Below are positions 1-34,620 of a stretch of 34,620 nt of DNA, piece after piece. The translations under genes were made by a program, and so were the position numbers. Positions within the stretch are counted from its first letter, which is position 1; the number at the start of each line of letters is the position of its first letter. The notes beneath the pieces were generated by a model, which ran no database searches, was not told the DNA's origin, and saw only the letters and a list, made by a program, of their open reading frames with translations. This DNA is from Candidatus Falkowbacteria bacterium RIFOXYA2_FULL_38_12. GTDB lineage: Bacteria > Patescibacteriota > Patescibacteriia > XYB2-FULL-38-15. The DNA lies in contig MFGA01000020.1 of the NCBI GenBank assembly GCA_001778095.1, positions 35,426 through 70,045 of the forward strand, read 5' to 3'.

Positions 1-129
1 TTAAAGAAAGCGGATTTGGTTTTTCATACAATCGTCAAGATTGAAGCTGGCTTTACTCCCAACCCTACAATTGACACAGTCAAAAAAATGCGGACGCTCT
101 CGGCGTTTCGTTTGCCTGTCCGTCCGTAG
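1..129 (+). CDS. Partial C-terminal end of an unidentified protein, tail encoded by a repeat
   Basis: Frame 1 is open from the window edge to a TAG at 127-129, giving 42 residues without a start. The first part (about residues 1-30, including IEAGFTPNPTIDTVKKM) reads like ordinary protein sequence. The last dozen residues (RTLSAFRLPVRP) are encoded by the GC-rich repeat at 91-147. The gene therefore either ends inside the repeat or was cut by it. I do not recognise a family, and a 42-residue open stretch can occur by chance. Confidence 0.3.
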   Translation, partial: LKKADLVFHTIVKIEAGFTPNPTIDTVKKMRTLSAFRLPVRP

Positions 130-150
130 CTTTAGCGAAGGTGGGACGAT
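91..150. repeat. GC-rich hairpin repeat (REP-like) left of the defence island
   Basis: In AT-rich surroundings this stretch is GC-rich and folds. GTCCGTCC (118-125) pairs imperfectly (6 of 8) with GGTGGGAC (140-147) around a loop containing CTTTAGCGAA. Similar short GC-rich repeats are common between genes in CPR genomes, by general recollection. A related element in inverted orientation lies at 8064-8112, so the pair brackets the defence genes. Confidence 0.5.
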
Positions 151-166
151 TTAATGAAATAAAATT

Positions 167-2677
167 ATGTCTAATTCCAAAGAAGCAAAAGCGCGAATAA
201 AAATAAACAAATTGCTTGAACAAGCGGGCTGGCGATTTTTTGATAATGAAAAAGGGCAAGCAACTATTTCGCTTGAGCCGAATGTAAAACTTACGCAAAA
301 AGACATTGACGCTTTTGGTGAGGATTTTGAATCTACAAAAAACGGATTTATTGATTTTTTATTGCTTGATGAAAAAGGTTTCCCTCTCGTTATTTTGGAA
401 GCCAAAAAAGAAGATAAAAATCCACTTGACGGAAAAGAACAAGCGAGAAAATATGCTCATACCGAAAATGCCCGTTTTGTAATTCTTTCAAACGGCAATC
501 TTCATTATTTTTGGGATTTGGAACGGGGCGATCCTGAAATTATCACGGAATTTCCAACGCAAGAATCTTTGAAACACAGGCAAGATTTCAAACCCGACAA
601 TCAGCGTTTAGCAGATGAAGAAGTCGAAGAAGACTATATTGCATTTACGCAAAATCCAAACTTCAAAGATGATCCTCGCTATCAAAAAGAAGAAACACGA
701 GAACAATATCTTTGGGACGAAAATTTGCGAATTTTGCGCCCCTATCAACTCAAGGCTGTGCATAGTTTGCAGAAATCCGCCGAAGCTGGAAATGATCGTT
801 TTCTTTTTGAAATGGCAACGGGAACAGGAAAAACGCTTATTTCCGCCGCAATCATTAAACTATTTTTAAGAACAGGAAACGCAAAAAGGATTTTGTTTTT
901 GGTCGATCGTTTGGAATTGGAAGATCAAGCGCACAAAAACTTTGTCCGCTATTTGAGCAACGATTTTTCCTCTGTTATTTACAAACAAAATCGTGATGAC
1001 TGGAAAAAAGCGGAAGTAGTCATTACAACCGTTCAAAGTCTTTCATCGCAAGACAAATACAAAAAACTATTTTCACCGACTGATTTTGATTTAGTTATTG
1101 CCGATGAATCACACCGAGCAATCGGCGGAAATTCCCGTGCAGTTTTTGAATATTTTATCGGCTATAAATTGGGCTTAACTGCAACACCGAAGGACTATTT
1201 GAAAAATGTTGATCCGCAAAAACTATCACAAAAAGATCCGCGAGCTTGGGAAAGACGGCAATTGCTTGATACATACACAACTTTTGGTTGTAAAAATGGC
1301 GAGCCGACTTTTCGTTTCAGTTTGCTGGACGGCGTAAAAGAAGGATTTTTAATCAATCCTATTGTTTCGGACGCGCGAACAGACATTACTACTGAATTAC
1401 TTTCAGAAAAAGGGTATGCGGTTATGGTTGAGGACGAAGAAGGCGGAGAAAGCGAAGAAACATTTTTCCAAAAAGATTTTGAAAAGAAATTCTTTTCCGA
1501 AAAAACAAATCGTGTCTTTTGCCAAACATTTATTGAGAATGCTTTCAAAGACCCGATAAGTGGTGAAATCGGCAAAAGCATTATATTTTGCGTAAGCCAA
1601 AAACATTGTTCAAAAATTACCCAAACCCTCAACCAAATGGCGAGCCAACTTTGGCCCGACAAATACAATTCTGATTTTGCCGTGCAAATAACTTCAAACA
1701 TTGCCGATAGCCAGCAATTCACGATCAATTTTGCAAATAACAATTTAAGCGGACATACAAAATTTCTAGAGAACTACAAATCAAGTAAAACGAGAATTTG
1801 CGTAACTGTCGGAATGATGACAACGGGCTATGACTGCCAAGATATTTTGAATCTTGCGCTTATGCGCCCCGTCTTTTCACCGACTGACTTTATCCAAATC
1901 AAAGGACGCGGAACAAGAAAATTCACTTTTGAATATTCCGATGAATACGATGAAAAGCACAAAGCGACGAAAGATCACTTCAAATTTTTCGATTTTTTCG
2001 CTAACTGCGAATACTTTGAAGAAAAATTTGATTATGATGAAGTTTTGCAATTGCCAATAAAACAAAAAGGAACAGGCGGAGAAGGACCGGTCGGCGTTGA
2101 CATTGACGAATTCGAAACTTTCAATCCTGACAAAGTAAAAACTCTCACCGAAACACCTGTTGGAATTGAGGGAATGAAAGTTGATCGCAAACTTTTTGAA
2201 AAAGCCCGCGAGGAATTACAAAATGATCCCGAAGTTAAAACTGCCGTTCTAAACGAGCAATGGGACAAGGCGGTGCAAATAATGCGGGATAAATACGAAG
2301 ATAAACCGCAATTATTCCTAAACCTTGAAAAAATCCGCAAGAGCGAAAATCTTGACCGCCGTATTTCTTGGCGTGAATTTTTGGAACGAGCTTTCGGCTT
2401 GATTGATGTTTTCAAAACCAAGGATGAGAAACTGGAAGAAGAATGCGAAAAGTTTATTTCAATCTACAAGCCCGAAAGCAAATATGTTCCGCATATCAAA
2501 AATTATCTAAAAGCGTATGTTTCCAGTGAGTATTTTAGAAATGAGATAAACAGCAAACGATTTCCGCGCACGTATGCCGGTTTTACTATGGCGGACTATA
2601 AAGAATTAAACGGTTTTCGCGAAACTATTCCGGAATATGTGAAAGATTATGTTTCGGTTAATGTTTATATGAGGTAA
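167..2677 (+). CDS. hsdR: Type I restriction enzyme, R (motor/nuclease) subunit HsdR
   Basis: The 836-aa product is the DNA-translocating, cleaving subunit of a type I restriction-modification complex. An N-terminal PD-(D/E)XK-type nuclease motif is visible: D63, then E78-A-K80 in VILEAKKE. The SF2 helicase motor follows: Walker A ATGTGKT at 217-223, Walker B DESH at 313-316, GLTATP at 336-341, TTGYDC near 552 and the arginine-finger motif QIKGRGTR at 577-584. The acidic C-terminal third fits the EcoEI-type HsdR C-terminal domain that docks on the methylase. Length is within the usual range for this subfamily. The ATG at 167 has no clear Shine-Dalgarno sequence. The gene is followed after 10 bp by the rhuM-like gene and then by the fused hsdM-hsdS gene, which supplies methylation and target recognition. 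Confidence 0.95.
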   Translation: MSNSKEAKARIKINKLLEQAGWRFFDNEKGQATISLEPNVKLTQKDIDAFGEDFESTKNGFIDFLLLDEKGFPLVILEAKKEDKNPLDGKEQARKYAHTENARFVILSNGNLHYFWDLERGDPEIITEFPTQESLKHRQDFKPDNQRLADEEVEEDYIAFTQNPNFKDDPRYQKEETREQYLWDENLRILRPYQLKAVHSLQKSAEAGNDRFLFEMATGTGKTLISAAIIKLFLRTGNAKRILFLVDRLELEDQAHKNFVRYLSNDFSSVIYKQNRDDWKKAEVVITTVQSLSSQDKYKKLFSPTDFDLVIADESHRAIGGNSRAVFEYFIGYKLGLTATPKDYLKNVDPQKLSQKDPRAWERRQLLDTYTTFGCKNGEPTFRFSLLDGVKEGFLINPIVSDARTDITTELLSEKGYAVMVEDEEGGESEETFFQKDFEKKFFSEKTNRVFCQTFIENAFKDPISGEIGKSIIFCVSQKHCSKITQTLNQMASQLWPDKYNSDFAVQITSNIADSQQFTINFANNNLSGHTKFLENYKSSKTRICVTVGMMTTGYDCQDILNLALMRPVFSPTDFIQIKGRGTRKFTFEYSDEYDEKHKATKDHFKFFDFFANCEYFEEKFDYDEVLQLPIKQKGTGGEGPVGVDIDEFETFNPDKVKTLTETPVGIEGMKVDRKLFEKAREELQNDPEVKTAVLNEQWDKAVQIMRDKYEDKPQLFLNLEKIRKSENLDRRISWREFLERAFGLIDVFKTKDEKLEEECEKFISIYKPESKYVPHIKNYLKAYVSSEYFRNEINSKRFPRTYAGFTMADYKELNGFRETIPEYVKDYVSVNVYMR

Positions 2678-2687
2678 CCAAAAGAAT

Positions 2688-3716
2688 ATGAAAAAAGACA
2701 ATAAAAAACTAACTATCCGCAATTCCACCGCAGAATTTCTTATTTTCACCTCTCAAGCAGGCGAAGAAGGCATTGAAGTTCGTGTAGAAGATGAAAATAT
2801 ATGGCTAACCCAAAAACTGATTGCTAAGCTTTTTGATGTAAATATTCCGAATATAAATGAGCACTTGAAGCATATTTTTGAAAATGGAGAATTGGATGAA
2901 AATTCAGTTATTCGGAATTTCCGAATAACTGCTGTTGATGGAAAACAGTATCAAGCGAAACATTATAACTTAGAGACAATTATCGCCATCGGTTTTCGTG
3001 TTAATTCAGAGAAAGCAACAAATTTTCGCGTATGGGCAAATAAAGTTTTGAAAGATTTTGCTATTCACGGATATGTGTTGGATGATGTCAGGCTTAAAAA
3101 TGGGGCATATTTGAGCAAGCAATATTTTAAAGATTTGATTCTTGAAATTCGCGATATTAGAGAGAGTGAGCGAAATTTTTATCAGCAAATTACCGATATT
3201 TACGCGACTGCGCTTGATTATAATCTTAATTCGCCTACTACGAAAGGTTTTTTTGCCAATGTTCAAAATAAGCTACATTTTGCTACGCACGGGCGCACAG
3301 CAGCGGAATTGATAACAGATCGCGCGAGTCATAAAAAATATTACATGGGGCTGACCTCTTGGAAAAAATCTCCGAATGGAAAAATTTTAAAATCCGATGT
3401 TGTGATTGCCAAAAATTATTTGAATGAAAAAGAAATAAAATTTTTAAACCGCATCGTAACTATGTATCTTGACTATGCGGAAAATCAGGCAGAAAAATGT
3501 ATCCCGATGACAATGGCGGATTGGTCGGGAAAACTAAATGCTTTTTTGAAATTCAATAATGAGAAAATTCTTGACAATGTCGGCAAAATAACGACAGAGA
3601 TGGCGAAAGCTTTTGCCGAAAGTGAGTTTGAAAAATATCGCCCGATTCAAGACAAGCTTTTTAAATCTGACTTTGATCGTGAAATAAAGAAGTTTTTAAA
3701 ATATCATAAAGAATAA
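2688..3716 (+). CDS. rhuM: RhuM-family protein
   Basis: The 342-aa protein matches the RhuM family as I know it. The N-terminal part (about 35-145) has the signature IWLTQKLIAKLFDV, a winged-helix-like region, followed by GELDENSV, dGKQYQAKHYNLETIIAIG, FRVNSEKATNFRVWA and GYVLDD. The C-terminal part (about 190-342) is helical, with HGRTAAELI. RhuM was named from a Salmonella pathogenicity island, but its biochemical role is not established, and the virulence label should not be carried over here. Homologues often sit inside type I restriction loci, as here between hsdR (10-bp gap) and hsdM::hsdS (2-bp gap). The spacing implies one transcript, so a role linked to the restriction complex is a fair inference. 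Confidence 0.85.
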   Translation: MKKDNKKLTIRNSTAEFLIFTSQAGEEGIEVRVEDENIWLTQKLIAKLFDVNIPNINEHLKHIFENGELDENSVIRNFRITAVDGKQYQAKHYNLETIIAIGFRVNSEKATNFRVWANKVLKDFAIHGYVLDDVRLKNGAYLSKQYFKDLILEIRDIRESERNFYQQITDIYATALDYNLNSPTTKGFFANVQNKLHFATHGRTAAELITDRASHKKYYMGLTSWKKSPNGKILKSDVVIAKNYLNEKEIKFLNRIVTMYLDYAENQAEKCIPMTMADWSGKLNAFLKFNNEKILDNVGKITTEMAKAFAESEFEKYRPIQDKLFKSDFDREIKKFLKYHKE

Positions 3717-3718
3717 TT

Positions 3719-6175
3719 GTGCTTGATCAAACTACAAAACGAAAACTTGACTCTGCTCGCAATATTCTTGTTGGAAATGTTACTAATCCAATTTCACAGG
3801 TAGATCAAATAACCAACGCCTTGATTTATAAGTTTATGGATGATATGGATCAGGAAAATTTAGAAGTTGATTTAAAGCCTCAATTTTTTGTTGATGAATA
3901 TAAACAATATTCATGGCGTAAATTAATGGATAAAAAATTATCCGGGCAAGAGAGATTCAATCTTTATGAAGAAGCTACAAAAAAATTAACTTATGCCAAA
4001 CATATCCCATCACTTTTTAGAACAATTTTTGAAAATGCTCGCTTGCCGTATAATGATCCACGCGTCTTAACTCTCTTTTTAAAAGAGATAGACGAATTTT
4101 CTTATAGTCATAGCGAGGAGCTTGGCAATGCTTTTGAATACTTACTCTCCATTCTCGGTTCGCAAGGAGATGCGGGAATGTTTAGAACGCCACGGCACAT
4201 TATTGATTTTATAGTTGATATCGTTGATCCGAAGAAAAACGAAACAATTCTTGACCCTGCTTGCGGAACGGCTGGATTTTTGATTTCTGCTTATAAACAT
4301 ATTGTTAAAAATAATGATGGCAAGGATAATGAAACTGGCAAACCTACTAAAAAAGAAACACTGCTTACGCCCGATGAAAAATTACACCTGATGAATAATC
4401 TTGCGGGCTATGACATTTCGCCAGATATGGTGAAGTTGTCTTTGGTAAATATGTATTTACACGGTTTTCAAAATCCGCAAATTCATAAATACGATACGCT
4501 TTCAAGCGAGAAGCGTTGGGATGAAACCTTTGATGTGATTCTCGCTAATCCGCCGTTTATGTCGCCGAAAGGCGGGATTGTTCCTCACAAAAGATTTTCT
4601 ATCCAAGCTAATCGCGCGGAAGTTTTATTCGTTGATTATATTGTTGAGCACTTAACGATCAAAGGGCGGGCTGGAATCATCGTGCCAGAGGGTGTAATTT
4701 TTAAATCTGATGGAGCATGCAAAGCGCTTCGTAAAAAATTAGTAGAAGACGGACTTTTTACAGTAGTAAGTTTGCCAGCCGGAATTTTTCAGCCATACAG
4801 CGGAGTAAAAACCAGTATTTTGTTTTTTGATAATCAACTGGCAAAGAGATCTCAAGATATTTTATTTATAAAAATTGAAAATGACGGCTTTGATCTCGGT
4901 GCGCAAAGGCGGCCGATTGAGAAAAATGATTTGCCGAAAGCTATAGACCGCATAAGAATATGGAAAAATGTTTTGAATGATATTGATAAAAAGGAAAAAT
5001 TAAAAATTGTTGGCAAACAGGAATCAGTTAATGCTATTTGGGTTGATAAAGAAAAAATATCTGAAAGTGGAGATTATAATTTAACTGGCGAGCGATATCA
5101 GGAAGTTGAGGTTTATAAAAAACAGAAGTGGGAAATGGTGGAGTTGGGGGAAGTTTTAGAATATGAACAGCCAACAAAATATATTGTTAAATCAGTTAAT
5201 TATGATGATAGTTATAAAACCCCTGTTTTAACCGCAGGTAAGACTTTTATATTAGGATATACAAACGAAGAGGACGGTATATTTTCCGCAAAGAATTTAC
5301 CAGTAATTATTTTTGATGATTTTACAACGGCCATCAAATTTGTTGATTTTCCATTTAAAGTAAAATCATCGGCGATGAAAATTTTACGTGCAGATAAAAC
5401 AAAAGCAGATGCGCGATTTTTGTTTCAAATAATGAAGACAATAAAATTTAGACACGATGACCATAAACGGTATTGGATATCAGAATTTTCAAAAATCAAA
5501 ATCCCACTTCCACCCCTTGAAGTTCAAAAAGAAATTGTTGAGCAAATTGAGGTCAAACAAAGTGCCATAGATCACGCCAAGGCGATCATCCAAAATCTAG
5601 AGAGAGAGAGACGCTATTTTGGTCAATCACTTAGAAAATTAGAAGGCGTTAAAATAGTGGAGTTGGGAGAAGTTGCTGAAGTCATTGCTGGACAGTCGCC
5701 AGAAGGAAAATATTACAACGAAACAGGCGAAGGAATGCCATTTTATCAAGGTAAAACAGAATTTTCAGAATTGTATATTGGGAAACCAAAAGTATGGACA
5801 ACAAAAATAACAAAAATTGCAGAGAGAGACGATATTTTAATGTCTGTCCGTGCGCCTGTTGGTCCAGTTAATATTGCAACAGAAAAAGTTTGTATTGGTC
5901 GAGGTCTTGCTTCAATACGGGCAAATAAAGTAGATCCGATGTTCTTATTTAACTTTCTAAAATCAATTGATAATAAAATTAAAGGCAATGGCGGTGCGGT
6001 GTTTGATTCAATAAATAAAAAGCAGATTGAAGAATTAAAAATCCCGCTTCCGTCTTTGGAAATTCAGAAAAAACTTGTCGCCGAGGCAGAAAAAGAACAG
6101 CAAATAATCAACGCAAACAAGCAATTGATTGAAATCTACGAGCAAAAAATTTCTGATGTTTTAAGTGAGATATAG
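3719..6175 (+). CDS. hsdM-hsdS: Fused type I methylase-specificity protein (HsdM::HsdS)
   Basis: The 818-aa product joins two subunits that are normally separate. Residues 1 to about 460 form an HsdM N6-adenine methylase: a helical N-terminal bundle, the AdoMet motif LDPACGTAGFL at 178-188 and catalytic NPPF at 277-280. From about 470 an HsdS-like half follows with two target-recognition domains. TRD1 starts at WEMVELGEV (about 470) and ends at IPLPPLEVQKEIVEQI, before a helical spacer with NLERERRYF. TRD2 starts at VELGEVAEVIAGQSP (about 645) and ends at IPLPSLEIQKKLV. The first codon is GTG at 3719, 2 bp after the rhuM stop. The reading frame is continuous, with no frameshift at the junction. 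As two TRDs are present, one chain could specify a bipartite site, and the usual M2S1 stoichiometry would have to change. Confidence 0.93.
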   Translation: MLDQTTKRKLDSARNILVGNVTNPISQVDQITNALIYKFMDDMDQENLEVDLKPQFFVDEYKQYSWRKLMDKKLSGQERFNLYEEATKKLTYAKHIPSLFRTIFENARLPYNDPRVLTLFLKEIDEFSYSHSEELGNAFEYLLSILGSQGDAGMFRTPRHIIDFIVDIVDPKKNETILDPACGTAGFLISAYKHIVKNNDGKDNETGKPTKKETLLTPDEKLHLMNNLAGYDISPDMVKLSLVNMYLHGFQNPQIHKYDTLSSEKRWDETFDVILANPPFMSPKGGIVPHKRFSIQANRAEVLFVDYIVEHLTIKGRAGIIVPEGVIFKSDGACKALRKKLVEDGLFTVVSLPAGIFQPYSGVKTSILFFDNQLAKRSQDILFIKIENDGFDLGAQRRPIEKNDLPKAIDRIRIWKNVLNDIDKKEKLKIVGKQESVNAIWVDKEKISESGDYNLTGERYQEVEVYKKQKWEMVELGEVLEYEQPTKYIVKSVNYDDSYKTPVLTAGKTFILGYTNEEDGIFSAKNLPVIIFDDFTTAIKFVDFPFKVKSSAMKILRADKTKADARFLFQIMKTIKFRHDDHKRYWISEFSKIKIPLPPLEVQKEIVEQIEVKQSAIDHAKAIIQNLERERRYFGQSLRKLEGVKIVELGEVAEVIAGQSPEGKYYNETGEGMPFYQGKTEFSELYIGKPKVWTTKITKIAERDDILMSVRAPVGPVNIATEKVCIGRGLASIRANKVDPMFLFNFLKSIDNKIKGNGGAVFDSINKKQIEELKIPLPSLEIQKKLVAEAEKEQQIINANKQLIEIYEQKISDVLSEI

Positions 6176-6235
6176 CCCAAAAAAGTCTAAAATACGCTAT
6201 TTTTGTCATTTATCCACAAAATTTAGTATAAACAC

Positions 6236-6264
6236 TTGCAATATTATTAAATATCTGTTAAAAT
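6236..6264 (+). promoter_or_regulatory. Sigma70-type promoter for the AbiL-like pair
   Basis: TTGCAA at 6236-6241 and TAAAAT at 6259-6264 are separated by exactly 17 bp. They lie in the only sizeable gap (128 bp) of the defence island. A Shine-Dalgarno-like AAAGG lies at 6288-6292, 11 nt before the ATG at 6304. The pair therefore probably has its own transcription unit, separate from the restriction genes. Confidence 0.65.
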
Positions 6265-6303
6265 AGCAGTAGTCGAATAATTATTTTAAAGGTTTATAAA
6301 AAT

Positions 6304-7512
6304 ATGATTCACTCATTTACCTGCAAAAATTTTTACTCCTTTGGCGAAGAAACCACGCTCAATTTTGGGGTAAACAATAATGCGCCTGAAAATAACGGTT
6401 ATTTTACTGCCGTCTCGGGTAATCGTCTTTCAAAAGTGGAAACAGTCATCGGTCAGAATGCTTCGGGTAAAACAAATCTGCTCAAAATTTTGCCTTTTTT
6501 GAAATGGCTAATTATTGATTCATTTAATGCAAAGCCAGAAGATCCGATTGTTGTCCAGTCGTTTGCCTTTGGCGAAGCAAAAAGTGAACCGACAAATTTA
6601 TCGGTGGTTTTTGAAATTGACGGAAAAGTTTATGCCTATGATTTTATTATTACTAAAGAAAAGATTCTCAATGAAGAATTGAAATTGACCAGTTTTGCGA
6701 AAGAAAAAAAATCAACCAAAAAAATTTTTTCTCGCGTATGGAATGAAAAAGAAAATCGTTATGACTTTGATGGAGAAAATTTTGAATTGTCTAAAGGATT
6801 TGAAAATCTTTTACGCACTAATGCAAGCGTAATTGGTACCGCCGCCCGCCTTAATCATGCTGAAAGTCGGGTTATTGCAAAATACTGGGGGCAAATTGAA
6901 ACCAATGTTGTTGAAGCTGGCTGGGTTGGAGATCATTTGTTGCCAAACTCAATCGCTCAATTAGGCGAAGCATTTGATTTTTTTAGTGAAAACAGTGCTC
7001 TTAAGGCGGAAGCTGAAAAATTATTGTGTCGTTTCGATCTGGGTTTAAGTGGATTTGAGATAAAAAAAGAAAAAAAAGAAAATGGTTTTTTTCTGAATGT
7101 GCGAGCAGCGCACTTGTTTAATGGACAGAAACAATATTTGCCTGTGCAATATGAGTCTTCTGGCACAAAGCAATTGTTTGTGCTTCTAAAAAGCATTCTT
7201 GTTGCGCTTGAAAAAGGAGGTATTGCGGTCGTTGATGAATTTGATGTCAATCTTCACCCTGAAATGGTGATTGCTTTGTATAATTTATTTGTTCAGCCCG
7301 AGACAAATCCCAAAAATGCTCAATTGTTTATGAGTACTCATAGTCATATTTTGCTCAGCAAGCTTGATAAATATCAAATTGTTTTGGTTGAAAAAAATGA
7401 AAATGGCGTAAGTGAGGCATGGCGATTGGATGAAATGTCTGATGTGCGCTCTGATGAAAATTATTATTCAAAATATCTCGCCGGTGCGTATGGAGCCGTT
7501 CCTAAAATTTAA
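6304..7512 (+). CDS. AAA/ABC-type ATPase of an AbiL (RloA/AbiLi-like) defence pair
   Basis: The 402-aa protein is a single-chain SMC/OLD-like ATPase. It opens with the typical FTCKNFYSFGE strand. Walker A is GQNASGKT at 50-57, and Walker B is VVDEFD with D311 and E312, followed by LHPEM (D-loop region). An ABC-like signature lies before it (YESSGTKQLF), and the H-loop STHSHILLS follows. This arrangement is shared by RloA, AbiLi and the AriA subunit of PARIS. The downstream RloB/AbiLii-like gene 11 bp away supports a two-gene AbiL-type abortive-infection module: the ATPase would sense infection and release or activate the partner. That mechanism is inferred from related systems. Confidence 0.85.
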   Translation: MIHSFTCKNFYSFGEETTLNFGVNNNAPENNGYFTAVSGNRLSKVETVIGQNASGKTNLLKILPFLKWLIIDSFNAKPEDPIVVQSFAFGEAKSEPTNLSVVFEIDGKVYAYDFIITKEKILNEELKLTSFAKEKKSTKKIFSRVWNEKENRYDFDGENFELSKGFENLLRTNASVIGTAARLNHAESRVIAKYWGQIETNVVEAGWVGDHLLPNSIAQLGEAFDFFSENSALKAEAEKLLCRFDLGLSGFEIKKEKKENGFFLNVRAAHLFNGQKQYLPVQYESSGTKQLFVLLKSILVALEKGGIAVVDEFDVNLHPEMVIALYNLFVQPETNPKNAQLFMSTHSHILLSKLDKYQIVLVEKNENGVSEAWRLDEMSDVRSDENYYSKYLAGAYGAVPKI

Positions 7513-7523
7513 TTGTCAAAAAT

Positions 7524-8063
7524 ATGTCAAGAACGAATCCATATAAGAAAAAACGTCGAAGTGCCAAGCGAACGCTATTGATGTATGGCGAAGGATTGGG
7601 CGAAGAAATGTTTCTAAGACACTTGCGATCGCTTTATGCTCATAATAGTGGCGTATCTGTAACAATCAGAAATGGAAAAGGGGGGAATCCTAAAAGTGTT
7701 GTTATAAACGCCGCAAACGAACCAGGTGATTTCGAAAAGCGGATTGTAATTTTAGATAATGATAAAGATAAAAAAGAAATGGATCAGGCTCGAGTTGAGG
7801 CTAAAAAGAAAAGCGTGGCGATACTTGAAAATTCGCCTTGTTTGGAATCAACATTGCTTTCCATTCTTCGTACTGAACAAAATTTTTCTACTAAAAAATC
7901 AGCATGGTGCAAAAATGAATTCGAATTAAATTATATGGACAAAAAGAAACGAATAGAATTAGAAGAATACAAGAAAGTTTTTTCAAAACAAATTTTAGAT
8001 GGTCAGAAAGATAAAATTTTAGAATTGAAAGCACTTATAAATTTAATGGAAGGAAAATTATAG
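7524..8063 (+). CDS. RloB/AbiLii-like protein, probable effector of the defence pair
   Basis: The 179-aa protein carries the three blocks I associate with the RloB/AbiLii family: an acidic motif MYGEGLGEE (20-28, usual form EGxTE), ILDNDKD (77-82) and NSPCLESTLL (103-112, usual form SNPCFExWLL). The arrangement of acidic residues resembles a Toprim-like nuclease core, as in AriB of PARIS. A basic N-terminus (KKKRRSAKR) could contact nucleic acid. It follows the ATPase gene by 11 bp. The family is known from plasmid abortive infection (AbiL) and from genes linked to Campylobacter type I restriction loci (rlo). The phenylalanine and tryptophan usual in the third block are replaced, so this is a divergent member. 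Confidence 0.72.
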   Translation: MSRTNPYKKKRRSAKRTLLMYGEGLGEEMFLRHLRSLYAHNSGVSVTIRNGKGGNPKSVVINAANEPGDFEKRIVILDNDKDKKEMDQARVEAKKKSVAILENSPCLESTLLSILRTEQNFSTKKSAWCKNEFELNYMDKKKRIELEEYKKVFSKQILDGQKDKILELKALINLMEGKL

Positions 8064-8112
8064 TCCCGCCGTCCCGCCGAAAAGTTTTGGGGGCGAAGCC
8101 AAAGCAGGCGGG
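8064..8112. repeat. GC-rich hairpin repeat right of the defence island
   Basis: CCCGCC at 8073-8078 pairs with GGCGGG at 8107-8112. Inside, TTTGG can pair with CCAAA around GGGCGAAG. The minus strand starts TTTGCCCGCC, close to TTTGCCTGTC of the repeat at 111-120, so the two are inverted relative to each other. The repeat begins directly after the stop of the AbiLii-like gene. No T-run follows, so it is not an obvious terminator. Confidence 0.5.
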
Positions 8113-8150
8113 CAAAAAGGAAGGGGATTGGGGGGATTGTTTAAATAAAT

Positions 8151-9974
8151 ATGAATAAAATACGAATTTTTAAAATAAGCTTTATTTTTTTGGTTGTTTT
8201 AATTTTAGGGGTCGGTTTTTTTGTATTAAAAAATAAAAGTGTAGTGCCATCTGACAATAGTTTATCCGACAGATGTAATCAAAAAGATTTACCGTACCTT
8301 AATCCCGGTTTATCGGTTGAAGAAAGGGTGGACGATTTAATAAGCAGGATGAGTGATTGGGAAAAGATAGGTCAAATGGTTTTGATTGAAAAAAATAGCA
8401 TTCACGACCTTAATGATATTAAGCGATATAATTTGGGAGCATTATTGAGTGGTGGTGGGGCAGGACCAAAAGAAGATAATCCATCAGCATGGCTTGCTAT
8501 GGTAAATAATTTTCAAGATGTAGCCGAAAAAACTTGTTTTAAAATTCCCATTTTATACGGAATTGATGCCATTCATGGTAATGCCAATATTTTGGGAGCT
8601 ACAGTTTTTCCCCATTTTATCGGACTGGGCGCGAGTCGTGATCCCGATTTGGTTAAACGTGTCGCTGTTGCAACTGCCGACGAGATGTCCGCTGTAGGGA
8701 TTTACTGGAGTTTTTCTCCCAACCTTGATGTGGTTCAAGATATTCGTTGGGGAAAAACCTACGAAACATTCGGATCAGACACTGAAAATGTAGCGCAACT
8801 GGGACTGGCATATCTAGAGGGGACTCAATATTCTTCAAATGGTTATTTAAATGTAGTCGCAACTTTAAAGCACTTTATTGGCGGTGGTTCTATGGAATAT
8901 GGAACTTCGCGCAATAAAAATTTTAAAATAGAAGAAGGAAATATTACAATGGATGAAAAAAGTTTTCGACAAGTTCACTTGACGCCTTTTAAGCAAGCTG
9001 TGGCAGACGGAGCGCAAGTCGTAATGGTTAGCACTGCTACCTGGAATGGAAAAATGAATACCTCAAATCAATATCTTCTAACGGATGTATTAAAAAAAGA
9101 GCTTGGTTTCTCTGGTTTTGTGGTTTCGGACTGGTATGGTGTATATCAGGTTTCTAATACGAGATATGATTCTCTGGTAAACTCCATTAACGCCGGCGTA
9201 GATATGGTAATGACCCCATTTGAATATAAAGATTTTATGGGTAATATGCAAAAAGCGTTGGCAAATAATGATATAACCAAAGAACGTCTAAATGATGCAG
9301 TAAGGCGAATTTTAACTGTAAAATTTAAAGCTGGATTATTTGATCGTCCCCGAGCCACGCCAGAAGGACTATCTATTATAGGTAACAATCAACATCGTCA
9401 GCTGGCCAGGGAGGCAGTTCGTAAATCTCAAGTAATTTTAAAAAATGAAAAATCTTTGTTGCCACTGTCTACCTCGTTGGATAAAATCATAGTCGCCGGA
9501 TCATCGGCAGATAATCTGGGTCGCCAAGCGGGAGGATGGACAACGGAGTGGCAAGGTATGGATGGCAATAACGGCATCGTGGGCACTACAATACTTGAAG
9601 CGATAAAAAATACCGTCTCTAAGAATACAGAGGTTGAATATAATAAACAAGGAGATTTTTCTTTGGGAAACGATCTTGCAGATGTTGGGATTGTTGTTGT
9701 TGGAGAAAAACCTTATGCTGAAGGTTGGGGAGATAACGCTAATCCAAGTCTAAGTTCTGAAGATTTGGCGGTAATAGCAAAGACGAAAACAAAAAGTAAA
9801 AAAATCGTGGCTCTAATAATTTCCGGTAGGCCACTTGATATTTCCCCGTATTCTAAAGATTGGGATAGTATAGTCGCTTCGTGGTTGCCAGGATCTGAAG
9901 GCGAGGGCGTTACAGATGTGCTGTTCGGCCTTTATCCGTTTTCCGGTGTTTTGCCGGTGGAGTGGAACTATTGA
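8151..9974 (+). CDS. Glycoside hydrolase family 3, membrane-anchored beta-glucosidase-like
   Basis: The 607-aa protein begins with a membrane anchor or uncleaved signal (about residues 5-28), so the enzyme should act outside the membrane. The GH3 (beta/alpha)8 barrel runs from about 60 to 400 with YGIDAIHG, KHFIGGG and the nucleophile D327 in VVSDWYG. The C-terminal alpha/beta sandwich (about 420-607) ends with SWLPGSEGEGVTDVLFG and LPVEWNY. It most resembles exo-1,3/1,4-beta-glucanases of the BglX/ExoP type. The protein stops right after the W of the LPxxW motif. Many relatives carry another 20-30 residues ending in a PYGYGL-like motif, so the tail looks trimmed. It probably releases glucose from external glucans. 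A GH1 glucosidase is encoded 4 kb downstream. Confidence 0.9.
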   Translation: MNKIRIFKISFIFLVVLILGVGFFVLKNKSVVPSDNSLSDRCNQKDLPYLNPGLSVEERVDDLISRMSDWEKIGQMVLIEKNSIHDLNDIKRYNLGALLSGGGAGPKEDNPSAWLAMVNNFQDVAEKTCFKIPILYGIDAIHGNANILGATVFPHFIGLGASRDPDLVKRVAVATADEMSAVGIYWSFSPNLDVVQDIRWGKTYETFGSDTENVAQLGLAYLEGTQYSSNGYLNVVATLKHFIGGGSMEYGTSRNKNFKIEEGNITMDEKSFRQVHLTPFKQAVADGAQVVMVSTATWNGKMNTSNQYLLTDVLKKELGFSGFVVSDWYGVYQVSNTRYDSLVNSINAGVDMVMTPFEYKDFMGNMQKALANNDITKERLNDAVRRILTVKFKAGLFDRPRATPEGLSIIGNNQHRQLAREAVRKSQVILKNEKSLLPLSTSLDKIIVAGSSADNLGRQAGGWTTEWQGMDGNNGIVGTTILEAIKNTVSKNTEVEYNKQGDFSLGNDLADVGIVVVGEKPYAEGWGDNANPSLSSEDLAVIAKTKTKSKKIVALIISGRPLDISPYSKDWDSIVASWLPGSEGEGVTDVLFGLYPFSGVLPVEWNY

Positions 9975-10255
9975 TAACCATAAGATGTTATCTCGGCATG
10001 GTATTTTTTAGCAACATTGAAGGCATTTCTAAATGCTTTTTATTTTTGCTAAAAATGATTATTTTTGATACTATTAATCAATGGATAAAGCGAATTATCG
10101 CTAATATTAAAGCTGGATATACCTTAAACCTTGAGTGGGCGGGTTGTGTATAACAAGGGGTTGCCTATGATACCAAAGAGATTGAGGTAAAAACGCTAAA
10201 ATTTATTGATGATGATGGAGTTTGGAGTTTTGAAAAATAATTTACAATTAACATT
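9975..10255 (+). other. Decayed or non-coding stretch with a coding remnant and a possible promoter
   Basis: This 281-bp gap holds no intact recognisable gene. The frame at 9962-10153 continues past its TAA into 28 further residues (10154-10240) that look protein-like (YDTKEIEVKTLKFIDDDG, then VWSFEK). This suggests the 3' end of a broken gene. A promoter-like pair, TTGCTA (10046-10051) and TACTAT (10069-10074) with a 17-bp spacer, lies within it. A small hairpin, AGCGA-ATTA-TCGCT, follows at about 10088-10101. It could drive the downstream membrane protein gene. Confidence 0.4.
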
Positions 10256-10726
10256 ATGAAATTTACAAAATTATTAAAGTATCCGGTTTTTCCACTTTTT
10301 ATTGTGGGGGGTATTGCTCTGGTTATTGTCGGAATTTTTACCGACCCGAAAGCTTTAACCGATGATGGTTATTCTCTTCGATGGTTTTGGATTTGTTTAG
10401 GATCTTTTTATGAGGTATTGGTGTTGATAGTATTATTTGGGATTTATTTCTTATTAAGTAAAAATGAAAAGAGAGTGGATTGGTTTAAAAAGAATGGCAT
10501 TTTAAGAGAAGCAAAAATAATTGAAGCTAGCTCAACAGGAACATTCATAAACAATAATCCAGTTGTTGATTTTATACTTGAAATAAAGGATAATGATGGC
10601 AATTATTACACAGTTAGTCACAAAGAATGTGTTGATTTGTTGAATCTAAATAGTATAAACAAAAATTCGATTATCAAGGTTTTAGTGTCGCCAGTTAAGA
10701 AGGAAGACATAATGGTTTTATTTTAA
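10256..10726 (+). CDS. Two-helix membrane protein with a DUF3592-like soluble domain
   Basis: The 156-aa product has two membrane spans (about 10-30 and 45-68), then a cytosolic or external beta-rich domain from about 75. The domain pattern is GILREAKIIEASSTGTFINN, then PVVDF, DGNYYTV, and a late KVLVSPVKK. It resembles the DUF3592-type domain of small bacterial membrane proteins whose role is unknown. The gene has no close upstream neighbour and lies 11 bp before the aminotransferase gene. I cannot assign a function. Confidence 0.7.
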   Translation: MKFTKLLKYPVFPLFIVGGIALVIVGIFTDPKALTDDGYSLRWFWICLGSFYEVLVLIVLFGIYFLLSKNEKRVDWFKKNGILREAKIIEASSTGTFINNNPVVDFILEIKDNDGNYYTVSHKECVDLLNLNSINKNSIIKVLVSPVKKEDIMVLF

Positions 10727-10737
10727 TTAATAATATC

Positions 10738-12060
10738 GTGCGTCCCGAATATTCAAATCATTTTAAAAAAAGACAGCCGTCGGCGATTAGATTAGCGCAG
10801 ATAGAATTTTCTAAAAGAGAAGATAAGGTTTTAGCTATCAATACTGCTATTGGAAATGTTACCTTACCGCTTCATCCGGCTTTGCAAAAGAGAATGTTTA
10901 ATCTTGGCACGCCGGAGAGTCCTTTTAGAGACGGAGCGGTAAAATATACTAAAACTGTTGGCGAAGAAGAGACTAGAAAGGCTTTTCTAAATATTATTGA
11001 AGCCAGTAATTTTGATACGAAAGGGCTAATGGTCCAAATAACTGACGGCGGGTCGCAGGCAATGGAATTGGTGATTCTGGGGTGTTGTGGCAGGGTAGGT
11101 GAGGCGATAAGGTCGTTAATGGTGATAGACGCGGCCTATACTAATTATAAGGCTATGGCCGACCGGCTGGGATGCCAAATTGTTTCTATAATAAGAACGC
11201 TAGATAAAAATGGAAAATTCAGTTTGCCGGATTTTGAGAAAATAAAAGAAGCGATTAAAAAAAATAATCCCAACGCCCTTTTGGTTATTCCCTATGATAA
11301 CCCGACCGGGCATTTTTGCGATCAAGAAACAATGATAAAGCTCGGAGAAATTTGCGTGGAAAATAATATTTGGTTAATCAGCGATGAGGCTTATAGGGAA
11401 TTATATTATTTAGACAAGCCTCCCTCGAGCGTTTGGGGAATTACGGAAAAAGATGTTCCCGGAATAACTGGTCGGAGGATTAGCATTGAATCGGCGTCAA
11501 AAGTTTGGAACGGGTGCGGTCTTAGGATTGGAGCTATTGTGACTGATAATGGTGAATTTCACGAAAAGTCGGTTGCGGAAAATACGGCGAATTTATGTTC
11601 AAGCGCTATCGGTCAATATATTTTTGGCGCGCTGGCTCTTGAATCAAAAGAAGATTTGCAAAAATGGTTTTTGGAATTGAGAAATTATTATAAAAAAATG
11701 TTGACTGACTTCACCGGCGCGATGAGAGAGATCTTGCCGGGAATAATAGTCTCCCAGCCGGAAGCTTCCATTTATTCGGTAATTGACGTGAGAAATATTG
11801 TTGATGAAAATTTTGACGCGCGAGATTTTGTTTTATATTGCGCGCAAAAAGGCAAAGTGGAAATTAATGGCCAAGAAATGACCTTGCTTGTCGCACCAAT
11901 GGACGGATTTTATAATATTAAAGAAGGAGAAGAAAATCCGGGAAAAAAGCAGATGCGCCTTGCTTATGTTTTAAAAGAAGAAGAAATGAAACTGGTTCCG
12001 GAACTTTTTGTAAAACTTTTTCAAAGCTATAGAGAATTATGCAAAAAGGAAACAAATTAA
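10738..12060 (+). CDS. Pyridoxal-phosphate aminotransferase, class I/II (fold type I)
   Basis: The 440-aa enzyme has the fold-type-I aminotransferase signature: GGSQAME for phosphate binding, IPYDNPTGHF containing the substrate/PLP Asn, ISDEAYRELYY (Asp and Tyr contacting the PLP ring) and the Schiff-base lysine K255 in SASKVW, followed by GLRIGAIV. It starts with GTG at 10738, and the first residues RPEYSNHFKKR fit the family's N-terminal arm. The substrate cannot be told from the sequence; aspartate/aromatic or alanine-type transamination is possible. It is the first gene of a tight run ending with the GH1 gene, and the next gene starts 22 bp before its stop. Confidence 0.88.
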   Translation: MRPEYSNHFKKRQPSAIRLAQIEFSKREDKVLAINTAIGNVTLPLHPALQKRMFNLGTPESPFRDGAVKYTKTVGEEETRKAFLNIIEASNFDTKGLMVQITDGGSQAMELVILGCCGRVGEAIRSLMVIDAAYTNYKAMADRLGCQIVSIIRTLDKNGKFSLPDFEKIKEAIKKNNPNALLVIPYDNPTGHFCDQETMIKLGEICVENNIWLISDEAYRELYYLDKPPSSVWGITEKDVPGITGRRISIESASKVWNGCGLRIGAIVTDNGEFHEKSVAENTANLCSSAIGQYIFGALALESKEDLQKWFLELRNYYKKMLTDFTGAMREILPGIIVSQPEASIYSVIDVRNIVDENFDARDFVLYCAQKGKVEINGQEMTLLVAPMDGFYNIKEGEENPGKKQMRLAYVLKEEEMKLVPELFVKLFQSYRELCKKETN

Positions 12061-12734
12061 AAACAACGCATACTATAATTATTTCCGACCTTCATTTGGG
12101 TTCGGCAGTCAGTCAGCCGGCTCAAGTTTTAAAAATGCTTCAGGGGTATTCTTTCAGGAAATTAATCTTGCTGGGAGATATTTTTGATAGCCTGGATTTT
12201 AGAAATTTATCCCAAGAGGCCACAGCTTTGATAAATTTTATCGGGAAAATTTCTAAAGAAAAAAAAGTCAGATGGATCGAGGGTAATCATGATTTGGGAT
12301 TATCCAGAATTTTTGGACCATTGATGGGTGCTAAAGTTTATAAAGAAAAATATGATTGGGAATACGCAGGAAAGAAATATTTAGCCATTCATGGGTACCA
12401 GTTTGATCGGTTTTTGGTTGATAACGCGACTATAAGTCATCTAGCCACCAGTTTATATAATTTTATTCAAAGAATTGATTTTGAAGATAAAAAAATTAGT
12501 CATTTTTTAAAAAAGACCAGTAAGGGATGGTTGAGATTATCAGAAAAAGTTTCCGACTCAGCTATTTTGTACGGCAAAGAGCGAAGGGCTGATTTCGTTT
12601 TTTGCGGTCATACTCATAAAGCTATACATAAGGAAATGAATGATGTAAATTATTACAACAGCGGTTGTTGGACAGATACACCTTGCGCTTATATCACGGT
12701 TGACGGGGAAAATATTAAAATAAATAATTTTTAA
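12039..12734 (+). CDS. Calcineurin-like metallophosphoesterase (LpxH-like)
   Basis: The 231-aa protein has all the metal-binding motifs of the family: SDLHLG (D17, H19), GDIFDSLD (D47), EGNHD (N83, H84) and GHTH (H191, H193). It resembles UDP-2,3-diacylglucosamine hydrolase LpxH. An organism of this type should lack lipid A, so the real substrate is probably different. The start overlaps the aminotransferase by 22 bp. An internal start is possible, since the conserved core begins only at about residue 9, but no better ATG precedes the first motif. Confidence 0.85.
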   Translation: MQKGNKLKTTHTIIISDLHLGSAVSQPAQVLKMLQGYSFRKLILLGDIFDSLDFRNLSQEATALINFIGKISKEKKVRWIEGNHDLGLSRIFGPLMGAKVYKEKYDWEYAGKKYLAIHGYQFDRFLVDNATISHLATSLYNFIQRIDFEDKKISHFLKKTSKGWLRLSEKVSDSAILYGKERRADFVFCGHTHKAIHKEMNDVNYYNSGCWTDTPCAYITVDGENIKINNF

Positions 12735-12740
12735 AACAAG

Positions 12741-12746
12741 AAGGAG
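12741..12746 (+). promoter_or_regulatory. Strong Shine-Dalgarno for the 56-aa protein
   Basis: AAGGAG at 12741-12746 lies 6 nt before the ATG at 12753. This is one of the few clear ribosome sites in the window and it fixes the start of a very short gene. Confidence 0.75.
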
Positions 12747-12752
12747 AAATCT

Positions 12753-12923
12753 ATGAAAAAATGCGCTCAAAGCGGGGCTCTTTACGGCTTAGGACTAATC
12801 GGCGCGGCGGTTTATTTTATAAGTCATGCCGCAACTTTTTGGATAGGAGTCGTCGGATTTTTAAAAGCTTTAGTCTGGCCGGCTTTTTTGGTTTACCAAA
12901 TGCTGGAATTTTTAAATAAATAA
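12753..12923 (+). CDS. Small membrane protein, 56 aa
   Basis: An ATG behind AAGGAG opens a 56-residue frame ending in TAA. The protein begins MKKCAQSGALYGLGLIGAAV, then has a hydrophobic segment with YFISHAATFW and a second one with KALVWPAFLVYQ. Two membrane helices are likely. Similar short proteins with a conserved Cys near the start and a WPAFLVY motif occur in CPR genomes, by recollection. The function is unknown. It lies between the phosphoesterase gene and ywbE, only 1 bp before the latter. Confidence 0.75.
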   Translation: MKKCAQSGALYGLGLIGAAVYFISHAATFWIGVVGFLKALVWPAFLVYQMLEFLNK

Positions 12924-12924
12924 T

Positions 12925-13116
12925 ATGAATGGAGAAAATAGGGATGATATAAAAAGGGGATTGCGTGTAGCTATTGTCCAAAAGCAAGATCAACCGACGG
13001 GAAAATTAACCGAAGGAGTGGTGGAAGATATTTTAACCAGTTCGGCAACGCATCCGCATGGTATTAAGGTGCGTTTAAAATCAGGCGAAGTGGGGAGAGT
13101 GCAGAAGATTTTATAA
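12925..13116 (+). CDS. ywbE: YwbE family protein (DUF2196)
   Basis: The 63-aa product matches the YwbE family over its whole length: IKRGLRVAIVQKQDQPTG, then LTEGVVEDILT, HPHGIKVRL and GEVGRVQKI. This small, single-domain beta-rich protein is widespread and uncharacterised. It is often found near nucleotide or RNA functions. The gene starts 1 bp after the 56-aa gene and ends 6 bp before nagB, so translation is probably coupled. Confidence 0.9.
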   Translation: MNGENRDDIKRGLRVAIVQKQDQPTGKLTEGVVEDILTSSATHPHGIKVRLKSGEVGRVQKIL

Positions 13117-13122
13117 GTTTTT

Positions 13123-13848
13123 ATGGAAATAATTATTGTAGAAAATTATAAAGAACTATCCCAAAAAGCCGCGGAAATTTTCTTGAATCAATTGAACATT
13201 AAATTAAATTCGGTTTTTGGGTTATCAACCGGGTCAACTCCGGTTGGTTTATACAATAAAGTAGTTGAGCTATATAAAAAGGGTGGCTATGACTTTTCTT
13301 TCGTAAAAACTTTTAATTTGGATGAATATTATTTAATTTCTTCCGAAAATAAAAACAGCTATCATTTTTTTATGAATGATGTTCTTTTTAATCATATCAA
13401 TGTAGATAAGAAAAATATTTTCATTCCGGATGGAGAGGTAAAAGATTGTGATGCTTTTTGTGATTGGTATGAAAAAGAAATCAGCAATAATCCCATTGAT
13501 TTACAAATTCTAGGTATAGGCGAGAATGGACATATAGGTTTTAATGAGCCCGGTAGTTCTTTAGATTCAAAAACCAGATTAGTGGATTTAAGCCCGGAGA
13601 CTATCAAAATAAATTCTCGATTTTTTGACGATAAAAATAATATACCAAGACAAGCAATTACAATGGGAATAGACACGATATTAAAAGCAAAAAATATTTT
13701 ATTTTTGGCAAGTGGCGCAAAAAAGGCAAAAGCAGTTTATGATATGATTTATGGCAACATTTCTCTTGATTGTCCGGCGTCTGCCCTGCAAAGACACAAA
13801 AAAGTTTTAGTCATCTTAGATAAAGATGCGGCGGAATTATTAAAATAA
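13123..13848 (+). CDS. nagB: Glucosamine-6-phosphate deaminase
   Basis: The 241-aa enzyme converts glucosamine 6-phosphate to fructose 6-phosphate and ammonia. The phosphate loop is GLSTGSTPVGLY (33-44), the catalytic pair lies in FNLDEYY (D67, E68), and GIGENGHIGFNEPG (131-144) holds the ring-opening histidine H137. Length fits the short bacterial form without the allosteric C-terminal tail. Within a sugar-enzyme operon it would channel amino sugars into glycolysis, or run in reverse to make glucosamine for cell-wall precursors. Confidence 0.93.
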   Translation: MEIIIVENYKELSQKAAEIFLNQLNIKLNSVFGLSTGSTPVGLYNKVVELYKKGGYDFSFVKTFNLDEYYLISSENKNSYHFFMNDVLFNHINVDKKNIFIPDGEVKDCDAFCDWYEKEISNNPIDLQILGIGENGHIGFNEPGSSLDSKTRLVDLSPETIKINSRFFDDKNNIPRQAITMGIDTILKAKNILFLASGAKKAKAVYDMIYGNISLDCPASALQRHKKVLVILDKDAAELLK

Positions 13849-13853
13849 TTTTT

Positions 13854-14282
13854 ATGCAAAAAGGGATTGATTATATTGGCGTGGCGGTTGTATTTTTATG
13901 TCATGACGGTAAAGGTAATTATTTATTTGCGAAAAGATCGGAGAATTGTCGAGATGAACACGGTCTATGGGATTGTGGTGGCGGAGCGATCGATTTTGGA
14001 GAGAATGCGGTTGAAGCTCTAAAAAGAGAGGTAAAAGAGGAATATTGTGTTGATGTGTTGAGCTATGAATTTCTTGGATATCGTGACGTGCACAGAAATG
14101 AAAACGGCAATCCCGCGCATTGGCTTTCTTTAGATTTTAAAGTTTTAGTAAATCCAGAACAAGTTAAAAATGGCGAGCCACAAAAGTTTAAGGATTTGGG
14201 TTGGTTTAATTTAGACAATCTCCCCAAACCGCTACACTCGCAACTGCCAAGATTTTTTGATTTATATAAAGATAAAATTTAA
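13854..14282 (+). CDS. Nudix hydrolase
   Basis: The 142-aa protein has a full Nudix box: G44-x5-E50-x7-R58-E59-V-K-E62-E63, followed by YCVDV. FAKRSENCRDEHGLWDCGGG precedes it as in typical NTP/NDP-sugar Nudix proteins. Its likely job is hydrolysis of a nucleoside diphosphate-linked compound; the substrate is not readable. The stop codon at 14280-14282 directly abuts the ATG of the GH1 gene, implying translational coupling. Confidence 0.88.
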   Translation: MQKGIDYIGVAVVFLCHDGKGNYLFAKRSENCRDEHGLWDCGGGAIDFGENAVEALKREVKEEYCVDVLSYEFLGYRDVHRNENGNPAHWLSLDFKVLVNPEQVKNGEPQKFKDLGWFNLDNLPKPLHSQLPRFFDLYKDKI

Positions 14283-15503
14283 ATGCAAGAACGTGTGAGT
14301 TATTTTTTTCCAAAAAATTTTTATTGGGGTTGTGCTAGTTCTTCCCACCAGATTGAAGGCAATACTTATAATGATTGGAGCGAGTGGGAAAAATCAGAAG
14401 AGCGTGTTGGCGAACTGAAACGACAGAATAAAGATCCTAGAGAATATATTTCCGGCTCGGCCGCTAATTCTTTTATTTTGAATAATCAAGACATTGCTTG
14501 TCTCAAGGAACTAAATGTCAATGCTTATCGTTTTTCTATTGAGTGGTCGAGAATTGAGCCGGAACAGGGTAGTTTTGATTATGAAGCACTGAAAAATTAC
14601 CAAAATTTTATTTTGAAACTTAAGGCAAATAATATTGAGCCATTTGTAACTTTATGGCATTGGCCGATTCCCATTTGGGTAAGAGACTTGGGTGGCTGGC
14701 AATCAAAAAAGATTTTGCCGTTTTTTGATCGCTACGTAAAAATAGTTGCTGAATTTTTAGATAAAAATGTAGATTATTGGGTGACTTTGAATGAACCGAC
14801 TGTTTATGCAAGCAATAGTTATTTGACAGGGCAATGGCCACCGCAAAAAAAGAGCTTATTTTTATCTTTGAAAGTTATAAAAAATTTAATTAGAGCTCAT
14901 AAGTCCGCTTACGCAGTTTTAAAAAATATAGATACAAATAATCAAATAGGCATCGCTAGCCACAATATTAATTTTGATCCCGCAGGCAAAAAAGTTTTCA
15001 ATAAAGTTGTAGCCGGATTGGCGAATTATTTTTGGAATGAATATTTTTTGAATAAAATTTCCGGGGAGCAAGATTTTGTTGGGTTAAATTATTATTTTCA
15101 TAATTTAATAAACTACGGATTTGGTAAAAATGAAAATAAGTTAATCTCGGATATGGGATGGGAGCTATATCCCGAAGGCGTCAAGCATGTTATAAAAGGA
15201 TTAGATAAATATAAAAAACCTATTTATATTTTGGAGCACGGCTTAGCCGACAAAGACGATAAGCATCGTGCGTGGTATTTGAAAGAAAGCTTAAAAAATA
15301 TCCACGAGGCGATCGCTTCCGGGAGCGATGTGCGCGATTATTTTCACTGGTCGCTTTTGGATAATTTTGAATGGGCTGACGGATTCTTCCCGCGTTTTGG
15401 TTTATATGAGGTAAATTATAAAACATTCGAACGAACTCCTCGGTCGGCCGTAAAAACTTATAGTGAAATTTGTCGAGAAAATGGTTTTAAAAACGATAAT
15501 TAA
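14283..15503 (+). CDS. Glycoside hydrolase family 1 beta-glucosidase/beta-glycosidase
   Basis: The 406-aa cytosolic enzyme starts with the family's FPKNFYWGCASSSHQIEGN. It has RFSIEWSRIEP, the acid/base glutamate E171 in TLNEP and the nucleophile E318 in ILEHG. It ends with HWSLLDNFEWADGF and RFGLYEVNY. Most GH1 enzymes have ENG at the nucleophile; here the Asn is His. At 406 residues it is shorter than the usual 440-480, with a compact stretch around 240-270. No signal peptide is present, so it should act on sugars or glycosides taken up, perhaps products of the exported GH3 enzyme. Confidence 0.92.
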   Translation: MQERVSYFFPKNFYWGCASSSHQIEGNTYNDWSEWEKSEERVGELKRQNKDPREYISGSAANSFILNNQDIACLKELNVNAYRFSIEWSRIEPEQGSFDYEALKNYQNFILKLKANNIEPFVTLWHWPIPIWVRDLGGWQSKKILPFFDRYVKIVAEFLDKNVDYWVTLNEPTVYASNSYLTGQWPPQKKSLFLSLKVIKNLIRAHKSAYAVLKNIDTNNQIGIASHNINFDPAGKKVFNKVVAGLANYFWNEYFLNKISGEQDFVGLNYYFHNLINYGFGKNENKLISDMGWELYPEGVKHVIKGLDKYKKPIYILEHGLADKDDKHRAWYLKESLKNIHEAIASGSDVRDYFHWSLLDNFEWADGFFPRFGLYEVNYKTFERTPRSAVKTYSEICRENGFKNDN

Positions 15504-15528
15504 TTTTAAATAAAAGAAAGGAAAAAAT

Positions 15529-16113
15529 ATGAATGAAACAATTCAAAATTTAGCCAAGGCTTTTATCGGCGAAAGCCAGGCCAGGAATAGGTACACTTTT
15601 TATTCTAAAGTTGCCAAGAAAGAAGGCTATGAACAAATGGCAGAAATATTTTTAATGACCGCCGACAATGAAAAAGAACACGCCAAGTGGCTTTTTACCT
15701 TAATTAACGAACTCAAAAGTAAAAGCGGAGAAAAAATAGATGAGATTAAAGTCGAAGGAGTTGTGCCGACAATTTTGGGGACAACAATAGAAAATTTAAA
15801 ATCGGCCGTTGCCGGAGAAAACCATGAGTATACAATTATGTATCCGGAATTCGCCGATATTGCCCAAAAAGAAGGTTTTCCGGAAATTGCCGGAAGATTG
15901 AGATCAATCGCCAAAGCGGAAGAGCATCACGAAGAAAGATTTAAGAAACTTTTGGAGCAATTGGAGAATGGAACAGTCTTTAAGAAGAATGAAAAAGTTT
16001 GGTGGTATTGCCGAGAATGCGGGTATCATTTTTTTGGAGAAGGAGCGCCAAGCAGATGTCCATCCTGTGATCACGAACAAAGTTTTTACCAGATTAAAGC
16101 AGAACAATACTAA
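15529..16113 (+). CDS. Rubrerythrin
   Basis: The 194-aa protein combines a ferritin-like diiron four-helix domain (1-145) with a C-terminal rubredoxin domain. Iron ligands are in E48-K-E-H51 and E131-E-H-H134 plus other glutamates. The rubredoxin cysteines are C161, C164, C177 and C180 in CRECG and CPSC. Rubrerythrins reduce hydrogen peroxide using electrons from NAD(P)H via redox partners and protect anaerobes from oxygen. A clear AAAGGA ribosome site lies about 8 nt before the ATG. The gene stands alone after the sugar operon and is followed by the inverted-repeat element. Confidence 0.95.
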   Translation: MNETIQNLAKAFIGESQARNRYTFYSKVAKKEGYEQMAEIFLMTADNEKEHAKWLFTLINELKSKSGEKIDEIKVEGVVPTILGTTIENLKSAVAGENHEYTIMYPEFADIAQKEGFPEIAGRLRSIAKAEEHHEERFKKLLEQLENGTVFKKNEKVWWYCRECGYHFFGEGAPSRCPSCDHEQSFYQIKAEQY

Positions 16114-16122
16114 AGGGCGAAT

Positions 16123-16346
16123 TCCCCTCCCTCGATGGGAGGGGCTAGGGGAGGGTGGCTAAAGCAAAAACTCTAAATTCAAAATCCTAAACTCTAAATA
16201 AATTTAAAATACTAATTTTCAAAATTTCAAACAATTGTTTTGAACATTGGAATTTTGGTCATTAGATATTGTTTAGAATTTAGTGCTTAGGATTTATGAT
16301 TTTATTGCACACCCCCACCTAACCTCCCCCCTCAAGGGGGAGGATT
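16123..16346. repeat. Inverted-repeat element with hairpin ends, about 225 bp
   Basis: The left end (about 16123-16158) and the right end (about 16309-16345, read on the minus strand) match at about 26 of 36 positions by eye. Each end is itself a perfect 8-bp GC hairpin: CCCCTCCC/GGGAGGGG at 16124-16144 and CCTCCCCC/GGGGGAGG at 16323-16343. The AT-rich interior is a long imperfect palindrome, with AAATCCTAA (about 16182-16190) facing TTAGGATTT (about 16287-16295). Its centre is near AAACAATTGTTT (16229-16240), a perfect 12-bp palindrome. There is no ORF inside. It looks like a non-autonomous mobile or structured repeat between the convergent rubrerythrin and Sua5 genes. Confidence 0.65.
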
Positions 16347-16351
16347 TTTTT
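16323..16351 (+). terminator. Rho-independent terminator at the right end of the repeat element
   Basis: An 8-bp perfect stem, CCTCCCCC (16323-16330) and GGGGGAGG (16336-16343), with loop CTCAA is followed by A and seven T. It would stop plus-strand transcripts from the rubrerythrin gene before they run into the convergent Sua5 gene. Confidence 0.8.
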
Positions 16352-16372
16352 GGAGTGGCGGTATTTTTTAGT

Positions 16373-17404
16373 CTACACTTTTATAATTTTTTTCGCCGCT
16401 TTGCGCATGCGATTCATTATCGCCGCGCCGAAATTTTTTTCCGGGATACCTTCGACTAAAATGATGTCAATATTTTTTTTATCAAAATCGCGAAAAGATT
16501 TAAAAAGATTTTTGGCAATCGCTTCGTTATTTTCCCCCAAGTAAATAATAGTATCAACATTTTTATAGTTATAACGATTGCCGAGGTTTAGCACGCCCAC
16601 CTTCCTTGCTCCATATTTGCCGATAAGTTCATCGATTTTTCTTCTTACGTCTGAAACATTTCCTTCAACTAAAATTAATTTTGCCTTTGGAGAATAATGA
16701 GCATATTTTAATCCCGGAGAAGGAGGATTTTTTATTTTTTGGGAAGCTTTATGTATTTTAATTGTTCCCACGATTTTTTCCAATTCTTCGGCAGTGATTT
16801 TTCCCGGTCGCAAAAGAACAAAAGGTGATTTGGTGCAATCTAAAATTGTGGACTCAACGCCGATTTTTGTCTCGCCTCCGTCTAAAATCATCTCAATCCT
16901 TCCGGCAAGGTCGTTATAAACATGAGAAGCTTCGGTCGGGCTGGGGCTTCCGGAAAGATTGGCCGAGGGGGCGGCGATTGGCGACCCCAGTTTTTTAATC
17001 AAAGCTCTTGCGACAATATTATCCGGCAATCTTATTGACGTGTTTTTCAATCCGGCCGTTATTTCCTCGGGGACTATTTTTTTCTTTTTGATGATTAAAG
17101 TCAGCGGTCCCGGCCAAAATTTATTGATTAGTTTTTTAATGAGTTCCAGATTTTTTTTATCAGGTTCGGTATATATAAAAATATCTTCCTTCTCGGCGAT
17201 ATGTAAAATCAGAGGATTATCCTGCGGTCTTTTTTTCGCTTTAAAAATTTTTTTAATTGCCATGGGGTTTAGGGCATCAGCTCCCAGACCGTAAACAGTT
17301 TCCGTTGGAAAAGCAACCAAGCCGCCATTTCTTAAAATTTGGGCGGCTTTTTTTATCTTTTCATCTTCCGGTTTTTTTGGGTTTATTCTTATAATTTCGG
17401 TCAT
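16373..17404 (-). CDS. tsaC: L-threonylcarbamoyladenylate synthase, Sua5 type
   Basis: The 343-aa enzyme makes threonylcarbamoyl-AMP from threonine, bicarbonate and ATP, the first step of t6A formation at position 37 of ANN-decoding tRNAs. The YrdC domain covers about 1-205, with GLVAFPTETVYGLGADA, KKRPQDNPLILHI, TSIRLPD and SAPSANLSGSPSPT-like motifs. An extended C-terminal Sua5 domain (about 230-343) follows a linker with PSPGLKYAHYSPKA. It is therefore the long Sua5 form rather than short TsaC. The gene is divergent from dnaG, with 109 bp between the starts. Confidence 0.93.
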   Translation of the reverse strand: MTEIIRINPKKPEDEKIKKAAQILRNGGLVAFPTETVYGLGADALNPMAIKKIFKAKKRPQDNPLILHIAEKEDIFIYTEPDKKNLELIKKLINKFWPGPLTLIIKKKKIVPEEITAGLKNTSIRLPDNIVARALIKKLGSPIAAPSANLSGSPSPTEASHVYNDLAGRIEMILDGGETKIGVESTILDCTKSPFVLLRPGKITAEELEKIVGTIKIHKASQKIKNPPSPGLKYAHYSPKAKLILVEGNVSDVRRKIDELIGKYGARKVGVLNLGNRYNYKNVDTIIYLGENNEAIAKNLFKSFRDFDKKNIDIILVEGIPEKNFGAAIMNRMRKAAKKIIKV

Positions 17405-17446
17405 AATAGAGTAGTTTTAACACAATTTTGCGAATCGAACAAGCCG

Positions 17447-17475
17447 TTGACTTTGAACCTATTTCAGACTACTAT
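17447..17475 (+). promoter_or_regulatory. Sigma70-type promoter of dnaG
   Basis: TTGACT (17447-17452) and TACTAT (17470-17475) are separated by 17 bp, close to consensus. It lies 39 bp before the dnaG ATG. AAGGA at 17501-17505 is the probable ribosome site. Confidence 0.75.
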
Positions 17476-17513
17476 AAGTGTAGCAGAATAAAGGAAAAAT
17501 AAGGAAATTACTT

Positions 17514-19313
17514 ATGCCTGATTCCCAGGTTGATGAAATAAAAAACCGCCTTGATGTCGTGGAAGTTATTCAGGAATATCTTCCGAGTTTGAAGCAGGTC
17601 GGCGGAAACTGGAAGGGGCTTTGTCCATTTCACAATGAGAAGACCCCTTCTTTTATGGTTTCCAAAGAAAAACAAATTTGGCATTGTTTTGGATGTGGAG
17701 AAGGCGGCGATATCTTTACCTTTGCGATGAAGTTTGAAAATTTAGAATTTCCGGAGGCATTAAAAATTTTAGCAAAAAAAGCGGGAGTAACTTTAAAATA
17801 CGAAGAGCCCCGACTCATGGACCAGAAAACAAAAATACTGAATATTTTAGAAACAGCGTCAAAGTTTTACCACGATCTTTTGCTCAATTCCGCCGAGGCA
17901 GGCACAGCGAGAAAATATTTATTTGAAAAAAGGCGACTTAAAAAAGAAACGGTGGAAGATTTTTCTCTGGGATTTTCTTTGGATTCTTGGGACAGTCTCT
18001 TAAAATTTTTGCGTGAAAAAAAATATAATGAAAATGATATTTTTCTCGCCGGGCTCGCTATAAAAAAAGAGCGCGGTTCCGGTTTTTACGATCGTTTTCG
18101 CGGGAGAATAATGTTTCCCATCCGAGATGTCCATGGTCATGTGGTCGGATTCACCGCGAGGCTCTTGCCCGAGGCGGAAAAAAAAGAAAACGCGGGTGGA
18201 AAATATATCAATACTCCACAAACATTGGTTTATAATAAAAGTCAGGTAATCTATGGTCTCAATGATGCCAAACAAAATATCAAAAAGGAAAATTTAACGG
18301 TGATGGTTGAGGGAAATATGGATGTTATCGCTTCGCACGAGGCGGGAATAAAAAATGTGGTTGCTTCTTCCGGTACGGCGATGACCGTGGAACAAGTTAA
18401 TCTTTTGAAACGTTTTTCGCCGAATCTGGCCATATCGTTTGACGCTGATCTCGCTGGCGGAGTGGCGGCCATGCGTGGCATTGATGTCGCTCTGCGCGAA
18501 GGAGTAGCGGTTAAAGTAATAATGCTCGATCCGAATATCGGAAAAGATCCGGATGATTATATCAGAAAAGATGTAAATCTTTGGCGAGAGGCGATAGCGA
18601 ACGCGATGCCCTTTATGGATTATTATATTAAAAAAGTTTTAAGTACTCTTGATTTAAGAAAAATTGAACATAAAAAAGAAGCGGCCAGACTTTTGTTAAC
18701 AGAGCTGAATAAAATTCCCGATAAGGTTGAGCAAGCATATTATTTGGAAAAGCTAGGAAATATTTTAGGCGTTTCTGAACAGGTTTTGAGAGAATCAATG
18801 CCGAGAGAAAAGCTCTACAAAAATGAGGATTATTTCGAGGAAAAATCGCGCGTTTTGGTTACTGATAAAAGCCGACCGGCTCTTTTGGCTGAAACTTTTT
18901 TAGCCTTACTTTTGAAATATCCAAGTTGTTTAAATTACGCCATTGACTACATTGAACCGTTTATGTTGCCAGAGCCAATGTTTGGAGAAATTTACAAAAA
19001 TTTGATTTTGTCCTACAATAAGGCTGTGGATAACGGGAGTCTTGAGTCAGTCGTTAATGACATCTCCAAGGACGAAAAAACCAAGAATTACATTAATAGT
19101 TTATATTTTTTAGCCGAAAGAGATTTTGACGGTTTTGAGGAAGAGGCGATAAAGGAAGAGGTGGTAAAAAGCGCTAAAGCTCTTAAAACAAACTATATTT
19201 TTAGCCAAAGGAAGAGACTTGAAGAGGAGATGAGGAAAGCGGAAGAAAAGGGCGACCAAGAAACAATGAAGAGATTGATGAGTGAGTTTGACCAATCGGT
19301 CGCTTTGGAATAG
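17514..19313 (+). CDS. dnaG: DNA primase
   Basis: The 599-aa protein synthesises RNA primers for replication. The CHC2 zinc finger is complete (C37, H40, C58, C61 in LCPFH and HCFGCG). The catalytic core follows with YHDLLL, then FYDRFRGRIMFPI. The Toprim domain has VEGNMDVIASHEAG (E266) and FDADLAGG (D310, D312), then DPDDYI. The C-terminal 150 residues are helical and should bind the replicative helicase. Length is normal. The gene precedes rpoD, as in the classic macromolecular-synthesis arrangement (dnaG-rpoD). Confidence 0.96.
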   Translation: MPDSQVDEIKNRLDVVEVIQEYLPSLKQVGGNWKGLCPFHNEKTPSFMVSKEKQIWHCFGCGEGGDIFTFAMKFENLEFPEALKILAKKAGVTLKYEEPRLMDQKTKILNILETASKFYHDLLLNSAEAGTARKYLFEKRRLKKETVEDFSLGFSLDSWDSLLKFLREKKYNENDIFLAGLAIKKERGSGFYDRFRGRIMFPIRDVHGHVVGFTARLLPEAEKKENAGGKYINTPQTLVYNKSQVIYGLNDAKQNIKKENLTVMVEGNMDVIASHEAGIKNVVASSGTAMTVEQVNLLKRFSPNLAISFDADLAGGVAAMRGIDVALREGVAVKVIMLDPNIGKDPDDYIRKDVNLWREAIANAMPFMDYYIKKVLSTLDLRKIEHKKEAARLLLTELNKIPDKVEQAYYLEKLGNILGVSEQVLRESMPREKLYKNEDYFEEKSRVLVTDKSRPALLAETFLALLLKYPSCLNYAIDYIEPFMLPEPMFGEIYKNLILSYNKAVDNGSLESVVNDISKDEKTKNYINSLYFLAERDFDGFEEEAIKEEVVKSAKALKTNYIFSQRKRLEEEMRKAEEKGDQETMKRLMSEFDQSVALE

Positions 19314-19427
19314 GCTAATGTTTTAGGTCTATAGTATAAAAACAAGGAGGGGCGGTTTTGCGGTCTCTCTATTAAGTTTGTCTATTGTCTTTAGTAAAAA
19401 TAATTTTCATATTTTTTTAAAATTAAA

Positions 19428-20729
19428 ATGGCAAAAAAGAAAAAAAATATTCCGGTTAAAAGCAAGAAGCCGGAGAAAAAAGGAAAAAAGGAAACCAAGG
19501 GGGGTAAAGCAAAAAAGAAGGTTCCTCTAAAGTCCAGTGGAATAAAAAAAGACGCAATTAAAAAGACGGCAAAGAAAAAAATAGTGGCCGTCAAAAAAGC
19601 TCCGATAAAAAAAGGAGTTGTTTTACCGTTGCCAAAAATTTTTCCTCCAAGCGATGAAGAAATGAAAAAGTTGATTGAAAAAGGAAGAACAAGAGGATTT
19701 TTAACTGATGGGGAAATTCTTTTTACTTTTTGCAATTTGGAAAATTATCTTAAAAAATACGACGAGTTTCTTGATATGCTGGAAGACGCGGGCGTGTGCG
19801 TGGCTGAAGTTAAACAGGGGATACTGGGCAGAGAAGACGATAGAAGAAAAATTTTGTCGGATATTGGCGTTAGCAAAGAGAAAAAGAGGCTTGATCTGGG
19901 CGATATTTCCACAGACTCTATTCAGATGTATCTTCGCGAAATCGGAAAAGTGCCGTTATTGACGACCGAAGAAGAAATGTCCTTAGCTAGAAGAAAAGAT
20001 ATTGGAGACGCGGCCGCCTCGCAAAGATTGATGGTCGCCAATTTACGTTTGGTGGTTTCCATTGCTAAAAAATTTGTCGGAAAAAATCTTTCTTTGGCTG
20101 ACTTGATTCAAGAGGGGAATATCGGTTTGATGCGCGCAGTGGAAAAATTTGATGCTAGAAAAGGTTATAAATTTTCCACATACGCGACTTGGTGGATTAG
20201 GCAAGCGGTGACGAGAGCTTTGGCCGATCAATCTAGAACTATCAGAATTCCGGTGCATATGGTTGAGGCGATTAATCGTTATCAACAGGTTGCTAGACAA
20301 TTAATTCAAGACTTGGGTCGTGAACCATTACCGGAAGAGATTGCCGCGGAAATGGGCGAAGACGTGGAAAAAGTAAAAGATTTTATTCAATATTCACAAG
20401 ATACCGTTTCCTTGGATACTTCCGTTGGTGATGACGATGAAGACAGCGTCTTAGAAGATTTTATAGAAGATTTCAAAAATATTTCTCCGGATCGCGCGGC
20501 CGCGCTTCAGCTTTTGCGCGAATACGTGAAAGACGCTATAAAAGATTTATTGCCTCGCGAACAGAAAATTTTAGAGATGCGTTTTGGTCTTGAAGACGGA
20601 GTCTCTCATACTCTTGAAGAAGTGGGGGAGGAGTTTGGCGTTACAAGAGAAAGAATCAGGCAGATTGAACAAAAAGCGTTGGAAAAGATACAAGGATTCA
20701 AGGGTATTGAAAAATTACGGGATTATTGA
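19428..20729 (+). CDS. rpoD: Primary RNA polymerase sigma factor (sigma70, RpoD)
   Basis: The 433-aa protein has an unusual N-terminal tail (about 1-70) made almost entirely of Lys, Ala, Pro and Val. Region 1.1-like helices follow, then region 1.2 ([16 protein letters not shown], about 163), region 2 ([18 protein letters not shown], then [17 protein letters not shown] near 250), region 3 and region 4.2 ([19 protein letters not shown], about 395-415). Region 2.4 and 4.2 residues match the housekeeping sigma that reads TTGACA/TATAAT, in line with the promoters seen in this window. The lysine-rich tail replaces the usual acidic region 1.1 start. Confidence 0.96.
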
Positions 20730-20764
20730 TAAAATTAGAAAGCTAAATATTTTCCAGGTCGAGT

Positions 20765-20836
20765 TCCGAGGTAGCTCAGTGGCAGAGCAGTTGGCTGTTA
20801 ACCAATTGGTCGTGGGTTCGAATCCCACCCTCGGAG
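20765..20836 (+). tRNA. tRNA-Asn (GUU)
   Basis: A full cloverleaf can be drawn. Acceptor TCCGAGG (20765-20771) pairs with CCTCGGA (20829-20835), and the discriminator base is G. The D stem is GCTC/GAGC. The anticodon stem GTTGG/CCAAT (one G-T pair) encloses loop CTGTTAA with anticodon GTT. The T arm is GTGGG-TTCGAAT-CCCAC. CCA is not encoded. It lies 35 bp after rpoD and before a terminator, so it may be co-transcribed with the sigma factor gene. Confidence 0.95.
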
Positions 20837-20860
20837 CTTGGTTTGGAAACTATTGAATTG

Positions 20861-20886
20861 AAACACCCTATCAAAGGGTGTTTTTA
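20861..20886 (+). terminator. Rho-independent terminator after tRNA-Asn
   Basis: AAACACCCT (20861-20869) and AGGGTGTTT (20875-20883) form a 9-bp perfect stem with loop ATCAA, followed by T residues. It ends the dnaG-rpoD-tRNA stretch. Confidence 0.85.
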
Positions 20887-20961
20887 GTTTACTTTTAAGC
20901 TTGAATATGGGAAAATTAAAAAATGCAATATAGGATAATTTATTATTAAATTTATTTGAGT

Positions 20962-21180
20962 ATGTCAAAACATAAAATGACATTAAAATACTTGGCAACA
21001 AATATTTCTATCGTTGTTGGTTTGGTATTGATTTGGCGCGGAGTTTGGTACGTATTGGACGGATTGGATAAATTGATTTTCGGTGGTAGCCATATCTGGA
21101 CTGCTCTTGGCGGTATTATAGTTGGTCTTCTTATTTTATATTTGCCGGACAAGGATTTAAAGGAAATTGAAAAATTATAA
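20962..21180 (+). CDS. Small two-helix membrane protein
   Basis: The ATG at 20962 gives 72 residues (MSKHKMTLKYLATN at the start). An upstream in-frame TTG at 20956 adds only two residues and is less likely. Two hydrophobic helices (about 12-32 with VVGLVLIWRGVWYVL and about 45-65 with ALGGIIVGLLILYL) flank a short glycine-containing loop (IFGGSH). The C-terminus is charged (LPDKDLKEIEKL). No family is recognised. It ends 4 bp before the PerM-type permease gene, so the two are likely translated together. Confidence 0.7.
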   Translation: MSKHKMTLKYLATNISIVVGLVLIWRGVWYVLDGLDKLIFGGSHIWTALGGIIVGLLILYLPDKDLKEIEKL

Positions 21181-21184
21181 TTAT

Positions 21185-22225
21185 ATGAATCAAAATCAAC
21201 ACTCAGATTATTTTTTATTTTTTTGTCTTGTAGCTTCAATTATTATTGTATATTTTATTATTCAACCGTTTTTAACCCCGCTCATTTTAGCGGCCGTGTT
21301 TGCTTTTCTCTTTCAACCCATCTATGGAAAATTTTTATTTGTAACACGAGAACGTCCAAGTCTTTCAGCTTTTATTACCACCATTATTGCCATTATTCTA
21401 GTTATTTTGCCAATTGCGTTTGTTGGAACTCTTATATTAAAAGAATCAACAGGACTTTATCAAACATTTATGGGGGGAGACAGGAACGATCTTGTAACAG
21501 CCATTGAGGAAATCCTAAATCAAGCGCGCGTTATTCTACCAATTCCGGAGACATTTGAATTGGATATCGGTCAATATGTAAAACAGTGGTTAGAGATATT
21601 GGTTCAACATCTTGGTGGTATCTTTTCAAGTTTTGCTAAAATATTTTTGAGTGCGTTTGTTTTTCTTACCGCTTTTTATTTTTTATTGAAAGATGGGCGG
21701 AAACTGAAAGATTATCTTGTTGATTTGAGCCCTCTTAATGATAAAGATGATGATTTAATCGTTAGGAGTCTTCAATCCGCGGTGTCTGCGACCGTAAAGG
21801 GCAACCTTACTATCGGGCTTATTCAGGGAATACTCACCGGCATCGGATTTACGATTTTTGGTGTTCCGGATCCTGTTTTGTGGGGAAGTGTGGCCGCGAT
21901 AACAGCCTTAATACCCGGAATAGGCACGGCGCTGGTCATTACCCCCGCAATCATCTTTTTATTTCTTACTGGTAATACTTTTGATGGGATGGGGCTTCTT
22001 GTGTGGGGGTTCACTGCCGTCGGTCTCGTTGATAATTTTTTAGGTCCGAAACTTGTAGGGCGCGGCATGAAATTGCATCCGTTGGCCGTATTTTTAGCAG
22101 TACTTGGTGGCTTAGCATTTTTTGGTCCCTTGGGATTCTTGCTCGGGCCCCTCTTTATGAGCGTGTGCTTAGCCTTAGTTGATATTTATTTTTCCCTAAA
22201 AATAAGAAATAATAAAATTATATAA
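21185..22225 (+). CDS. AI-2E/PerM (UPF0118) family permease
   Basis: The ATG at 21185 is preferred over a TTG at 21167 and gives 346 residues. It has an N-terminal pair of helices, a soluble middle part (about 90-150), and a C-terminal block of helices with FYFLLKDG, GLIQGILTGIGFTIFGVPDP, AAITALIPGIGTALV and FGPLGFLLGPL. This is the standard layout of the family. Members include exporters of AI-2 and Na+/H+ antiporters, so the substrate is open. The adjacent 72-aa membrane protein may be a partner. Confidence 0.9.
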   Translation: MNQNQHSDYFLFFCLVASIIIVYFIIQPFLTPLILAAVFAFLFQPIYGKFLFVTRERPSLSAFITTIIAIILVILPIAFVGTLILKESTGLYQTFMGGDRNDLVTAIEEILNQARVILPIPETFELDIGQYVKQWLEILVQHLGGIFSSFAKIFLSAFVFLTAFYFLLKDGRKLKDYLVDLSPLNDKDDDLIVRSLQSAVSATVKGNLTIGLIQGILTGIGFTIFGVPDPVLWGSVAAITALIPGIGTALVITPAIIFLFLTGNTFDGMGLLVWGFTAVGLVDNFLGPKLVGRGMKLHPLAVFLAVLGGLAFFGPLGFLLGPLFMSVCLALVDIYFSLKIRNNKII

Positions 22226-22247
22226 GCGCGCATTGCCTATAAATTTT

Positions 22248-22409
22248 ATGAATAAAAAGATAAAAATGGCATTGTCTGTACTTGCAATATCATTTGGGAT
22301 ATTTATTTTTGTCTATGGCGAATATGACGACAGTCCCGGGGGACAATTGCTGGGAGTCCTCGCAGTCGTTGGCGGTATTGTTGGTATAATAAACAAGAGA
22401 AAAATCTAG
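22248..22409 (+). CDS. Small membrane protein, 53 aa
   Basis: An ATG at 22248 opens a 53-residue frame ending in TAG. It has a basic start (MNKKIKMALSV), one helix (VLAISFGIFIFVYG), a polar loop (EYDDSPGGQ), a second helix (LLGVLAVVGGIVGII) and a basic end (NKRKI). The layout is typical of a real small membrane protein, but no family is recognised. It follows the permease gene by 22 bp and is followed by a terminator. Confidence 0.6.
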   Translation: MNKKIKMALSVLAISFGIFIFVYGEYDDSPGGQLLGVLAVVGGIVGIINKRKI

Positions 22410-22456
22410 ACCAAATCGTCTCTTCAGAATAAAGCCCGCAAGATGGAAAAAAATAG

Positions 22457-22480
22457 AAATCGCCATTTCGGCGATTTTTT
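22457..22480 (+). terminator. Rho-independent terminator
   Basis: AAATCGCC (22457-22464) pairs with GGCGATTT (22470-22477) around ATTTC, and the T-run continues to 22480. It ends the 20962-22409 gene run. Confidence 0.85.
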
Positions 22481-22494
22481 GATAGAATATTCTT

Positions 22495-22692
22495 GTGGCA
22501 TTTTTTAAAAAAATATTTCAAAACAATCCCAAAATTAAAAAGATAATCGGAGCGATATTTTTGTTGATAGGATTGATTGCACTTATTACTCCCTTTACGC
22601 CCGGCTCTTGGCTTATTTTTGTGGGATTAGAATTGCTAGGGATTCGTTTTTTACTTTGGGATAAAATAAAAAATAAGTTTAAAAAACAATAG
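22495..22692 (+). CDS. PGPGW-like small transmembrane protein
   Basis: The GTG at 22495 starts 65 residues. A basic N-terminus (FFKKIFQNNPKIKK) is followed by a hydrophobic hairpin containing ITPFTPGSWLIFVGLELLGI and a basic end (DKIKNKFKKQ). The PGSW-x-L-x-GL element resembles the PGPGW motif of a widespread transmembrane family of unknown role. It starts right after the upstream terminator and 16 bp before the exonuclease gene. Confidence 0.65.
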   Translation: MAFFKKIFQNNPKIKKIIGAIFLLIGLIALITPFTPGSWLIFVGLELLGIRFLLWDKIKNKFKKQ

Positions 22693-22708
22693 TTATTTAC
22701 TTTAATAT

Positions 22709-23416
22709 ATGAACCTAATTTTTTTAGACACCGAAACAACCGGCAATGAAATTGGCAAGGATCGACTTTGCCAGGTTTGCTATAAAGTTGGCTCGGTAAT
22801 GAAAAACGAATATTTTAAACCGCCGGTTCCCATCTCCGTGAAAGCGATGAGTATTACCCATATTACCAACAAAATGGTCCAAGATAAAAAACCGTTTATT
22901 GGTAGCGAGATGCATGATGATTTAAAAAATTTACTGGAAGACGGTATTTTGGTTGCCCATAATGCCAAATTTGATATTTCCATGCTGGAAGCGGAGGGTT
23001 TGGCCACAAATAAATTTATTTGCACTTTGAGAATGGCTCGATATTTAGATCCCCAAAACGCCATTCCGGAATATAATTTGCAATATCTTAGATACCTTTT
23101 GGATATTGATGTTGCGGGTGATCCACACAATGCGGAGACAGACGTAAAAGTTTTAGTCGCTATTTTTGACAGGTTATTTTTAAAAATGAAAGAGTCTTTG
23201 AATAGCGATGACGAAATTATTAAAAAAATGATAGAAGTTTCAAGCGTCCCGTCTATTTTTTCATATTTTAATTTTGGGAAATATAAAGATCAAAAAGTTG
23301 AAGACGTAGCAAAATCGGACAGGGGATACTTGGAATGGCTTTTGAATACAAAAATGCAAAATGAGAAAAATGACGAAGATTGGATATATACCTTGAGACA
23401 TTTTTTAAGCAGGTGA
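22709..23416 (+). CDS. DnaQ-like DEDDh 3'-5' exonuclease
   Basis: The 235-aa protein has the exonuclease triad motifs: FLDTETTG (D7, E9), HNAKFD (D89) and HNAETD (H140, D145). These cover about residues 1-160 and match the DnaQ/polymerase III epsilon family. The C-terminal 60 residues (FNFGKYKDQKVEDVAK, then YLEWLL) look like the DUF3820-type module often attached to such exonucleases. Proofreading, RNA trimming or repair are all possible. It is probably not the replicative epsilon subunit itself, given the extra domain. Confidence 0.88.
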   Translation: MNLIFLDTETTGNEIGKDRLCQVCYKVGSVMKNEYFKPPVPISVKAMSITHITNKMVQDKKPFIGSEMHDDLKNLLEDGILVAHNAKFDISMLEAEGLATNKFICTLRMARYLDPQNAIPEYNLQYLRYLLDIDVAGDPHNAETDVKVLVAIFDRLFLKMKESLNSDDEIIKKMIEVSSVPSIFSYFNFGKYKDQKVEDVAKSDRGYLEWLLNTKMQNEKNDEDWIYTLRHFLSR

Positions 23417-23462
23417 GAGGCTACTTGATTATCTGGCTATGTAAAATAATAATATTTTTTGA

Positions 23463-23468
23463 TATACT
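23463..23468 (+). promoter_or_regulatory. Possible -10 box of the exported-protein cluster
   Basis: TATACT lies 31 bp before the ATG of the 778-aa gene in an AT-rich stretch. The -35 region 17 bp upstream is poor (TGTAAA). The call rests on the -10 match and on its place in the only gap before the cluster. Confidence 0.35.
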
Positions 23469-23498
23469 AGTAAAAGAGAAAGCATCATAACCGTAATA

Positions 23499-25835
23499 AT
23501 GGAAAAAATTAATTTTTTTCTTCAGAGCAATTGGAAAATTTTAGGCCTATGTATTTTATCGGCCAGCTGTTTTAGTTTAGCTTTTTTACCGGAGGATCCG
23601 GCGCTAAAGAGTATTGCCGGGACTGAACTAACTTGTTCGCTTCCGTCCGGCGAGGCGGGCGCGATGGCTCTCGCCAATACTACTTTTTTAAAATCATATC
23701 GCCTTTTGGTTTTCACAAAAATCAACAGTGTTTGGCCAACGAAGGATGGCGGTTATATCGTTTCCGGCACAACCGATCCGAACATAATGTTTATTCCGCC
23801 GGATGGTTTTGTGGCTAAGCTTGATAAAAAGGGTGATATTCAGTGGTTAAAGTTATTAAAAACCACGAACGCCGGTGGCGCGGGGAATCCTTTGGGCGAT
23901 GAAGATGTCCAATCAATCATTGAACTGAAAAATGGCGGATATCTGATGGCCTCAAAGGTTTGGGGTTTTATTACGGCCAAAGAATGGAGTTCGGATAGTG
24001 CGGAGCTGAACAAGATAATGTTTACCAAACTGGACAAAAACGGCAATACGATTTGGAGCAAGTCCATCACTGCGTTTGTGGAAGACGCGAAAAATTCTTT
24101 GTTGGAAACCGCTGATAGCGGTTTTTTATTTTATACCAACATTGTTGATCTTGCTCCCGACAAAAGAGGGGAGGACAGCGATGTTTATCAGGATCAACCC
24201 TATGCCTCGCTTAAAGTTTTTAAATTTGATAAGAACGGCGTTATCCAATGGTCAAAAAATATAAAAAATTTCATATCTCGCAAAAATGATTCTTATTTGG
24301 TTTCAACGCCAGATGGAGGCTATGCTTTGGCGGGTAATATAACCCAGACGAATTCGGAGAAAATTCCTCCTTACAATTACGATACTTATCCGGGGTTTGC
24401 CAAATTTAACAAAAATTTTGATTTTGAATGGGCAAGAAGCCTTGAGGGAATCCCACTTGAAATGGCAACGGTTATCTTTAAGCCAAATGGAGTTCCGGAG
24501 ATGGGCTGGAAAGAAGTGCGCCAAGGAGCCAGTATTATTCATGGTCTTATTCAAACGCAAGATAAAGGCTATCTTGTGTTGGGAATTGGGCCTGCGGCAT
24601 TGTCTTTAGTGACAGACAGTCAGGGTTTAAATTCAAACTCAAAACCCAAAGGTTCTTTTGTCGGGTTTAAATTTGATTCTTTGGGGAATATGGAATGGGT
24701 TAAAAAAATGACCTTGAGTTTTAATGATTTTACCTCACCGGTAACGGATTTTTCTTTGTCCCCAACGGCTGACAACAAAATGATAATTACCGGCCCGATC
24801 TTGTGGGCGGATAATGACTATCAGGAAAAAATTAAAAAGGCTAACGCCGACCGTGATTTATATTGTGAAAAATATCAAATCAGTGAAGAGTGGTGCAAGG
24901 CTAATATAATAACCAATATTGAGGATAGCGAACAAACCAAACAAGACTGGGAAAAAGTTCATGAGGCCTACGTAATCGTTCAGGACTCTTTTCGTCCGGG
25001 TATTTTTGTAATGAAAACAGATCAGGAATTAAATGCCAGTTGGGCAAAGATAATCAATCCGCATCGTGGCGCCATTAACTATTCCTTGAAGCCAACCTCG
25101 GATAGCGGGGTCATTATTGCCGGTGAATATGAAACTACAGTGGTTCAATCAGTTATTCTCGATAGTGTTACTTATTATAAAGATGGTTTTTTAATAAAAA
25201 TGGATGCCAGTGGCAATGTTAAAAATGATGCCGATTGGATTCAAAATTATGATGGTGAGATTGTCACGGAGATGATGACCCCCTATGCCACTTCAATGAC
25301 CTTGAGCGGCGTTAAAGAACTGTATTCGGTTAAATTAACAAATCGCGCGCCAACATTTTCTCTTTACAAAAAGGCAAAAACCACCGCTTATTCCACCTTT
25401 AATAGCTCTCTTGAGACTCTCTGTCCTTTTGCTCCGGCAGTTTCCGCGCACGATGCTCCGCTTCAAAATTCAACCCTCGCTTCAACTGCCAGAAGGACTT
25501 GGCCGCAAATTTATTATGAAAGAGCCGTCCCGGTTGAGCCAATTACCGACAAGAGCTTGATTATTCACAATGATCTTCTGCCGATTTTAAATCAAATCTT
25601 TGATAATAGAATCAAGCTGACGGACAATATGAGCGGAACAATGCTCAGCTATATGTTTAGCAGTATTATTACCAAAGATGACGTTATAGAGGTGAAAAAT
25701 TATCTTGAGGGTCTTGGCTATAAAACTTATGACGAAGGGACGAGCCAGCTAACGATGTATAAACCGGGTTATTTTTTAGTCCTGACTTTTTCTACGAACA
25801 ATAAAGATAAGGCATTTTTAGATGTGACGTATTAA
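23499..25835 (+). CDS. Large exported protein with a predicted seven-bladed beta-propeller and a C-terminal alpha/beta domain
   Basis: The 778-aa protein starts with a signal-like helix (about 12-30, with a Cys at 24 that might be a non-canonical lipobox, SASC). From about 74 to 600 there are seven units of one pattern: a strand with DGGY-x-(V/L), a variable loop, then KLDKxGxxxWxK. Clear examples are KDGGYIVSG...KLDKKGDIQWLK, FKFDKNGVIQWSK, PDGGYALAG and DKGYLVLG...FKFDSLGNMEW. Seven units suggest a closed propeller. Unit 6 is enlarged by an insertion with two Cys. A linker follows, then a domain (about 685-778) that seems to recur in the genes at 25893 and 27466. Function unknown; surface binding is likely. 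Confidence 0.75.
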   Translation: MEKINFFLQSNWKILGLCILSASCFSLAFLPEDPALKSIAGTELTCSLPSGEAGAMALANTTFLKSYRLLVFTKINSVWPTKDGGYIVSGTTDPNIMFIPPDGFVAKLDKKGDIQWLKLLKTTNAGGAGNPLGDEDVQSIIELKNGGYLMASKVWGFITAKEWSSDSAELNKIMFTKLDKNGNTIWSKSITAFVEDAKNSLLETADSGFLFYTNIVDLAPDKRGEDSDVYQDQPYASLKVFKFDKNGVIQWSKNIKNFISRKNDSYLVSTPDGGYALAGNITQTNSEKIPPYNYDTYPGFAKFNKNFDFEWARSLEGIPLEMATVIFKPNGVPEMGWKEVRQGASIIHGLIQTQDKGYLVLGIGPAALSLVTDSQGLNSNSKPKGSFVGFKFDSLGNMEWVKKMTLSFNDFTSPVTDFSLSPTADNKMIITGPILWADNDYQEKIKKANADRDLYCEKYQISEEWCKANIITNIEDSEQTKQDWEKVHEAYVIVQDSFRPGIFVMKTDQELNASWAKIINPHRGAINYSLKPTSDSGVIIAGEYETTVVQSVILDSVTYYKDGFLIKMDASGNVKNDADWIQNYDGEIVTEMMTPYATSMTLSGVKELYSVKLTNRAPTFSLYKKAKTTAYSTFNSSLETLCPFAPAVSAHDAPLQNSTLASTARRTWPQIYYERAVPVEPITDKSLIIHNDLLPILNQIFDNRIKLTDNMSGTMLSYMFSSIITKDDVIEVKNYLEGLGYKTYDEGTSQLTMYKPGYFLVLTFSTNNKDKAFLDVTY

Positions 25836-25892
25836 TTTATTTTATTTTTTAATTAAAATCCGAGATAAGTTTTTTCGGAATAACAAAAAATT

Positions 25893-26396
25893 ATGTCTAA
25901 AAAATTTTTCAGCGCCATATTTGTTTTAGTTGGCGTTTTGATGTTTGCGGGCGCCGGTTGTGGTAGTAAAAGCCTTGTTGATGGGGAGCAAACGAATAAT
26001 GATCCGTCGGTTGTAAACCAAGATCAAGGTATACCAGACACTATTGCGACAGAGTCCCCGGACAAATTTTATAATTCAGTCGAAGAAATAGCGACGCCGG
26101 CCGGCTTGCCAAGCGAATTAAAATCTATTTTAAACGAAGCTTGCGGTGAAGTTAAATTAACGGATATAGCTGGGGGTTTTTCAGATTCGGGAAATAATTT
26201 GTTGTTTTATACTTGGAAAAATAAACCAACAGCAGGGAAATTGATAAGTCTTTTTGAGGAGAATGGGTACAAGGTAGAAACAGTATTGGGCGAGACACTC
26301 CTTGCCAAGAAGGGGAATCTTTCAGTTGGCGTTCAGTGGATCGCATCAAATCTGGAGGCAGAACAGCAAATTCTTGTTGAATTAACAAGGGAATAA
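25893..26396 (+). CDS. Lipoprotein of unknown function in the exported cluster
   Basis: The 167-aa product has a signal peptide ending FAGAGC, with C23 the likely lipidated residue. A polar, low-complexity linker (about 27-70) follows. The C-terminal domain (about 75-167) has LKSILNEACGEVKLTD, a strand with LLFYTWK, a helix with KLISLFEENGYKVE, and strands with ETLLAKKG and LSVGVQW. Its order of elements matches the C-terminal domains of the 778-aa and 211-aa neighbours. It lies 57 bp after the propeller gene and 26 bp before the cysteine-rich gene. Confidence 0.72.
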   Translation: MSKKFFSAIFVLVGVLMFAGAGCGSKSLVDGEQTNNDPSVVNQDQGIPDTIATESPDKFYNSVEEIATPAGLPSELKSILNEACGEVKLTDIAGGFSDSGNNLLFYTWKNKPTAGKLISLFEENGYKVETVLGETLLAKKGNLSVGVQWIASNLEAEQQILVELTRE

Positions 26397-26422
26397 AAAC
26401 GAAAAATATAAATTAGATTTTT

Positions 26423-27349
26423 ATGAAAATCAAACTTTTAATTTTGGCGGCACTAATAGTATTTCTAGCCACGGGTACGGTTTTTGCCCAACTTGACACC
26501 GACGGAACGGGATTTGACCCAACGCAATTTGACATCACGAAGGACAAAACTAAAAATTTTATGACCGCTCCTACCGGGAAAATGACAGATGAGATTGATA
26601 TGGAAATGGTGGCGCGTATTTCAGTCTGTCATAAAGGGACATCTATATCAGAAAAAGAATTCAATGTTTTAAAAGTGCCTTACGACATAACCTCCCTTGA
26701 ATTTGTGGCATATTATATACAGCGTTTGCAAGGTGGCGAAGGAGCAAGCCAATTTTTGGAAAAGTGGGCGTCAAGGATGCCCGGGTTAGTGGCAGCCGTA
26801 AAAGCTAAGGGTTGTAAATTTGGAGTCGAGCCGGAGCCGTCTGCTCTAGAAAAATGTAACGGTTATTGCTCAATGAGCAATGTTTGCTCGGCTGGAGCAA
26901 TAAATAAAGGTTTAACTGATTGTCAGTCTCAGAAGAAATGCCATTCGTGCGGTTTTTTAGGCTTAAAAAAATGTTGCGAATATCTGCCCACTACTTGTTG
27001 CGAATATCCAAAGCCAGTGACTGATTGTAGCACGGGGATGTGCACTTACAATGATTGTCCAGAGGGGACGCAAGAAGTTGGTCCTGCCAATTGCGGAGAA
27101 GCAGAGGATTGCGAGACCTGTTGGGGACTGTTTAAATGTTGCAAGCAAAAACAGACAAAGTGTTGTATGGCAATAGATAATACCGAATGCGCGCGGGGAA
27201 CTTGTCAGAACGGCAATACTTGTCCCAAGGGATTTAAAAATGCTGGAATGGCCGATTGCGGTTCTTATGAGGAGGTTCATAGCTGTGGTTTTTGGGGAAT
27301 TGCCGAATGTAAAGATCCAGCCCCCAGAACTTGTTGTCAGCCGGAATAG
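26423..27349 (+). CDS. Secreted cysteine-rich repeat protein
   Basis: The 308-aa protein has a clean signal peptide, likely cut after VFA (residue 22). A domain of about 120 residues with two Cys (ISVCHKG and GCKFG) comes first. Three tandem modules of about 53 residues follow (about 143-199, 200-252, 253-308). The first two have ten cysteines each in the order C-x3-C-x(4-5)-C-x(9-10)-C-x5-C-x2-C-x6-CC-x6-CC; the third keeps eight. Such dense, regular cysteines imply disulfides in an oxidising exterior. I recognise no known knot, EGF or TIL pattern. The position among other exported proteins suggests a shared surface structure. Confidence 0.72.
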   Translation: MKIKLLILAALIVFLATGTVFAQLDTDGTGFDPTQFDITKDKTKNFMTAPTGKMTDEIDMEMVARISVCHKGTSISEKEFNVLKVPYDITSLEFVAYYIQRLQGGEGASQFLEKWASRMPGLVAAVKAKGCKFGVEPEPSALEKCNGYCSMSNVCSAGAINKGLTDCQSQKKCHSCGFLGLKKCCEYLPTTCCEYPKPVTDCSTGMCTYNDCPEGTQEVGPANCGEAEDCETCWGLFKCCKQKQTKCCMAIDNTECARGTCQNGNTCPKGFKNAGMADCGSYEEVHSCGFWGIAECKDPAPRTCCQPE

Positions 27350-27465
27350 AATAGATCTCTTCGCAACTCTACCGTGGGGTCCAAAATTCTTTATTTATAA
27401 CAGAGTAATTGAAGCTCAAAGGTCAAAAATAACAAATTTAATTTATTTTAACAGATAAAACGCAT

Positions 27466-28101
27466 ATGGATAAAAAAACAAAAACAATTATTGTCGTAGT
27501 GTTGGTGGTTGGTGTCATCGGCGGTTTATATTATGGCGTCAATCGTTGGCGCGAACAACGGCTCGCCAATCAAATTTTAAAAGAAGCTTATGGTCTTAAT
27601 ACGGGTGTGCTGGGAGGGTTGCTTGGTGGCAGTGTCCAAGAGAAAATAGCCAAAGAAATGGCCAAGGAAGCCGCCAAAAACGAATTGCAACAAGCGGAGG
27701 ACGAAGCTAAGGAAGCTGCTAAGACGCCAGAAGACAGATACGATGAAACCGAGGAAATGGCGACTTACGATGATAATTCTAAATTCGCGGCGGACGAAGC
27801 GAGAAAAATTATAGAAAAGGTATTCGGTAAAACCAAACTGGTTTCTGTCTATAGTAACGCGTATGGTTCTGAGAATTCAGTTTCCAGTATGATGGAATTC
27901 AAGATCTCTCGCCTGGCAACAGGAGCGGATTTAAGTGCGCTCAATAAAGCGCTTACCGATAAAGGTTTGCCGATTATACAAAGTGGCATAGCAGACAAAA
28001 CTGCCACGGTAATGTCCGGCAATGATAATAATGTTTACTCTTTTGGTTTTGAGATTGGCGAACAAACAGTAAATGCCAATATTATGGTAATCAGTGAATA
28101 A
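27466..28101 (+). CDS. Membrane-anchored protein of the exported cluster
   Basis: The 211-aa product has one N-terminal membrane helix (about 6-26) and a glycine-rich turn (GVLGGLLGGS). A charged, Ala/Glu/Lys-rich coiled-coil-like stretch (about 58-95) follows. The C-terminal domain (about 105-211) has ARKIIEKVFGKTKLV, MMEFKIS, ALNKALTDKGLPI, TATVMSG and YSFGFEIG. The layout of helix, strands, helix, strands parallels the C-terminal domains of the two exported neighbours. It starts 116 bp after the cysteine-rich gene. No function can be assigned. Confidence 0.65.
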   Translation: MDKKTKTIIVVVLVVGVIGGLYYGVNRWREQRLANQILKEAYGLNTGVLGGLLGGSVQEKIAKEMAKEAAKNELQQAEDEAKEAAKTPEDRYDETEEMATYDDNSKFAADEARKIIEKVFGKTKLVSVYSNAYGSENSVSSMMEFKISRLATGADLSALNKALTDKGLPIIQSGIADKTATVMSGNDNNVYSFGFEIGEQTVNANIMVISE

Positions 28102-28125
28102 TTTAATTAATAAAATTTATTTTTT

Positions 28126-28455
28126 ATGGCGCAAAATACAGTAGGCGGAGGAGGCAAAAATACCACAATGGCAATTATTGCCTATCTTCTTTTCTTTGTT
28201 CCCCTTTTAACCGGCGACGCGAAGAAAGATTCATTCGTAAAATATCATACTAAGCAGGGTTTAGTTTTGTTTTTGTTAGCGGTATTGATAACTGTGGTAG
28301 GGTGGTTTATCCCATTTTATTTTTGGTGGACGATTCGCTGGATTTTAAATTTGGGAATACTGGTATTGTTAATTATTGGCATTAGTAATGCGGTCGGCGG
28401 AAAAGAAGCGCCATTACCTCTTATCGGCAAGTTTTCGGATGTTTTCAAGTTCTAA
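28126..28455 (+). CDS. DUF4870/Tic20-like membrane protein, copy 1
   Basis: The 109-aa protein has three membrane segments. It carries the pattern AYLLFFVPLL, then FVKYHTKQGL, IPFYFW and a C-terminal APLPLIGK. These match the DUF4870/Tic20-like family, whose bacterial members are uncharacterised. A paralogue lies at 29900-30244. The gene is 24 bp after the 211-aa gene and closes that run. Confidence 0.85.
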   Translation: MAQNTVGGGGKNTTMAIIAYLLFFVPLLTGDAKKDSFVKYHTKQGLVLFLLAVLITVVGWFIPFYFWWTIRWILNLGILVLLIIGISNAVGGKEAPLPLIGKFSDVFKF

Positions 28456-28474
28456 TTAGAATTTTAAACTAAAA

Positions 28475-28547
28475 AGATTTTATCGGAGAAGGGGACGCGG
28501 CAGTATCGCAGTTTTTGTTATGGACGGTCGCGTCTCCCCGATAATCT
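28475..28547. repeat. Long imperfect hairpin between genes
   Basis: The left arm AGATTTTATCGGAGAAGGGG, continuing ACGCG (28475-28499), pairs with the right arm CGCGTCTCCCCGATAATCT (28529-28547). There are two small bulges and a loop of about 29 nt. It is followed by no strong T-run, so it may be a structured RNA, a decayed repeat or an attenuated terminator for the preceding run. It ends 25 bp before the MITE-like element. Confidence 0.45.
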
Positions 28548-28571
28548 GAAGTTTAATGGTTATAAATATAA

Positions 28572-28733
28572 TAGACACACTGCATAATAATCCTTTCTAC
28601 TGCAACTAGTAATTTTGGCTGCAAATTTACAAAAGCTCCTCCTCTTATATTGCATATAAACATCGTCGCTTTTCTAAATTTTCGCCTAAAATTACTTCGT
28701 TTCGTAACGAAAGATTATTATGCAGTGGGTCTA
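28572..28733 (-). mobile_element. MITE-like element, copy 1 (162 bp)
   Basis: The ends are inverted repeats. The left end TAGACACACTGCATAATA and the right end read on the other strand, TAGACCCACTGCATAATA, differ at one of 18 positions; similarity continues to about 26 bp. Both ends begin with TA. Read on the minus strand, the element matches copy 2 (32952-33112) at both ends and in the flanking CTTTCGTT(A/G)CGAAA and TTG(C/T)AG(C/T)AGAAAG stretches. No ORF belongs to it. It ends 6 bp before the start of the phosphatidyltransferase gene. Confidence 0.8.
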
Positions 28734-28739
28734 AAGAAG

Positions 28740-29276
28740 ATGTCTAGCCAACTAAATATTCCAAACATTTTAAGTATTTTTAGAATCATTTTGACTTTTG
28801 TCTTTGGTATTTTATTAATTTATAATTATAGGTTTTTAGCGCTGGGGATTTTTTTATTAGCCGGGATCACTGATATTTTGGACGGATATTTGGCAAGAAA
28901 AAACGGACAAGTGACAGTCTTGGGAAGAATTTTGGATCCGGCCGCGGACAGGCTTTTGATGATTTTGGCTTTTCTAATTTTATTTTTAAAATACAGCTTA
29001 CCTTTTTGGCTCCTTGCTCTTGCTTTTGCCTATCACATCATAATCGCTCTTGGTTGGCTTTATATTTTTAAGTATAAAAAAATTACGCTGCCTCATATTT
29101 TTTGGGGAAAACTAAACGCGGTTATTGAAAGTATCATGATTTGCGTCGTTATTTTGAATTTTTATCCATCAATATTTTTTATTATAACCGCCGGATCGCT
29201 TACTTTTTCTTTTTCATTTTATTTTTATAAATTTATTAAAGTTATTCTGAAAAGAGAAGCGGGGGCGCCAATATGA
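28740..29276 (+). CDS. CDP-alcohol phosphatidyltransferase (PgsA-like)
   Basis: The ATG at 28740 gives 178 residues starting MSSQLNIPNILSIFRI. A longer frame from 28650 runs through the MITE-like element and is rejected. The family motif D-x2-D-G-x2-A-R-x8-G-x3-D-x3-D is complete: D45, D48-G49, A52-R53, G62, D66, D70. About five to six membrane helices follow. The enzyme joins a CDP-lipid to an alcohol, most likely glycerol 3-phosphate (phosphatidylglycerophosphate synthase). Its stop overlaps the ATG of the CarS-like gene by 4 bp, so CDP-lipid formation and use are coupled genetically. Confidence 0.9.
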   Translation: MSSQLNIPNILSIFRIILTFVFGILLIYNYRFLALGIFLLAGITDILDGYLARKNGQVTVLGRILDPAADRLLMILAFLILFLKYSLPFWLLALAFAYHIIIALGWLYIFKYKKITLPHIFWGKLNAVIESIMICVVILNFYPSIFFIITAGSLTFSFSFYFYKFIKVILKREAGAPI

Positions 29277-29818
29277 TTTTAATAAAATGCCTTTATTTTA
29301 TGTTGCCGGCGTATCTCGCCAATATGGCCCCTATTTTTGCCCAGAAATCGGGTATTTTAAAATTTTTAGACAAGCCTATTGACGGAGGAAGAAAAGTAAA
29401 AGGGGAACCTGTTTTTGGAGAAAATAAGACTTGGCGGGGATTTGTAGTAGGAATTATTGCCGCTATTTTTATGATTTGGGTCCAATATTTTTTGTACAAA
29501 ATTCCTTTTTTTCAAAACTGGAGCTTAATGAATTACTCGGAAATAAATTTATGGCTTGGCGGATTTTTATTCGGTTTTGGCGCTCTTTTCGGCGATCTCG
29601 TAAAAAGTTTTTTTAAAAGAAGATTTAGGATTCATTCCGGAACGCCGTGGATTCCCTTTGATCAAATGGATTTTATTTTAGGATCCCTAATATTTATTTT
29701 ACCAGTTTATTTCCCATCCCTCCTTGAAACGGTTATTATTCTTGCCGCCAGCCCGTTTCTTCATATTTTAGCCAATAATTTGGGTTTTTATCTACAATTA
29801 AAAAAGACAAAATGGTAA
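29273..29818 (+). CDS. CarS-like CDP-lipid synthase (CDP-archaeol synthase family)
   Basis: The 181-aa membrane protein has the family signature PAYLANMAPIFAQKS, then KPIDGGRK, GENKTWRGFVVG, FFKRRFRIHSGTPW and PFDQMDFILGS. The archaeal enzyme loads CTP onto an unsaturated archaetidic acid; bacterial relatives are thought to use phosphatidic acid in place of CdsA. The 4-bp overlap with the phosphatidyltransferase gene supports a role in supplying its CDP-lipid. The bacterial substrate is inferred. Confidence 0.88.
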   Translation: MILIKCLYFMLPAYLANMAPIFAQKSGILKFLDKPIDGGRKVKGEPVFGENKTWRGFVVGIIAAIFMIWVQYFLYKIPFFQNWSLMNYSEINLWLGGFLFGFGALFGDLVKSFFKRRFRIHSGTPWIPFDQMDFILGSLIFILPVYFPSLLETVIILAASPFLHILANNLGFYLQLKKTKW

Positions 29819-29829
29819 TCTTCCGGGGG

Positions 29830-29858
29830 TTGCCGAGGAGCTCGAAAAGGGCTATAAT
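29830..29858 (+). promoter_or_regulatory. Sigma70-type promoter of the DUF4870-rsmI-metG-cvpA run
   Basis: TTGCCG (29830-29835) and a perfect TATAAT (29853-29858) are separated by 17 bp, 41 bp before the ATG at 29900. The following genes are closely spaced (3, 1 and 24 bp), so this promoter probably drives all four. Confidence 0.75.
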
Positions 29859-29899
29859 TGAAAAACGTTTAAATAATCTTTAATATTAATTTTAAAACT

Positions 29900-30244
29900 A
29901 TGGACGAAGCAATTAACCAAAACGAACCGCAGAAAAAAGATCAGAAGTCTCAAAATACCTTAATGGCTCTTTTAGCCTATATTGTATTTTTTATCCCGCT
30001 TCTTACTGACGCGAAAAACGACGAATTCGTAAAATATCATGTTAAGCAAGGACTGGGCCTCTTTATTTTATCTATTGTCGTAGGGATAATAAATTCAACG
30101 ATTCCTTTTTATTTTTGGTTTATCGGCACAATTCTATGGCTAGGCGTCTTGGTGTTTTTCGTTATTGGGATCATGAACGCTCTTGGCGAAAAAAAGGAAC
30201 CATTGCCTTTAATTGGTAAAATGGCCGAAAAAATAAATATATAG
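29900..30244 (+). CDS. DUF4870/Tic20-like membrane protein, copy 2
   Basis: The 114-aa protein is a clear paralogue of the 28126 product. It shares AYIVFFIPLLT, FVKYHVKQGLGLF, IPFYFW and EPLPLIGK, with three membrane segments. The hydrophilic N-terminus is longer (NQNEPQKKDQKSQN). It is the first gene behind the promoter at 29830 and lies 3 bp before rsmI. Function unknown. Confidence 0.85.
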   Translation: MDEAINQNEPQKKDQKSQNTLMALLAYIVFFIPLLTDAKNDEFVKYHVKQGLGLFILSIVVGIINSTIPFYFWFIGTILWLGVLVFFVIGIMNALGEKKEPLPLIGKMAEKINI

Positions 30245-30247
30245 CCA

Positions 30248-30922
30248 ATGGGAAAACTCTACATTCTAGGAACGCCGATCGGCAATCTGGAAGATATCAC
30301 TTTTAGAGCCATTAAAACCTTGAAAGAGGTTGATTTGATTTTGTGCGAGGATACGAGGCAAACAAAAAAAATTCTTTCTCATTATGAGATTCCGACAAGA
30401 ACAGAAAGCTATCATCACCACAGCAGCCCGGAAAAAGTGGAGAAAATAATAAAATTATTGGAAGATGGTTTGAATATCGCTTTGGTCTCCGATGCCGGCA
30501 CGCCGGGAATTTCCGATCCGGGAGGAAAACTGGTGGAGGCGGTTTTGGAAAAATTTGAAAAAGAAATTAAGATAATTCCCATCCCCGGACCTTCCGCTCT
30601 TGCCACCATCGTCAGTGTTTCCGGTCTTCCTACCGATAAATTTATTTTTTTGGGATTTCCTCCCCACAAAAAAGGAAAAAATAAATTTTTTGAGCAAATA
30701 AAAAGTTTTGATTTCCCGGCAATATATTACGAATCACCACACAGGCTTTTGAAAAATCTAGAACTGGTAAAAGAAATTTTACCGGAGAAAAAAATAGTTT
30801 TAGGGCGCGAGCTGACTAAGATTTTTGAAGAAGTAGTACGGGGGAGTGTGGATGAAGTTTTAGAATATTTTAAAAACAATAAAGATAAGGTAAGGGGGGA
30901 AATAGTTATAATTTTGTATTAA
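30248..30922 (+). CDS. rsmI: 16S rRNA (cytidine1402-2'-O)-methyltransferase
   Basis: The 224-aa AdoMet enzyme of the tetrapyrrole-methylase fold has GTPIGNLEDITFRAIKTL, EDTRQTKKIL, SDAGTPGISDPG, PGPSALATIVSVSGLPTDKF and YESPHRL. It methylates the 2'-hydroxyl of C1402 in the ribosomal decoding centre. Typical RsmI proteins have about 280 residues; the C-terminal extension is absent here, and the protein ends soon after RGEIVII. The stop is 1 bp before metG, so the two translation genes are coupled. Confidence 0.93.
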   Translation: MGKLYILGTPIGNLEDITFRAIKTLKEVDLILCEDTRQTKKILSHYEIPTRTESYHHHSSPEKVEKIIKLLEDGLNIALVSDAGTPGISDPGGKLVEAVLEKFEKEIKIIPIPGPSALATIVSVSGLPTDKFIFLGFPPHKKGKNKFFEQIKSFDFPAIYYESPHRLLKNLELVKEILPEKKIVLGRELTKIFEEVVRGSVDEVLEYFKNNKDKVRGEIVIILY

Positions 30923-30923
30923 T

Positions 30924-32435
30924 ATGAAAAATAAATTTTATATCACCACAACTCTTCCCTACGTGAACGCCGATCCGCATATAGGTTTTGCTCGGGAAAT
31001 TTTGGAGGCGGATGTTTTGGCGAGATTTTATCGTTTACTGGGCGACGAAGTGTTTTTTAATACCGGCACTGACGAGCATGGTCTTAAAATACACAGAAAG
31101 GCGGAAGAATTGGGGCAAGACACACAGGCTTATTGCGACCTTAAAGCAAAAATTTTTTTGGAGCTGAAGGAGAAATTAAATTTAAGTTTTGATAATTTCA
31201 TAAGAACAACCGACGAAAATCATAAAAAAGCGGTGAAAGAGTTTTGGAAGAGGTCGCTTGCCAATGGCGATATTTATAAAAAAATGTATAAGATAAAATA
31301 CTGCGTTGGTTGTGAACTGGAAAAAACAGAGTCGGAATTAGTTGAAGGAAAGTGTCCCTTGCATCCAAATATGGATTTGGAAGCGATTGAGGAAGAAAAT
31401 TATTTTTTTCGTTTTTCAAAATATCAAGATCAATTACTGGAGCTTTATAAAAATAATCCGGAATTTGTTGTGCCTCAAAAAAGAATGAATGAAATCAGAA
31501 GTTTTGTTGAAGGCGGGCTTGATGATTTTAGCATTTCCCGCTTGAAGAAAAAAATGCCTTGGGGGGTTCCTGTTCCCGATGATCAAGATCATGTGATGTA
31601 TGTTTGGTTTGACGCTTTGGTTAATTATATTTCAGCTATTGGTTGGCCGGAAGATATGAAAAAATTCAATAAATGGTGGCCGGTAGTTCAGCTTTGCGGA
31701 AAGGATAATTTGCGCCAGCAATCGGCAATGTGGCAAGCGATGCTTATGTCCGTGGGAATCTCCGCCTCCAAACAAATTTTTGTTAACGGGTTTATTAATG
31801 TCGGCGGTCAAAAGATGAGCAAAAGCTTGGGAAATGTCATCAGTCCGTTGGAGATGGTAGAAAAGTTTGGAATTGACGGAGCACGATATCTTTTGCTAAA
31901 TTCCGGAGTTTTTGGAGAGGACACGGATCTAAATTGGGAAATATTAAAAGAGAAATATAACGCGGATTTGGCCAACGGTGTTGGTAATCTTGTCGCAAGA
32001 ACTTTAGCAATGTGCGAAAAATATTTTGACGGTAAAGTTCCGCAAGCGGTCCCGGATATTAATAATCTGGAAAAAAAGTGGAAAAATTGTGAAGAGGCGA
32101 TAAAAGTTTTATCAATACACGAAGCGATTGGCGAAGTGAATGGTTTAATTTCCGCCTGCGATAAATTTATTAACGAAGAAGCGCCGTGGAAATTGGCAAA
32201 AAATGACGTAAAGAAGCTTGAAGAAGTGATTTATATATTACTTGAGACAATCCGCCATATATCTTGGATGGTCGCGCCGTTTATGCCGGAAACTGCCGAT
32301 AAAATTTTTGAACAGTTGGGGTTGGATCTTAAAGAAGAAAAAGAAAAGAGTTTTAAAGAAGCAAAAAAATGGGGAGGATTAAAGGCTGGAACAGTTATAA
32401 AAAGGGGAGAGGGACTCTTTCCAAGGATTGAGTAG
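30924..32435 (+). CDS. metG: Methionyl-tRNA synthetase
   Basis: The 503-aa class I synthetase has the HIGH-type motif PHIGF (18-22), KMSKS at 297-301 and the methionine-pocket region TTTLPYVNADPH. A single zinc knuckle has CVGCE and CPLHP (about residues 130-150). The anticodon-binding helical domain occupies the last 150 residues. The C-terminal EMAP-like tRNA-binding domain found in many MetG proteins is absent. This is the compact form common in reduced genomes. Confidence 0.96.
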   Translation: MKNKFYITTTLPYVNADPHIGFAREILEADVLARFYRLLGDEVFFNTGTDEHGLKIHRKAEELGQDTQAYCDLKAKIFLELKEKLNLSFDNFIRTTDENHKKAVKEFWKRSLANGDIYKKMYKIKYCVGCELEKTESELVEGKCPLHPNMDLEAIEEENYFFRFSKYQDQLLELYKNNPEFVVPQKRMNEIRSFVEGGLDDFSISRLKKKMPWGVPVPDDQDHVMYVWFDALVNYISAIGWPEDMKKFNKWWPVVQLCGKDNLRQQSAMWQAMLMSVGISASKQIFVNGFINVGGQKMSKSLGNVISPLEMVEKFGIDGARYLLLNSGVFGEDTDLNWEILKEKYNADLANGVGNLVARTLAMCEKYFDGKVPQAVPDINNLEKKWKNCEEAIKVLSIHEAIGEVNGLISACDKFINEEAPWKLAKNDVKKLEEVIYILLETIRHISWMVAPFMPETADKIFEQLGLDLKEEKEKSFKEAKKWGGLKAGTVIKRGEGLFPRIE

Positions 32436-32459
32436 CTTTTAAAATATTAAAATAAGTCT

Positions 32460-32954
32460 ATGACAATTTTTGACTTTGTTCTTTTACTTATTGTCGGCGG
32501 ATTCGTAATGTCGGGATTATGGTTTGGATTGATTCATTCTTTCGGAGCGTTTCTGGGGACAATCGCCGGCGCGTTTTTTGCGGCAAGATGGTACGAGCCG
32601 GTTGCTTCTCGATTCAGTTCTTTGTTTGGCGATCATCAAAATTTGGCCCGCATTGTTTGTTTTCTGGTTTTATTTATAATAATTGATCGCTTGGTTGGCT
32701 TGGTTTTTTGGATTATCAATAAACTTTTTTCAGTTTTGCCGACAATTCCATTTTTTAAAGTCACCAATCGCCTGATCGGAGCAATTTTTGGATTTTTAGA
32801 AGGTGTTTTGGTTCTTGGTCTTACTCTATTTTTTGTAGGGAAGTATCCATTGGGAGAATGGTTTTCCGGATTAATTTCAGATTCCAAAGTCGCTGATTAT
32901 TTAATCAGAGCGGGTAAGATATTTTTGCCTATTTTACCGGAAATATTTAAATAG
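32460..32954 (+). CDS. CvpA family membrane protein
   Basis: The 164-aa protein has four hydrophobic segments, starting FDFVLLLIVGGFVMSGLWFG. It shows the CvpA-family glycine-rich second helix (GAFLGTIAGAFFAARWYEPV) and a late GAIFGFLEGVLVLG. CvpA relatives are linked to colicin V export and envelope stress, but the molecular role is unclear. Its TAG stop (32952-32954) is also the first three bases of the second MITE-like element, so the insertion may have set the present C-terminus. Confidence 0.82.
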   Translation: MTIFDFVLLLIVGGFVMSGLWFGLIHSFGAFLGTIAGAFFAARWYEPVASRFSSLFGDHQNLARIVCFLVLFIIIDRLVGLVFWIINKLFSVLPTIPFFKVTNRLIGAIFGFLEGVLVLGLTLFFVGKYPLGEWFSGLISDSKVADYLIRAGKIFLPILPEIFK

Positions 32955-33112
32955 GCACATCACATAATAACTTTCGTTGCGAAATTTTCAGATTTTGAGG
33001 AAATTTTGTCATAAATTTTTGAGGAAATATGGTTATATTGGCGAAAAAAAATATGGCAAAATTTACCAAAAGATGGGAATTGTAGCAGAAAGATTATTAT
33101 GCGATGTGCCTA
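32952..33112 (+). mobile_element. MITE-like element, copy 2 (161 bp)
   Basis: The left end TAGGCACATCACATAATA and the right end read on the other strand, TAGGCACATCGCATAATA, differ at one of 18 positions. Length is within one base of copy 1 (28572-28733), to which it is homologous in the opposite orientation. The outer TA at each end may be a duplicated TA target, as made by IS630/mariner-type transposases. It overlaps the cvpA stop and ends 7 bp before the tatD ATG. Confidence 0.8.
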
Positions 33113-33119
33113 GTGATCT

Positions 33120-33950
33120 ATGTTGTTTGATACTCATGCCCATCTGAATTTTGCCACATATAAAGATGATGTAGGTGAAGTGATAAAGCGCACTCTAAAA
33201 GAGGGCGTTTTTGTGGTGAATGTTGGTTCACAATATACAACCAGCAAAAGAGCGGTAGAGATAGCTCAAAATTATGAAAATGGTGTTTGGGCAGCGGTGG
33301 GTTTGCATCCGATTCATTTAGTAAAGAGAAAAATTAATTTAGACGATTCGGAACTTCTAGAAAGCGAATTTCAAACGGCTGGTGAAGTTTTTGATTATCA
33401 AAAATATCTAGAACTGGCTAAGGATCCAAAGGTAGTAGTGATAGGTGAAATGGGCTTAGACTATCATCACTTTGAGGAGGGGGACAATATTCCAGAATTA
33501 AAAAAACAACAGAAAGATACTTTTTTAGAAGGCATAAAATTGGCGAATGATGTTGGAAAGCCACTTATGATTCATTGTTGGGATGCATATGATGATCTTT
33601 TGGAAATACTCAAAAGTAATTTAGTGGAAAAAAGAGGAGTCGTTCATAGTTTTATTGGTGGCTACAAAACCGCGCGTAAGTTTATTGAGTTGGGTTACAA
33701 AATAGGTATGAATGGCGTAATGACATATACAACAGATTTTAATCGTTTAATAAAAGAAGTTGCGCTTGAAGATATTGTTTTTGAAACGGACTGCCCATAT
33801 TTGACTCCAGTTCCACACAAAGGCGAACGCAACGAGCCTATTTATGTAAAATATGTTGCTGAAAAAGTTGCGGAAGTTAAAGGTATCAGTTGCGAAGAAG
33901 TGGAAAAACAGACAACGGAAAATGCTTTGAAATTTTTTAATATAAAATAA
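33120..33950 (+). CDS. tatD: TatD family metal-dependent DNase/hydrolase
   Basis: The 276-aa TIM-barrel hydrolase has the metal motifs of the family: FDTHAHLNF (H6, H8), VGLHPIH, IGEMGLDYHH with the bridging Glu, MIHCWD, VVHSFIGG and FETDCPYLTPVPHKGERNEP. TatD proteins act as 3'-5' nucleases in DNA repair or quality control. The ATG follows the MITE-like element by 7 bp with no visible ribosome site. Its transcription signals must therefore lie in the element, or it reads through from cvpA. Confidence 0.92.
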   Translation: MLFDTHAHLNFATYKDDVGEVIKRTLKEGVFVVNVGSQYTTSKRAVEIAQNYENGVWAAVGLHPIHLVKRKINLDDSELLESEFQTAGEVFDYQKYLELAKDPKVVVIGEMGLDYHHFEEGDNIPELKKQQKDTFLEGIKLANDVGKPLMIHCWDAYDDLLEILKSNLVEKRGVVHSFIGGYKTARKFIELGYKIGMNGVMTYTTDFNRLIKEVALEDIVFETDCPYLTPVPHKGERNEPIYVKYVAEKVAEVKGISCEEVEKQTTENALKFFNIK

Positions 33951-33965
33951 TTTCAGATAAAAAAT

Positions 33966-34012
33966 AATCCCTCTTGCGTCAGCGCTTTATGATGCGTCGG
34001 CAAGGGGGATTT
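33966..34012. terminator. Bidirectional terminator between tatD and the minus-strand gene
   Basis: AATCCCTCTTGC and GCAAGGGGGATT pair over 12 positions with one mismatch. T-rich stretches follow on both strands (TTTTCTGTCTCCTTTTTTT on plus, ATTATTTTTT on minus). It can end both the tatD gene and the convergent gene at 34027. Confidence 0.75.
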
Positions 34013-34026
34013 TCTGTCTCCTTTTT

Positions 34027-34620
34027 TTAGAAGATTAAAGGGGGAGTTGTCTCGGTGGCGGGCGACGCCGAGTCGTCAGTGGGTAGCTCGGGGGTAGGTG
34101 GCGGTGGATCGGTGGCGAGCGGAGCCGGCTCTGGCGCTGGTGGTGGGTCGGGGGCTGGTTCCGGTTCCGGAGCTGGCGCTACGGGTGGCTCCGGCGGTGG
34201 CGGTCTCGGGACGGAGAAATTGATGATTAGGCGGCCAAAGAACTCCGCCCAAACTTCTCCTCCTGCCTCGCGGAAGTGGACGGCGAGGGCAATGTGCCCC
34301 CATGGAGGGAATCCGAACAAGATGTTCGGTCCTCCGCCGTTACTTCCTCGTTCGCCGATGGGTCCCCAGCCCTCGGCCTCGCCTCCGATAGCAAGCCACC
34401 GAAGTGGCTGCCATTCGGCCTGGAAGAAATAGTACCAGCCTCCCGAAGGGAAACGGAACTCAACATCCCCCCATGCCCAGAAAGTCCGGGTGTGGATGTC
34501 GAGACGGAGGGAACCGATTCCCTCCTGTTTTCCCCAGTTAAAGCCGACGACTAGTTCCCCTCCAAACCAGGTCGCCGGTGCCCAATGAAGCCCCACGTAG
34601 GCGAGCGGGGCAAGCTCGCC
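34027..34620 (-). CDS. Partial GC-rich gene: beta-strand-rich domain with a Pro/Glu/Ala tail
   Basis: The frame is open to the window edge, giving 197 residues without a start. The GTG at 34594-34596 is only an internal possibility, because GELAPLAY precedes it in frame. Residues to about 130 alternate aromatic/hydrophobic and polar positions with many Trp and Gly (GGWYYFFQAEWQPLRWLAIG, FGFPPWGHIALAVHF), as in an outer-membrane-type beta-barrel or other strand-rich wall protein. A tail of about 60 residues follows, made of Pro, Glu, Ala and Asp (PPPAPEPAP). Codons are strongly GC-rich, unlike all other genes here. Foreign origin, contamination or a chimeric contig are possible. No family is recognised. 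Confidence 0.6.
   Translation of the reverse strand, partial: GELAPLAYVGLHWAPATWFGGELVVGFNWGKQEGIGSLRLDIHTRTFWAWGDVEFRFPSGGWYYFFQAEWQPLRWLAIGGEAEGWGPIGERGSNGGGPNILFGFPPWGHIALAVHFREAGGEVWAEFFGRLIINFSVPRPPPPEPPVAPAPEPEPAPDPPPAPEPAPLATDPPPPTPELPTDDSASPATETTPPLIF

Follow-up and report, generated by a model that had tools for sequence, protein, structure and literature searches.

This work finds that three of the four exported proteins encoded by a gene cluster in a 0.91-Mb Candidatus Falkowbacteria genome share one C-terminal domain, here termed CT, to a degree beyond chance, and that the first and third genes of the cluster, A and C, are linked across genomes in which A is patchily distributed. 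The window, by which we mean the whole stretch of 34,620 nucleotides analysed, belongs to contig C20 of this genome (G000) and holds the four genes consecutively on its plus strand: A (23499–25835; 778 aa), B (25893–26396; 167 aa), C (26423–27349; 308 aa) and D (27466–28101; 211 aa), separated by gaps of 57, 26 and 116 bp. Directly after D, on the same strand, stands a gene for a DUF4870/Tic20-like small membrane protein (28126–28455). As the preliminary description had stated, all four proteins bear export signals, judged by eye: a hydrophobic signal or membrane-anchor helix in A (residues ~12–28), a hydrophobic N-terminus with a lipobox-like AGAGC site in B, a hydrophobic signal peptide in C, and in D a single N-terminal transmembrane helix preceded by few residues. 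Behind these signals follow a predicted seven-repeat SBBP-type beta-propeller and CT in A, CT in B, a helical domain (here termed TDE) and three Cys-rich repeats of about 55 residues in C, which contains 30 cysteines, and a charged helix and CT in D. None of the four was named above cut-off by Pfam, NCBIfam, PHROGs or PADLOC, the sole informative family match being that of A to an SBBP propeller lipoprotein model, and a literature search found no paper on this four-gene set. A promoter and terminator scan for operon boundaries gave counts near those of shuffled sequences and was uninformative.

Elsewhere in the window, positions 167–8063 form a defence island comprising hsdR of a type I restriction system, a RhuM-family gene (PDC-S05), a type I methylase-specificity fusion that joins N6_Mtase and Methylase_S in a single 818-aa ORF, and AbiLi/AbiLii-like genes. 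At 28650–29818 a CDP-alcohol phosphatidyltransferase gene adjoins one for a CDP-archaeol-synthase-like protein (PRK04032, just below cut-off), an unusual lipid pair.

The CT domain occupies residues 667–778 of A (25497–25832), residues 54–167 of B (26052–26393) and positions 27724–28098 in D, all on the plus strand. A profile built from 21 A C-termini matches the window D with an E-value of 7.7e-7 (406 ORFs searched) and the two nearest relatives of D at about 1e-6; conversely, a profile of ten D-type C-termini, containing neither A nor B rows, matches nearly all A proteins and also B (E 0.0012; 489 ORFs), and hhalign aligns the two profiles at 96% with an E-value of 1.2e-9. B scores 25.4 bits (E 3.6e-6) against a combined 37-row CT profile from which B was left out, while the best of 2000 shuffled B copies reached 8.1 bits and none was better than E 0.9. 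The relationship among the three C-termini, proposed earlier by eye, is thus borne out by the profile comparisons, and the interpretation built on it is partly supported: the domains are related, but a recent duplication inside the cluster is unlikely, because A-CT, B and D of the window are only about 16–20% identical to one another and, for A and D, closer relatives exist outside this genome. CT is carried by propellers, lipoproteins, transmembrane proteins and a short, nearly stand-alone protein (L128), and B-like lipoproteins bearing it occur in G280 (L043, with an A-like CT) and G376 (L085, with a D-like CT). For this domain, Pfam, NCBIfam and PHROGs gave no matching model and the PDB no sequence relative.

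The predicted structures agree with this relationship. In the AlphaFold2 model of A, computed with 21 A rows, CT consists, after a short helix, of helix 684–700, strands 705–709 and 715–720, helix 726–738 and strands 742–746, 750–755, 758–764 and 773–777; in that of D, computed with ten D rows, it consists of helix 103–120, strands 123–134 and 138–147, helix 154–165 and strands 170–176, 179–185, 189–196 and 201–208, mostly at pLDDT >90. The order of helices and strands is therefore identical between A 684–777 and D 103–208 in two models whose alignments have no row in common. In a Foldseek search of the PDB, the D model matched LppA first (2v7s; probability 0.99, E 0.026, TMt 0.42), followed by the PknH sensor domain and TiME and, lower down, by PsbP, Mog1 and PA0094. 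LppA, the PknH sensor domain, TiME, PsbP, Mog1 and PA0094 all belong to one broad alpha/beta fold group. With weak E-values and TM-scores, these matches weakly suggest that CT may resemble LppA/PknH and PsbP-type domains, a likeness to be taken as a lead only, and no sequence-profile match linked CT to the Mog1, PsbP or LppA families in Pfam or the PDB. In a viral structure library only small uncharacterised proteins were matched, which was uninformative. Signalling by D in the manner of PknH is unlikely, since only few residues stand before its transmembrane helix.

For A, the prediction of a seven-bladed SBBP-type propeller that ends in CT is well supported. The propeller region (residues 63–622; 23685–25364, plus strand) contains seven repeats of the form DGGYxxxG...FxxKxDxxGxxxW, and the AlphaFold2 model (mean pLDDT 73) places propeller-typical strands throughout it, with a helical insert at residues ~441–497 in blade 6. 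Foldseek ranked the CylK propeller first (7fh8, 7ron; E 7e-14), followed by sialidase, GH43 and other propellers, so that modelled strands, structural matches and repeats all point to an SBBP-like repeat propeller. The NCBIfam model of SBBP lipoproteins, NF047494, matches 13 of the 21 A proteins, and the window A with 25 bits (E 7e-6) against a curated cut-off of 400 bits. By eye, lipobox-like LLAGC or LASC sites occur in some A relatives (L026, L125) and are unclear in the window A. The family comprises 22 further proteins, and is present in 20–23 of the 381 sampled genomes of the class (about 5%) and in two genomes outside it. In G263 (L030, 2044–6632), a murF-like gene is followed by a tandem of two A-type genes that belong to two deep clades. 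A phage or plasmid origin was rejected, as there was no phage match and the plasmid matches were to generic propeller repeats, none full-length; a defence role was rejected likewise, PADLOC finding none among A–D.

The Cys-rich protein C is no bystander in the cluster, for its N-terminal domain turned up exclusively beside A or a CT-lipoprotein. This TDE domain (residues 47–131; 26561–26815, plus strand) was delineated by iterated profile search; four other genomes have it too, in proteins encoded next to A or to a CT-lipoprotein. In G137 (L029), a C homologue that is 71% identical and keeps the cysteines stands next to A. A TDE profile made from C and this homologue finds proteins in L024 (E 5e-9) and L031 (E 3e-6) directly and, on iteration, adds L043 and a second L031 gene; every match adjoins A or a CT-lipoprotein, the latter, lacking a propeller, in G280. 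A search of 38 genomes, 19 with A and 19 without, gave matches in four, each adjacent to A, and the A genes concerned all come from the clade of the window A, one of the two A clades. The arrangement of A, or its lipoprotein form, beside a protein with the small helical domain of C thus recurs in five genomes, including G112, G298 and G280. C and the other TDE proteins matched no known family above the Pfam cut-off. The lipoprotein that takes the place of B in G137 (L029, 8619–9011) keeps the signal and linker of B in front of another, Cys-containing mature part, whose Cys-helical module shows a weak likeness to part of the TDE protein that adjoins A in G298 (L031, 8229–9062; phmmer E 0.02).

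The A genes appear to have moved between remote lineages more than once, together with this partner. Between G000 and G137, identity is 71% for C and 60% for A, compared with 44% for MetG and 58% for RpoD. The window A is 66.6% identical to that of G402, which belongs to another class, 69.7% to that of G112 and 66% to those of G228 and G197, whereas the corresponding values are 42, 59, 47 and 46% for MetG and 57, 63, 62 and 68% for RpoD. Since A matches or exceeds the identity of RpoD across classes, transfer is indicated, and misbinning of G402 is unlikely, because a single 722-kb contig carries both its A and its RpoD. Horizontal movement of A between classes is thus well supported by these identities, as a probable event.

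The order A-B-C-D, for which the preliminary description had suggested a neighbourhood search, was found in the window genome only among the sampled species, many of them represented by draft contigs, and the neighbourhoods of relatives rule out a conserved four-gene operon. Some of the genes are nevertheless kept together in related genomes: in G137, A is followed by the lipoprotein matching only the first ~44 residues of B and then by C, and the gene behind A in G327 and G366 is a D about 50% identical to that of the window. One envelope complex of all four proteins, as proposed earlier, is not supported as such. A and D co-occur in five of the nine D genomes, where about 0.5 would be expected (Fisher p 2.6e-5; 381 genomes, uncorrected for relatedness), D is frequently present in genomes that lack A (G002, G039, G322, G376), and many A genes are alone, with no adjoining TDE, B or D (L025, L026, L035). 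D pairs with the DUF4870-like gene downstream, its steadiest neighbour and one outside the cluster as first described, in four loci (the window, L079, L083 and L084); the product of 28126–28455 scores 20.6 bits against PF09685 (E 5e-4), below the gathering score of 25. A second DUF4870/Tic20-like gene, 56% identical to it, lies 1.4 kb downstream at 29900–30244. A conserved membrane protein of about 168 aa (MAKPT...), to which Pfam gave no significant match, is encoded repeatedly in the vicinity of A, D or a CT-lipoprotein (L037, 6546–7049; L040, 5645–6148; L043, 2821–3318; L079, 5799–6302).

Based on these findings, we tentatively propose, as a whole with slightly less than even confidence, an anchored propeller, a CT/TDE partnership and a partly mobile cassette. 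A would be exported and, probably held by a membrane anchor, would present a binding surface on the cell envelope through its seven-bladed propeller; its C-terminal end is the CT module, and the propeller may bind an outside ligand or a partner cell. B and D would carry CT on a lipid anchor and a transmembrane helix, respectively; the TDE of C-type proteins would regularly accompany the CT-bearing proteins in the genome and probably also contact them physically, with A possibly binding C through CT and TDE. The cluster could then be a cassette in which A and C moved together, while B, the Cys repeats and D were exchanged around them. A with its C-type TDE protein is the best-supported unit, and the CT-bearing B and D are related proteins that sometimes join it. 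Speaking against the proposal are the many solitary A genes, the frequent presence of D in the absence of A, and the restriction of TDE, in genomes with A, to one of the two A clades.

A different explanation, which we consider unlikely although it is the strongest of the competitors, is that four independent exported proteins adjoin by chance and CT is a general Patescibacterial envelope module with unrelated roles and no complex. The uniqueness of the four-gene order, the stand-alone CT proteins across many contexts and the attachment of D to the DUF4870-like gene rather than to A all agree with it, but an A–C linkage that is kept across families and apparently co-transferred speaks against it, as does the co-occurrence of A and D. 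CT proteins might also assist cell-wall synthesis or division, as accessory factors beside the peptidoglycan machinery, an idea to which we assign a low probability: A-type genes directly follow ftsI-like or murF-like genes in L030, L037 and L040, D in L079 and L081 comes after a murF-like gene, and the lipoprotein form of L085 is surrounded by murE/murG-like genes (assigned by Pfam in L040, elsewhere by homology clustering or by eye), whereas neither the window cluster nor the bulk of the mobile A clade stands at such a place, and the ftsI/murF location may merely mark insertion sites. Least probable, in our estimate, is that A serves at the surface as an adhesin for, or in the recognition of, a host or partner bacterium, having been gained by horizontal transfer as other surface genes of epibionts have, with B, C and D stabilising it; its predicted export, propeller fold and patchy, horizontal distribution would fit such a role, but A matches no known adhesin domain, and neither phage copies nor full-length plasmid copies were found.

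The anchored propeller with its CT/TDE partnership could, more broadly, represent a modular and undescribed envelope system of Patescibacteria, in which CT, itself new and borne by propellers, lipid anchors or transmembrane helices, pairs with the new helical TDE, both being swapped together with variable Cys-rich or binding modules and passed horizontally from class to class; this generalization is possible but doubtful at present. The construction and use of the cell surface in Patescibacteria are poorly known, and a domain absent from the searched family libraries here links propeller, lipoprotein and membrane-anchored proteins. Between lineages, A shows higher identity than MetG and, for several pairs, also than RpoD, a sign of exchange of surface-factor genes. 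A-CT, B, D and C-TDE are defined constructs for binding and localisation tests.

As for known systems, the gene at 28126–28455, which stands behind D in four loci, encodes a small membrane protein of the DUF4870 (PF09685)/Tic20-like kind. CT is alpha/beta like the Mog1/PsbP-like folds (LppA, 2v7s; the PknH extracellular domain, 4esq; PsbP; PA0094), and the domain of LppA and PknH sits on exported or anchored proteins as CT does, but no comparison with these folds reached an E-value <0.001 and identities were 6–12%. The seven-bladed propeller of CylK is the closest structural match to A, yet at 13% identity and a TM-score of about 0.46 the likeness is one of overall fold only, and nothing points to the Friedel-Crafts enzyme activity of CylK. 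The SBBP propeller lipoproteins (NF047494, the LipL53 family; Pfam SBBP/DUF5122-type repeats) resemble A in being exported and in their SBBP-like repeats, whereas A differs from the NF047494 proteins in its added CT domain and in that a transmembrane-like anchor often replaces a clear lipobox.

What the first reader, a model, noticed from the sequence alone, without database searches (positions are those of the whole stretch)
34027..34620. Sharp GC jump at the right end with a barrel-like, proline-tailed gene
From about 34030 the sequence turns from AT-rich to clearly GC-rich, and the minus-strand gene uses G/C-ending codons. Its product looks like an aromatic-rich beta-strand protein with a Pro/Glu/Ala tail, unexpected in a CPR genome without an outer membrane. 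Either it was recently acquired, or the contig is chimeric.
Basis: partly seen in the sequence, partly recalled or inferred. Interest (0 to 1): 0.6.

Follow-up and report, generated by a model that had tools for sequence, protein, structure and literature searches.

The report
Porin-like barrel in outer-membrane-less bacterium
The GC-rich stretch is one real gene for an exported, porin-shaped barrel protein of a kind that normally sits in an outer membrane, yet it is found in tiny dependent bacteria that appear to have no outer membrane and no known machinery to insert it, so it may act on the cells they live on.

Summary
In detail: GC rises from about 36% to 63% at 34030 for one minus-strand gene, which runs off the window into an 80-N gap (241 codons in all). 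It is not a chimera: the genes on both sides are neighbours in a related genome that lacks the gene, and GC falls back right after the start codon. The gene belongs to an unnamed family of exported proteins of about 190-230 residues in 33 sampled Patescibacteria genomes, usually GC-richer than its neighbours. AlphaFold2 predicts a confident porin-like beta-barrel (closest solved structures VhGalP, NanC, KdgM; Z about 15). Strand alternation and weak Pfam outer-membrane-barrel hits agree. Yet 0 of 30 genomes tested carries Omp85/BamA, LptD or secretin. In 12 of 35 loci a TrmB-type regulator lies divergently upstream; here a two-component regulator takes that place. The Pro/Glu/Ala tail is seen only in this member. 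Best explanation: a stand-alone gene for an exported porin-like barrel acting outside the cell's own membrane, possibly in a host's outer membrane. Fold, family and missing machinery are well supported; place of action and function are inferred. Strand count (11 in the model) and closure are unresolved.

The parts
34027..34620 (-). 3' part (197 codons and stop) of the GC-rich gene; the 5' part lies outside the window, beyond an 80-N gap (whole frame C20:69455-70177 plus stop, 241 codons)
34216..34620 (-). predicted porin-like beta-barrel part: 9 strands, against 11 in the model of a complete homologue; the first two strands would fall in the gap
   Evidence: AlphaFold2 pLDDT 89.6; KdgM 4fqe Z 13.5, rmsd 2.6, 130 aligned
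34030..34215 (-). Pro/Glu/Ala-rich C-terminal tail, 62 codons, without predicted secondary structure; not seen in the other family members examined
33966..34011 (.). hairpin with T-runs on both strands; probable intrinsic terminator shared by tatD and this gene
   Evidence: read from sequence; fold of the minus strand z -3.5, 0 of 200 shuffles as stable
33120..33950 (+). tatD, left boundary of the insertion; neighbour of the response regulator in G002
   Evidence: Pfam TatD_DNase; synteny
32460..32954 (+). cvpA-like gene, part of the conserved metG-cvpA-tatD-regulator order
   Evidence: Pfam Colicin_V

Best explanation
The feature is a stand-alone, moron-like gene (own ribosome site, own terminator, deviant composition, absent from the same place in a relative) for a Sec-exported, porin-like transmembrane beta-barrel. 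It works outside the producing cell's only membrane. Because the producer seems to have neither an outer membrane nor an Omp85 machine, the barrel most likely folds into a foreign outer membrane, that of the Gram-negative cell on which the CPR bacterium lives, and makes it permeable to small solutes that the dependent cell needs. Expression is switched by an adjacent, divergently transcribed regulator: TrmB-type in a third of the loci examined, an OmpR-type two-component system (by position only) here. Shown by computation: one gene, the family, the predicted fold, the lack of BamA, LptD and secretin, the regulator association. Inferred: export (signal peptide by eye), membrane insertion, host outer membrane as the place, permeabilising function.
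For: Gene and family. Fold: L018 model pLDDT 92.9, pTM 0.86; VhGalP 8xua Z 15.4, rmsd 2.9, 169 aligned; NanC 15.1; KdgM 15.1. Window model: KdgM Z 13.5. Family-wide strand alternation 2.57 against 1.03 (sd 0.22) in shuffles, 0 of 1000 reach it. Pfam OMP_b-brl hits 5 of 28 members at E<=0.1; searched over 30 whole genomes it gives 7 matches in 6 genomes, four of them at family loci (G052, G132, G151, G202), one over the curated cut-off. Omp85, LptD, secretin: 0 of 30 genomes each, controls positive. TrmB divergently upstream in 12 of 35 loci, confirmed as PF01978 in the 7 scanned, against 5 of 325 other genes on eight such contigs and 0 of 836 genes elsewhere. Fast divergence, L028/L034 49% against rplJ 91%, fits a surface or host-facing protein.
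Against: No experiment, no known host, no coordinates of the model at hand. The model shows 11 strands while KdgM-type porins have 12 (recalled), so closure is unresolved; Foldseek alone gives weak E-values, its top rows (TOM40, VDAC) having TM-scores of 0.25-0.29. The window's own genome has no PF13505 match and the first two strands of its protein are missing in the gap. No TrmB gene was found on its contig (0 of 150), and its two-component system is also present in G002 without the barrel gene. A monoderm exporting a barrel into a foreign membrane would need the host's BAM or spontaneous folding, neither shown. Only 25 of 380 class genomes carry the family, so it is no general CPR need.
Confidence: 0.4

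Rival explanations
1. The barrel sits in the producer's own envelope: a non-canonical outer layer in which barrels are placed without Omp85, as is believed for mycobacterial outer-membrane proteins (recalled), here serving as a porin of that layer.
For: Kept in place within genus g134 next to rplJ-rplL; tied to local regulators; signal peptide and barrel fold fit any outer layer.
Against: 0 of 30 genomes with Omp85, LptD or secretin; not found in 355 of 380 class genomes, although an envelope porin should be common; Patescibacteria are described as probably lacking an outer membrane (PMC12102498, passages seen).
Confidence: 0.25
2. The barrel is a secreted or wall-held surface protein that is not a pore: an adhesin, ligand binder or phage decoy using a barrel scaffold; the Pro-rich tail of this member spans or anchors in the wall.
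For: Pro/Glu/Ala tail beyond the last strand; rapid divergence; Pro-rich stretches recur in other proteins of relatives (tail-only matches).
Against: Strong two-face alternation, and the best structural matches are membrane barrels; no other of the 35 members examined has such a tail.
Confidence: 0.2
3. Assembly chimera or contamination at the right end.
For: Sharp compositional jump and an N gap inside the gene.
Against: tatD and the regulator flank it on both sides and are neighbours in G002; both pieces across the gap are GC-rich and complementary parts of one protein; 22 of 23 family loci with assessable neighbours show the same GC3 excess; genome contamination is given as 0.18%.
Confidence: 0.03
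4. An ordinary recent transfer of a Gram-negative outer-membrane gene that is non-functional in its new host and on its way to being lost.
For: Patchy distribution, no copy in G001 and G002, composition foreign to the genome.
Against: Intact frames with ribosome sites in the family, divergent regulator kept across classes, place kept within a genus; no relative found in the viral, phage and plasmid collections.
Confidence: 0.1

Closest known systems
KdgM / NanC / VhGalP small monomeric porins (12-stranded; strand number recalled)
   Same: Size and predicted barrel over the full length: Z about 15 with 159-169 residues aligned at 2.8-3.1 A; Z 13.5 for the window part
   Different: 6-10% identity in the aligned part of the L018 model; no KdgM hit in the Pfam scans; 11 strands in the model; producers lack Omp85 and LptD; TrmB or two-component neighbours
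Pfam OMP_b-brl (PF13505) outer-membrane beta-barrel domain
   Same: 5 of 28 members match at E<=0.1, best 3.6e-4; one family locus over the cut-off in the whole-genome search
   Different: The window's genome has no match; nearly all matches are under the cut-off; genomes without an outer-membrane machine
Phage or prophage morons (stand-alone cargo genes with own promoter, terminator and composition; recalled)
   Same: Lone gene, own ribosome site and terminator, deviant GC, missing at the same place in G002
   Different: No prophage was seen around it; no match in viral contigs, phage or plasmid records

Membership tests
KdgM/NanC porin family | sequence match to a KdgM-type profile | tested here: not met
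   window protein no Pfam family at E<=1; 6 proteins at E<=5 without it; not among the 7 families matched by the 28 members at E<=0.1
KdgM/NanC porin family | barrel fold of the same size and order | tested here: met
   VhGalP 15.4, NanC 15.1, KdgM 15.1 for L018; KdgM 13.5 for the window part; predicted models only
KdgM/NanC porin family | twelve strands (recalled) | tested here: inconclusive
   11 strands in the L018 model, 9 in the truncated window model
KdgM/NanC porin family | channel activity for oligosaccharides | not testable with these tools
   needs purified protein
Gram-negative outer-membrane beta-barrel protein | cleaved Sec signal peptide | tested here: inconclusive
   read by eye in the members; in the window gene the start is seen but the cleavage site lies in the gap
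Gram-negative outer-membrane beta-barrel protein | amphipathic strands with one hydrophobic face | tested here: met
   2.57 against 1.03 sd 0.22 in 1000 column shuffles, none as high; strands taken from the L018 model
Gram-negative outer-membrane beta-barrel protein | last strand ends in an aromatic residue | tested here: met
   most members end in F or L; in the window gene the strand ends ...LIINF, followed by the tail
Gram-negative outer-membrane beta-barrel protein | producer has Omp85/BamA and an outer membrane | tested here: not met
   Omp85 0 of 30, LptD 0 of 30, secretin 0 of 30 genomes
horizontally acquired stand-alone gene (moron-like) | deviant composition, own terminator, empty site in a relative | tested here: met
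horizontally acquired stand-alone gene (moron-like) | identified donor or mobile element | tested here: not met
   no relative in the viral, phage or plasmid collections

The most novel reading that the evidence does not exclude
A family of porins made by bacteria without an outer membrane, exported to be built into the outer membrane of the host cell on which they live, so that the epibiont opens its host's barrier under control of a sugar-type (TrmB) or two-component sensor.
Probability: 0.3. Interest if true: 0.92.

Novelty: new variant of a known kind. Interest (0 to 1): 0.68.

Why it matters
Outer-membrane barrels are taken as a hallmark of diderm cells with an Omp85 machine. A regulated family of porin-like barrels in genomes without that machine either means that some CPR bacteria have an unrecognised outer layer, or that they export pores to their hosts. 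Both bear on how these dependent bacteria get nutrients, and both can be tested with one protein. I found no report of it in nine literature searches of the held library (listings only, apart from passages of PMC8871954 and PMC12102498).

Tried and rejected
Chimera: rejected by the flanking synteny in G002 and by homologues with the same composition. Named Pfam, NCBIfam, PDB-sequence or PHROG family: none fits; TIGR03519 (E 0.012) and OmpA_like (E 0.15) for L005 alone are far under their cut-offs. Seven of the loci (L006, L007, L009, L010, L012, L013, L015) match only with the Pro-rich tail or near it and were dropped as low complexity. L041, a 94-residue end-of-contig piece, was dropped. In one search, 23 of 26 loci were assessed: for three (L022, L039, L040) the script reported no fitting frame; the one locus without a GC3 excess, L025, is a fragment at a contig end. 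Viral, phage and plasmid origin: no match. Foldseek's top rows (TOM40, VDAC) have TM-scores of 0.25-0.29 and were not taken as relatives; the viral fold library gave generic porin matches. The promoter scan found one site, about what shuffles give; its terminator list does not hold the long hairpin, which was read by eye and folded. The literature searches gave nothing on such a family; the GC-rich-gene search returned unrelated papers.

Full report
1. What is there. The window is bases 35426-70045 of a 182,384-base contig (C20) of a 914-kb, 98.6% complete genome. GC is 0.31-0.45 up to 34000 and 0.626 in 34001-34500. The contig goes on beyond the window: first 80 N, then the rest of the same minus-strand frame, an ATG with AGGAGG in front, and AT-rich DNA again. 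The GC-rich piece is therefore one gene of 241 codons (gap included) with about 0.7 kb of high GC, between tatD (ending at 33950) and a divergent OmpR-type response regulator (Response_reg and Trans_reg_C) followed by a sensor kinase (named by reading its sequence). A hairpin at 33966-34011 with T-runs on both strands lies between tatD and the gene; the minus strand folds with z -3.5, and 0 of 200 shuffles are as stable. I cannot tell for certain whether the N run is a scaffold gap or a mask; homologues have about 55-66 residues before the GELAP motif and this gene 44 across the gap (my count), so it is probably a scaffold gap written too short.

2. It is not an assembly error. In G002, another genome of the same family, the order metG, a different GC-rich gene, cvpA, tatD, response regulator, kinase is kept (gene names by reading and by likeness to the window's genes), and tatD and the regulator are about 195 bp apart without the gene. 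Both flanks of the GC-rich piece thus belong together. G001, also of the family, has neither this gene nor a tatD match, so it says nothing about the site.

3. A family. A protein search of 144 relatives found two clear homologues (35% and 30% identity) and weaker ones; a profile of four found the family in 25 of 380 genomes of the class, and a profile of 28 in 9 of 379 genomes drawn from the phylum, four of them outside the class. together give 33 genomes. Named relatives are Patescibacteria MAGs and a Candidatus Buchananbacteria bin. Members have about 190-230 residues, a signal-peptide-like start, mostly a ribosome site and a hairpin with T-run behind the stop, and mostly end in an aromatic or leucine strand. 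Of the 35 members I read only the window's gene carries the long Pro/Glu/Ala tail.

4. Composition. On C20 the gene stands 5.2 sd above the mean of 142 ORFs in GC. In 22 of 23 family loci with assessable neighbours the gene's GC3 exceeds that of its neighbours; the mean over the 23 is +0.19 (Wilcoxon P 1e-5); gene and neighbour GC3 are not clearly correlated (r 0.24, P 0.28). Within genus g134 the gene keeps its place near rplJ-rplL while the proteins are only 29-54% identical, and it still shows an excess (0.03 to 0.43). So deviant composition is a lasting trait of the family, not only a sign of recent arrival. It is shared by other lone genes: three GC3 outliers of 150 ORFs on C20, and further ones in 400 kb each of G169 and G057 (mechanical ORFs, some may be the wrong frame).

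5. Fold. AlphaFold2 on the complete homologue L018 with 28 family rows gives pLDDT 92.9 and pTM 0.86, nearly all strand, 11 strands. The window's 197 residues give pLDDT 89.6, nine strands and a tail without secondary structure, whose last 30 residues have pLDDT of 61-66. VIA-align places L018 next to VhGalP (Z 15.4, rmsd 2.9, 169 aligned), NanC (15.1) and KdgM (15.1), all small outer-membrane porins, and the window part next to KdgM (Z 13.5). Foldseek alone is weaker: its best E-values, for TOM40, come with TM-scores of 0.28-0.29. Sequence evidence independent of the model: Pfam OMP_b-brl matches 5 of 28 members at E up to 0.1, and Porin_4 and Phenol_MetA_deg match 3 each. Searched over 30 whole genomes, OMP_b-brl gives 7 matches in 6 genomes, four of them at family loci (G052, G132, G151, G202), one over the cut-off; G000 has none. 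With strands taken from the model, the two faces differ in hydropathy by 2.57 against 1.03 (sd 0.22) in shuffles, 0 of 1000 reaching it. Recurrent charged residues (as in WGDVEF and GGEAEG of the window protein) fall on the polar face.

6. No outer-membrane machinery. Omp85, LptD and secretin: 0 of 30 barrel-carrying genomes each (30 of the 33 genomes with a member were given; 27 of the 30 are at least 90% complete and at most 5% contaminated), with matches in 7, 2 and 6 of 14 known control genomes. [quoted passage not shown]

7. Regulator. A profile of four TrmB-like neighbours finds such a gene divergently upstream in 12 of 35 family loci (11 genomes; two loci share contig G250:C8), at most three genes away by my reading, and in 0 of 836 genes of the C20, G169 and G057 stretches. 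The seven scanned are PF01978 TrmB. On eight contigs that hold family loci 16 of 336 genes are TrmB-like, 11 of them at family loci by my count, 5 of 325 elsewhere. Chance would give about 0.5 divergent TrmB genes within two genes upstream of 35 loci; even the inflated rate of 16 in 336 gives P 4e-8 (the loci are not fully independent, and at least one regulator lies three genes away). Several other TrmB genes there also face lone GC-rich genes. In the window's genome a two-component regulator takes this place, but it is also present in G002 without the barrel.

8. How it most likely works. Shown by computation: a real gene of a family, a confident porin-like model, no Omp85/LptD/secretin, a regulator association. 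Inferred: export through Sec, folding into a bilayer outside the cell. With no outer membrane of its own, the nearest such bilayer is that of a Gram-negative host; a porin placed there would let small solutes out to the epibiont. Rivals are an unknown outer layer of the producer, and a non-pore surface function. The tail could thread or hold the protein in the wall; nothing tests that.

9. Novelty. The fold is known; the family, its place in Omp85-less genomes and its regulator link were not found in print in nine searches of the held library, which lacks most subscription journals. I rate it a new variant of a known kind, interest 0.68.

Noticed in passing
G000 C20:162172-162972 (L051:2172-2972, minus) and C20:7252-7797 (L043): Two more lone GC-rich genes on the same contig: a secreted, lipoprotein-like D/G-rich protein with a PEGA domain (GC3 0.67) and an M23 peptidase-like protein (GC3 0.60).
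   Followed up: partly
L055:6331-7431 and L055:942-1712: G002 has other GC-rich genes (GC3 0.73, 0.64) in the same neighbourhood: one of 367 codons with no Pfam family between metG and cvpA, one beyond the sensor kinase.
   Followed up: partly
G169:C1:400001-800000 (L056-L075): Many lone GC3-outlier ORFs in a genome stretch of 36% GC, several with signal-peptide-like starts; lone GC-rich cargo genes look like a general trait of these genomes.
   Followed up: partly
L118-L119 (G140:C39:31306-33429) and L125 (G447:C3, about 20157-22246): A TrmB-like gene faces a GC-richer gene followed by a small swivelling-domain-like gene in two genomes, one of them outside the class; a second kind of TrmB-linked module.
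   Followed up: no
L032, L035, L037, L038, L042: In five loci of family f9 the barrel gene is preceded on the same strand by a related membrane protein of about 440 residues, possibly an operon partner.
   Followed up: no
window 167-8063: Type I restriction set (R subunit, RhuM-family gene, fused M-S subunit) followed by an AAA ATPase and a RloB-like gene (under Pfam's cut-off), a probable defence cluster.
   Followed up: no
window 8151-9974 and 14283-15503: A GH3 and a GH1 glycosidase gene in the same window.
   Followed up: no
window 1 and 34620 (C20:35409-35425 and 70046-70125): The window lies exactly between two N runs of its contig.
   Followed up: yes
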